DNA of 64,000 nt, from assembly GCF_037975245.1 (NCBI RefSeq), contig NC_092574.1:15077713-15141712 (forward strand), given 5' to 3'. The position numbers and the translations under genes were made by a program. Within the stretch, counting starts at the first letter, position 1, and each line of letters starts with the position of its first letter. The notes below the pieces were generated by a model, which saw only the letters and a program-made list of their open reading frames with translations, was not told the DNA's origin and searched no databases. The DNA is from Apostichopus japonicus. Its lineage: Eukaryota; Echinodermata; Holothuroidea; Aspidochirotida; Stichopodidae. This document shows, piece by piece, positions 1-64,000 of this stretch.

Positions 1-60
1 AATGACAGTCTCGTATCTCTATTCTTAATTTTTTTTTTTTTTTTGTTGGTTTGTTTACAG

Positions 61-3000
61 CTTAGTGACATTTGGAAATGTTATCAGAGCGTTGGGAGAT
101 CCCAGATCGAAAGGTGGTCATGTTCCTTACAGAAATTCAATCATCACAAGACTATTGCAGGTTAATTAACCATTTTTAATATTTTTGTTTTGTTTAACGC
201 AGTTGATTGCGATTACCACTTTTCATTATCTCTTGACATTAGATATACTCGCCAAGGAGCTATTTTGGTACTTTCTCGTCACAAAAGATGTTTAAAATTT
301 CTAGAGAAAGTCCTTGTCAGGAGTGACAACATTCTCGTCAATAACTGTTTAAGCCAGCTGGCTGATATATTTACTCATTTTTTTAATATGAAAAGAAATT
401 TCATGGACCTCTTACAGGACATAGCCTGTATAGCTTGACTCATCTTGTTGGAGAAGCTGGAAAATATAATCGTACATGACAAAACAACAACTATTTGAAG
501 TAAACATTGATGCAACTGCTTTCTTCTTTTAAGACCTAGCTAAATATTTCCATACCACAGTGTGTGATACTGTTGCCCAATTCAGGTGTGTCATTTAGAA
601 CTGATTTGAGAAAATGATGTGCTCAAAATATGGCTAATTTCGACCATGCTTTGGTGGTGTGTAGAAGTTACTTATGGTGTTGTGTAAAAAATATTGGTAA
701 TGTTCTGGCAATATTTTGTACTCTGTAGTTTTTTGGGAGGAGATCCGATTCTAGACAACCAAGCCTAAAGTCTGGCCAATTTCTATAGACCCGTAGTTTA
801 ACACAATTGTGTTAAGAACTGGTTTTGGAGGATTGTGTAATAGGCTATTTTGACCAACTTCAATAAATGCCATTATGTTTTAAACTTTTCAACTATAATC
901 TAGTGCCCTGTTATCATTATTTGTAAACTGCCATGAATTGAGATACTTAAATTTGAAATATAAAGTGAATGGAACAATCGCGTTAGTAATTTACTCTAGC
1001 CAAAAAAATTATGGTTACTCGAGGCACAACTAAATGTTCAAATGGAAGAGACTAGTTATAAATATTTACAAACTAGTCGTTTTTAGGTTCCTTCGTTACA
1101 TCTGCCTATTAAAATTGACAGTATTAGCCTTGACGCCCAATCTACAAGTAATTTGTTTATATTACTTGATATTTCAACAGACTGATTCGCAGCATATTAT
1201 TCAATGCTTACATTGACACTGACTCCCTCGATCAAATGGAAAAACAAAATAATTAAACCTGGCATATTTGGTATGATTTCTCACCCCAATTCTGTTATCT
1301 TTTGCTTTTTTCCCTTCATTTTTAGGATGCACTCGGAGGGAACTGTTCCTCTCTGGTGTTTGCGACAGTCTCGCCTGCAGATACCTGCTACAATGAATCT
1401 CAGAATACTCTGGAACATGCACAGTACTGCAGGAACATCGAAAATGTCATAAAGAAAAATCTGGTCAGTTGATTTCAAGAAATTAAAAGATGCGGGTTTG
1501 CTTCAGTCTAAGTTTGATTGTGTAAATCAACTGTAAATCAAGCTGATACACGACTCTTGTCGTGTAGCTTTGCCTGCACTGTAGTGTGACTGGTTCGTGG
1601 TATTTCCCTCAGTTAAATTTAAACTCTATTGATAAAATGTTGCTTGTCATTATGTATCCAGATTTACAACTTCCAACAACCGTTTTTTATCATTTAAAGA
1701 ATATTTCAAGCCTGGTAAATTTTTATTTGTTTGACCGATGAATATCATGTTGCTATGGTATTTGTCGTCACGCAAATCCTTCTGTGGCTTCAGAAAGATA
1801 CAACTTGCGAGCGACGAACAGTTTGTGGCAAGTCTGTTTAAACTTGCAAGATGCTAAGTAAGTTTATCTCTCAGAATGGTCGCCAAGGTTTCACAACTCT
1901 GAAAAGCAGATCGATAACTATATTTATGATCGATCGATTGATTGATTGAATGTATTGTTGAAAGTTGACATTACATTAGGTTGTTACTGTGTGTGGTTTA
2001 GGTGGACTCGTGTTGAAGGTAAGACAAAATGTTTTCCGGTAATTCAGTGTCATTTAACATTGGAGTTTGATCATTCGAAACAAAATTAAACCTAAATTGC
2101 ACATTTACGAGTAAGAAAAAGATGAGTTATTTAGTAAATACCAGACTCATTCTGAAATACAATTTACGAGGTAATTTCCTTCACTTAGAATAGATGCAGT
2201 TTTTTTTAGACATGCATGAGAACCAGTTTTGTTGATCTTCAAAACTAGGCCGTATAGGCTGAGCAGAATACTTAAGTTCTATCAATTAGTTTTGCTTGCT
2301 CTCGTTTCAGTAAGTTTCTCGTAAGTCATATATCACAATGTTGTAAAGTCAAATTTCAAAAAAATATATATTTCAGCTCTGAGAAGCAAATCATGCTATA
2401 ACTGACGGCATTTTTGTGTAAGAAACATAGTTTAATTTCTTTTGGCTGTTTTACAGTGGAATGGTTCAGTTAAAATGACAATTGAGTTTATACCTGTCTC
2501 TCTTTCATTCTACTTCCAGGATGATAGTGATAGACTTAGAAATGAGCTGAGAGAAGAAATTAGCCGCCTGAGGGAAAAATTATCTGCAAGTAACCTTTCT
2601 GATCCATCAAGCAAAGAGGATGTTTCAAGAATGCAGGTGGGTCTTCATGCAGATATCTCCCATTAAATTCAACTTACACCTGTTGTCAATGTATCAAAGT
2701 CATTGCAGAAGAGGAACTAAAATATTTTAGCCACATTACATACTTATAGTTGAAATGTTTCTTTGCAGAAACAAATCATAAAATATTTATCACATCTCCA
2801 TGCATTACATCAGATTGAGTGGTTCTCACTGTTCTCCCTTTCAACATATATACTCAAGTGTAAACTAAGCAATGTAATTGAGCTATCTTTGTATCACTAG
2901 CCTAACCTAACCTAATCACCTGCTGCAATCAAGGGAAAAAAATAAAGAAACTGACCTATCCTATCCTGCATTTTAAGCACTGGAATAATCCCTTCCCCCC

Positions 3001-6000
3001 CTTTTTTTTGGAATTAGTGGAGATTATAGTTGCCATAGTGACAATAAGTTAGACACACATTTGTAATAACTTGTGCCTGTAATTCTTTCTTTGTTTGCAA
3101 ATCAGTAAAGTTCTAATTAAAATTGATCACAGCAATTTTGGTGGCCAATTAAGTTATCTTTGAAGAATTTGAACATCGTCCTGATTCTGTGGTGGCTTAA
3201 ATATTATAAAAACCTATCACAATTAACTTGACAGTGTATGTGCTCTCACAATATGTGAACACACTTCAGGTAGAATGTATGTTACAAAGAACAGTACATT
3301 AATGTTAAATTAATTTCTTTGAGTTTTGGTTGTTGTTATCTCTCCTATTTTGTTCTATCTATAAATATTTCTTCTTCTAAAATTCTTTCTCCTGTCTTGA
3401 AGATCACTTGCATCATTACATAGTTTCTATTTTTTTTTTAAATAGTATGTCAAAATCAGCATATTTGGAGCTACTATTTTGCTTTATCCTTTATACTCAT
3501 TTATAAAATTATATGTATAACGTAACACTTTGCCAATGTGAAAATAAGAATACAAATTTGAACTGAAAACATAAATCACATAAATTATGAGTCAGATACA
3601 ATTTTCCTTAGTACCCACAATGCACGCAGCAGAAATGTTAATAAAGGCATTATCAGTTTATTCATTAAGTTTGTCGTTCATCTTTCAAACTCTCTTAGGA
3701 TCTGATCAAAGACTTGCAAGTTGCTAAGACTCAAACCTGGGAAGCAAAAGAGAGATTTTCGATGCAGTACGAGGAAGACAGAAAATTGAACCTGGCAAAG
3801 AAGGTAATATTTATCAACTTATCACTGGAAACGGTCACAACTTTTGATACTGATTAGCTGTTTGCTAATTTCTACCGGAACTCTGGTTACAGTTCATATC
3901 ACATAGAAACTTGGAGTGAAACTGCAGTTGTATATAAGGCCTTGCTAGTGCTTGGCTACAGTGGGCTATGGTGGGCTACGGTGGGCTACGGTGGGCTTCG
4001 TCTACAGTGAAACCCACAAAAACTGGGGTTGTCCATCTCTTCTATTCCTTACTTGAATACTGTAAAGTGCACATTTGATGTTTACGAAAAATACCCTTTT
4101 ATAACTGCTTTTACAAGACAGATTTGCAAATATTTTATGATGTTTATGCTTCAGGGCATCCTCCAGTGGGTCATGGCCGAGAGTTTGCGCCGTGACAACA
4201 AGCAGATCCAGGAGAGGATGATGGTGATGCAGAATGAAAAGGATTTGGTAAGCAGTTGGATTGATTAGAAATTTATGCAGAACAACTGTTTTTGTTAATA
4301 GAATAAATTTATTTATGCATAGCTAGTTAACGATCATGGCATCAGCATTGCAATTTCCTTGTAGTGAGTTAGACTACACCTTTTGTACCAGAATAAACAG
4401 ACTGTCGCTAATGTGGAGTATCCCCATATGATAATAATAATACAAAACATGTATATAGTGCGATAAACACCGGCATCAATGCGCTTTACAAAAATAGAAA
4501 AGCTACAAAATAAACACATGATTAAAATAAACACAAGTATATAAGTAATGTTCACTTAACAAGGCCCATTAAGAAAATTCAAATTAATATTAATGTCTGT
4601 TTTTTTTTAGTATCCTACCTGTTGTTATTACATATTGCATGGAACAGTTTGTTCAATATTCAACCCTCTCCCCTCCCCTTTGCCCTCCCCCCACCTTCCT
4701 TTGTTTGTCATAAGCAATGCATTGTTCCTTATTTCTCAAAACAGAGGACAGGTACATGTCAGATATGTTGGCATTCATTAATTAATTCTGTGTTTCGTTA
4801 CTATATTTTTGGCATTTCTGGCTCCCCTTGCACTATCAGCTTCAAACTGAGTACAAAGAGAAGAGAAAATTAGTGGATTCTTTGAAAGAAGACTTACAAC
4901 TCAGAATTGTGGAATACACCAAGATGGCAGAGAGTGGTGAGTAGCTTTATCAATTCCATTACAAGTATCTCAAAGTAAACAAACTGGTTACTAAAACAGT
5001 ATTATGTCATTGAGTGAAATAATTATATTCAGTTTCTCTTCGATTATACAATTCTTTGGATTGCACGTTTACAACCAAAGTTTCTTGGCATTTTTTGAAG
5101 TGTGATACCAGAAGATAATAGTTTCTTTGCAGGACAAATAGTAGATCTATAGTCATCATTAATTTGTGATTTTTAACCCTACCGCCGTGAATTACAGGCC
5201 AATCTGCACTTACCCTCTTATCAAAGTTTCTTGGCATTTTGTGAAGTGTGATACCAGAAGATGCACTTACCCTCTTATAAAAGTTCTCTGGTCGATTCAA
5301 CCTAGCTTGGGAAAGACAAAACCTCCAATGTGGGCTTTTTTTGGACTTTGGTATAAGATGAACACTCTGCAGTTTCCTCGTTGCATACAAATTAGATTTT
5401 TTTTGTTTTGTTTCTTGTTTTGCTCTTTGAAGGTAAAGCGACGGAGGAGGAGACGAAAGCAAAAGTGAACGCCATCCATGAATTAAAGGAGAAGGTCAAG
5501 AGAGAAGGAGAGTCGTTAAAAGAAGTCAAGAAACAGCTGAAGGAATTACAGGACAGACAGAAGAAGGAGAAGGAGGTCAGAGATAATAGACTATCTGTTA
5601 ATTATCTTATCACTAATCACTAATTATAAAGGATGAGGGGCTTCGTATTCATGTTTCTGTCAGGTTCTGCCAGGGTCAGGCTTTACTTTCCCTAAAACAT
5701 CCTGTGAGGTATATGATTCCATTTTGCTACAAGGAACAATTCTTTAAGTTTCACCAGTAAAGTCAAGATGGTACTATAAATATATCACCAGTAAGGTCAA
5801 GACGGTTATGTTTTTCAAGACAATGTGTTAATATAATTAGTATCATGGTTGTGGAGAGGGTTGTATTACCTTTAATAAAAGTAAGGACACATTAGAGGTT
5901 CCCCCCTACACCTTCTTTCCCCTCCCCATTTCCTCTCCCCACATTGTTTTTACAACTCAACACTTGTAAAGTTTACATATCTTCATGATGATGACTGCAT

Positions 6001-8136
6001 TAATTTTCCTTTTGTTTGAAGTGGTGGGGGGGTTGGTGGGGTTAGGTTTGGTTCAGATCATCTTATCACTATCAAATTTTCCTTTGATTTTGTAAACCAA
6101 TCTTGATGAAATTTTACATTCCCTTGGACTTTTAACAGGATATGCGAAGTCAGCAATCAGACCTACAACATAACTCCGAGCTTCGCCGGTTGGCCAGAGC
6201 AGAGGAGAGGAAGAAGTTAGAGGCAGAGAATGCTTTGATGCTGGAGGATGAGTTAGAACGGATGAAGATGGAAGTAGACCACCAGAAAGCAGAGATACAG
6301 GTGAGATCTCCTGCTTTCATATCAATAAAGTCTTGTTTGTTAATCTTCTTCTGTTCGTAACCATGACATGCTCCTCGATGCGACACTTATCTCTCATCAA
6401 AAGTAATTCTAGCAAGAACAAATGGGCACATATAATGGCTAGGTAATTAGGTGACTCCCTTGGTAAAACAAGGGACATTACTGCCTGGAATCACTGGTTG
6501 GAATTTCATTGAACTTCTACCATACTAGTTTTATGAAAGTTTTCTTACTATTTCGAAGTCAGTGTTATAATCATGCTAGCATCTTCACTTCCATTCAAAT
6601 GGAATTCCAACCAGGCATTTTATAAACTTTAGCCAAAAACCTCAAGATATGATAATTTTTAAGTATGTTTTTAAAGGTTTCATCTGAACCCTGGTAATTG
6701 ATTATTATAATTAACATTTTAAGGAGTGCGAAGAGTCCATGTGAAACATCTTTTGCATAAAATTTATCCTTTCTTTTCCAATCAAAATTCTAGATACTTC
6801 CAATTTTCAGGATTGGATAAAATACCATCTATGATGACATTTCTTGTCAATAAAATAACCTATTTACATATTTTTTTTATCTTTAGCTCAAAAATGCTGA
6901 AGGTTTCACGTATTCTAAAGACGAGGCCATGCAGATGGAGATCAATCTTGCTCGGGAGAGAGAGGAGAGGCGAGTGGTCACCATGCAACTGCAGGCCATC
7001 GATGCAGAAAAGAAACTTGTCCTAGAGGAACTGAAAGAGTCCTATAATAAACACAAAGAAGAACTGGAAATACAGAAATTGCAAAATTTTCAGGTAAATT
7101 AAAAAAAAAAAGGAAGTTTGAGGTAGGGTCAGTCTCTTCCTGTTATTATCTCATCAACAAATATTGGGAACTTAAGTTTGCTTTTTTTGCAGTTTTTCTT
7201 GAGCAGTTACTTTTTATATAGAATTTTCCATCACATGATCAACAAATTTCACATTCTGTTTAGCTTTGTTTTAGTCTCAAACCGTCGTTTTTCATCTCTT
7301 CAGACTTTCCGAAACTACAGAGAGGTGTTTGAAGAACAAAAGGTTGCTCTCGAACAGCGATACCGAGCTCTGCTTGAAGATGCGGTCCAAGATGCCATTT
7401 TCCTTTCGAGCAGAAATTCCGAGTTGGAGCTCGAAAATCAGGGACTGAAGCAAGGTAGGGTATCACAAATGTTGTCATTTAAGATGTTTAGCACATTTAC
7501 ATTATCATTCATTTAGCTAGTTTGTAAACTAATCCCAGAATGCACCACTGCAACTGTAATGCCAAAAATGTAAGAGGGATTCACAGAGTGGAGACAAATG
7601 TGTTAGGCATTGCAATCCTGTGCACTTCAGCTGGCCTACCGAGTTACTAGTAGATCAGTGAAGTTAGGCCTGTCCATTTTTCTATTGAGGGAGGGGGGGG
7701 GGGTGGACATGCACCAAAGTTGACTAATGTCCATCCTTTGGGGGGATGTGATAGGAGATGACCCCCCTCTGAGAAACTTGTTTTTCGGAAAGGGAGAGAA
7801 AGGGAGAGATACAAAATTGTGCTAGAATTTCATTCCTTTTTAACTACATTCATGGGCAACAAGTTTATGTGTTGCCAGTGTTTACAGCATAGCAGCATTA
7901 GTGTTTATAATGTAGCCCTTTTGGAAGATAGTCTGAACAATTTGTAGGGAGCTAGTGGCTACAGCATTGGTTGAAGTACTACCAGGGTTCTTTTGTGAAA
8001 GAAGTACAAGCATGATGGTTTTTGTCTTACTTTTCTTACATCAGAAATTGCAGAATTAAAAGATAAATTGTCAACACAGAGAAAGAGAAAGGATTCATCA
8101 TCCTCCAGCAGCTCAGATGAAGAGAAGGATAATTGA
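61..8136 (+). CDS. Kinesin superfamily protein, 3' part of gene (11 exons, 467 codons in window)
   Basis: Coding exons with GT..AG borders and matching phases: 61-160, 1326-1463, 2520-2636, 3699-3803, 4155-4247, 4840-4936, 5433-5575, 6139-6300, 6887-7093, 7304-7454, 8045-8136 (stop TGA 8134-8136). The 5' exons lie before the window. The first two exons encode the end of a kinesin motor domain: GNVIRALGD, then [19 protein letters not shown] (the usual form is PYRDSKLTRLLQDSLGG), then a VSPA..CYNES.NTL.HA stretch. The rest is almost pure charged coiled coil ([26 protein letters not shown]), ending in a Ser-rich acidic tail ([12 protein letters not shown]). The segment [12 protein letters not shown] resembles the TWE.K element that follows the motor in kinesin-3 proteins, but I see no FHA or PH domain, so the family is uncertain. 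The Asp and Lys of the common RDSK motif are Asn and Ile here. Expected role: ATP-driven movement on microtubules, with dimerisation through the coiled coil. Confidence 0.85.
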
Positions 8137-10947
8137 ACTGCCGGGGAGTAGAGGCGGTCGACGAGCATAGAAGTGTAAGCTGGATAGGCATGTACAGTAG
8201 TAAGAGAACGAAGCTCTGATCTGTCAGTAACCCCAGTGGGTGAAGCCACGATATAGGTGACTGGGTGGTAGAGTTAGAGGAAGGTGGGCAGGGGTATCTT
8301 TTTTAAAATAGATAATAATGTCTGTATTGAAATACACCAGGACCCTGAATAAACCAACAGCCAGTATGGTGTGTAGGCTAATGGATATTGGAAAAGAAAT
8401 TAATGAAAGGGTGGGAAGGACTTTTTCTTTACATAAACTGTCATGGAGATATGTAAATCAAGGACAAACTAAAACGAATGACATTTGACTTTGTACAGGG
8501 TTAATTATCATTCGTGAATGAGAGCGAATTACAGCGAAGGACGGGGGTGAGAAGAGATAGAATGATTAACGGAGTGGAGTAAATGCGGTTATTGGTTTTT
8601 CTACGCAAAAATGATTTGAGGAAAATCGCATGTTACGTGGTTGCAGGGATTTGGTGTATTTTACACCCCCTTTGGCACCCCCTTTAAAAAAAAAATCTTT
8701 TTTTTTCCCATAGAAATGTCCAATATAAGGACTCTTCCTGAAATTTTTAGCCGTTTCAAGATTATAGTATTGTTAGTTTCTAACAATTAAAATCGGTAAA
8801 ATGATGTTAAATTTACTTTTTAAAATCAGACTTACAATTTCGCTTACTATAAGGTGCGTTTGTATCTTGTCCGTACTTTATTAGATCTGTAAGCCACGCA
8901 CTTCGCGTCCACTCGGTTTGCGTGGCTTTTATTGTCTGTGCTGTCATTCATTTTAGTCAACGCAATTTTTTAGTGTGTACAACATATTGTCATTCGTTGT
9001 GTGTAATGCAATTGTCATTCGTTTTAGTAACACCCTGGAAATCAGCAAGACTAATATAACTGGGAAAAAGAGGGAGAGGGGAGTGTTGGGGTAAAATTTG
9101 CAATTCTCTGATGTCACTTATGCTGCACCACCATGACTATTCAACTCTGAAGACTGTTAGGATACATGTAATTGTAGTGAACTGTGGCTACTCAAAGTAG
9201 ACCTAAGCATCAGGTATGAGAGGTACTTATGACTAGGAACATGATCTGAGCCAGGGTGTCCATGGAATCATGTCTTTCCGAATTGTATGACAAAATCCTG
9301 CTCGATTTATTGAAAAATGCTTTTGAAATGTTGCTTATGGTTAAGCATGTTCATTTAAGAATGTCCCATAGAATTTTAGTGATCTGATTATCTTGTGTAA
9401 TGAAATTTAAGTGCAGCTTTTTAACACAATATTTAGATCTTTGTCCAGAATTCTTTGTATTTCCGTGACATGCGCTCCTCAAAGAAGGGGTCAAAATGAT
9501 CGTGAAATTTCAAATCGCTAAATCACTGCATCACAGAAATTCTTAAACAGTTGAAATCCATGTGATCAATTTTTCATTTGTAGATGATTTACAATCAATT
9601 TTAAGTTAAATGACAATTACACTTTTATAAAATAGATATCTATAATGGGGACTGTACAGTTTAAGATATTAGTATATATTTAAGAGTAACTTAGTTTTAT
9701 AGAGTAATGTTTTTCAACCTCATTTCATGTTTGCTATGGGATGACCTTGGTAATTTATCTTCATTCTGTATAACTAGTATTGCATCTTTATCTTGCATCT
9801 TTGTATTGCATCTCTTTATATTAGGTTATGTTCACACCTTCCATGTGTAGCAGTTCGATATAGATATGCAAATAACGATTTTGTGGTCGATCAATGTGAA
9901 AACCACAACTAATTTCTTTTCTCCCTCCCGGCTTGTATATATGAAAAGTCAAATGTTCACCACTTTCTTTAGTTTTGGTTATCCCTCCTTTCCATAATAA
10001 CATACTATTGGGAAATATATATAAACAACCAGTGTGGCATTATTTGGAAATTGATGTGATGCCATACAATCTCTCTCTCAAACCAAAGATAACAATTTGG
10101 TTGTGCTTGCAAAATATCGAAGTACATTTTTGGATTTTTTTCTTAGCATCCTTGATCTCTTATTAATAATGCTTAAGTTGCAATTGACCCAAGGTCGCTA
10201 TCTATAAACAGCAAAATCCAACCATCATCCTATTTCAGCTGTTTTGTTCAAAATTAGGTTACTCAATGAAATAAACTTACTGACACTATAGCACACACAT
10301 GGACTCCTATTTGCATAGCTATGAACTCATCAGTATTCAAATCCATTTGAAGAGACAACCCTTCAGGCAAGTGCAAAGCAACAAAATGTAATTTTAAAAA
10401 GTATTTAATGGATAAGCAGATTGCTAACAGTTTTGTTTGAAGTTTAAAGTATGTGTTTTATGTACCCTACAGTATGTCCTATACATACTGGTGATGTCAG
10501 ATTCTCTCCTTTAACAATGTATTGATTGAATTGTTAATGAGGTGATATTTATATTTTAGATATTTCCTTTGAAATTCCAATATTATATAGTAGTCTCTGC
10601 AGAGTCCTCAGGTTTGTGAACTAATTAGAATACTTTATATTAATCCTTTATATTGAATTCCATATTCTATGCTAGACCAGCTATTCCAGGAAAAGTCCGT
10701 CCAAATAAAAAAAGTCTTTCATTGCTTTGCTTTTACTTGTTTCAAACTTGTTATGATAATTTATTGTTTCAGATCTGTTCAAATAACTAATTTTATAAAT
10801 CATGAAAAGTATAAACAAAGTTATCTACGACAAAAAAAAAAAGTAGACAAAATACGGACTGATTTATTTTTCGTTCTTTTTAATCTCCTTTGAATTGTCA
10901 CCAATTTCAAGAATGTACATTTCTTTCAAAACTTCATATCAACGATC
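8137..10947. other. Kinesin 3' UTR and intergenic DNA between convergent genes
   Basis: No coding exon is seen. The first part is presumably the 3' UTR of the kinesin gene; an AATAAA lies near 8347 and others lie near 10270. The RPS3A gene converges from the right and its stop codon is at 10948-10950, so both 3' ends point into this interval. Short open frames near 9821-10166 and 10669-10893 show no domain and no splice context. Confidence 0.5.
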
Positions 10948-13900
10948 TCATACGCTGTCTTGGATGGGTGGTTCGTACCCTTCTGGCCGTTCCACTGCAG
11001 CGCCCTCTTCACCTTCTGTTCCAGTTGTCTTTGTTGCTCCTTCACCGTGCAACTCCAACAGACGACCAACTGAATGAGGGGAAAAAAAAATATACCTCAC
11101 TGAAACAACTATTCATCTAAAAGAGGGAAGGACAATCAGGTGGAAATTACTACAAACATTCTACTTTGAGATTGTTACAGGCCTAGAATTTCACCATTTC
11201 CGGCCTAGAATTTCACCATTTCAGCCACTTGCTAAAATATCAAGTTCCCACTGGCATTTTCCTGAATTACCAAAGAAATCGGCTATTGTACAGGCTTATG
11301 ATAGCAGTCCAATAATATTTACTGATTATAAGCGTTAATACAGGACTTATGTCAGGTACAGATATGCCAATTCTTCGACTGGTGATTGTTAACAGATTTA
11401 TCATGTAACTATGTTCTTAATGTCTACAGGCAGAAAAATCCTTTTGTATATTTTTCTCTACTGGCTGCCAGTGAAATCCACTGGCAACTATAGCCAGGCA
11501 ATAGCTTCTTTTTTTTTGTGTATGTGTGGGCATGGTTATCGTAAATAACAGAAATCAACAGAAAGGACACAGGAAGCTGTGTCTTAATTCAGGTTGTAAG
11601 TTTGCAATGTCCCTCGCCAGCAATGTAATAATATTCACACATTATTTGGCTACAAGGTTTCTCATTGATCTGAATACAATATTGCATGGTTGCAACAACC
11701 ATTTAGCTGCTCAGGAGCTTATTTACCACTGGCAGCAATGTAATTTAAATGGTGAACATACTATCAAACTTGGGTTTCCTCAGGACCTTGACCTTCCTGA
11801 TGTAGACATCGTGGAGTGGGTAGATGCTGTGACAGGCCTTCTCAATGTCGTGGGCAATGCTGTCGGGGAGGAGTTTGTTGACCACCTCTTTCAGGTCATT
11901 GTTCTGGCATTCCTTTGTGATGATGTTGATCATCCTGTCCCTGATCCTTCGGACTTGCTGTGTCTGGGCGTAGGAAGTCTTCTTGATCTGGTTCTGTCGC
12001 TTCTTGGTGAAGCCGATGCAGAAGATGCGGAGAAAGTAACCGTCAGAGGTCTTCAGGTCCACACTGGCATCGATCAAGGTCTAGTAAGAACAATCAAAGG
12101 AAGACATCAACACATCAAATTCAGTGCAGGCAACTTCAATGTCCTGCACAACATTGAATGTGACCACTTCCAGTCATTATCCAGCCCCTCCCCTCAACAT
12201 GTATAAAAAGAAAAGTTCCCCACTTTAATTTACCCCCCCCCCTCTCACCTTCCCAAAAGTACCAAAAAAGCCATCCTAAGAGAAGTTTCAACTCTGACAT
12301 CACTGAATGACAGTTTATCTTGAACTGAGTTATATTTCACATATCATATTATCTTCCATGAGACTTGGTGATTGACGTCTCTGTTACTTGGATTATCTCA
12401 CCTGCCATTTCTTGACCATAGAGCAATACTTGTCCCTGGTCAGAGTCATCCCGTGGAAGTTGGTCAGACAGTTCTTGCCTCTAACATCCTCAACGATCAG
12501 ACTGAACTTTCGGAATGCACCTTCGTCGTTTTGAAGATCTGCCTGGGAGACCTCAAACACACGTCCCTTCAGACCATCGGCAGCCATCTCTGAAGAGTAA
12601 CAATCATAAATTAATGTAGTGAGTTGAAAATAGGTCCTTAGTACAATCATGTTATTGTTCTTCTGCAATTGACTGGCTCATGAATTATTCATAGCTTGGT
12701 CCACATGGGCAGCATGTGGTCAACAGCATCTCTTTGTCTATAACCTCACTTTCCCTGATTTTGTTAATGTAGATACATCTTTAAGCTAAAGTAGTGCTGC
12801 TTAAATTTCATCCTGTAAGTCTGTTTTACTATTGATTCTTACTTTCTTATGTATACATGTTTAAAAAATACTTATAATTTGGTGCTATAGTCAATTCTCT
12901 GAAGTAATATGGGGTTTGGATGTAATTATTAAGAATATCCATGCGCTTGTTAGCCTGAGTTTATGCTAATGCACCCTCCTGGCTTGGCGTGGGTAGGAGT
13001 TGCATGTGGGAATTTCAAGGAGCATGGTCTTTATTAGAATCAGAGAAGAAAAGTTGTCCGTTTCCAGTATAAAACGATGATAAAGAGTTAATTTTGGTTC
13101 TGTTGGTGAGTAAATTTTTAATATTGTCACACCTGTTTCTTTAGTTGTTGTTTTGGTTTAAAATGAGGCTATAAGATATTGATTGAAATTATGTATAATC
13201 ACGATATTGTCTAAGTGCAAAGTTGGTCACTTAAATAGTGTGTGGGTATCAGTTCCACGAAATTTAACGTTACAAAGTTAAGAGTTTCTATTTGTATGAA
13301 ATTTCGATGTGATTTATTCAGCTTCATATTACAGCATGTGAACACTCAATTTATATCTTATGTAAGCTTAATTTTATATTTTATTTATCCATATTCCATG
13401 TTACAAATTCAGTATGTATAATTGATAATTTCATCAATTCTTGGAGGCCCTAGGTTACACCTTTTGGCAAGAATCAGAGGGATAAGCCTAGACTGTTCAC
13501 ATTGTGGTTATATAGGCATGGTAGGGAGTAATTGTACTGATCATTCAGCAGTGTTTCTTTCTGTGTTATTAATATTTTACTGTTAATATGTTGAACCTCA
13601 TTAAAAGAATAATGTAAGATTAAGATGATTGTCACAATATGTATTTAAGGATCAGTGCATATTACAATTCTGTATAGCGACGTAACACTGGTTATAAGGA
13701 TTTTGCAGTGGTTTATATCTTTTTAGTTATAAATGTTCTCTTGTTCATTGTTTGTTGTTTATATGATTTAAGTGATAAGGTTTACTATGGTCAGTAACAC
13801 ATTGTTCACCATTCTTTTATAGTGTTTTATGAACAATATATCATTAGCTGTATGTTGGTTTTATTAATTCAGGCTACTCGGTTGTGCGATGGTGAAGGTC

Positions 13901-16552
13901 TGTCTACGAGGGCACAACTTGTAATTGACATATTTGGCTTGGTGAGTAGGTATAGAGAGTCAAGCAGTTTGTACAGTTAAAGGAGTTGTTGTTATTTTGT
14001 TCCATTTTAATGTTGATATTTTGTTTTTTGATTTGATCTGGTTGTCTTATTTCACCTAGAGCTGGTTTAACAAGAGAGATTATCATTCCATAATTCACCT
14101 TCTGTATTAAAGAGTATCTGTTGGGAATGTACTTCAACTTTTAATAGTAGCTTGTTATCCTTTATTAGTTTGTGTTGTTGAGATATTAGATTTCTGAGAT
14201 TATGCGAGGTTGGTAAAATGTCATTTAGACTACGAGTTTCAGTTCACTACGAATGTGTTCCTATTTTATATTTATCTCTGTAACACTAAGATGGTTGTTG
14301 TGTTGTCATAGTTTGTGATATAGTTGATTACATTGATTACTTTTCTTTATGATTTTATAAGCAAACATCACCGTAGGGTTGTGTGAATTGTGCTAGGTTT
14401 TCTGAGGATATGTATGCGTTATTTATTCGAGTTATATCTCATACCATTGTATTATAGTGTTTTCAACTTATGGTAACTGCCAGTGTTCCATATCGTATTG
14501 TATGTCGTAACTTTTATTGTTCATATATTTTGTATTTTGTCACTTTGATATTGCAGGGGCTGCTTTCTATGCTTTCCTGTTCTCTACGTTTTCTGTTTTC
14601 TACCCTGAATAAATTGGTGAAATCGTATACTGCTGTCTCTGAATCTGGTCTTAACGAGCAGGCTGACCCTTCCTTCGACTTCCCCTCCGCGTCCCTTCAT
14701 TAAGATAAACAAAAGACTACGTTGTACAGATTACTGAAATATCCTGTTGAAACTAAATTTGTTTTTGTATTTATTTGAAAATAACCATTTCTGCTAGTGA
14801 TCTATAATAATCCTGCAAATATTTACAAATAGTGACAGTGATTTGTGGCAGAATTCATCTTTCACCAGATATTAGATATTAAATGGTTGGAAATATGCCT
14901 TTATACTCAGAACTTAAAGGCACATTCAGACTGGGTCTTCTGCCACAACAAGTGTTAAAGAAAATTCTACATTGTGATTCTGACATACTAAGTTGGCTAA
15001 GTCACAAATGAACAGACTGAAGACTTGCCTAAGGCATCAAAACTCCCAAGAACAAGCCTTATAAGAAGCCTAAGAGAAACCAGACGAGCCAAAACCAAGG
15101 TTCACCAAAACTAATATGACAAAAAAGTGATACATAACAAGGTAAATATTGGTAAAAAGTGAGGAATACAATGAGACAAGCTTCCCACTATTTCCCTTAA
15201 AAGTGTTGAACAAACATTTGTTTTAACTTGTTTTTGGTGTCAAAATGAATATTTAAAAAAGGTGGCCCAGGCCCCTACCCCTCACTGTTTGTGAAAGTAT
15301 AATTTATTTGGCAAAACAAAAATATAAGCGGTTGAGAAGTTTGACACAATTCCAACAACCATCATTTCAACAAAATAAGAAACTAAATACTTACTTGTTC
15401 CAATGGTCCTGGTGACTAAGGTTTTACCAACGTTCCTTACGTTGAACATGGCTGGAGCCTTTACATCGTACCATTCCTTACGGGTAAAAGGGTCAATGCT
15501 GATCAAAAATAAGAGGATAAATTTATCAATTCATTGCTTTCGGAACATTTGGAAGACATTTAATTTGCTGCATTGACACAACAACACTTTACTAATAGGC
15601 ACAATTAAGAAGACATAGGTCAGGACTAACAAAGTAAAAAGTACTTTTAGTAAGTACTTTTAGTAAAGTACTTTTAGTAAAAAGTACAACTAGTTTAGGA
15701 GTAGGTTAGTACTATGGTATTATGTAATGTGTATTGTTCACCAAATTTCTGAGGTTGAGATCCCATACTAAATTGTGACTAAATGGGAAAAATTGGGCAA
15801 TCTCACCATCAAATCAAACACTGAAATTTTAATATGTGAATGATGAACCCCTCTTTGATATGTCATCAGCAGTATTCAGTGACCAGAGCATCAATTCGAT
15901 CATTTCTTACGACTAGGTATCAGGTAGGAAGTTTGCTCCAAGTTAAAATAAATACTTTTACTGATAGAATATCTCTTGTTTTGCACACTGAATGCTCAAG
16001 TTATGTAACATGAACATTATTAACATCATTCATGAACATAAAGTTTGAGCTGCCTGTCCTTAGGCCAGTTTGTATAGGCCAACACTCAACAGTAACACTG
16101 TTGTTCTGCTATGTGCACAAAACTGGGATAAGGCTCAGGGCTGGGCCACCAAAACAATATCCTTTGCCCATATTCACTACCTAGCCTACATAAGAATGTA
16201 AGCTATCGATTGGCGAAGTAACTCTTAATACCTAACTACTAGTAATATGCGGTCTACCGTAGGCTATGTTTATGAAGACTTCAAAATGTGCAACTTGGTA
16301 GTTTAACATTAGGCTATTGTGAATAACGTAATTTGGCAGAGCCTAACTTGACGTTATAACAATTGACGTCTACGGGCTTAACACAGAATCATGATTTATC
16401 TTCTTCATCACGACAACAGTTTACTTATTTTTCACTCATACCGAAAGATAGAAGTTATATTTATTAAACAGTATAGATATTCGTGCTTACACTTTCTTTT
16501 TGGAGCCTTTCTTGCCTCCTTTCGAGAGGCGTTTATTTTTACCCACGGCCAT
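10948..16552 (-). CDS. RPS3A: 40S ribosomal protein S3a (eS1), complete, 5 exons, 264 aa
   Basis: Coding exons, 5' to 3' on the - strand: 16552-16491, 15498-15395, 12589-12402, 12080-11762, 11069-10948. All borders are GT..AG and the phases join to 795 bp, giving 264 aa, the same length as I recall for human RPS3A. Recognisable segments: [20 protein letters not shown] at the N terminus, then [20 protein letters not shown], then [17 protein letters not shown], then [15 protein letters not shown], then RKTSYAQ-type and [14 protein letters not shown] segments, and a C terminus [10 protein letters not shown]. The protein is a small-subunit component near the mRNA exit side and acts in initiation. 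The start is the first ATG, and the lysine-rich opening matches the family. The 2.8-kb intron between 12590 and 15394 is the largest and may hold a nested + strand gene or element. Vertebrate RPS3A introns host snoRNAs; I could not identify one here. Confidence 0.97.
13873..14703 (+). CDS. Possible nested two-exon reading frame inside the large RPS3A intron
   Basis: On the strand opposite RPS3A there is a 69-bp open exon-like block (13873-13941) preceded by AG and followed by GTGAGT. A second block (14557-14703) is preceded by TTGCAG and ends in TAA. Both are in phase 0 and join to about 71 codons, beginning [19 protein letters not shown] and ending DFPSASLH. I see no start codon or upstream exon and do not recognise the protein; the first block has a faint SAP-like look. 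It may be the 3' end of a nested gene, a mobile element product, or chance. Confidence 0.25.
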
Positions 16553-16566
16553 ATTGTGGTTCGTAC

Positions 16567-16576
16567 GAAAAGAGGG
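16567..16576 (-). promoter_or_regulatory. TOP-like pyrimidine tract and probable transcription start of RPS3A
   Basis: On the - strand, 15 to 24 bases before the RPS3A ATG, the sequence reads CCCTCTTTTC. Ribosomal protein mRNAs typically begin with a C followed by such a tract (5' TOP), which couples their translation to growth signalling. A very short leader is also typical. The exact start base is inferred, not shown. Confidence 0.55.
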
Positions 16577-18407
16577 CGCAATATAGGAACAGTTGCGCAA
16601 AATAGGGGCAGAGATCTGATTTTGTCACATGTATCAACATAAACAGAACCACTACTACTACTGTAAGCCAGTTCCAGTAGGAAATTGATCTGTAAACATA
16701 GTTAAACCGTGAAGTCGCTCACCATTTTCAAGAGTCAAAAAGACACAATAGTAGAAGAAACAGTAAGCTGCATTGACGAATTTCAGTATCTTCTTCGTCT
16801 TGACGACATATCTGCTCTCCCCTTCAAAAATCAAAGTTCCAAGTTGTTTGTCAAACTTGTTGTATTGAGTTATTATAAGTTAGTAACCTAACGTATTTAG
16901 ACTAGGCCCTAGTCCTAACTAAGGCTAGTTAAGCTATATTATATTATCTGGCCAGGCTCTAACTTAGTCTAGACTAGGTCATCTACGCGGTGACTTCGCC
17001 CCACGTTAGACTTACTGCAGCCTAAGGCCTATGCCAACGTCGGCCTAGATTTATGGCTACTACGTACTAGTACTACTAACTTTCGACTCTTTATACGTAG
17101 GTTCAAATCCTTTCCAGGAACCAGATTGTTTTGACCTATTCAAATTTGTGCATTGCAAAATTGCAGCGTTGTCTATTGTGGATTAGGTATTTCTTGTTTG
17201 CAAATTTGGGTTTTGTTCAGTTCGAAAAGAGAAGGCTTGGTGAGCCGGTGTTCATCTAGGATCATCACATAGATAGGGTTCAAAATGAGGTTCCATGGCT
17301 TCCTAACCCTTGGGAATTACTAAACTAAAGTGCATATATGTGTGCTCCTGTTGGACCAAATAAATCAGTGTATCTAATTATGCAATGTTTGTTTTGTAAC
17401 TTGCTTCTCTAACCTAAGGTTGTTGTAGCCAGTATGGAAAGTCTAGTATAACGTTTTATCCTATGGACTATACTCTGTTAAAGGATTTCACTTAAACATA
17501 ATGCCCACTTTGAAAATGATCGCAACAGTAGAAATTCCTTGCTTGTTCATAAAACTTCCAAATGGCAGTTGTTAAATAGACATCCCTCATGTTACGTGTT
17601 TCAATATGTTGGCAGTTCTGATTGTTTGAGCCTTATGATATATCATCACATACTGTGGTGCAGTGGTGAGAAAGGAATTGGGCCCTTTCCTTTAATGTCG
17701 GTAAAGGTACATTTAATTTCTGCCATAATGTAATCCCCATTCCCTAAATTGGGAATCACTTTATGTAATGCAGCATCAAAGAGAATACACACCAAAGAGA
17801 GGATCACACAAGGATAGTTCAGACGATACGATAAAACATGGGTAATATGAGGAATTGGTTATTAGAGACATATTTCTTCGACACCCAAGTAAAAGAACCA
17901 GATTGGTCCACTCTTCTCATGTGACTTTCAAAGACAATCTGAATTGACAGTTTACAAGTATATTGAGTCCTGTAAAATCAAATTTCAAAGGAAGTTAAAA
18001 ATCATACTCTGACTCTTACTTTACCTTCTTTAAGCACTCAGCCCTTTTAATCAGGCAATACAAACTTTATACAAAGTTAAGTTTAGCCATTGAAAATGTT
18101 TGTGAATTTTCCATACTTTTAAGTACTTAAAACCAAACATTACAGAATGTAAGAAGTCCAGTAACCCTTAAATCTTATGAACTACTTTATAGTGGTCAAC
18201 AGTGGATGGAAATGGATTTTGCCAAGAAATTCATGAACTCTTAGTTGTCAAGGTCTCACCTGATGGTGAAGATACACATACGGTTACAATGATACATACA
18301 GAAAACGCTGGTAGTAGTACTTAATTTATGTACATGAAGAGGCCCTTGGCTTGCCCCTTGACCTCACCTCTCTGGTGCAATTGTAAATGTTGCTCGGGTA
18401 TGATGCC
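16577..18407. other. Intergenic region between divergent RPS3A and AGA
   Basis: This region should contain the RPS3A promoter at its left side and sequence upstream of AGA at its right. It is rich in TAGGC/CCTA words near 16890-17060. A short open stretch near 16712-16888 has no ATG and no domain. Nothing else could be supported. Confidence 0.4.
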
Positions 18408-18794
18408 CAGTGGCGGAGCGTCCATATAGTCAGGGGGCGAATGCCCCCCCTGACAGACTCAAATGGACTGCTGGCGCCCTTTTCAGCTTTTTGCCACTTT
18501 TTACTTATTCGCGATTATTGAATTCATTGCGCTCTCATCTACCTATTGACATTTGTCACATTTTGTTGGTGTCATTTTCTGACAAAATGCTCTTACGGCT
18601 AATTATTCTTCGTTTATCTGCAAATTAGCAATGCCCGGAAAGGGTCATTTCCAGCTATCTAGGGAGTATCTCTACTCAAAAAAATTCTGTACGCTCTGCG
18701 CCAACCTGTGGTGGCGCTCCGCTTAGATAGTGTCGAAAGCGCCCCTACAGACCATTCTCGCCCCCTCTGACCAATACCCCTAGCTCCGCCACTG
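18408..18794. mobile_element. hAT-like non-autonomous DNA transposon (MITE), 387 bp
   Basis: The ends are perfect inverted repeats: CAGTGGCGGAGC on the left and GCTCCGCCACTG on the right. The element is flanked by a perfect 8-bp direct repeat, ATGATGCC, at 18400-18407 and 18795-18802. A CAG..CTG end with an 8-bp target duplication is the hAT signature. There is no transposase frame. Near its right end it carries a GC-rich block (about 18688-18732) that recurs elsewhere in the window. Confidence 0.88.
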
Positions 18795-19020
18795 ATGATG
18801 CCTTGAGAGTAGCAATTCCAAACCTTTTGTGGTTGAAAACCCTCTGCCTATTTCATGTACCATTTTAAAAGTATTGCAGCAATGTGAATGCTCATAACAG
18901 TGAAATCAATCTGTGGTACTTCTGCAAATGTTGCACTTTTGAACTGCCACTCTTTTCTTTCTTTCTTTTGTTTCTGTTATTCAAGGTTTCTGTTAAGTAG
19001 CATTAAAAAATATCAACACA

Positions 19021-21559
19021 ATGAAGATGATAGGAAAGCAACATCTTGCCTCAGTCTTACTGTGTCTTCAGCTGTACTTACCCATCGGTTTGGCTATGAA
19101 TGGAGATCTCTTACCTCTCATCATCAATACATGGAATTTTTCCATGGCAACCTCTCAAAGTGAGTACTAAATATCGTAGATACCACGTCAGAAAAATGCT
19201 ACAATTATGCTAATGATTGGTTTCAGTTCCATTGAATTCATTTAGGAGTGTTAGCTCAGTGGCTAACGCAGGTGCCTTTCAATCATAAGGTCCCCGGTTC
19301 GAGTCACTCCCAGATTAATGTATGTCGTCCAGTTACAGAGTTGTTGACAATTGACAATTCATAATCATGGACGTTAAATATGAATGTAAGAGACTGACTT
19401 CGGTCAGCTTGCGGCTTTGATAAGCCAATGAGGCTTCTTCGCGAGTTCCTGCTTGCAGGAGGATCTAAAATACATTTCTTTAATTTATAATAGAGGTGTG
19501 AAAGTTGATAACATTTACAGCAGGTTGTTGACAGTATGTTGTTTTCAATCGATGTACCCTACCACAGTTGACTATTTTTTGTTTGTCCTGGGTAGGCTTG
19601 TAACCTTGTAAACACTATATCTCATGTTATGAAGAATGGATATCATACGTATCATGTGGATGTGTCATGTTAGGAAGAGGAAGGCTATTGTTTTTCTCGG
19701 AGGTCAAAGGTAATGCGAGATCACCAGCTGTCAAAAACTGAAAACATTGTAAACATGGTATCTCAAGAGCGGAATCATGGATACATTTCATACTTTGTAT
19801 GTACATATGTCACATTGAGAGAAAGAACCTTATTGTTTGTGGTGCAGGTCAATGGTCATCTGAGGCCAGCAGAGGTCAAACACTGAAAACCTTGCAAACA
19901 CTATATCTCAAGATAGGAAGCATCGATACTTCTCATATGTATCATGTGGATGTGTTATATTGAGTAATAGAACTATGTTCTTTCTAGTGGAAGTCAAAGG
20001 TCACCAGAGGTCAAATACTGAAAACCTTGTAAACACGATATCTCAAGTTAAGAAGCATGGATATTTTTCATACTTGGCATCCAGATCATTTTTGGTGGAG
20101 GTCAAAGGTCATCTGGGTGACCCGCTGTAAAACCCTGAAACCTTTAAACATGATATCTCATGGTAGAAATTATCAGGACATCTATATTAGAAGAGCTGTT
20201 TCTGGTGAACAAGCAGCATCCTATTCTAATGAAGTCATCAAAACTTCTATGCATTTTTGCATTCTGTTTTGGGTTTTTTTTTTTTTGCACTTTAATTGCA
20301 AAATTGTATATAAAAACATTCAGTATTCAAAGTATTTTCTTTCTTGCTTCATATTACAGCTTGGCAGCCTTTAGATGCTGGGGCACCAGCAATAGATATT
20401 GTCGTTCAGGGTTGCTCAGCCTGTGAAGAACTTCAGTGCGATGGATCAGTGGGTTACGGAAACCAGTAAGTAATTTAAATCAATCTCAATGATCTGTTGT
20501 ACCCCTAAAACACAACTTCCATCATAATTCTCTTCTGAGGTCTATAAAAGCGTTGAACATAAAAATTAAAAAGAAATGGCAATATTAAAATTGCGTAAAA
20601 TTAACATTTATCATTTTTGTAATTGTGTATTGTGGCTTCTGAGTGGTATTCCCAGCAAAACAAATGGCAGAATATGTAGGGAGTTCCACCAACTGAGGGC
20701 TGGATATAAAGTCCGTTTGGTAAAGCACAGTCCTTCCTGAAGGTACACACTGGTCAAATCTTATTCTTTAATAATTAAACCTTTATTGTTTCTTTTCAAA
20801 TTTGCTTCTAATTTTCCTGCTGTCAGTTTTCCATTGTTCATTAATTATGTAATTTCTTGCCCTAACGACATCAAACATTTGTTGAGACTGAAAATGGGCA
20901 CCTGTCCTGGTTAGTGGAATACATAATCTGAGAGCTGAAACAGTTGTATCTGTACATGGTGGCTGGCTTTTTGTTCTGTTATTTGTTTTCTTTCATTCTG
21001 TCTTGTGTCACAATGGACATTGTTATAAACCTGATGCGTTCCAGACCAGAACACAAGTAGCCGAAATTATGTAGCATGTTCACAGGAGGTGCTGCACCTA
21101 TGGAAGAGGTAGCGCAATAAGTAGTGTCAATTTCGGAGAGACAAACAAAAAAATCCTTCAGGACATTATGTTTCTAGCTATATCAGTGAATCTAGGAATA
21201 TGGGTAACATGTAAAGTGTTGCGTTATTGAATACAGACATGACTTTGTCTAATACCATAAATCTTTCTTTCTTTTTTCAAATTTTTTCAGCCCTGATGAT
21301 ATTGGGGAGACCACTCTGGATGCCATGGTCATGGATGGGTTAGTCAATATTCTTATCATTCTCTTCTCTTTTGGGAGCTTTCGTGCATTGGTGAGGACAG
21401 ACTGCCTCGGATCTAGAATAAGTTTGTTTCAGTCAGTGTCCATTCTAATAAGCTCTGTAAAGTTCTCAACAATAAAGATCCCTTTTGCTCAGCTCTTGTC
21501 TACAAGCGTATCAAAAGTTTAATTTTATTTAATTTGATTTCTGTCTGTCTGTCTCTCTG

Positions 21560-21592
<33 letters not shown>

Positions 21593-22958
21593 GTCTGTCT
21601 GTCTGTCTTTCTCCATGAATTCCACTTTACTCTAGCTATTTCTTACTTGCTTATATAGCTAATAGTGCAAAGGTACTTGTACCCTGAAAATTTGTTCTAC
21701 TTTTTTATTGAGTGTTGGATGGATGAGATAGTAGGGAGCGGGGTAGGGGGTGTGTGGTTCATTGTTGACAAAGAAATTTCTTTACAGGAAAATTGTCCCA
21801 ACTCAGAAAATAATTGTGCTAAATAATCAAGAGCTGTTTACAATAGATGCTTTGTCTCTTTTCTTTCCATTTTTCAACATTTCAAAGTTATTTGTCTTAA
21901 ATTCTTTCTCTTCACATGTAGCAAGACTATGCAGATTGGAGCCGTTGGAGATCTACGGAGGGTGAAGGATGCCATTTCAGTCGCACGGGCGGTGATGAAT
22001 TTTTCAAAGCACACCCTTTTGGTCGGTGAATCAGGTTGGTTCAATTTAATTGTTTTTTTTTTTTGTATCTTGAGCTTATCTGTGAAGTAATCTCTATAGC
22101 TGTAAAGCCCTATAAATACTGACAGCTGGTATATATATATATTTCACTTAGTGTGTCGGTACATTGTTTATAAAATTTATTCAAATATTGAAACTTTAAT
22201 GAGAACTTTAGTGATGAAAATTTACGAAACTTTTCAAGAGACTTTTAGTCATCCAGAACATAGTGTTAAGTTATAACCCTACTGCAGTTGCTATTGCTAC
22301 AGTATACCTTACTTCAGGTATAGAACCACTGTGTTCACATCGATCATAAGATGAGAAAAGCTGATCTAAGTAAGTTCTCTGTCCAGAACTGGGGTCAAAG
22401 GGGTTATCAATTTATAACAAATAGATCCCAGGACAGTGAAGTGCCTCACTGATTGAGCACCCACTTAAATGAGTTTACCTGTAGATGACAGACAATAAAA
22501 TCAAGGAGCTGCTAACCTCTCTCCCTGATCAAACTTTCTCCTCACAATTTTAAAGTTTACTTTATAATTTTTTTTTCTCATAAATGCTGGTTTCCAGTTT
22601 CTTCCAGAAAATAAAGTTTGTTTTGGAAGAAACTGTACCCAACATAAAAAGTGTGGCAGGAATCACAAACCCCTTTGTTTTTCAGGTGTAATTGTTTTTT
22701 AAAACGTCATGTCAGTACACTGTTTTGTGCCCCCCTCTCTTACTCTTACCTCCCCTTTCCCCTTGCTTCCCCTTAACCTCCTTGTGTTTGAAAGCTAAAT
22801 GTGTTCTTAATTTCGAATTTCAGATTTTTGTTATCTTTCCTTCACAGCTACTAAATTTGCCGTAGCGATCGGATTCAAAGAAGAATCTCTTTCAACAAAT
22901 AAATCGGTGTAAGTTGTGACGACTTTTGGCATAAATTTTTCTTAAGATGTGGTTCTCA

Positions 22959-23021
<63 letters not shown>

Positions 23022-26000
23022 CATATATATGCATATATATATATATATATTTATATATATGTAAATATGTGCCACTTTTTAGGCCCGCTTCAGGGTTTAA
23101 CTGTCGAGGAAAAAAATTGCAGAGTTGAAATATATTATCCTGGTGCTTGATTCACAAGTTCAGAAATAGTTATGATTTATATTCCGTAGGATAATATATT
23201 AATGTAAAGTACATTTGATTGTCCCTTGAAAGTGCAAGGATGTATCACTTCTTGTGATCATTACAATATAACATCTTCCACTGTACCACTGAATTATTTG
23301 TACAAAATATGTCTTTAGTTTCTTTCATCTTTGTTGCACCTTCCTGCTGTTATTCTGCTTCTCTTACATGTGGTTTGTACGAATTTATGTAATATGAGTC
23401 TCTTGAACATCGTGTTATGAGCTCTACCGAATTAAACATAGCTGAAAGGTTTAGTTCTTTCCTTATCTGTGATGAAATAAAGATGCCAGATGTGAGGGGT
23501 TTTATTATTTTCTGTAAACATGTTACTGTGTGTGACATTGTTACTTTTGTCGTGCTTTCAGAGAGGCCTTCAATGAATGGAAGAAAAATAATTGCCAACC
23601 AAATTTTTGGAAGGTGAGAGATATTGATTGTTTACATCTCTGCATTTTAGGTGTAGTTGTTGCATCGTTTTATTTGTTCTTCTCTTTTTATAGTCATAAA
23701 AGGATAAATGTATGATCCATCTGTTCTTGTTAGGAGATTTTAGTCCCAATTAAGTTTGTTTTGATTTCAAACATGAATTGGAAATTTAATTGAGTTCTTT
23801 TTTTATGGTCTTAAAAAGTATCTTGTTTACACCTATAGTACAATAAAGTAAAAACACTATCTATAATGTAATTTGCGATTTAATGTAATGTGTAACTTAA
23901 TGTCATTTGTCATTTGCAATTAAATGAAAGTACATGAATTTTTAACTGGCTGTATAAACAGAAACTGTTTCAATTTTAAAAGACATTCCTGTGACTTTAA
24001 TCATTATTCTGATATTAATGAAGACAGATTAATGACTTGAAATGGGAAATGATAAGCACAGACCTGTGAGTTGGTAATCATGGTGAATAACAGTAAGATG
24101 TTAAATCATTTAATTAATTATTTTCAATGAAACCACTCCTTCAAACTAATAGACCCGACCTGAGAATTTAGCATCGGATGGAATCAAGATATTACGGAAA
24201 CGATTGTGAAGGTCTGTTTGTTAGTTACTCTCTTGTTTCCTGGTATCTAGTTGCTTTGACAGCTGTGTTTCCATTGTCTGTTCAGAATGTATGGCCTGAT
24301 CCATCCAAGTCCTGTGGACCCTATAAGCCATCTCCGGGCGGCGTAAAAATGACTCCTCCCACGGCCAATCAGGACATCTCCCAAGAAAACCACGACACGA
24401 TTGGTATGATTGCCATAGACCGAATGAATAATGTCGCTGCTGGAGTTTCGACCAATGGCCTCAATCATAAAGTTCATGGGTAATGTTCATGAAGAAAATG
24501 CATTCCAACCAAACTTACCTTTAGAATTGGACCATAGTTACCTTTTTGTATTTTTTTTTCGTTTCTCTTCTTTTTCTTAACTGTTAGCACTTTCTTGTCG
24601 GTGTTCTTGCATACAAAAGTATGAGCACACACTTAGATCTATGATTCTGGAACAGTAGAAAGAAAGCAGTTATCATATTCAGTGTATCTAGGGAAGCCTG
24701 TGCACAACACTATTTCTTCATTGTTATAGTAGAAATACACTTCTAGTGCTGTTCTGAAACAATAACAAGCTGTGGTTATGTAACTAAGGTTGCCTGTACA
24801 CAACACTGTGTCTTTGTTGTTAGATGTAAGAGCATTAGTGCTGTTCTGAAATAGTAACAAGCAGTGGTTATGTAACCATGGAAACCTTTATAAAGACTTT
24901 TACTGCAATGGAGATGATTTTGTACGGACAACATATTCAGTAACAAAAGATGACTTGTGTTACAGTATTGTGGAGATTTGTGAAGTAGCAAACAAAAAGA
25001 AGTTCTTGGCTTGAACAGGTTCCATGCTAATATCAGGATTGCTCTTTCAACTGAGCTTCGCAGCTCTTAGATGGAGATGGTGATCAATAAACGGCCAGTT
25101 ATGATAGTATGGAGGTATTAGATAGATACGATGTCTAAGCCATCTTCTTCTTCGTGTTTCATTCCTTGTTGTTACAGTCGAGTAGGAGACTCACCCATCC
25201 CCGGTGCGGGGGGATACGCCGACAACGATGTTGGGGGAGCAGCCGCGACTGGAGACGGTGACATCATGATGCGTTTCCTTCCGAGGTGTGTCCTTTTTAA
25301 ATTTACGAAATCTTCGTAGAAAGTCTTTATTTTCAGCTGACTCAGTATTTTCACAAAACAGAAATTTATGAGTCGGTTTGTTTGAAGTTTTGACACTTTG
25401 AAAACGTTATCTTTATTAAACCATAAAAAACATAGTAGGATTATTTCCCTTTTTTTATAAAGTTTTGCATAGTCCCATTCAGTGAGATCCTAAACCAAGT
25501 GTTTTGTATCGTTTCTAAATATGACTAAACGTTGATGGTAAAGAAAAAAAAAAACTTCAAAGATCTCCTGAAATTTTAACATTACAGTTCTATCAAATTG
25601 GAGTTTGGACATTGGTGACTTTATGCCAGAAAAGATTGGCTTTTAAATCTGGGAGATATAACATTCAGTTCTGGTTAGTTAGTTGTTGATAGCAATTGGC
25701 ACAGTAATATAGGATGAACATTATGTGAAAAGGATAACTTAAGGCAGAAACCTAAGTTCCAATTGATCTGCAATTTACAGTGTAAGTGATAGAGGTATCC
25801 TAATATGTTCTTATTATTCCAATTATACCAACAAGTGAGGTGAAGTTGCCAGATTTAAAACTGACGATGAAAAATTGTGAATATTCTTACATAAATAAAG
25901 AAGGCCTCATTTTAGGTATCAGTTTTTACTCCATCTACAGGGTAGTATAATTCATAAATTTTTTTCACCTGAGCTGTTAACAGAAAATCTGTTATTTTCT

Positions 26001-28724
26001 AGTCTCGAAGTAAGACACTGCCTTTTTCGCTAATTACAGAGTTGAACTTTCTTGAGAGGGCCTAGCTAATAGGGTCGTTGTTGGGATGTGATCTGCTGTG
26101 AGATTGAAAGCATACAGACATGTTAGTTTTATAATAAAATAAAACTGTTAGCAAACTGCTTATCCACTAGAGAGCCAGTGTAAGAGAATGTGTAAAAGTA
26201 AGTTGGCCTGACGTTTCGATCCTAGCAGGATCTTCTTCAGAGGCTAAATGACAAGTAGCAGTAACAGAAGGAACAAAAACATGCACAAAATACAATGTTA
26301 GTTTTATGTCATATTTATGTCATCACCTTGATCTGGAGAATAATTAGTGATCCTAACATGACATTAGGAGTGTGATAAAGACATAATGATAAGATACCGT
26401 TTCAATTATTAAACTCTACCTCCTCCCTCAAGAATTGAATATATGCAACTTTTCTTGGTGGAACCTTTTTTCGTCCACATCGACGTGGTTCATGCTGTAC
26501 CGTAAATTTGCGAGCCACCGCTGTGCTGTTGTTTGCAAGGAGGTTATTCCCGGATACCCAAAGATCCTAACCTTTTTGACGGGACTTGCATCATTGTGGA
26601 ACTGTGATCGATTTGCTCCGTGTCAGTACTCCATGAGATCATGATAGGTCCACAGATTAGCCATCTTTTAGACTATTTCTTAACGGAATACATTATTAAT
26701 TGGAAAACTGAATTTATTTCCCTTTGGTCTGTTTAGTTTCTTCGTCGTGGAACAGATGAGGATGGGGATAAACCCTGACGATGCCTGTACTAATGCGATT
26801 AAGAGGATCGTTCGACATTACCCCGACTTCTCAGGAGCAGTCGTAGCAGCAACAATAAATGGCACGTATGGTAAGTTGAAAATGGGAACAACTTTGTACC
26901 TCAAAGGTGACTGGGGAAATAATAAACAAACTTAAGGAGAGAGAAATATTTGGCTAGAATGGTAATAAAACAAGTGTCCTTAGGGTTCTACCCACCAAAC
27001 TATCTGGTCATTACTTGGTGGTGATCCATAAATGAAGCAAACGTAACTTGCCTTGCAAACAGTGTGACTATGGATCTACGGTGACTACAATTTCATCGAT
27101 ACAAATCATAAAGTGGTAGGGGAAGGATTTTAATAAAGAACCTCTCCTTCTTTATGTATGTGTGTTAGTAAATCGTGAACAATGGGGAAAACTTTAGTGC
27201 TCACATTTTGGGTAGCATGTTTCGGTTTTATGGAAATTATTTATCATAAAATACTGAGATTAGTAATATTTCAGCATGCAAAAACTGTTTATACAAATTT
27301 TTCATTCATGTAGCAATTTGCCTATTGTGCGTAGCATTTTGCCTATTTTGCATAACATTTTGCTGATTTTTTCACAATTCCTACTAATAAAACAAAAATT
27401 TGGGTTTACTCACAACTCCTACTGATAAAATATATATATTTTTTAGTCACAATCTAAGTCAACCTTCAAAAGTGACTCTAGGCAATAAGATCTTGGTGTT
27501 AAAAGAGGTAAAAGTATATAGATGTCAGATAATAATATTTAAAAGAAATATCAGAAAGATTAGGTGTAATTAGAATTTATAATCCATGATATCTCCCAAA
27601 TGGAACAACATTTTTCTTAGCAGCTTGGGGAAATCGTTCATGACAACTACTTGGTCTAATAATGATGGTTGGTGTTTGTGTCTCTTTAGCTGTGGAGGTG
27701 GGGAGGGCATGGGGGTTGGGGGGTTGGGGATGGAGTCGTTCATGACAGTTATCTCCATAGGCGTAGGAGGCAGGGGCTGCAGCCCCCATCCCAAAATTTT
27801 GGGAAAATTCGGGCAATATGCTGAGAAATTTTCGGGCACCTACTGAAAGAAAAATAATTTGCAATGTGTTTTCCAATGATTAAACTTATATTATTATGAT
27901 CATTATTATTGTAACAACTTCCCCAATAATGATAACCAATATGGAAGGGTAATAACACTGAAAAAGATTGTATGTTATTGGCATGTGATGTAATAACCAA
28001 TGAACGCCTATATGATATGCACATTAACATGTTAAATGCGCGCGTAGCGCTCAAAAAACCTTTGGTTTATTTTTCGGGCAAGTCGTTACAGCCCCCCCAA
28101 ATCAAATTAGGCTCCTACGCCTATGGTTATCTCTCAGTCACCAATAATGATGGTTGGTGTTTGTGTTTCCTTCGTTCAAGGTTTTCATACATATTATTTC
28201 ATATACATATTTTTTATACATTTTTTATACATATTTTTTACATACATATTCATGCGTTATATTTGAGTTGTGCTATAACATGATAGGCAAGTCTGTATAA
28301 ATTGTATAATGAATGTGCAGGGTGTTTTGATGGAATGAAAGATACTCCAAAGACGATACCAGTATCTGCACAAATTGACTGCTATCCAATAACATAATGA
28401 TGGTTGCCCGATTTGTTAAATTGATTCCTCTTTTTTCTCTTCCGGGTCGTTAAAGAGTCACACTTTGGCAGTAATTTACTGTATGTGCACATGACTTACA
28501 CCCTCTCCCTTAACTGTCCACTGCTACACTTTAATCCTGTCTTTATTTATTTATTTTTTATAGGTGCTGCATGTCATAACGCTAATTTTGTCTACAACAT
28601 TCAAAACCCATCGATGCCACAGATGATGACAGTTCCAGTCACTTGTATCAGGTCTGTTGCTACGGTGACTCTCCCTGGAGTTATCCTGCCTCCTGTTTTG
28701 TTTTTGTTCCTTAAATGCATCTGA
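19021..28724 (+). CDS. AGA: Aspartylglucosaminidase (lysosomal N-terminal nucleophile hydrolase), complete, 10 exons, 371 aa
   Basis: Exons: 19021-19159, 20360-20465, 21291-21338, 21922-22034, 22848-22908, 23562-23613, 24286-24479, 25178-25285, 26737-26870, 28564-28724. All join in phase to 1116 bp. The enzyme cleaves the GlcNAc-Asn bond of glycoasparagines in the lysosome and self-cleaves into two chains. A signal peptide opens the protein (lysine, then [17 protein letters not shown]), followed by LPLIINTW. The catalytic and cleavage motif HDTIGM places the nucleophile Thr at about residue 211. The binding loop [12 protein letters not shown] supplies Arg and Asp, followed by [15 protein letters not shown]. 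The human protein is 346 aa as I recall. Oddity: the family normally ends shortly after a Cys-Ile, but here the frame runs on past VTCI for 22 residues, ending in a hydrophobic stretch ([11 protein letters not shown]). Either the last exon is read through a weak splice site (AG/GTCTGT near 28651) or the gene has a real extension. Confidence 0.95.
19249..19480 (+). repeat. tRNA-derived SINE in AGA intron 1
   Basis: The head looks like a tRNA, with an A box (TAGCTCAGTGGCTAACGC) and a B box (GGTTCGAGTC). It is followed by a body containing CAGTTACAGAGTTGTTGACA and GATAAGCCAATGAGGCTTC, then GCAGGAGGATCTAAAATAC. The same unit occurs in reverse at 32232-32458, and its head occurs again at 49620-49692. 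Pol III-type internal promoter boxes and dispersed copies mark a SINE. Confidence 0.85.
19600..20165 (+). repeat. Degenerate tandem repeat of about 140 bp in AGA intron 1
   Basis: The phrase TTGTAAACACTATATCTCA with small changes recurs near 19605, 19747, 19892, 20028 and 20144. Each is followed by a variant of GGAAGCATGGATA and a block GAGGTCAAAGGTCA. Five diverged units are visible. Confidence 0.7.
21541..21612 (+). repeat. TCTG/TCTC microsatellite in AGA intron 3
   Basis: A run of TCTG and TCTC tetramers with no coding meaning. Confidence 0.9.
22962..23062. repeat. TA dinucleotide repeat in AGA intron 5
   Basis: About 100 bp of nearly pure TA with a few single-base interruptions. Any reading frame here is low complexity (Tyr-Ile repeats). 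Confidence 0.9.
24645..24880 (+). repeat. Two-copy direct repeat of about 105 bp in AGA intron 7
   Basis: The block with TGCACAACACT, TTCTTCATTGTTA and AGTGCTGTTCTGAAA.A.TAACAAGC.GTGGTTATGTAAC appears twice, with starts near 24698 and 24798. It is a local tandem duplication with no coding sense. Confidence 0.7.
26160..26290 (-). repeat. Fragment resembling a Penelope-like or LINE repeat end, with a hammerhead-like core
   Basis: On the - strand the sequence contains CTGAAGA, then the hairpin arms GATCC and GGATC around a TGCTA loop, then GAAACGTC. This matches the conserved boxes of a hammerhead ribozyme core (CUGANGA, helix II, GAAA). Such motifs occur in the terminal repeats of Penelope-like retroelements. 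Stem III and the cleavage site are not clear, so activity is not shown. The element borders are approximate. Confidence 0.35.
27756..28125. mobile_element. hAT-like non-autonomous DNA transposon (MITE), 370 bp, in AGA intron 9
   Basis: Inverted ends are CATAGGCGTAGGAG on the left and CTCCTACGCCTATG on the right. A perfect 8-bp target duplication, GTTATCTC, lies at 27748-27755 and 28126-28133. No transposase is present. A phrase ATAATGATGGTTGGTGTTTG occurs on both sides (near 27658 and 28143), so the site sits in an older local duplication. Confidence 0.88.
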
Positions 28725-31700
28725 AATATATATAAGTAAAAGAGGAGAGACGAGAGCAAATGTGTCTCCATTTTGTGGCTAAGTAAACCTACTTGATTTG
28801 GATCATTGATACAATTGAACATATATCTGGGGATTGCTTATCTGCTTTGCTTTTAGGAGTGACTTGAGGTAAGAAAAATGTATGCATCATTTGATAGTCT
28901 TTGAATAGCGAATATTTGATAGCTTTTCTGGTTTTCAGATATTGAGCTTTGAAATATGCTAAATCTTCACAAATACTGATGGCGGTGCCCGCTTCTCGAT
29001 GCAGCTCTTAATGTTCATCAAAATCCTTTATGTTATCAATTCTAACAATTCAACCAAAACCATGCATGTTGTTTCATCTTCATATGAGCAACAGAGCACC
29101 CATAGAACGGCACCGAACAACTGTTGTCCCTGACAAATATTTGTAATGCATTGTAAAGTTGTTCTTAATGTCTACTAGCAAGTTGGAAAGTTGCCAATGC
29201 CTTGTCTTGTCTTTTATCTACTGGCAAACGGCAAAATCCTCTAGCATTTAGCTAGTATCGTAACCTGATTTCCGAGGCCTGCATTTTGCAGTCGCCTATA
29301 AACATTTTAAAAAAAGTTGCTGATATCTTGCTGTTTGATTGTTCATTTCATGTTCCTCTTTGCCTAATGATTCAAAGAATAGTCCAGGTCAAAATTTCTT
29401 TTTCATATGTTAAAGAGGAACATAATCTAAGCATTCTAGTGAAATTTGCATTCAGTTCCTATGTACCGTTTTTTTAGATATTGACAGTTGAAGTTGCCAC
29501 CTATAGGTAACTTGGAAATGTCTGTAGCTTGAGGAATTTTGTGGTGTTAAACCAGGATTGTTAATTTTTATTTATGCAAGGCTTTATTTACCAATAAAGT
29601 TGAAATGCTAGTGCTTTGTGGATAGACATATAAGCGATCATGGTATCAATGACAGTATTAACAATAAACTTTGAATCTTTGCTAATAAAAGTAATCTGCA
29701 ATGAATCAACAACTGAGGCTGATACATTAACAATATTGCATAATGGGGAGAGAACTTAAACAAAAATGGTAGTCATTTTGGAGCTCAAAGATAATCTTAG
29801 CGTCTGCCCACAATTTGATTTCCAAACTTTGCCTCTGTTTGTTTGCAGCTAATTGCCGTTGAGATTTGAGATCACATATTAGGGGTGCAAGCAGGGGTGA
29901 AGCCAGGACCAGGTGGAGTGTTGGTTGCCGGTTTTTCTTCAATGTCATGGCTGACTCGGGTAATTGAGTTAAAATGTCCTGGTTCTCTTTTTTTATTCAT
30001 TTACCGTAAGTACTGTTTATGACAATCAGTGGGCGCTGGTCAGAAAGTTATCAATTTCTGATCGGTGCTAGGAAGTAAGAACTGAGTGTCAAATTAGTGC
30101 TGACCGGGGTCACTACCCTAACCCCTCCTCCTCCTTCTCCCTTTCCCCAAAATCTCTCTGATGTTGTCACTACATGTATGTGTGCACGTCGAAATGCTTA
30201 AGGGCTGGAGTTCCTATGGACAGCTGATTCATATGCTATAGTACACAATACTATTGTAATGTAATATGAAAACAATTCAATTCTATTCAAGTCAGTTCAA
30301 GTTTTACTTGTTTTGTTTTTTGTAACTGACAGGTAAAAATACAGTAAACATAACATATAAGAATGTGTATGAAATTAGCTGTGAAAGGAAGTCTTCTATA
30401 AAACCTAACAAACATAACATATAACAATATGGAGGATTGAGAGGTGTGAGAGGAACTGTTCTATAAAACCTAAAAATGTAGAATACCCACAACCAAACAG
30501 AAACAAAAGATAAATTTACGTTTTTGTTCACAGTTACTTGAGATTGATTTAATAATTTGAATTTCTTGTCGATTATTGTATAATATATCAAGTGCTAATT
30601 AGATACATAATATGAGTTCCATTTATAAGCTCTGTCAAACAGTGTTATGAGAGATATAATATTAATAACGTTCAACGTATTGTTTAGTTGTTATTATTGT
30701 ACAAAGTGAAGCAGACTTTAACATGTTAATATCTGTTGATATTGTATTCCAAGTCTGCAGGCACGATATCTTAAGCTAAATATTCCATAGTTCGTATACG
30801 AGCTGGACAACAGCGAATGTTACCAGCATGTCTTGTAGCGTTGTTGAGGATAACATTATTAGTTGAGACAAAAATGTTAGCTTGTTATTTTAAGATTTGT
30901 TAACGAAGCATGCAGTATTTATATCAATAAGATCATAAAGGTTCTTTAAAAGATTAAATTGTGAAATAGAACACTATCTCGTGTCTTTAATGACGATGGT
31001 GTTTGTTACCAGCAGATTGTGGAAATGAACATTTTGATGCAGCTGTATGTCATAGAAGAAATGAAATATTAAAATATTCTCACTTTCTGAAGCCCGAACT
31101 TGCCCTTCTTACATGGTTGTGATAAGCCTGATTAGTAGATTCGTTGAATATGAGACTTCAAAACAACAGAGAAGCTCTGTAAATAATAGTGAGGGTTGTA
31201 TCTTCTGTTCTCAATCAATTATTTTAAAAGTCAGGTTCAGAACAAAATATCGAGGCTAGTGGTATCTTTGCCATGTGACATGTTAGTCACAATCAGCTGC
31301 ATAATTAAAATACGTAAAAATTTGGTTTGAGACTTTACAAAATATTTGAATTTTGTAGTTGAAAAAACATCACTGGAGGGTTGATAAGTTATTGTATTCT
31401 GTATTTGATTATCAACAACTCAAGTGTAGCATTTGAGTACCCAGGGAATTTAGAATATTTTGTAACTGTAGTGTTCATGATAAATAGCTGAATTAAACCT
31501 GCAAAATAATTTGAGATGTGAACCTGTAAATACCTCTGGCTTATAAATGGAAATAGTTTAGTCTATTTTTCCATTGATTATGAAAAGTGCAGTACTACAT
31601 ATCAAGGGAATTAATATTTTTTATTTTATTCTTTGTTTTGCCTAATTTCATGTTGAAATATAAACAGCTGAATAAAACTGTCATATTGGATGAGATTTGA

Positions 31701-32231
31701 GACAGTAAGACCATTTTATATTTTGAAATATAAAAGAGAGTTCTTCCTTCCTTGAAAGTGTCTGGGCTTTCACTATAAGTACCACAGAAGTAAATCTCTT
31801 TACCAACTACCATGTCAGGTTCATTAAAAGTATTAAATGAAGCACAGATGATGACATTTCTCTCATTAAGTTGGTCAACATTTGTTGTAGAAAGTATCAA
31901 AGATTATAGCCATCAATCAGCGAACACTCTGGTGTTTATATTTGTGTTTGCAATTCGGTAAAAGAGTTGTTGTACTGGGATATAAATATCAATTTGATGT
32001 TTATATGGGTCTTCAGTCAAAGGAATTTAATTGGTTCATTTATACATTGACAATAACTAAAGTAACTTGAAATTACAGAAATAAGTTTCTATGTTTAGTC
32101 CCTTTGCCATTTCAAACGATCAGACATAGGGCAAGCAAGACACTAATAGAACAAGGAAAACAAAAACCGCCATTCCATAACTGCAATTTGAAATAACTAA
32201 TAGCCAACAATTTATGTATGTATGTATGTAT
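28725..32231. other. Intergenic DNA downstream of AGA
   Basis: AT-rich sequence that presumably holds the AGA 3' UTR at its left. No exon-like block with domain similarity was found. The longest open frame (31595-31900, - strand) has no recognisable domain or splice context. Confidence 0.4.
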
Positions 32232-32458
32232 TTTAGATCCACCTGCAAGTAGGAACTCGCAAAGAAGCCATCATTGGCTTATCAAAGCCGCAAGATGACC
32301 GAAGTCAGCCATTTAGATTCATATTTAACGTCCATGATTATACATTGTCAACAACTCTGTAACTGGACGACATACATTAATCTTGGAGTGACTCAAACCG
32401 GGGACCTTATGATTGAAAGGCACCTATGTTAACCACTGAGCTAACACTCCACAATAAT
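32232..32458 (-). repeat. tRNA-derived SINE, reverse copy
   Basis: Reverse complement of the unit at 19249-19480: the body with GATCCACCTGCAAGTAGGAAC comes first, and the tRNA-like head (reversed B box GACTCAAACCGGGG-type, reversed A box GTTAACCACTGAGCTAAC) ends near 32452. The B box differs from the other copies by CAAACC instead of CGAACC. Confidence 0.85.
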
Positions 32459-32877
32459 GTAATATACGCTGTTACCATCAAGTAACACCTTGTTTCTGGT
32501 ACTCTATGTATATGGGAGATGTATAGCTTTAATTTCGGTGTATATTTTGATATGATGTGTATTGAAGTCAATCGCACATGAATTTGAGTAAAAATTAACA
32601 TAAAAGAAAATATGGTTTGGTTTTTGTCTTCCACATATGTACGAAAGAAATATTTTTGTCTAAATACAATTTCAATTATTGTTGCATTGCCTGATTATAC
32701 TGGATTTGTATGTTATTTTTGCACATAGTTTACAAGTTTTATATTTAGTGGGGTTGAAATAGCAATAAAAGGTTTAATTCTCAAGATCTACAGAGCTCTT
32801 TTGGTTTGTTTTAATTTCCTCTCATGATTTCCAAAATTCTTAGATTACAAATAGATTTTAAAATAGCAGCTGCAATA
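32382..32877. repeat. Long dispersed repeat, copy 1 (includes SINE head)
   Basis: From the SINE head through AATAATGTAATATA, CATCAAGTAACACCTTG, and on to CAGCTGCAATAG, this block is nearly identical to 49617-50115. The two copies differ by scattered substitutions and small gaps. It is a recent duplication or a mobile element carrying a SINE. No frame is conserved. Confidence 0.8.
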
Positions 32878-32924
32878 GTTTGGTAGTTTGTCTGTTTATT
32901 GCTATTTAAGTTGGTTGGGGGCGT

Positions 32925-33085
32925 GGGGGGCAAAAAACCTGATTTGCAGTTTTTGCCAAAAATCGATCCAAAATCGATTTCGCCCAAATGACGTAACAGG
33001 GGTTAACCGATGCTCAGGAGCCCAAATTTGCATCTCCCAGGTCCATATCTGCTTCCGTTCGGGAGATAGGTGGCCCAAAGGACCC
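32925..33085 (+). repeat. Dispersed repeat of about 150 bp, copy 1
   Basis: Contains ATCGATTTCGCCCAAATGACG, ATGCTCAGGAGCCCAAATTTGC and TCCCAGGTCCATATCT, then GTTCGGGAGATA. The same series occurs at 34765-34905 with about 10% differences. Confidence 0.75.
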
Positions 33086-33359
33086 GATAGAAATATGTGT
33101 TCTTTATAAGTGCACAATTTGGAAAACCCCCTCTTTTCAGCCCCCTCTCTTGTCCTCTCTGAAACACCCATCGACATTAAAATTAGACGTGGAGTAGAAG
33201 ACACCCTTGTCTTTGTTATACACCAATTTTGTGTAATTATCTGACCGGGAAAGGCTTTTCGTTTATATGATTTCTATTTTTTTCATAAATCATAAATCAT
33301 TTTTTTGCCCCCTTGCACGCCCCATGCACACAACACCCAATTCCAACCCTAGTGGAAAT

Positions 33360-33685
33360 TCCAGTTGAACTTTTGAACTGGGTTCAACTGAAATTTTCTA
33401 TACGGAAATTGGCCCAAATTTGAACTACGTTGAAATGGGTGAACTGGGGTTCCCAACTGGTTCAACTATGATTTACTGGGTTCAACTATGTTCTACTGGG
33501 TCCAACTGCATGGTCCAAGTTCAACTATGTTTTACTGGGTCCAACTGGTTCAACACTGTTTACTGGGTCCAACTGGTTCAACTATGTTTTACTGGGTCCA
33601 ACTGGTTCAACTATGTTTTACTGGATCAACTATGTTTTGCTGGGTTAAACTGGGTGAACTATGTTTTACTGCTTATGTTTTAATA
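33360..33685 (+). repeat. Minisatellite built on GGTTCAACTATGTTTTACTG
   Basis: About ten diverged units of 15 to 30 bp, mixing ACTGGGTCCAACTG and GGTTCAACTATGTTTTACTG. Open frames across it (33420-33691) are by-products of the repeat. Confidence 0.85.
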
Positions 33686-34298
33686 GTTTGAACTGGGATT
33701 CTCAACTGGTGTTATCTACACTTATATAACACCACACTATAAGAAGTTTTCATTTTTTAACAGTAGATCTATACTGTATGTAAGGGTGTTAGCCACTGAA
33801 AATAAATGTTTGTTCTTGATCAGAAAACTCTGGGTTTGGTGTGATGACCAAACACAGAGCAAGACACATAAAAAAAATGGAGAACTCAACTGGATTGGAT
33901 CAAAAGAAATTATAATTATGAATAACAAACAATGTACAGCCGATCTGGGCCCAGTCAAAGAATAAAATGAAAAAACTTACAGTCGTGAGGTGCGCACCCA
34001 AAATATAGAGAAATACACACGACTATTCAAAAGTCTGTTCTGGTGAGTTGGCCTGCTGGTGACATCAAGTATTCTGCGACCTCAGATCTTCCACGACATC
34101 AGATATTCTACGACATCAGTATAGTTGAACCCAATAAATGGTATTATGAATGTCCGATCCCAACAAAATAGTTTCCTTTAATTTATATGAAATAGTGTTC
34201 CAGGGTATCCTTTCAGTAAAATAATGTCAATATCCTTTGTAGTAAAATAATGTCCTTTATAAGTGATGGTGTCCTGCAATATCCTTTATTGTAAAATA

Positions 34299-34642
34299 TA
34301 TCGCCTTTGCGACAAAAAGTTTTTCACCTAAAAAACCGTAATGGGTACGTACTCCTTGCAGTTTTTGCTAAAACTGACCCATTTATTCATAAATGTTAAG
34401 ATAAAACTCAAGATGACAAACAAAGGTTTGATTTGACTGCTTTACAATCACGTATCACTAGCAAGATGCGTCGAGCGCACTCTTATGACACTTTTTTCGC
34501 TCAGTTTGCAACTTCAGAGGAACAATAGAAAAACGAAAAACTTTTAGGGACAACAAAAGATTTTAAGCCTTTGTTCGTCGTAAAAAGTTTTTCGGTCTTA
34601 CTTTATTTTGAGGTGAAAAAACTTGTTGTCGAAAAGTCGATA
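34299..34642. mobile_element. MITE-like element, 344 bp, with inverted ends of about 31 bp
   Basis: The left end reads TATCGCCTTTGCGACAAAAAG then TTTTTCACCT. The right end, reversed, reads TATCGACTTTTCGACAACAAG then TTTTTTCACCT. The ends match with a few substitutions and one gap. A TA at each border suggests a TA target site, as in Tc1/mariner-type elements, but this is not certain. There is no coding frame inside. Confidence 0.6.
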
Positions 34643-34764
34643 AATGTGTATCTTTTCTGGTACTTCGCGACACGCTGATTACGAATCTGAAGTTTATTTA
34701 GGAATTGGGTACCAAAAAGAGGTACTTTTTTAACTTTTCAAGACAAAACACCTATTTTTGGCGC

Positions 34765-34905
34765 AAATAAAAATTGCAAAAAATTGACCCCAGATCGATT
34801 TCGCCCAAATGACGTACCAGGGAGTAATCGATGCTCAGGAGCCCAAATTTGCAACTCCCAGGTCCATATCTTCTTCTGTTCGGGAGATACGTGGTCCCAA
34901 AGGAA
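34765..34905 (+). repeat. Dispersed repeat of about 150 bp, copy 2
   Basis: Second copy of the block at 32925-33085, in the same orientation. The shared series runs from ATCGATTTCGCCCAAATGACG to GTTCGGGAGATA. Confidence 0.75.
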
Positions 34906-34995
34906 TCTGCCTAGCCCTCCAAAAGATTTTATTGATAAGATCCAAAGTACTATTTTTGATTTATTTCGAACGGGAAAACTGATAAAGTAAGGAGA

Positions 34996-35265
34996 CTTAC
35001 TATGTTTAACCCCATTGAAAAGGGAGGTTTAAAAATAATATATGTTCACAGCTTTGTTGGTGCTCTCAAAACCTCTTGGGTCAAGCGTTATTGTAATAAT
35101 GCCAACACGGGGTATTGGAAGCTCTTTTTTCATTCCTCTCTGTCGCCGTCCGGTAAAGAGTTGCTTTTTAATTGTAATGTTCATGACCAGGATATTTCCT
35201 GTTTTTTTAAAAATACCTTCATTGGACAAATTTGTATGGTTTTGAGTAAGCTTAGCTACCTTTAA
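34996..35265 (+). pseudogene. LINE reverse transcriptase fragment (C-terminal part)
   Basis: The open frame begins NPIEKGGLKIIYVHSFVGALK and continues TSWVKRY. The pattern EKGGLK...FI.ALK..WI.R is typical of the region after the catalytic core of LINE reverse transcriptases (L1/Tx1-like). Only about 88 codons remain. Related sequence may continue to about 35460 in broken frames (a piece near 35330-35400 reads like further RT tail). The catalytic YADD-type box is absent, so it is dead. Confidence 0.65.
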
Positions 35266-35519
35266 GAAACCTTCGGAAGACTTGGGTGAACAAATTCCCA
35301 ATAATTTTATTAGAAATTGATAATACCATTGTTTATGACAAAAAGCTTTTACGACGCTGGTTTACTGTTTGTTGGGGATATTGTCCAAATAATGCTTTGC
35401 TGACCAAAGTCATTTACATTGTTAAGCTATTGTATGCTTTATAGAAGACTTCCTTTCACATTGTATATTTGCACGTGGGAAAAAAAAAACAAAATAAATT
35501 AAATCAAATAACTAATAAT

Positions 35520-36620
35520 TATTTCTAAACAGTTACAGTGGTTAGTGATGTGTACTTAGAAAGTAAGACAAACTCTCTGTCTAGAATTCAACTTCCAGAG
35601 GATGTATTGATTTGGTATTTCTTTTCCTCATTTTGCAGTTAAAATATTAGAAAAGCCTATCATTTCTCAATTTACAGTTACTGTGGCACAGTTGTTATGT
35701 TGTAAAATTTTACATATTTATTATTGTTTTGTACAAAGAAATTGTCAATAAACTGAAAGAAATGAGACATACTCCTTGTCTTGAGCTCAAACACCAGAGG
35801 ATGCATTTGATTTACTATTTATTTGCCTCCTAATGTTGTGAAGATTAAATATTAGAAACGAGCATTAATTCTCAACAGTTCTAGTGGCGCAGTTGGTAGT
35901 GCTCTGGACTGGAGAGACACAGACAAACTCCATGTCTCCGGTTCGATCCCCAGACTGAGCATTTTGATTTTCTGTTCTTTTCCTTCTTCCATTCTGGACT
36001 TTGAAGTTTAAATATTAGAAACGAGCACTAATTCTCAACAGTTCCAGTGGCGCAGTTGGTAGTGCTCTGTACTGGAGAGAGACAGACTAACTCCATGTCT
36101 CCGGTTCGAACCCCAGACAGAGCATTTTATATTTTTGCTCTTTTACTGATTCCATTCTGGACTTTGAAGTTTAAATATTAGAAACGAGCATTAATTTTCA
36201 ACAGTTCTAGTGGCGCAGTTGGTAGTGCTCTGGACTGGAGAGAGACAGACAAACTACATGTCTCCGGTTCGAACCCCAGACAGAGCATTTTATATTTTTG
36301 CTCTTTTACTGATTCCATTCTGGACTTTGAAGTTTAAATATTAGAAACGAGCATTAATTCTCAACAGTTCTAGTGGCGCAGTTGGTAGTGCTCTGGACTG
36401 GAGATACAGACAAACTCTATGTCTCCGGTTCGAACCCCAGACAGAGCATTTTATATTTTTGCTCTTTTACTGATTCCATTCTGGACTTTGAAGTTTAAAT
36501 ATTAGAAACGAGCATTAATTTTCAACAGTTCTAGTGGCGCAGTTGGTAGTGCTCTGGACTGGAGAGAGACAGACAAACTACATGTCTCCGGTTCGATTCC
36601 CAGACAAGCTCCATGTCTGC
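35520..36620 (+). repeat. Tandem array of tRNA-derived units, period 161-163 bp
   Basis: The phrase CTAGTGGCGCAGTTGGTAG starts at 35881, 36044 (as CCAGTGG), 36207, 36370 and 36531. Each unit carries an A-box-like TGGCGCAGTTGGTAGTGC, a B box GGTTCGAACCCC or GGTTCGATCCCC, and a linker AGTTTAAATATTAGAAACGAGCA. A more diverged unit lies before 35870. The folded anticodon and T stems are poor, so these are tRNA-derived repeats and not likely working tRNA genes. Confidence 0.8.
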
Positions 36621-36829
36621 TGTTCATGTCCAGGCAGAGCCTTTTACTTTTCTACTCTCTGGAGGGAGTGGGAGTATAAATATAAGAAACAAAGTTTCTC
36701 CAGAGGGAACCGAAATGGTGCAATTGGTAGTTCCATCGTTCAGTAAGCAATTGGTTTGGATTGCTTCGGTTCAAGTCCCAGGTGAGTTTTGCAAAAGGAG
36801 TTCTGACAAGTGGATAAGGTGAATCCCGA

Positions 36830-37010
36830 AGGCGGGCGGTCCCCCTCCTCCTGACAGGTGGATAAGGTGAGTACCAAAGGGGAGACAGGGGAAAGGTGTG
36901 GACAAGGTGATGTCGCCGCCCCCGGCCCCCTGACAAGGTAAAGGCGCGGACAAGTGGAGTTCGCCGCCACCCCTCCCCCTGACAAGGTTCACGTGTGGAC
37001 AAATGGAGTA
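36830..37010 (+). repeat. GC-rich minisatellite (CCCTGACAAGGT-type units)
   Basis: Units containing CCTGACAAGG or CCTGACAGGTGGATAAGGTG, with GTGTGGACAA, repeat about four times. Base composition is far higher in GC than the surroundings. Overlapping - strand frames (36652-37047) come from this repeat. Confidence 0.7.
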
Positions 37011-37092
37011 GTGGAGAAAATCTTTTACAAAAAAGACTTAAGTCCAAACAGCAGGATCTTTAAATATTTGTAAAGCTTTTGAAACCAGAGGC

Positions 37093-37162
37093 CCACCTTA
37101 TGGTCTAGTGGTAAAGACTTTTGCTTTTGCATCTCAAGGTCCCTGGCTCAAACTCAACCACT
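37093..37162 (+). repeat. tRNA-like SINE head
   Basis: The sequence TGGTCTAGTGGTAAAGACTT resembles an A box region, and GGCTCAAACTC resembles a B box 35 to 40 bases later. It lies just downstream of the tRNA-derived array. No clean cloverleaf can be drawn, so this is a remnant. Confidence 0.45.
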
Positions 37163-39017
37163 GCTTTTCCTTTTACAATACTCCAGTAAAAAGAAGAAAA
37201 AAAAAGAGAGTGATGCTTGGAAATAACTTCTTTTTTTAATGACAAATCAGTTCATGGACAGGATGTTTCTTCATCCCTCCCACCACAGTTAATACCCTTC
37301 AACTACCTGTCCAGTAACAGGTTATCCCTTATCAAATACTAATCAAAACATGCAATACATCTTTCATAAACATTCTCAGTGATACCTGCATCTACTATTG
37401 AGATGGTTGGTTAACAACAGGCAGTTAGTTTCTATAATGTTTCTATTATTTATAATATCAGCCTGGAAGGCAGCTATTAAATGATGCTAAGCAGTCACAT
37501 GTACATATGGGATATGCCCTATGGCCTTTTACTTCACACCAGGTGGCTATCCAATTCACAACGGTATATTCTTTTTGGACATTTTTTTTTAAACATTTGG
37601 AAGACCATTTTCACATGAGGGGAAAAAGAATGGATTTCTCCTAGATAAAAATAATAACCCCATCTTACTTTTGCCAGACAGGGCTTGAATCCATAGGTTT
37701 GCTTGACAATAAGTTCCCAATAAGAAGGAGGTGGCCTTCCATGGCTGATTGATGATTCAGTTTACAATAATACCATGGCACCCCTGCTACCATCAATATC
37801 ATTTTCTTTAACTTTCATTAATTAACTAAATCTGATTTTGAACTAGTTTTAGATAACTCTTAACTTTTACATTTTTGCCCTCCAGTTTGAAAAAGGAAAC
37901 GATACTACCATAGCACAAACAACATAAATGTGGAAAGGTTGCTCCCTTTCATTGCCGTCTCAATCACCCCCCCCCCCCCCCGCCGCTCCGACTACCACAA
38001 CCAAATTATATACACGAAGAATGCATTATTGAAAGTTTCTTTAAATATAGCCTTTTCATGCAGTAAACCTGTGCTGCTGCAAACTGAAAATTCAATTCAA
38101 AGATTCTCCCTCTTCACTTTCATTTCTCCTTCTCGATCCTTCGCCTCACCACCCCCCCCCACCCCTGGTCCTTCCAACTACCATCCATAACTCCTGCCAA
38201 TATCAAATTCAGTCACCTTAACATCCCCATAAAGTGTCAGTCGATCAAGCACCACAATGTTTGTAGACCAAGAAATCAACAACCGAAACCCATTTTTAAA
38301 ACTTTAGAGCCCCATCGATTAAAGATGCTGTTTTTTCTTCTTTTTCTCTAAACGAGATTAACACACAAACACCAAATCCAAAATATATAGAATTCCAATT
38401 CCCATTTTGAATATTCTTCAATTTTTTTTGACAAGCCACGTTAAAAAAGTGAGCGTTATTCTTTTTGGCCTTCCCCCATCTTTGTGTTTGCAATGCAACA
38501 AGGTGTAGTTTTCTCTACTATAAAAAACAACTAAAATCCAATAAAACTTAAATAAACGATGATAACAGCACACGCAGGAGAAGAGTGAGAGCCCTCCCAA
38601 ATACTACCGGCTTATGTATACAAAAGACCTCACGGACGCAGATTAAGGGGAAAGGAGTTACATCCATTTGAAGTTCCAAATAACCTGGACTAACCCATTT
38701 GACCTGACGTGTGTCATTCCTGTGGTCTTATGATGGATGTTTATGAAATGTGATATATCAATCTGTGGGTGCCTCACCTGAATGTACCCGGAACCACGAC
38801 ATGCAATACATGCAGATATAATCATGTAACTGTATAATGCCAACACATACATACTGTAACAAGGAAGACCAAAGAAGAGAGTAAAAAAAGAAAAATAACA
38901 TGGTTGGTAAAAGATATCACTCCTATTCCCCTGCTGGCATTCCCACTGGGGATCGCATTTGATCCCAGAGAGACGTGATCTTTTGATCCTTTTTCCGACA
39001 TCTTGGAAAATCTAGAG
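37163..39017. other. Gene-poor region, probably including the 3' UTR of the SRP68-like exon
   Basis: No exon is recognised. Poly-C runs occur at 37968-37981 and near 38150. The right part should contain the 3' UTR of the - strand exon ending at 39018. Confidence 0.4.
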
Positions 39018-39316
39018 TTACTTTCCACCACCACTCCACCATTCATGCAGGAACCCACCCAAACCCCCCTGCGCGGCCGATTTATTCTGTTTCAGTTTCT
39101 CGTCTAAGAAGGGAAACTCTATGTGGTTCAGCAATATGTCAAAGAAGAGCGGTTTGCACGGTGACAGCTTGAAGTCCGGTGGGAATGCCGTGAAGTTGGG
39201 CTTGGTGGCAAGGTCCGGCTGGTTGGCATTGTACCGGTCCAGCCTTTCCACCAGCGGTCGATTGTACTTCAGACCGAGTTGAGCCATTCCTTTGCTGATG
39301 GAAGGTTCATTGGAAT
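39018..39316 (-). CDS. SRP68: Last exon of signal recognition particle subunit SRP68 (C terminus only)
   Basis: Entered through a clear acceptor (TTTTCAG before 39316), with codon phase taking two bases from this exon for its first codon, and stopping at TAA 39018-39020. It encodes about 99 residues. The diagnostic run is FPPDFKLSPCKPLFFDILLNHIEFPFLDEKL, quoted in two parts here: CKPLFFDILLNHIEFP and LDEKLKQNKS. A Gly-rich end (GGLGGFL) and Trp pair follow. In SRP68 this C-terminal part contacts SRP72 in the particle that targets ribosomes to the ER. No other SRP68 exon was found on the - strand between 39317 and the window end. The gene may have a very long intron, or this may be an isolated duplicate. 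An internal ATG (39285-39287) could start an 89-residue product. Confidence 0.8.
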
Positions 39317-40418
39317 CTGAAAATTAACGAAAAGAGGTTCTTGGTAAGCCATGGCATTTTTTTTTTTAAAGTATTCTTGGGTGGAGGTTATTTTCTATGG
39401 GTGAGAGTAGTCGGAGGGTGGGGGAAGTCAATTCAATTAGTTGTGAGAAATGTCATTCAATTAGGAACCACATAATGCCTATTCTCATCTTTGTAGTAAG
39501 TTTGTCAGCTTGAGCTACCTGACAGTTCATAAGTAGCCTAGGGGGGTATATTGGAGTGGAATTTGAGATTTGAATCTCTGAATAGAGAAAGTTTACAAAA
39601 ACTTGATAATTTGCAGTCATTTTTTATTGTTGCTGTCACAAACAGAAATGGATACCCACTTTCTATTATTTGGAGAAGACAGAGACTGGTTAAATTGCAG
39701 TCTACAAGGCCAGATAAACTCTTTTTATTTTGGCTTTCAATTTCTTTATTCTGACAAATTTCGATAGTACAAAAAAACGGCATTTTTTGATCGGGCTTTT
39801 GATACTTCCTTGTGATCCCTGGACATCATACATTCAGCTACGAGCAAAAATAACTGTTGTCTGTCCTGTCCACTACAATACTCCTATTGTAATATTTTCA
39901 GACCCTAAGGGCTAATAGGTCTCTCCACCCCCCCCCCAAAAAAAGAGGGGGTGAAAAAGGGCGGTGCTGCTTCCAACTGAATTAATCTTTTCACTCATTG
40001 TATAACCAAAGAGAAAAATTTGGGAAAGAAAACAACAGATTATTAATATAAATGCCATATTTCTCTGAATCATTGTCTATGCTCTGATGGAAATCATTTG
40101 TTCCAGTAGCAGGGTTCAATTCCCAGGTTCCAAATGGACAGTTTAATCTGCATTTTCTTGACGATCAGACCCAAAAGAGAACATCGATATGTCTCTCCAC
40201 CGTTATCCCAAAGAAGAAACCTTTCATAAACTCAAGGGTACTAAAGGGATTTCTTCCTTTTAAACTAACCAGGGTCCTACACAAAATTAACAGGGTAGTA
40301 GCATGATGGTCTCTGCCTGTTTCCCCCTCCCCCAACCCTATTTCTTTTCTTAATTTTTTGGTATTCATCTTTCATATATAGTCCATCTTGCATTTTGCCT
40401 TTTGAAAAACAAGAATCC

Positions 40419-41180
40419 TTAATTGGGGATAGTGTTGTTTGTTACGAGTTCCTTTTTAAATGATGTCCAGCCTGTTTTATTGTAATTATACGTTAATTCG
40501 ATATTTTGGATGCGACTGAGGTTTATGTCTAGCTCAAAAAGGAGTGGAAAATGGTCACTGATTAGGTCATCTTCTAGGATTTGAATAGAATGAGTTTTAG
40601 TTGCAAGGTGATTCGAGGTTATGGCGTAGTCAAGTAGTTCAGTAAAATTGTTTATTGGGTTTATCCTAGTTTTGGTATTTTGGTTAATTATTGTTAAGTT
40701 GTGTTTATCACATATTTCTAAGAGGGATATGCCTTTTTCAGATATTTTGGTGCTACCAAAAATGATGTGGTGGGCATTTAGATCTCCTAGTAGTATCGTA
40801 TTTTTATTAGAACTTTTTTTTATTGTACGTGGATATGGGCTCATTTGGGGACTATTATAGCTAGTAATGTGGAGAGGTTTATTGTCTCTTTCGAGTACAA
40901 TTTCAATTGTTTGTTTGGGTTGGATTTGGGAGGAGGGTGGCTTTGAGGTTGTTTTTTTTTCAGCAATAAGTACCCCTCCCATAGAGCGAAAGATATCATG
41001 TCTGAAAGTTTGGTAACCAGGGATGCTAAGGTGGGAATCTGTATTTAGTTTAGTTTCATTTAACGAAATGATATCAGGAGAGTGGTTGGTGAATATACTA
41101 AGTAGGAGGCTTAATTTTGGAAGGATACTGTTGATGTTTAGGTGGAGGAACTTGACCGAAGGAGGGAGTGTGCTTGTCAT
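40419..41180 (-). pseudogene. Non-LTR retrotransposon ORF2, endonuclease part only
   Basis: A 253-residue frame shows an apurinic endonuclease domain: LHLNINSI near the start, ISLNETKL, GGVLIAEK, the conserved LGDLNAHH, and a final SDHFPLLFEL. This enzyme nicks target DNA for insertion. The frame stops soon after the domain and no reverse transcriptase follows toward lower coordinates, so the element lost its 3' two thirds. That is unusual, since most LINE copies lose the 5' end. It lies in the same orientation as the SRP68 exon. Confidence 0.85.
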
Positions 41181-41445
41181 GTAGGTGATTGAAGAGGGCT
41201 AAATATTGAAGGTTGGTGGAGATGTTCCATAATTCCAGTTTTGGGGATATTTAAGTTTAGGTGTTTTAGTGTTAACACAGTGGCATAACTGGCAAGGTCG
41301 TCGGATTTAATATTAATGTCGGCTTTTTGGAAGGTGCATTGTACTAATTCAATTACAAAGGTTGCGATATTAAGTTTTTCTTCAATGGCGATTTTATTTC
41401 TTATTTCAATTTTAGGGGTACATTTGGTTACATTCGTTTAGGTTC

Positions 41446-42239
41446 TTTGTTGTTGTTGTTTGTTATTGGCTTCAGTTTTAGCTTGTTTAAATTTTGGGCA
41501 TCCTTTGTAAAGGGTGGCATGAGTCCCTGAGCAATTGGCACATTATGTTTTCTTTTGGTTTGGGACAGTCTTCAACTCTGTGGTTTTTGCCACATCTGGT
41601 TTGATTTTGGCAAGTATGGTGGGTGTGTCCAAAAAGTTGACATTTTAAACATTGAGTGATTTGGGGGGGTTCGTGGTATTCTTCTGTCTTGTGTTTATAG
41701 TATCCTAAGTAGAAACCTTGTTTGATTAGGGATTGTTGAGGTTCTTGTTCTTCAAACGTTATTTTTACTTTCCAAGTTGGATTGTTTGTGGCATGGCTAA
41801 TGAGTCTTTAAGTTGTATTAAGGGTGTATTCTTGGTCCTTGAGTTCTTGTTCAATATCTTTCATTTGAATTTAAGGGTTTATGCCACAGGGTACTACGGA
41901 GAAGTTTCTCAAGTCTTACTTTTTGGGGGATTCTTGGTTTGGGGTTGCCTAGTTTAGTCCATGGTTTCATGAGGATATTTGCAGATTTAGGGCCATGGGG
42001 GTGATTAGGATGTTGTTACTACGAAGACGGTTTATATTTGAGATCATGGCATTTGGTTTTTCTTCATTGATTAGTTTAGCAAGTGTTATTGGGTTTTTTG
42101 ATAGTTCTGGTAAGATTCCTGATACAATGATTGTTTGAGCAGACTTTTTGGTGGTTGGTTTGGAGTTAGGAGATGGGTTTATTTCAACAGAGTTTGGACT
42201 TTGTCTTTTTCTGCTATTTTTGTACAGGGATCCAGTCAT
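41446..42239 (-). pseudogene. Non-LTR retrotransposon ORF1 (gag-like), broken
   Basis: The frame begins at 42239 (MTGSLYKNSRKRQ) and is open to 41967. Further on, in broken frames, lies a zinc-knuckle block (about 41535-41670) with C-LK-C-QLFG-H-THHT-C, then C-GKN-H-RVED-C, ending in a Gln-rich tail. This order (basic N-terminal part, then knuckles, then the endonuclease ORF) fits Jockey/I-type elements. At least one frame break makes it inactive. Confidence 0.7.
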
Positions 42240-42389
42240 TAATGTCTATGCCAAAATCAGAAAGGTTTAGGTTTTCGACTAGGGGGGCGGTTATAGGTGG
42301 GTAAGGGGTTGTCATATTAGCAAAACAGCCCCTCCCTACGGTTTTTAAATGGCTTCTATACAATGAAATTGATCATAGACTTCACTTAC

Positions 42390-42530
42390 CAGAAAGAATT
42401 AGTCTCCAGCCTAAGACGGCAGACGGAAAGAATAGGAACTCCTTTTGAAGAGACACACTATGAATCGAAAGTGTACTCGGTAGCGTTGTGTTGGTATCCA
42501 AGGACGCGTACGTTTTGTAAATGGCGGGTA
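42390..42530. promoter_or_regulatory. Promoter-like segment with splice donors facing both ways
   Basis: On the - strand a strong donor GTAAGTGAA ends an exon-like block at 42390. On the + strand, AAATGGCGG followed by GTAAGTAAC lies at 42519-42536. AAATGGCGG resembles the YY1-type motif found at transcription starts. Together these suggest a bidirectional start with a first exon on each strand, or chance. The - strand version could feed the SRP68-like exon. No transcript evidence is available. Confidence 0.25.
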
Positions 42531-42587
42531 AGTAACAGAGTGAAGGATGATGGGGTGGCGCTATGTCAAAAAGCTAACTGTTGACCA

Positions 42588-42660
42588 ACATAATCCTCAG
42601 ATCCCTAATGAAAGGAGAGGAATGCAAAAGAAATTAGCAAATTTTCTTCAAAGTAAGTCT
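42588..42660 (-). repeat. Duplicate of the border of the ABCC exon fragment
   Basis: The stretch CAACATAATCCTCAGATCCCTAATGAAAG and following bases match 43672-43740 (CAACATAGGCCACAGATCTC..) with about 15% differences. It is the 5' end of a duplicated ABCC exon and its upstream intron, with the coding part gone. Confidence 0.6.
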
Positions 42661-42899
42661 CATACATTTAGCACAAAACATTAAACACTAATAAGCAACT
42701 ACTTCCACCAAAGTTTAGGCTGTGATTGAAACTTTACTGGTGGAAACATAAGTAAATATATATTACATTTTTAGGAACCTTTCTTTCTTATGACTAACCT
42801 TGACAGCTTTCCAGCTAAGCTGGTGTTTTTCCATCAAATCAGCTCATCTTTGAGTTTTCTGATCTTGACAACAATCAACTGTCTTTTTAATTTACCACA

Positions 42900-44870
42900 A
42901 CCCAGACCACACTAATTGGCAACTCTTTCCAACAATCTAAGGCAACAATCATCAATTTAAGACAACCGAATTACTAACTACACAATGATTCCAACAAACT
43001 AAGGCACCGGGTTTCATTAATTTAGCACAAAACAGACCACACTAGTTAGCAACTCATATCAATAAACTAAGGCAAAACTTATAAATTTAATACAAACACA
43101 CCACACTTATTACCAACAAATTATCACAGCACTCCTCTTCAATTAACTTGATAGCACAAACAGATCACACTAATTAGCTACTCATTCCACCAAACTAAGG
43201 CACAATGTCTCTTTAATTTATCACGAAACAGACCACACCAAATACCGACTGCTTCCATCAGGCTAAGGCACAGTGTCTCGTAGGTTTAGCACGAAAACAG
43301 ACAACACCAAATACCGACTGGTTCCAACAGGCTAAGGTACCATGTCTCGTACATTTAGCACAAAAACAGACAACACCAAATACCGAATGCTTCCAACAGG
43401 CTAAGGCACCGCGTCTCCTACATTTAGCACTGATCTTGACAACAATCAACTGTCGAGAGGACAAGACTGATGTTAATGATTCTGGCGCACAATGATGTTT
43501 CCCTTGAAATTTAATTTTTCTCCAATTTCTGTTAAATCACCTCCAAATAACAATTCCAGATCTCTCTGTAGAGGACAGGCTTGAAGGATCTTCTCGTATT
43601 TGGTGGAGTTGAGATCTTTACCAAACAGAACGCTTCCTCTCACGGTATCATTTTGGATCCAAGCTTGTTGAGCAACATAGGCCACAGATCTCTGATGAAA
43701 GCAGAGGAATACATAACAAATTAGTCACTTTTCTTCAAAGTAACAGCAAAAGTAAAAAAGTCAAACCCTGTTAACAACCAAACTGTCAGCCGTGAGACAA
43801 AAGATGTGTACTCTTCTAGAGGGGCAATTTGTGAAAGAAATGGAATTATATGGTCAGTAGAAGTTATTGGACACTGGTTTGAACAACTCTCAAAAAAGAC
43901 CTCACTAAATACCAACTCGTTCCATCAAACTAGGGACAATGTCTTATTACTTTAAGACAACCAAAATACTTATTACAAATTCATTCCAACAAACTAAGGC
44001 AACGGGTTTCATTAATTTAGCGCAAAACAGACCACACTAAGTAGCAACTCATATCAATAAACTAAGGCAGAACTTATCAATTTAATACAAACACACCACA
44101 CCAATTACCGACTGGTTCCAATAGGCTAAGGCTGAGGTCTTATACATTTAGCACAAAAACAGGCAACACCAAATACTGACTGGTTCAAACAGGCTAAGGC
44201 ACAATGTCTCCTACATTTGGCACAAAACAGACAACACTAATTAAAAACTAATACCAATAAACTAAGGTACCATGTCTTAATAATTTAGCACAAAAACAGA
44301 CTACTTTAATTAGCTTCTCATGCCACTATCTGACTGGTTCCAACAGTCTAAGGCACTGTGTCTCGTACATTTAGCACAAAAACAGACCACACCAAATACC
44401 GACTGGTTCCAACGTGATAAGGCACTGTGTCTCGTACATTTAGCACAAAACCTTACCACACCAAATACCGACTGGTTCCAACAGTCTAAGGCACTGTGTC
44501 TCGTACATTTAGCACGAAAACTGACTACACCAACTACCGACTGGTTCCAACAGGCTACGGCACCGTGTCTCCTACATTTAGCACAAAAACACACCACACC
44601 AATTACTGACTTTTTTCAATAGGCTAATGCACCGTGTCTCGTACATTTAGCTAAAAAAAAGACCACACCGAATACTGACTGGTTCCAACATGCTAAGGCG
44701 TGTCTCGTACATTTAACACAAAAACAGACCACACCAAATACTGAATGGTTCCAACAGGCTAAGGCACCATGATGTCTCGTACATTTTTCACAAAAACACA
44801 CCACACCAAATACTGACTGGTTCCAACAGGCTAAGGCACCATGTCTCCTACATTAAGCACTGATCTTGGC
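42900..44870. repeat. Satellite with 69-bp period, partly degenerate
   Basis: Clear units run over 43210-43430 and 44100-44860. Key words are ACCAAATACCGACTGGTTCC, AACAGGCTAAGGCACCGTGT and CTCGTACATTTAGCACAAAA. Successive ACCAAATACC words at 44391 and 44460 are 69 bp apart. Because 69 is divisible by three, long frames stay open on both strands; these are not genes. The array is interrupted by the ABCC exon fragment at 43440-43740. Confidence 0.85.
43490..43692 (-). pseudogene. ABCC (MRP-type) transporter exon fragment, copy 1
   Basis: On the - strand, after a plausible acceptor (TTTCATCAG), the frame reads SVAYVAQQAWIQNDTVRGSV, then LFGKDLNSTKYEKILQACPL, then QRDLELLFGGDLTEIGEK. This is the Q-loop region of the first nucleotide-binding domain of ABCC transporters. 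Normally a GVNLSGGQ.QR signature follows EIGEK; here it is LNFKGNIIV, so the signature is lost or degraded. With no neighbouring exons and a second copy embedded in the same satellite, it is probably a duplicated exon fragment and not a working gene. Confidence 0.7.
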
Positions 44871-44874
44871 AACA

Positions 44875-45040
44875 ATCAACTGTTGAGAGGACAAGACTGA
44901 TGTTCATGATACTGGCTCACATTGATGTTTCCCTTGAATCTTACTTTTTCTCCAATTTCTGTTAAATCACCTCGAGATAACACTTCCAGATCTCCCTGTA
45001 GAGGACAGGCTTGAAGGATCTTCTCATATTTGGTGTTAAT
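44875..45040 (-). pseudogene. ABCC transporter exon fragment, copy 2 (truncated)
   Basis: Matches 43436-43605: the words GACAACAATCAACTGTCGAGAGG-type, TCTCCAATTTCTGTTAAATCACCTC and TGTAGAGGACAGGCTTGAAGG recur with a few changes. The 5' half of the exon is missing after about 45036. It lies at the edge of the 69-bp satellite just as copy 1 does. Confidence 0.65.
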
Positions 45041-48000
45041 GATCTTTCAACCACTTGTTCTAAACCTGATCCAGCTTCATTACAGATATCCAATATTCAC
45101 AATTTTCCTGACATTTTCTTCATCTTCTTCTTTCACCTGAGACAGTACTGTAAAAGATGCCAAAAAAAAAAAAAAAAAAATGATAGACATTGCAACTAGA
45201 CTCATTTTTATCCACTCCCTCCCTTCCTCCCTCCCCCTGACTACCTAAACAACCCTGACTGCTGCCTCATTGATATAACTATGTATAAACAAATGTACAT
45301 CATTGTGGTTTAACGGCAGAAATAAACGAAGCGAATACCAGAGCTTAAATATTTCTGTGTTACTATAGTAAACTGCATACCCAAACGGAAGCATTACAGA
45401 ATCTTCAATGTCTCAGACCTCCAGCAGGATATTAGTCAGTTCATGGAGTCTTCTTGTGAATCAGTGTGGCCAATGCAATGCTGTAAAGACAAATATAAAA
45501 GCAATATGTATATATATACCTATGGCTATGGTGTGAAATAAATTTTAGTAGTATTTTAGTAGTTTTACATAAGATCATCTTCCAGTTTGCGTATGCAGAT
45601 ACTGTACCTTTCCGATGAATGTTTACAAACAAGAATAAACTGTACCTCATTTTGTTACTAAGTGCCTGTTTATTTTTAATACTTGCAATATATGACTTAT
45701 TAATGAACCTTACTAGACATTGCTATCAAACCTACATATGGAGTACTTCACAAAATGCCAAAACTTCCTTTGATGTACATTGTTCACTATAATGGTCAAG
45801 CCAATAGTAAGGAATGAATTGAACACAATTTTGAGAACATTTCATCAGCCAAACAATTTTTGAGAGCATGTACTAGTTAAAACAAACTTAGCAAGCACAT
45901 TCATGAAGAACTGGAAAATTGAAAAATTTCTGAAATAAACATCATTCTTGAAACGAGAAACTTGACAAGTGAAATAAGGACCGACACTTAAGCTACAACA
46001 TGTACACTTAGCAAAGATGAAAACTGGCTTTTCGGCCTTACACAATTACCAACAACATATTGGTATATTCATGGTAAACCCTCATGTGCTTCCATGACTT
46101 CTAGCACCTGCATAATAATATTCTATATCACTGGACAAGGACAGAGATACTATATATTGTACTTATCTCTCAATACTCTTAATATGTGTTTACCATGAGT
46201 TGTGTTCCTCACAACTTAATCTGCAATGTTTTCAAATTAAAAACCAAATTAAAGACAATTACTCAACAATGAGAGGTCGACTTAGCAAAGTTTGAATTCG
46301 GTTTAATAATGATCAAAGTTTCAGTGAAACAGTTCTGCCGACTATAAAATCATGCCTTAGGCATCAAAAGAAGTCTATGATCTGATAAAGATATGCCGAG
46401 AGTTGGACCAATACTGTTAAGCCTAGCTTCAGGTCAAAATTATGCTAGTTGATCAAATTAATACATGTATATCAATTTAGTTGCCTACGCTAGGTAACAT
46501 CAGCTTGCATATAGAGTTTTCTCCATACTTGAACCATCACCAACATCAATTAGACCACAGAGCTAGGCCTAATTGCTTGAGAATTTCATTTTACAAAGTA
46601 CCTTTGCTTGTATAACAAGCCTAGGATAAGCTAGTTCGTCCTGATCTCTATCTAGCCTCCGCTTTGGTAGGCTAGCCTAGGTTTTCCCATTTTCATTTGG
46701 TGGTAGGTCTAGCCTGGAGCCATTTGTTCCCTCCCCTAACAACGTTATTTTCCTCAGGGGAGTTAAGTAAGGTTTTTCATGGGAGGCATATTGGCTAGAC
46801 TATGTGGAAAGAATAGATGTTGTAAGTGGAATAACTGTAGGGAAAGATTTAAGGGAGAAAGGTAACGTTAAGGGTGAAAAATAACATGGTTAAGGAAACT
46901 AACATACTATTTTCATTGGAGGTGACTATTGTTCTGTACTGTAGGCTCTGATGGCCTATTTTCTTTGTAGAGTAAGCTAAAGAAAGTTGTGATAGTACAG
47001 TATGAAGGAATTAGAAAATTGTGACCAGGTACCTTACTGTACTGTACTTGTGTAAATGTTCAGTGATTGAAAGATGAAAAGTGTTTGTGAATAGGCCCGT
47101 TTGTTTGTATGCGAAAATGGGGTAATTAACATGCGTGGAATCCATAGTGGTTATGGGTTGTATGGCATTCATTGTGGGAATGAAATAACATAGAAACTTT
47201 AGCCTATAGTATAGGTATATGCCTTCCTTGGTTCCTCCCCTAAAATTGTTGTTTTCCCATTTACCAGTTTCTTCAATTACTATAAGTGTCTCTTTGAAAT
47301 ATGTTCCTTTCTTTCACCAAACTCTCTTAAATCATAAGATACATTTACTACGTATAGTTGCTTCACTACCTAAATGAATTCTTTCCACAGCCAAGCCGTC
47401 TTTCTTTCCTCCCCTGAAAAACGTTTGTTTCAACCCTATAAAAATAATTAAATATCTAACAGGAGCCGGCCTGTCATGCTGGAAAAAAAAAGCAAAGAGA
47501 GAGCTTTCATCCTAAGCTAATTTTTCCGGTTGCGAGTTAGTTTCTTGAGAATGTGTTACTGTTAAGTGCTAGGCTAGATGGCATAGCCTAGGCTATGGTA
47601 GGCTACTTAGTCTGATAGGAATTTGAAAGACAATTAATTAAGTTAGGCCTACCCTAACTGTACTAGCCTTAACCAGAAAGTAATTAGGCCCAACCAGCTA
47701 GGTCTAGTATTTTGTCGGAAGATATAAAGTGACTTACTTTACTTACGTTAATTGTCTAGTGAATATCATATTAGGCCTAGGTTACAATCCAAATTACTAT
47801 AGACGCCAGTGCCTACATGAGCTAGCCTATCGTTAGGCCTAAGCGATACTATTATATGATATGCTAGCCTAATTTCTCACGCTCGCTAATTCAAACAATG
47901 TGAAGTACTAACTTGCTCCACAAAACAAAATGAACAACCTTCGCCATTCAAATTCTTTGGCAGTTACTACCCGTACAGAATAGGCTACAAATTACAATTA

Positions 48001-48520
48001 CGTATGAATTGTTAGCCAACGGCTGCCAGGAAGCGAACTGCTCGTGCAACCTTTCGTGAGCTTTATATACAGATCATAATTCGCGCTCCTTAGCTTAAAC
48101 TTTGACCGATGTGAAGTTAGATACTTATTCCACGTTCCTCGTTCGATATTCGCGAATGAGTAACTGCTACCTATTCAGTTACGTATTCGACAATGGCATC
48201 GACGTAACACCTCTGGCAAGACAAAAGCTTGCTTACAAGATTTTCAACATTTGGTCGTGGAAAGAGGTTTAGTCATATGAACTCTAATGACTATGTAGAA
48301 GGGTACTATAATGCATCTTGCAGGTCCAAATAGTTCTTAACCAACTAAAATGACCACTACTTCATCATTTTTTTAAATTAATGTACCGGGACCTGAAACT
48401 ATCACTTTAGGCCCTAATAAAGAGTAGCGCGCCTTGGACCACCTAACCAATGGGTCATATGAATTATGAACACATTGTAGAAGGATACTATTGTTGACAC
48501 TAAACGTACGATACATAACA
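45041..48520. other. Intergenic DNA
   Basis: No coding block was recognised. The stretch 46450-47900 is rich in TAGGCCTA, CTAGCCTA and related words on both strands, unlike its surroundings. An A-run lies at 45163-45180. Confidence 0.4.
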
Positions 48521-48524
48521 TACG

Positions 48525-48915
48525 AGATAGGGGTGAGTCACACGCCCCTTACGAAATCATTGATCCGTCAGTGGCTAACCTGTGTATATAATAGGGATCA
48601 GCGCTGTAATGATGTCACTGTTCCTCTTTCTCCTCCTGGTGTCTTGGCGTTTTACTTTAACTCCCTCCTTTTCTCCTTTTTCTCTTTTTCTTCTTTTTCT
48701 TTTCCCTTCCTTCCTCTCCTCCTCCTCCTCCTTCCTCCTCTTCTTCTTCTTCTCCTCCTCCTCCTCCTCCTCCTCCCCTCCCCCTCCTCCTCCTCCTCCT
48801 CCTCCTCCTCTTTTTTCCTCTCTTTTTTCTTTTTTGTTCTCTTTTTTGCTCTCCTCTTTTTCTTACCCGGGGGCGCGCGCCCCCAACGCCCCCCCCCCTG
48901 GATACGCGCCTGTAT
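48525..48915 (+). mobile_element. Polypyrimidine-rich transposon-like repeat, copy 1
   Basis: A long CTCCTC/TTTTC tract is bounded on the right by CCCGGGGGCGCGCGCCCCC and GGATACGCGCCTG. On the left lie CACGCCCCTTACGAAATC, GATCCGTCAGTGGCTAACCTG and TATATAATAGGGATCAG. The same series occurs in reverse at 52797-53090. GGATACGCGCCTG looks like a hAT-type end. No clear 8-bp target duplication could be assigned, so borders are approximate. Frames of 118 to 146 codons here are low-complexity artefacts. Confidence 0.6.
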
Positions 48916-48993
48916 ACTGTCAATTGCGTGATATAATGTTACATGTAAGGACGTCCAGAGCTTGTTTACGGTCAACTTCACATTAGCTATGTC

Positions 48994-49032
48994 CACTGAT
49001 CTGTACACTAACAGTTAGTGTACAGATCAGTG
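48994..49032. mobile_element. Ultra-short palindromic insertion, 39 bp, copy 1
   Basis: Arm CACTGATCTGTACACTAAC (19 bp), one A, and the perfect reverse complement of the arm. It is flanked by a perfect 8-bp direct repeat, GCTATGTC, at 48986-48993 and 49033-49040. It has no unique interior. Two relatives lie at 60586 and 62999. Confidence 0.85.
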
Positions 49033-49059
49033 GCTATGTCCGACCATGGTCCGACACAG

Positions 49060-49305
49060 CTATCGACGGTATATAATTTTCGCAGAATGAGACATTTGCA
49101 GCATACACAGAGGCAGTGTCATGCATGTGGACTCATGGGCATCAGATACTCCGGGTGCTGAAAAATCTTTCCGCGTGGATCTCAAAAAATGGATCCAAAG
49201 TCTGCGGCGTTTTACGTCGGTTTTTTTACTCGGAAATCTAAAAAAGCTGATGCTTTTGTTGGATGAGGTATAACTGCAACCTCCAACAACACAGAATTGT
49301 GGCAT
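49060..49305 (-). pseudogene. THAP-type zinc finger remnant
   Basis: The frame begins MPQFCVVGGCSYTSSNKSIS followed by FFRFPSKK, then RRLWIHFLRSTRKDFSAPG. This matches the THAP domain opening (Cys pair, F.FP box, Trp). The second zinc pair, normally C..HF, is replaced by SDAHES, so the domain seems damaged. Similar domains occur in P-element-type transposases and in host transcription factors. No further exon was found downstream. Confidence 0.55.
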
Positions 49306-49616
49306 TTCGGGGAAAAGGAGTAAGATCGTTGATGTTTAATTTTGGCAGCTCAAGTATACGACTTTACACACTAAAAGTATTGTTGTGAGTGAGGTATACA
49401 AACAGTGACGTCACAGAGTCACATGATGTCTTCGGAATGTTTCAGGAATGTCTGAAATAGGTTTCATAAAAAGCTGACTTTTCTTCCCATTTTTCACGTA
49501 TTTAACGTCCGAAATTGGTAAAGTTAATTACAGCAATGTAATTGGAGTGAGTTAAGGATTACATACATGCAAAATGGTGGGATTTTATGTTCATCGAAAA
49601 GTCTCCATAGTTGGTC

Positions 49617-50115
49617 TTTAATCTTGGAGTGACTCGAACCAGGGACCTTATGATTGAAAGGCACCGGCGTTAACTACAGAGCGAACACTCCACAATAATG
49701 TAATATACCCTGTTACCATCAAGTAACACCTTGTTTCTGGTACTCTATGTATATGGGAGATGTATAGCTTTAATTTCGGTATATATTTTGATATGATGTG
49801 TATTGAAGTCAATCACACATGATTTGGAGTAAAAAATAACATAAACAAAAATGTGGTTTGGTTTTTGTCTTCCACATATGTTCGAAAGAAATATTTTTGT
49901 CTAAATACAATTTCAATTATTGTTGCATTGCCTGATTATACTGGATTTGTATGTTATTTTTGCACATAGTTTACAAGTTTTATATTTTGGGGTTGAAATA
50001 GCAATAAAAGGTTTAATTCTCAAGATCTACAGAGCTCTTTTGGTTTGTTTTAATTTCCTCTCATGATTTCCAAAATTCTTAGATTACAAAAATATTTTAA
50101 AATAGCAGCTGCAAT
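49617..50115. repeat. Long dispersed repeat, copy 2 (starts with reversed SINE head)
   Basis: Second copy of 32382-32877 in the same orientation. It begins with ATCTTGGAGTGACTCGAACC (SINE head reversed) and ends with AAAATAGCAGCTGCAATG. The SINE body present at 32232-32381 is missing here, so this copy was cut at the SINE or inserted from that point. Confidence 0.8.
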
Positions 50116-51086
50116 GTTGGAATTCGGTAGCCAGGTTTAGTGAATGAAGTGCGAATCCAAACGATGAAATTCAAAACTGCAATTGTTGTTGATACTAAGA
50201 AACTTTACATACCCCCACCCCTCCCTCCCCTCGCCGCCTCCAAATCAATGTTTGATTTGCAAGTAACTAATGATTCGATGCTATTCTCACACACCGTCGC
50301 CTGTTCAGAAACATTTTCTATTCGTCGCATACAGTTTGCTTAATTTAAAGTGATATGCGACCTGCCAAGCTTTCATTTTGGATGAAATGTTAGGATATAT
50401 TGAACAGAATCCTACGATAACCTACTTAATACCATTCGGAACAATTTCTAATCGTTCTGACGAATTAATTACTTCTTTGGAAAGAATTAACTAATCGTAG
50501 CAACGAATTACTACCGTTAATTATTAGCAACGAATTAAACACATTTTTCGGAAGGGTCTAATAGGCTTTCGGTTGATGCAAATTTCGAAAAAGCGTTCTT
50601 ATTTGTTAATCTCACAATCGGATTATTCATTCTTGAATATAACTGACATCGTTTCATTTCACATAAAAAAAGGTTTCTTGAACTTTCTTTTTCAATTAGA
50701 ACCTTTTCAAATATGTGTTGGTATCAAACGACTGTTAGGCCAAGTTAAAAAGTTTCATAGCTCTCTCGTCGATAATGTCACTACCTTAAAAAGTACATCA
50801 ATGTATACATTTCACATAGGATACAAACATTCGTGACAACGATGTTTGTGCCCCACCTCCCCATCCACCCCCCCCCCCCACCTCCTACCACCAAAAGGGG
50901 ACACTTCTTAATGTATAATAAAGTGCATTTCTAAGGTCTTCATTAATGTGGGATACGTATATCTCCGACCCAGAATCGCAACCCCTAATAATGCATCACT
51001 GTGTTGTTATTTCTGCCCCCCCCCCCCCTAGCATGTAATCTTACACCGTAACATGTTACTTTCTTTGCCAGGGTTGTCTCATCTAC

Positions 51087-54000
51087 TCAATCTCCGTTTA
51101 GGGAGTTTGATTTCTCGCTGTTAACCTGCGATGATGTCTCGTCGGAAGATGACGACGACACGTCCATACTAGCCACAGATAAAGTTTTACCCTTCTTCCA
51201 TGACGATCTTGCTCTTTCCTGTCTGTGGATTCTTTTCTCTGTGTTGATGACTAAATTAAGAAACGAACGTTGCTATATATTAATGGTTCTCAATTTAAAA
51301 TAGTTGATTCGAAGATTGTAAACAAGCATTGGTTAATATGTGAAGAAATATTTATTTATCAAAATAGTGCGGAGGATTATACATCGTAAGTCTCTAAATT
51401 GTTACGATGGTCGAAATCCATTACTGGGTAGGGACCGGGGGGACGGGGGGGAGGGGGTCGGTTATAACTATTTTGGGGCGGAAAGTGGGCAAGAGTAGAA
51501 GAAAGTGAATGAATTACAGAAAACTAACTGGGAAATATTCCACAGGACAGGTTTCTTTCTCTCTTTTTTAACCATGTAGAAGTATAAATGAATTTTTTGG
51601 CTGATTATAAAACGGTTGAGGTCGAAATTCGAGAAATAAAAAAGGAACTAGAAATACCTGTCCATCTTCGTTAGGATTTGGCTAATTAAAACTTCCGTCT
51701 GTATGTTCGGTCTCAAAAGTGACTATATGGCACTCAGACCGACTGGCCCACCCCACCCCTTAACATTTTTTTTAAACAACTTTTCATTGGTAGTATATAT
51801 CACCTGCAAAACGCAAATAGATTTGTCCCCCCCCCCCCTCAATGTTGACCCAATTGACCAATTTCAATGCCAAAAAAAGGTGATTGAAGTAAATTAAAGG
51901 CGAGGGGTTATCCAACCCAATCCATACATGCTATAAGGAAGTTGGTTTATACTTACCGCTGAGAGAAGGCGGTGCATCATAGACAACCGGTGTCACCCGT
52001 TTTAACAAATCTCGATCAAAATTTCGGAATTCGTTATTTAGGCAAGTCCGTAAAGAAACACACTCTTGGCACGGCTCTGCTCTGTAAGGAACCGGCTGGA
52101 AACTGAAACACAGGAAGATTTTACAAATGTCAGTTAGGTACATAATTAGCCGTTGAGTCTTTCATTGTCACAGTCTCCCATTCGAAATGGAAGTCGTTGT
52201 TCCCATCAAATCATTCAAGAGAGTGAAGACTCGCGCACAAAGACACGTCTGATGCCGGTAATCTGACCTAGTTTCGAATGAGGTGTGACATAAGTGTTAG
52301 ACACCACAATCGATCCCAGCAAATGCACACACAGCTTGCTACCGTCAGTAATTAGACACTAGTGTATATACAGTTAATACGTGCAGCTACGGTCATTACC
52401 CACAACACAGTGTACATAGCAGCGATGGGCATCTCAGGTCCAGATAAAAGATAACAAGGTATCACGTTTCATTACTCTCTGCATTTTGTAGCGACAAGAA
52501 AAAACTTCACTTGCAAGCAACGGAAAGTTAACTGTTTTTATATATATGTTTTATTAGAGAGGGCGGCACGCGGTTTGGGACGAGTCTTCAATGCCTTTAA
52601 GTGGTATGGCTATCACGGGCATATCCAAGGAAAGGGTATGTCTAGAAGTGGATCACTCTCTCCCTCTCTCTCATAAAATCTTTCTGTCACTGAAATAAGT
52701 AAAAAACGTAATTTTTCTTAAGAAATGTACACAAATAAAAAATGTACACAGTGGAAAAGTTGATTACCCTACGAGCGCGATGAGTAATCCTTACCAGGCG
52801 CGTATCCAGGGGGGGCTTTGAGGGCGAGAGCCCCCCGGGTAAGAAAAAGAGGAGAGAAAAAGAGAGATAAGAAAAAAGGGAAAAAAGAACGGGGAAAGAG
52901 GAGGAAGGAGAGGAAGGAAGGGAAAAGAAAAAGAAGAAGGAGAGAAAAAGGAGAAAGGGAGGGAGTAGAAGATAAACGCCAAGACACCGGGAAGAGAAAG
53001 AGGAACAGTCATAATTACAGCTCTGATCCCTATTATATACACAGGGTAGCCAGTGACGGATCGAGGATTTCGGAAGGGGCGTGCGCCTCAGCTTACCCCA
53101 TACACCGACAACTCCATTTTTGACGTTTCCATTTTTCCTCTCTCACTAATGTATATATATATATATATATACTATATATAGTATATCATGACGCGTGTGT
53201 GTGTATGGACGCCTTAAACAATTGTAAAATTGTGCTATGAAACCAACTGTGGCTGTTCTTGAACTCGACCGAGTCGTCGGGGAACATGCCTTCGGTATTA
53301 GCCCAGGATCTATATGCGAACTGCACTAGACATATGTCTTTCGATGCAACACTGTCTGTCTTGCAGAGTTAAAATGTTATACAACGCGAACTGAATGCTA
53401 ATTGTTACCCACCCCTAGAACCGTAACTCATACAATGAATCTAAAAATAAATTCCGCATGCGATTTGAGAATTGAGCACATTTCCTGTGAATATCATGTA
53501 TTGGATCCAAAGGCATATCATTGCCGGCGGGAGGGGGGGGGGAGGCGACGCACCCATCACTTCTTGAGATTGTTCCCATCTGCATGAAAACGCGCGCCCC
53601 GCAACCCTACGCCCACCCCTCTAATCGCTTCCCGATGAGTTACAAAACCAGACCCATCGTATACAAAAGTCTACTTGGAGTTTTTTTTTCTGCAGACGCC
53701 CATGCATTTGCCATGCCCCAAACTAAATTTCTAAGCCACGAGATCTAAAACTTAAGGATGTATGGGAGCATCATTGGGTCTGGGAAATGTTGTTTCCGGC
53801 GATCTGGGAGGAGTATTTGCCAAAAATTTCTTGTGCGCTACGCGCGAACCCATGGTCGCGCTCCGCTTAGATAGTATCAGAGAACAGACACGCGTCCCCA
53901 CCGCATTATCCAAGACTGATCTGCGCCCATGCACCAATATGTCAACTGTGTCTGAATTTTCGAAATTTCCATGACAAACATTCCTAAACATGGAGGTTTT

Positions 54001-54994
54001 TCTGCATTGGCTGTCCATAGATGAAATTTTGTGCAACATTATGGGTATGTTTTTAAGTGAATTGATTTCACGAGAAGTATGAATTTTCAAATTCTGAACG
54101 AATAATGGGCTTTAAACCTTGAAAAGTGGGGCTGACGGGTATTGTGGGCCGCGGCATAGAATCACCTACAAAAGCAATGATCCACAGGAGATCTGCGATA
54201 AGGTCGAACATGATGTGTGACTGGTGACAATCTTCACAAAGGTTACGGATGGAGAAAAAAAATATTGGGAAAAAACTTGGTTACTCAGGCAATAGTGAAC
54301 ATCTAGTTGGTCATTTTCAAGCCCGAGATGTGCCATTTCCGGTGATCTGGGTGTGTCAAAACCAGAAATTTTCCTGTACGCTGCGCGCCAACCAATGGTG
54401 GCGCTCCGCTTAGATGGTAATTCGCGCCCCCGGGTAAGAAAATCCTGGATACGCCCCTGCTTACTTTAACCATTGTTTTCTCATGGAACGCTAGTTTGGT
54501 AGTTAGTTGGATATCTGCCAAGGAGACTCCCAGTCACCTTGTGGTTACGTTATGAGTACAGCAGAATAGAAAGGGAAAAGAGAGTCATGACCCTCGTATG
54601 GCGACTCTTATGCAGTATAGGGAAGTTGAGGATGTACACACATTCTCCACTTCCCTATACTGCTGTTATCTTTCCTATTTTGCAGGGAAATTGGTGGCAA
54701 TGTCTAGCAACATTTTACAAACACATTGTTACAGCGTGTGAAATAGAAAATGAAACCGAATTCAATCAGTTGATAACTTGTTTGGATTTTTCCGGCATAG
54801 GAAATGACCATGAGAGGAGTATCTAATAAATGTCTATGAAGAATGTCTATGATATAAATTAACATTGATTGCATACAACGTTAAAAATATATCGCGTGAG
54901 TATTCTATGACTGTTTAAGGGCAATATCTGTTCCGGGTTTGTGCTCTTCACTAAAAACCATATGCCGCATTATGACATAAACAATGAAGAATAT

Positions 54995-55086
<92 letters not shown>

Positions 55087-55330
55087 GAAATCGTAATGAG
55101 TTGGAACATCCAGAACAGTGAAAAAACTTCCAAATAAATATATCTACGGAAAGCAAGATAATTTCACGTTCCTTTAAATCTTGAATACGCCGTGCAACAA
55201 ATGGGATGGGCGATACCACAAATCAAAGATAATTCGTAATATCATGGTTCAATCTCCAAAATTGAAATGCTTACCTGGATGTTGTCGCAAATTGCACGAT
55301 CGTTTGTTTCTTCGGATTCCAAAGATTCAT
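51087..55330 (-). CDS. Unrecognised small three-exon gene, 121 aa
   Basis: Rebuilt from splice signals. Exon 1 is 55330-55275 (ATG at 55330-55328, donor GTAAGC), exon 2 is 52102-51957 (acceptor TTTCAG, donor GTAAGTAT), exon 3 is 51250-51087 (acceptor TTAATTTAG, stop TGA 51089-51087). The phases (2, then 1) fit, giving 366 bp. An in-frame TAA lies two codons before the ATG. The protein starts MNLWNPKKQTIVQFATTS, contains RAEPCQECVSLRTC (four Cys) and KRVTPVVYDAPPSL, has a basic stretch (RIHRQERARSSWKKGK) and ends in a Ser-rich tail (DVSSSSSDETSSQ). There is no signal peptide or membrane segment. A donor-like GTAAGTATTC at 56322-56331 may mark an upstream noncoding exon. No function is proposed. 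The Ser/Asp tail could be a phosphorylation target. Confidence 0.6.
52797..53090 (-). mobile_element. Polypyrimidine-rich transposon-like repeat, copy 2 (inverted)
   Basis: Reverse-orientation relative of 48525-48915. It starts CAGGCGCGTATCCAGG, has a GA-rich interior, and then reads TGATCCCTATTATATAC, CCAGTGACGGATCGAGG and GGAAGGGGCGTGCG. The shared sequence includes both ends of the block, so the two are copies of one composite element. Confidence 0.65.
53800..54465. repeat. Transposon remnants carrying two copies of the GCGGAGCG-rich block
   Basis: Copies of the shared block lie at about 53825-53877 and 54372-54418: CGCGCCAACC.ATGGTGGCGC then TCCGCTTAGAT. The segment ends with GAAAATCCTGGATACGCCCCTG (54441-54462), which looks like a hAT-type terminus. 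No matching target duplication was found. Confidence 0.55.
54613..54662. mobile_element. Ultra-short palindromic insertion, 50 bp, unrelated family
   Basis: CAGTATAGGGAAGT at the left and ACTTCCCTATACTG at the right are perfect inverted repeats. The pairing continues inward with a few mismatches to almost no loop. The flanks CTCTTATG (54605-54612) and CTGTTATC (54663-54670) match at 6 of 8 bases, as an aged target duplication would. A hairpin RNA precursor is the alternative reading. Confidence 0.5.
54990..55083. repeat. TA dinucleotide repeat
   Basis: About 90 bp of pure TA within intron 1 of the small three-exon gene. Frames across it are Tyr-Ile artefacts. Confidence 0.9.
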
Positions 55331-55629
55331 AACGCATTACATTCATAACGAAATACTATATACGTCACCTATTTCTGGTATTTTAATCCCGACAAAAAAA
55401 GGAAAGAAAAGTTTAAACCCTCAAAATCATACTTTGAAAGAAAAAAATATGATGACTTTATTCTGTACAGAAGGAGGGGGGGGAGGAGCAAAAATCTTGT
55501 TGACATATATTTGTTATACAAAAATACTGAAAGTCAAATATGCCTATACCAGAACGTATTGGCTATAAGGCTATGACTATAATATATATAGGCATACAAT
55601 GAAACAACTCAAATATGGTCTCATTCATC

Positions 55630-55695
55630 ATCTTCCTTTGTGTTCAAATCCTTTGAATTCACATCCTTTGTGTTCACATCCTTTGTGTTCACAAT
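55630..55695 (+). repeat. Short tandem repeat, period 18 bp
   Basis: The word ATCCTTTGTGTTCAC and close variants occur four times in a row. It lies upstream of exon 1 of the small three-exon gene on the - strand. Confidence 0.75.
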
Positions 55696-55920
55696 AGAAC
55701 ATGCATGTGGCATGAGACCGTATAAACGTGAGTTTTATCGGGAAGATAAAGTGCTTAATTAGAGAATTATCTCCTACTCTTATTCACAATAACCGTAAAT
55801 ATATGCAACTAAATACCAGTTTCGAATTATACACTATATGATACCTTACATCCTTTCATATATTACTTTATCTACATATAAAATCAAACCATTTGTGTGT
55901 GTGTGTTGGCGGGGAGGTGG

Positions 55921-55939
55921 GGGGGGGGGGGGGGGGGGT
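55921..55939 (+). repeat. G-run (possible G-quadruplex)
   Basis: An almost pure run of G preceded by a short GT repeat (TGTGTGTGTGTTGG). Such runs can fold as quadruplexes and are often misassembled. Confidence 0.7.
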
Positions 55940-56611
55940 AGCGAGGCCTTTTCCTGGTGACAGGGGGTAGAGTGGTATAAAGCTGGTGCTGCAGGGAGTG
56001 GAAGGGTGTAGATTAACTCCCACATATATCTCCTAAAAAAGGGCTGAGCCTTTGTTGATCAGAGGAAAAGGCAGCACAAATATTATACATGTCAGGAATT
56101 ACTTTGAAAGTTCTTTGGATTGAATATCCATCTTGATTCTTGTTTGTTTGTTTTAAGCAAATGATTGAAATAAAAATATAACTTCAACTCAGTCCTCCGG
56201 CCACCCCTGAATTAAAAGTCACTAACATGAAGACTTGAAAGTAATTGTAAACAATTGCAGCAAAGGCTTAAACTACTTTTTGTGTCACAATTGTGAAATA
56301 AAAATTTAAAAAATGAATACTTACGTATAGTTTCTTAAAGTTTTCCTTGATACTTCTTCTTCTTCTTCTTCACTTCTTTTTCTCGATCTATACAACCACG
56401 CAACGCTTATCTCATGCAGTCTATGCTTTCCAGACGTCTCCTTTTAAAAATGTAATACGTACAAAGAGAAGGGGAAAGATAAACAACATTTAATCCCTTT
56501 CATTGTGAATATATCGCAGTACAATTCTTGACTTGGGTCCTTCTGAACATTAGCCTATTGTTATTAACCACTCCTATTGTTGGTGTTTTCTATTACGTTT
56601 GAATCATCCTT

Positions 56612-56945
56612 TGTTTGTTGAGAATATGAAGAATGAATTGGACACCAGCAACAGTCCACCAGTGAAATCAATACCCAGTGTATTGTTGCTAGTGATTATT
56701 TACTCAGTGGAGATATATACAGCGCTATAAGATTTAAGAGAGTTGGCCAATATACATCACAGCCACTTTGAAAAGTTTCATCCTGTAAATTGTGTCAATA
56801 TTATTTTCCACTATTTCCGTGGTAGGCAGCGACCTTGCATCGATGACGACAGACGTCAGAAGTTCTGTGAGGACAGTGTTTGGGGTCGAAAACGTTCGTG
56901 GGCCTGCTGAAGGGGCGACCATGGGTGCGGGTGGGCCTTCTGAGT
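56612..56945. repeat. Diverged duplication, copy 1
   Basis: Shares with 58589-58805 the words GAATGAATTGGACACCAG, AATATACATCACAGCCAC and AACGTTCGTGGGCCTGCTG. Compared with copy 2, this copy carries about 70 extra bases near 56795-56865. A - strand frame of 88 codons (57000-56734) crosses it; I do not recognise its product. It may be a fragment of a mobile element. Confidence 0.65.
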
Positions 56946-57873
56946 GGGCCAGTGAATGGCGCAACCATTGAGTGATCAATCGAATACATGTTAAAATCAC
57001 AAATTACATGGGAAGTGAGTAATTTCGCCTTTTATTTGAAAAAGAAAGAAAATGAAATTGTCAACTTTAAGATGCAACATGGTATGACGACATTCCCCAA
57101 GCCCTGCTTGTGAATCTCCCACTCGACCACTACACCCTCACATCCCGTCCATTCACTTCCCATAAATGGTTTTGGGTATAACCGAAACCCTCAATTCAAG
57201 ACCCACTGTCCGTTCTGAGAAACTGATTGTGCAAAACAGCTGCACGCCTCCATCCCTGGCTCAAGGCTATATGACAAATATTCCCTACCATCGACTCACC
57301 ATAACATTAAGAGAAATAGAAACATTTAGCTGTGTGAAGATGTTTGTATCAGCACATATATGCCCCACTCTATACGAGGTCGTAAATTGGCCTAACGCCT
57401 GTAAAACAACTAAAGCAAGGTGCGCAACCATCTTGTCTATGTAGTAGGTTGGGTGGGGAATGGGGTGGGGAATGGGGGGGGTGGGGAGGGCTATGATATT
57501 AAGTCGTCCAGGGAAGGGTTCTCATAGCAGTCGTGCCCCATGACCTTTGTGAATTGAGTAAAGTGGCGGATGCTGAGAAACAACGTTGAATGAATTAAGA
57601 ATTTGCACCTGCACATATCAGGCCTACACCACAACCACCACATGTTATAAATTTAATTTATACTGTACACTTGGATATTTTGTATTATTCTATCTGCCAT
57701 GGGGAGGGGGTGGGTGAGGGGGGCTTAGCTTCTAGCTTCCCATTCTTTTGACTTCCCCATATGTATACGTAGAGAAAGAGCATGATAGGCTGTCAAGCAT
57801 ACAATTCAACATGCACACAGGTAAACACCGTCCATACAGAGCTTCGTATATTAGCTAGGTTACATACAGTAGA

Positions 57874-57949
<76 letters not shown>

Positions 57950-57950
57950 C
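57874..57950. repeat. TA dinucleotide repeat
   Basis: About 75 bp of TA with a single AATAT interruption. Confidence 0.9.
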
Positions 57951-58588
57951 ATACATAACATATACGATGATGTCATCATGTTATTTTCATACCAAAACAA
58001 TAATTTGTTTCAAACTTTTCCCTTCACACAATATTAAGGAACTCAAATTATATGTAAACAATAGTATTGAATATAAAGTGCATTCAGTAATAGGATCCAC
58101 CGTGCTGATTAATCTGGCATGGAGAGAACAATTCAGCTTAAAAGGTCTTTTACCCTGAGTAGGAACCCTATACAGTCAAGTCATCGGTATACAAACCGAT
58201 GAACCGTAACTGGTCGAGAATATTTTGTAAGGTACTCGAGATATTTTCAATACTGAGTTAATTGCTGGCTTCGAAGAGGGAAGTTAAATAATTTGATGTT
58301 TCACGCCAACAGAAATTAACGACTGCAGTAACACTCACTATTGTAATATCATCATACGTTTTACACATATGTAACTGACACAACTAGTGACAAGCACTCG
58401 ACGGTACGAACACATCACACCAATTCTACATGATCTACATTGGCTGCTAGTGTACTCCAAGTCTCGGTTTTAGATTATGGTGTACACTTTTAAAGACCTC
58501 GACAATTCAGGACTCATCCAGGACCTTCGTTCTCAATCCAAATACCCACTGGTTGTGTCCACAGTTAAAACGTCTACTTGTTTGTTGA

Positions 58589-58805
58589 GAAATGGAGAAT
58601 GAATTAGACACCAGTCCACCAGTGAACAACAATTCACCAGTGAAATCAATATCAATATAAGATTCAAAAGAGTGGGTCAATATACATCACAGCCACCCTG
58701 AAATGTTTTATCTTGTAAATTGTGTGTTCTGTGAGGACGGTGTTTAGGATAGAAAACGTTCGTGGGCCTGCTGATGGGGCGACCATAAGTGCTGGTGGGC
58801 CTGTG
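58589..58805. repeat. Diverged duplication, copy 2
   Basis: Second copy of the 56612-56945 repeat in the same orientation, shorter, with changes at about one base in eight. Confidence 0.65.
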
Positions 58806-59281
58806 GGCGGAGTATTCTATAGTTGTACACTGACAAGACCGAAAGTTGAATGGGTATCAAAGTTCGAACGCCCCTAAAATAACTTTCGTCATGTTGCAGA
58901 AAGTTAACCTAGTTTAATATGCCATTTCAATCGAGAAAAAACGTCAAGACAGTGCTTTACTGATCAAAACACTTTTATGCCATTTGATCGGCTTAGGTGT
59001 TCGAATTCTCGGTTCCACCATATGCTGCCTAAATTATGTAGAAAATGTCACTCAATAATATATTACAACTCTGTGGCTCTGTTGGCTCCACTTGCATATA
59101 TGTTATTGTCTGAGCAGGAGTGGTGAGCCATTGTAGCCGGCTACACGGAAGATCTATTTTCTAGAATGTTTTCTACAATTTGGCCCAATTATTAGGCATT
59201 CTATGTACCAAAATAATAGCTAATGACAATATTAACCGTTAAGATAGCTGTTGTATACTGGAGGTCGACCCCCTCCTAATT

Positions 59282-59338
59282 GTTCCGTTATATATAATAT
59301 ATAATAAATAATATTATAAATAAATAATTAATATATAA
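59282..59338 (+). promoter_or_regulatory. AT-rich, TATA-like region before the receptor gene
   Basis: TTATATATAATATATAATAAAT lies about 60 bases before the first ATG of the LRR-Ig gene. TATA-like words are abundant, but no specific start site can be set. Confidence 0.25.
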
Positions 59339-59350
59339 GACAACACCAAG

Positions 59351-60974
59351 ATGTATCATTCAATTATATCTTTGTTGTTGTTGATAATTTGTCTATATTT
59401 ATTCGATATCAACTTGGCGCAAACTATCTGTGGATCGGACTGTGCTTGTACTTGTGATGGCAATACCTTGGACTGTAGTAGCCTGGGATTGTCAAACTTA
59501 ACCGTCTGTGGACCATTTGAGGACTTCGAAGTGGTAAACTTTACCAACAACGATATAACTGAGTTAACTACAACTTTATGTGGATGCATCCATGACTAGT
59601 CAAAATCAAATAAATTCAGTAGCAGTTTCGGTTCGGCGTTGTCGATCGTCATGTGAAACTTACCTATTAAATCTCTCACATAACGCACTTCAATATTCAT
59701 CTAAACGTGCACTTATTGTGGATTATGATCGTATCAGGGTGGAACGTTTACTAGTAATAGATCTGTCGTTTAATAACATGGAATATTTAGAGCATGGATT
59801 CATTTCTTTAAATAACATTCGCACCATACGATCCCAAGTAACTTTAGCAATTGACTTGTCCTTTAACAAGTTATTATTTGTTCATCCAAGTGCTGTCCTT
59901 ATCGATTTTTCGTTTGATGAATTGCATCTTGTGTTAAATAACAATAATCTTAGTAATTTCAATGTCTCTTCATTTCTTGATAATGTCGGAAACGTTTATG
60001 ATTATTACGTCATCAATCTTTAAAACAACAACATTTCTGGATTTCATGAAGAGGATATCGAATATGTTTTCCATGATGATGTTAACCTCATCCTAGATGG
60101 AAACCCTTGGAATTGTGATTGTAGTCAGAGATATGTAAGCTTAACCACATCTCGTCTTCGAAGATTCTTAAAGGATGGTATCTCAATGGAACCGATTTGC
60201 GAGGTTCCGGAGTTTGTGAATGGACGTTCCCTATTATCACTTTCCGAGAACGAACTTGTCTGTGAACCAAGGCTTAACCAAAATATTAACCTAAACGAAC
60301 GAGTCAATGCTGGGGACACACTGCAGTTAACCTGTCCTGTAATTGGCGCAGACCCACCGATCGCGAATGTTGATTGGCAGATTCCTTCAGGAAGTCCCGC
60401 CCAAGGAGAGGAGACGTCATCAATCCATGTTCGGACCTGTCTCAATTGTTCGCTGGTAATCAACAACATACAGAAAGTCTTGGAAGGTGCCTACCAATGC
60501 ACTGTTTCGAACGGGCAAAGTTTAACCATCGTGCAGACGGTAATGGTAGATGAAGTCATGACATCGGTAACTGAGGGCTGCAAAACACTGATCTGTACAG
60601 ATCAGTGCTGCAAAACGACTTCGTTAAACGAGTCACGTGACCCTATCTTAGCACCCAAACGCCCTCTATTAATTGTTGTTATATTTCTTTCTGTTATTCT
60701 GGTCATTGTCGTTGTTTGTCTTGTAGTTGTTTGTTATAAACTATACAAAACAAAAGAGAATGATATCCCGCTGCCACAGAAGGGTAAGAATGAAACCTCC
60801 CAAAATGCACCTGGTTTACCAAGATATGACGTCAGTGTGGAAAACAAGGCCTTTGATGACGACAAACAAGAGGATGGGTACATGAAACCAAAAAGTTCAA
60901 AGACTAATGAAACGAAAGAAACTGAAGATATTTATGAACTCGATGAAATTAACGGTGCTGTATACGTTAATTAA
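59351..60974 (+). pseudogene. Intronless LRR-Ig-transmembrane receptor gene with frameshift and stop
   Basis: One continuous coding region without introns. Signal peptide: MYHSIISLLLLIICLYLFDI at 59351. A Cys cluster follows (CGSDCACTCDGNTLDC, an LRRNT-like cap). Leucine-rich repeats run to about 60110 (LLNLSHNALQ, LLVIDLSFNNMEYL, LAIDLSFNKL, LVLNNNNLSNF), then an LRRCT start (GNPWNCDCS). An Ig domain follows (QLTCPV..., VDWQIPSG, then GAYQCTVSNG). Then come a membrane segment (about 60658-60740, VVIFLSVILVIVVVCLVVVC) and a cytoplasmic tail with Tyr motifs GYMKP, IYELDEI and a terminal VYVN (a pYxN motif of the Grb2-SH2 type). The reading frame shifts between about 59560 and 59620, and a TAA interrupts it at 60021-60023. 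Everything after that is open to 60974. It is either a recent pseudogene or a null allele of a receptor likely involved in adhesion or immunity. A 22-bp palindromic insertion lies in the juxtamembrane part. Confidence 0.8.
60586..60607. mobile_element. Ultra-short palindromic insertion, 22 bp, inside the receptor coding region
   Basis: Arm CACTGATCTGT and its perfect reverse complement, with no loop. The 8-bp direct repeat CTGCAAAA lies at 60578-60585 and 60608-60615. Element plus duplication adds 30 bp, exactly ten codons, so the frame is kept. The duplicated target encodes a repeated Cys-Lys-Thr. Compared with the 38-bp copy it lacks the central 16 bp. Confidence 0.85.
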
Positions 60975-60999
60975 TGACAACAAATCACTTAAAACTAAA

Positions 61000-61899
61000 C
61001 AATTAAATAATTTCTGTACAGAATAAAGAATAATAAAGACATTTGTGTTCTATAGCGGTATCCTGCTCGGTTCGGTAAATTTTCAAACATACCATCTTTG
61101 AACAGCTATTGAGTCATAAACTATATTAAATAAACTGACCCAAGTTGTCTCAAAACATGATATGTTTTTAGTAAAGCGTTTGTCAAATACGGTAGATTGC
61201 AAATGATGGCGTATAACTTTTCTTTAGGAACTTAAGGAACATTTCAATTCAATCAGTCTGAAGTCAAGATGGCTGAATGTTCATCAAAGCAAGTATTAAA
61301 ACAAACAAGATTAATTGTGTGATAACACGGTTGGTCTTATTCATCATTTACTTCTGTTTTTGAAAGAACCTCGTTCTTCTAATGCTAGCTGTTAATCATT
61401 CAAGGTAGACTTTTCAAACTTTCATTGGAATAATAGTCAACAATGGCTGCTTGATAATCAGACGCTTTTCATAATTACTTTTCTGGTCTGAAAGAATCCG
61501 TTTCTTCTCAAATGTATTCATTAACTAGGTAGTTTGATTCTTAATATAAAATGAATTAGACTGAATTTTGACTTAAACTTTAATCTATCAACAAAATATA
61601 CGAGTCTATATCGTAAAAGGTTTATTATCATAGCTTTTTGCCCGATAGAGTGACGATATCTTATAGCCATTTTATGTTTCACTTTCTTTGTTTTTACGCT
61701 TAGTTTCTAATTCCAATTCTTCTTGAGCATACATTCAGTTTCCTGTCTTTAAAGGGCTTTGTTTATCCAAGATTCGTTAACTCTATGACGAAGTTATTTT
61801 GTTCTATTAATAGTGTATGTCTACATCACAATCATGCGCGCATCACGATATCTACTAGAAATGAAGATACCTGTTTAGTAAGTGTAAAGGAGGATATTA
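61000..61899. other. Downstream region of the receptor gene
   Basis: Two AATAAAG/AATAAAGAC polyadenylation-like signals lie at about 61021-61038, 45 to 65 bases after the receptor stop codon, consistent with its 3' end. Beyond that, AT-rich DNA without recognisable features runs to the transposon at 61908. Confidence 0.5.
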
Positions 61900-61907
61900 C
61901 CTTGTGA

Positions 61908-63204
61908 CATGGGCGGGATTACGGGGGGGGGGGGGGGCAAGAGGGGGCATTTGCCCCACTTTTTCCAGGACCTTAGTTTTTTTTTGTCGTTTTTGCAGAC
62001 AAATGTGCACAACCCTAATCGAAATTATTCCCCCACAACAGCTCTATCAAAATAGGCCTATTTGATTCGAATCTAAGTCGAATTTGTGATTAACATAGTA
62101 GCATGAAGCATGCAGAATAACTGGAGCTAGAGCTAGCACATGGTTCGCAGCACAGGTTACGAATCCGGAGCTAACAAACTAGCGATTCAATTCTGCATGT
62201 GATGAATCCGCGGCATGTGCTACATCCTAGCTTCAGGAATTGATTTGAGATTGAGATTTGAATTGAGAAACGATTTACGAAAGCCAAATTTGCATATTGG
62301 GTATATCAATAATTAAATTCAATATACTGACACATGACACCCCTCCCCCCGTGTAATTCAACAATATGCAATGGCAATGCAGTTTCTTTACTGCTCGAAA
62401 TCCTTGAATGATGCATGCAAATCGAATAATGTAAATTACAAATTGGCACTAACACAGTAACACATTAAATACATTGTTACAGTATACAGCACTCGGCAGT
62501 TTCGGTAGGGCCGATAAAATAATGTGCGGCTTTGAGTTCCGTTTTCGGATCTATTCTCGATGATGAATGAAACACTTACGTTTGGTTTTGCATAAAAGTG
62601 GGGTGGGGGGGTGAAGGTATGTTCAGCCCCCAATATTTGCCAAGTGCTCCAAGAAGTGGGGGCCGCGGGGAGAATTTCGAAGTGGGTGCTGAACATATTC
62701 TTGATCGGTAGAATGCACAATATACTAATAATTTTAGGGGGAAAGAACTGTCTAGATGTGATTTATTGTTACCAGAGGTGTTATATTTGCTGATCTAGGA
62801 TTTCCCTTTTGCTTAAATTTCGACGCTCCTTGCCAACCGATGATGGCGCTCCGCTTAGATAGTGACGTATATCAAAATTTGTACATCACCATCTGACCAT
62901 ACGTTATACTATCAATCCTCTTCAAATTTTTAAATGATAATTAACTATCTAGATACAATTGCAGACATGAGATCCATATTTTAAGGATGGGTACATGCCA
63001 CTGATCTGTACACTAACGTTAGTGTACAGATCAGTGGTGCATGCAGCTTAGAGCACTCGGGAAGTGCAGTTTCCGGCCATATGGAGGGTTTGTAAAGCCA
63101 AAAAATTTCTTGTACGCTCCGCGCCAACCGATGGTGGCGCTCCGCTTAGATAGTCTTGATGGCAGGTTTGTCCCCCCACTTTCACAACTCAAATCCCGCC
63201 CCTG
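61908..63204. mobile_element. hAT-like non-autonomous DNA transposon, 1297 bp
   Basis: Left end CATGGGCGGGATT and right end AATCCCGCCCCTG are inverted repeats with one mismatch. A perfect 8-bp target duplication, CCTTGTGA, lies at 61900-61907 and 63205-63212. A G-run lies at 61924-61938. Two copies of the GCGGAGCG-rich block lie at about 62822-62864 and 63107-63153, near the right end. A 38-bp palindromic insertion is nested at 62999. No transposase frame is present. Confidence 0.88.
62999..63036. mobile_element. Ultra-short palindromic insertion, 38 bp, nested in the hAT-like element
   Basis: Arm CACTGATCTGTACACTAAC (19 bp) joined directly to its perfect reverse complement. The flanking 8-bp repeats are GTACATGC (62991-62998) and GTGCATGC (63037-63044), 7 of 8 identical. 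Confidence 0.83.
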
Positions 63205-63212
63205 CCTTGTGA

Positions 63213-64000
63213 GTTACCAAGTGGTTTCACGGCTGACCAACCTCGGGGTTTAAACTTGCTTTTTGATGAAGCGTTCTTTGTACCACTCACTAGGGCCACT
63301 GCAGGATCCTGAACTGTAAAAACATGATACTGAATCCTTGCGGGACTCGGTATAAACACCTCGTTACACAGCAAATATCGCTACAAAATAAGTCTTTAGT
63401 TAAACTAGGTTAAAATGGCTCTTTTCATAACTTTTTAAGTATAGTACTCAGAAAACTATCTATTATATCATTTTGAAGAATATGGTGTCCTCTTTACAAT
63501 GATGTGTCGTTATTTATTATGCGTGTGAACTAAACCCCGTATTTTCTAATCTGAGAAAGTAAAAACCACTTCGGAAAGCAGTGAACGTCTTTAAAACGTC
63601 CCTATCTCTCAATGCTTACATTGTGCTTGCTGGGAATGAAGTAAAGTTCGTTAACTCCTCTCTCTAGTGATATAAAATTCGACTTGATTGGTCAATATTA
63701 AGGCTCGTACTTTTCACCAGAAAATCAAAAGCATCGTAAGAAAGTTTTGAGGTCCTCCTTTACGTGGCTAATCTGAACACAGCACAGTGTGCAGTGCTCC
63801 ACTGCAATTTCGGAGAGGGAAACCGAAACGCTTCCTGTGCGTATACAACAGCGATTAATTCTCCGACAACGGGCCGTTTATAATTTCCATATGAAAACAG
63901 TTCATGTTTGCCTATCGCTTAGAGCATGAATTTTTGGTGGACTTTGGTAATATTATGTGCGGTTGGTATGATATATGTGTAGTATTAACTGCCAACTTGG
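63213..64000. other. Right edge of window, no feature seen
   Basis: No exon, repeat family or RNA gene was recognised. Short open frames lack domains and splice context. Confidence 0.4.

What the first reader, a model, noticed from the sequence alone, without database searches (positions are those of the whole stretch)
48986..63044. A family of transposon-like insertions made only of inverted arms (22, 38 and 39 bp) with 8-bp target duplications
Three sites carry a perfect palindrome starting CACTGATCTGT. Each is flanked by a different 8-bp direct repeat: GCTATGTC twice, CTGCAAAA twice, and GTACATGC/GTGCATGC. The palindromes are identical except that the 22-bp copy lacks the central 16 bp and the 39-bp copy has one extra A. 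Different flanks with duplicated 8-mers mean independent insertion and not shared descent of a larger block. Known MITEs usually keep some interior; these have none. They may be hAT, P or Mutator-type ends mobilised in trans, or may move as hairpins.
Basis: partly seen in the sequence, partly recalled or inferred. Interest (0 to 1): 0.9.

Follow-up and report, generated by a model that had tools for sequence, protein, structure and literature searches.

The report
Excision scars of P-type transposons
The tiny palindromes are most likely scars left where a P-element-like jumping gene cut itself out of the DNA, and the same genome keeps many more such scars that record how the breaks were mended.

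Summary
In detail: three palindromes (39, 22, 38 bp), each between 8-bp direct repeats, far beyond chance. The reading is turned round: they are best explained not as insertions of arms-only elements but as excision scars. The window's own genome (671.6 Mb, probably the sea cucumber Apostichopus japonicus) holds 42 exact copies of the 22-bp form (62 at up to 2 mismatches) and 91 matches to longer forms, plus 1.6-3.1 kb elements with the same 27-bp ends and 8-bp duplications. Scars keep about 19-20 nt or less of each end and are joined by microhomology, bluntly or with filler. Perfect palindromes come only in 22, 32 and 38 bp; annealing of two self-complementary stubs predicts 22 and 32, and 38 is a blunt 19+19 join. 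Drosophila P-element excision gives the same anatomy (PMC2895639). One end of the family lies beside a P-type transposase gene. It is a new member of the P superfamily; the apparent 19-20-nt stagger (17 in Drosophila) and the natural scar archive are the interesting parts.

The parts
48986..48993 (.). scar 1: left copy of the 8-bp target duplication GCTATGTC
48994..49032 (.). scar 1: 39 bp, 19-nt stub of one transposon end (48994-49012) joined to a 20-nt stub of the other (49013-49032)
   Evidence: T at position 20 of the end
49033..49040 (.). scar 1: right copy of the duplication GCTATGTC
60578..60585 (.). scar 2: left copy of the duplication CTGCAAAA
60586..60607 (.). scar 2: 22 bp, two stubs joined at the self-complementary TGTACA
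60608..60615 (.). scar 2: right copy of the duplication CTGCAAAA; scar plus duplication add 30 bp in frame to the open frame 60024-60971
62991..62998 (.). scar 3: left copy of the duplication GTACATGC
62999..63036 (.). scar 3: 38 bp, two 19-nt stubs joined bluntly
63037..63044 (.). scar 3: right copy of the duplication GTGCATGC (one base differs)
60024..60971 (+). context of scar 2: stop-free frame with an immunoglobulin domain, carrying the scar in frame
61908..63204 (.). context of scar 3: candidate hAT-like non-autonomous element (duplication CCTTGTGA, 12-bp ends with one mismatch) in which the scar is nested
   Evidence: classed from its ends only

Best explanation
Each palindrome is the healed donor site of a P-superfamily DNA transposon. 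The element (27-bp inverted ends CACTGATCTGTACACTAACTGGATTGG) inserted and duplicated 8 bp of target. A P-type transposase later cut it out with a long stagger: at the outer edge of the transposon on one strand, and about 19-20 nt inside the end on the other. Each side of the break was left with a 3' overhang carrying about 19-20 nt of the end. The host joined the two overhangs by annealing short self-complementary stretches (TGTACA gives 22 bp, TA gives 32 bp), bluntly (38 and 39 bp) or with filler DNA. The result is two head-to-head stubs, often a perfect palindrome, between the two copies of the target. Shown here: long elements with the same ends and 8-bp duplications, the scar spectrum, the limit near 19-20 nt, an empty paralogous copy of one scarred repeat, and a P-type transposase gene beside one end of the family. 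Inferred: the cleavage chemistry, the strand polarity and the repair pathway.
For: Long elements with the same 27-bp ends: 10 fetched, 9 with identical 8-bp duplications, standing for 7 insertion sites. 102 scar rows: duplications 8/8 in 79, 7/8 in 17. Among 91 non-22-bp matches the longest stub is 19 nt in 38, 20 in 14, 21 in 8, 18 or less in 30, 29 in one, with 42 distinct forms. In 73 independent sites kept: 6-nt microhomology 23, 2-nt 13, 1-nt 8, blunt 11, filler or altered 18; perfect palindromes only of 22 bp (23), 32 bp (4) and 38 bp (5). Same anatomy in Drosophila P excision, with perfect palindromes in 19 of 66 isolates by my sum of Table 1, in Rad51-deficient flies (PMC2895639). L146 carries the family's terminal 500 bp (93.7% identity) downstream of a frame with the P transposase domains, matching the solved P transposase at E 2.8e-23. 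Empty paralogous site in L061 for 11 of 13 rows of one scarred repeat.
Against: The stubs run to 19-20 nt, not Drosophila's 17. One scar keeps 29 nt of one end. 4 of 102 rows have duplications matching at 4 of 8 or less, 2 more at 6. The L146 transposase copy lacks the outermost ~29 bp at the end seen, its other end was not seen, and no complete autonomous element was found. No occupied and scarred alleles of one site were compared. The GT..AC target motif is shared with hobo, a hAT element.
Confidence: 0.91

Rival explanations
1. Arms-only micro-elements of 22-39 bp inserted as such, moved in trans or as hairpins.
For: Different 8-bp duplications at each independent site; the 22-bp form is the commonest (42 exact copies).
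Against: 42 distinct forms among 91 non-22-bp matches, many asymmetric or with filler: a transposing unit would breed true. Dispersed 22-bp copies with the same flanks are passengers in two repeat families (13 and 7 rows). Long elements with the same ends exist.
Confidence: 0.03
2. Excision scars, but of a hAT-type (or other non-P) transposon with 8-bp duplications.
For: 8-bp duplications and a GT...AC target motif are shared with hobo (PMC3276498 passages); candidate hAT-like elements lie in the window.
Against: A P-type transposase frame lies beside the family's end. The ends start CACTG, not hAT's YARNG (consensus recalled). hAT is held to cut at its very ends with flanking hairpins (recalled), so 19-nt stubs are not expected. 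The one hAT-like end tested gave 0 end-to-end places genome-wide (only one 12-bp end, copy number not measured).
Confidence: 0.04
3. Inserted elements collapsed in place by slippage or cruciform processing between their inverted ends, without transposase.
For: In a 38-bp scar the direct repeat TGTACA...TGTACA would give the 22-bp form by slippage, so a single 22-bp scar could have been shortened later.
Against: Random collapse should leave breakpoints all along the 27-bp end and beyond; 90 of 91 longest stubs are 21 nt or less, 60 of them 19-21, and no match has a gap of 34-44 nt although it was allowed (91 for gaps 3-33; 50 + 41 for gaps 3-44).
Confidence: 0.02

Closest known systems
Drosophila melanogaster P element and its excision junctions (PMC2895639: passages and one part of section 3; PMC7776569: passages)
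   Same: 8-bp duplications; head-to-head end stubs between the two target copies after excision; palindromic joins at self-complementary dinucleotides, longer microhomologies and filler; cut inside the inverted end.
   Different: End sequence unrelated (CATGATGAAATAACATA...); 17-nt stubs against 19-20 here; 31-bp ends against 27; the fly data are laboratory events in Rad51-deficient flies, these are natural genomic scars.
Anopheles gambiae P elements and P-MITEs (PMC1562414, passages)
   Same: 27-31-bp ends, perfect 8-bp duplications, non-autonomous relatives with unrelated interiors, like the 1.6-3.1 kb elements here.
   Different: No footprints are mentioned (the term 'footprint' occurs 0 times in that text); other sequences.
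Zebrafish Pdre2 / THAP9 (PMC10983969, passages)
   Same: P-type transposase in a non-insect animal, 8-bp duplications, ends beginning CA.
   Different: 13-bp ends (CATACCTGTCAAC) with distant subterminal repeats; different sequence.
Galileo, P superfamily (PMC3573991 and PMC4168063, passages)
   Same: P superfamily; many copies reduced to two ends or one end.
   Different: Long ends that extend or shrink by rearrangement and 7-bp (rarely 8-bp) duplications; copies with two ends there are not 19-nt stub pairs.

Membership tests
P superfamily of DNA transposons | Transposase with P domains (PF12017, PF21787, PF21788, PF21789) in the family | tested here: met
   L146 frame: PF21788, PF21787, PF21789; L145 frames: PF12017, PF21787, PF21788, PF21789; 6p5a match. 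L146 carries the family's terminal 500 bp but not the outermost ~29 bp; L145 has a related end. No complete autonomous copy was seen.
P superfamily of DNA transposons | 8-bp target duplication (7 in 1360 and most Galileo) | tested here: met
   9 of 10 long elements at 8/8; 96 of 102 scar rows at 7 or 8 of 8.
P superfamily of DNA transposons | Inverted ends of about 27-31 bp beginning CA (Anopheles, Drosophila) | tested here: met
   Perfect inverted end 21-29 bp in 10 of 10 long elements, 27 in 7 of them.
P superfamily of DNA transposons | Long staggered cut inside the end (17 nt in Drosophila) | tested here: inconclusive
   Scars imply about 19-20 nt; the cut itself was not measured and the number differs from 17.
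P superfamily of DNA transposons | Palindromic target motif GTCCGGAC / GTTNAAC | tested here: met
   GTYNNRAC over 73 sites counted on both strands; not exclusive, hobo is GTNCGNAC.
P superfamily of DNA transposons | N-terminal THAP DNA-binding domain | tested here: inconclusive
   No THAP domain among the Pfam hits of the frames scanned, but these are partial exons; upstream exons were not sought.
P superfamily of DNA transposons | GTP-dependent excision activity | not testable with these tools
   Only the GTP-binding insertion domain is seen (PF21788).
hAT superfamily | End consensus YARNG | tested here: not met
   Ends read CACTG; the consensus is recalled.
hAT superfamily | 8-bp target duplication | tested here: met
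   As above.
hAT superfamily | hAT transposase linked to the ends | not tested
   No hAT family search was made; a P-type frame is linked instead.
MITE (the palindromes themselves) | A defined transposing unit that multiplies with its own interior | tested here: not met
   42 junction forms among 91 matches; repeat-borne 22-bp copies travel with other repeats.

The most novel reading that the evidence does not exclude
The end sequence may be shaped by its own scars. Its TGTACA makes the commonest scar 22 bp, which with the 8-bp duplication adds 30 bp: in frame, and free of stops in two of the three frames. The transposon could then leave coding exons without destroying them and seed short new peptides, as in the open frame at window 60578-60615. 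In 73 independent scars, length + 8 is a multiple of three in 40, 23 of these being the exact 22-bp class.
Probability: 0.1. Interest if true: 0.7.

Novelty: new member of a known kind. Interest (0 to 1): 0.52.

Why it matters
It replaces a puzzling class of transposon-like palindromes with an ordinary, checkable cause, and warns that end-only 'elements' in other genomes may be scars. One family has left 133 exact matches in this genome (42 + 91, about 132 places; 76 independent sites among the 102 rows examined), a natural record of germline end joining and of where a P-type transposase cuts outside insects. It predicts a 19-20-nt stagger, longer than the 17 nt known from Drosophila, and offers a sequence-only way to read the cutting position of other transposons.

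Tried and rejected
Viral and bacterial collections: one 19-mer hit in a viral contig (L001) is a lone arm with no second arm in the part read (bases 1-700), taken as chance; 0 places for the 22-mer in viral contigs and 0 for the 19-mer in genome contigs. The 15-kb convergent pair on contig C15 looked like an autonomous element but is a long element of the same family opened by a 12.4-kb insert. P-type loci L143 and L144 showed no end like this family in the 8 kb held. Literature: searches for tiny or arms-only elements and for the end sequence itself listed nothing that I judged relevant from the listings; searches for P footprints listed reviews and related papers; the fly junction paper was opened by its DOI. 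These cover only the held open-access library, so I do not claim that such scars are unreported. Considered and dropped: hAT origin, hairpin transposition, slippage collapse (see rivals). Never answered because the genome-search machine was busy: a count of the full 27-mer end at 3 mismatches, and a genome-wide count of empty copies of the GCTTGAAG repeat.
Full report
What was checked. A search without prior knowledge of the sequence (perfect arms of 9 or more, loop up to 60, 8-bp direct repeat with at most one mismatch) returned these three plus two AT-microsatellite hits, and nothing in 40 random windows. The window is animal DNA: frames with a ribosomal protein S3Ae domain, an immunoglobulin domain, a weak leucine-rich-repeat match (below its cut-off) and an endonuclease of the retrotransposon type. 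The assembly holding it has 671,581,487 bases in 35 contigs. The published Apostichopus japonicus assembly has 671.6 Mb, 23 chromosomes of 18.21-46.02 Mb and 34 scaffolds (PMC10344927, passages); the largest and smallest of the contigs seen here, 46,036,110 and 18,203,763 bases, nearly fit. The species name is therefore an inference.

The genome-wide picture. The 22-bp form occurs 62 times at up to 2 mismatches, of which 42 exact and 5 with one mismatch by my count of the listing, which is sorted by mismatches. Exact 11-nt arms separated by 3-44 nt give 91 matches (50, 41; one search gave the same total for gaps of 3-33). One place on C3 is read twice, so there are about 90 places. Patterns read backwards gave 0 each time. 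The outer 19 nt followed by a base other than G occur 58 times forward and 50 times in reverse (100 of the 108 listed). Among those listed are ten convergent pairs 1.6-3.1 kb apart, all fetched. They are one family without long open frames (none of 110 aa or more in nine of ten, one of 135 aa in L060), with inverted ends perfect over 21-29 bp, typically the 27-mer CACTGATCTGTACACTAACTGGATTGG; 9 of 10 have identical 8-bp duplications. L052, L055, L057 and L060 share a flank and look like copies of one insertion inside a repeat, so the ten stand for seven sites. The C15 pair, 15 kb apart, is an eighth, with an 8/8 duplication, opened by a 12.4-kb insert and 99.7% identical to L051 over 2.46 kb, which suggests recent movement.

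The scars. I examined 102 rows: 45 of the 62 22-bp matches (all 42 exact ones, the window's included, and 3 of 5 with one mismatch; the others were not fetched) and 57 rows of other forms (two from the window; L043 and L044 are two readings of one place), out of 91. Target duplications match at 8 of 8 in 79, 7 in 17, 6 in 2, and 4 or fewer in 4 (L043, L044, L102, L129). As a control, the left flank of one scar and the right flank of another match at 7 or more in 130 of 10302 ordered pairs; I take these to be mainly the repeat-borne copies that share flanks. Grouping by flank leaves 76 sites, 71 of them at 7 or 8 of 8. Two repeat families carry the same 22-bp scar as a passenger (13 and 7 rows); for 11 of the 13 rows of the first an uninterrupted, empty copy of the site was found in L061.

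Why excision and not insertion. First, the forms differ mainly at the central junction, and there are 42 distinct forms among the 91 non-22-bp matches. This is the mark of a cut at a fixed place about 19-20 nt inside. Third, in the 73 independent sites kept (3 of 76 with poor duplications dropped), joins use 6 nt of microhomology (23), 2 nt (13), 1 nt (8), none (11) or fall in a class with filler or altered bases (18); at least L040, L100 and L101 in that last class look like point mutations of simpler forms. Fourth, a 20-nt stub can anneal to its copy at TGTACA, at TA (16-17) or at GATC, giving palindromes of 22, 32 or 12 bp; the perfect palindromes found are 22 bp (23), 32 bp (4) and the blunt 38 bp (5), with no other length among the 73; 12 bp lies below the search. 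Fifth, Drosophila P-element excision gives the same anatomy: 8-bp duplication, up to 17 nt of each end head to head, 8-bp duplication, with perfect palindromes at (AT) in 14 and (TA) in 5 of 66 isolates (my sum of Table 1, from Rad51-deficient flies; PMC2895639). There the transposase cuts 17 bp inside the end (PMC7776569, passages).

Which transposon. A search for the P transposase RNase H domain found 45 matches in the genome. Four of these places were fetched. L146 has a 487-aa stop-free frame with three P domains that matches the solved Drosophila P transposase at E 2.8e-23. Downstream, at 5993-6491, it carries the terminal region of the long elements at 93.7% identity to L052, lacking the outermost ~29 bp. 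L145, 65-68% identical to L146 in protein, has at its left a related end, CACTGATC--TACACTAACTGGATAGG, followed by a similar CCGGAAGT...GGCCATGTT stretch (the likeness of that stretch was judged by eye and blastn at E 0.001 did not report it). L143 and L144 showed no such ends. L146 is the only copy of its kind (100%); the next relatives are 67% or less identical over long matches. The target motif over 73 sites, counted on both strands, is GTYNNRAC, like P (GTCCGGAC) and 1360 (GTTNAAC), but hobo is similar (GTNCGNAC) (PMC3276498, passages). Anopheles P elements have 27-31-bp ends and 8-bp duplications (PMC1562414, passages). Together this places the family in the P superfamily. No complete autonomous copy was identified, and by eye none of the 45 matches lies near the end places listed.

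Results that do not fit neatly. One scar keeps 29 nt. Six of 102 rows have duplications at 6 of 8 or less. The stub length is not Drosophila's 17. A 22-bp scar might in single cases have been shortened later from a 38-bp one by slippage between TGTACA repeats; the data do not separate this from joining at excision. The hAT control (0 places) tested only one 12-bp end of unmeasured copy number. Scars with an end stub shorter than 11 nt escape the patterns (L020 shows one, with GTCATAAC on both sides), and the tool calls its counts lower bounds, so all counts are minima.

The three window sites. Scar 1 (39 bp) is 19 + 20 nt, scar 2 (22 bp) a TGTACA join, scar 3 (38 bp) 19 + 19 nt. Scar 2 lies in a stop-free frame with an immunoglobulin domain (60024-60971) and with its duplication adds 30 bp in frame. 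The upstream leucine-rich part of that gene has a frame change and a stop in this assembly, away from the scar. Scar 3 sits inside a candidate hAT-like element 61908-63204. Three scars within 14 kb would suit the local hopping reported for P (PMC7776569, passages), which was not tested.

Noticed in passing
window 18408-18794, 27756-28125, 61908-63204: Three candidate hAT-like non-autonomous elements with identical 8-bp duplications (ATGATGCC, GTTATCTC, CCTTGTGA) and 12-bp inverted ends; classed from ends only.
   Followed up: partly
L064, L066, L068, L069, L071-L074, L079, L081, L085, L087, L092 and L075, L078, L082, L089-L091, L097: Two dispersed repeat families carry the same 22-bp scar as a passenger (13 and 7 rows): a scar multiplied by another repeat. 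An empty copy of the first lies in L061.
   Followed up: partly
window 59351-60974: Leucine-rich-repeat plus immunoglobulin membrane-protein gene, apparently without introns; the upstream part shows a frame change and a stop in this assembly, so a pseudogene, an allele or an assembly error.
   Followed up: partly
window 35839-36606: Tandem repeat of about 163 bp whose unit includes a tRNA-Ser-like stretch; ARAGORN calls one tRNA-Ser at 36366-36449.
   Followed up: no
contig C16, about 5.19-6.08 Mb: A cluster of broken P-transposase-like frames, 29-39% identical to L146 in the longer matches.
   Followed up: no
window 42579-45035: Block of direct repeats with 69-bp spacing and longer units (families D2, D5, D6, D9, D17).
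   Followed up: no
L061-L062 (contig C15:26249779-26264987): A long element opened by a 12.4-kb insert, with 7 bp of the element present on both sides of the insert; the insert was not identified.
   Followed up: no
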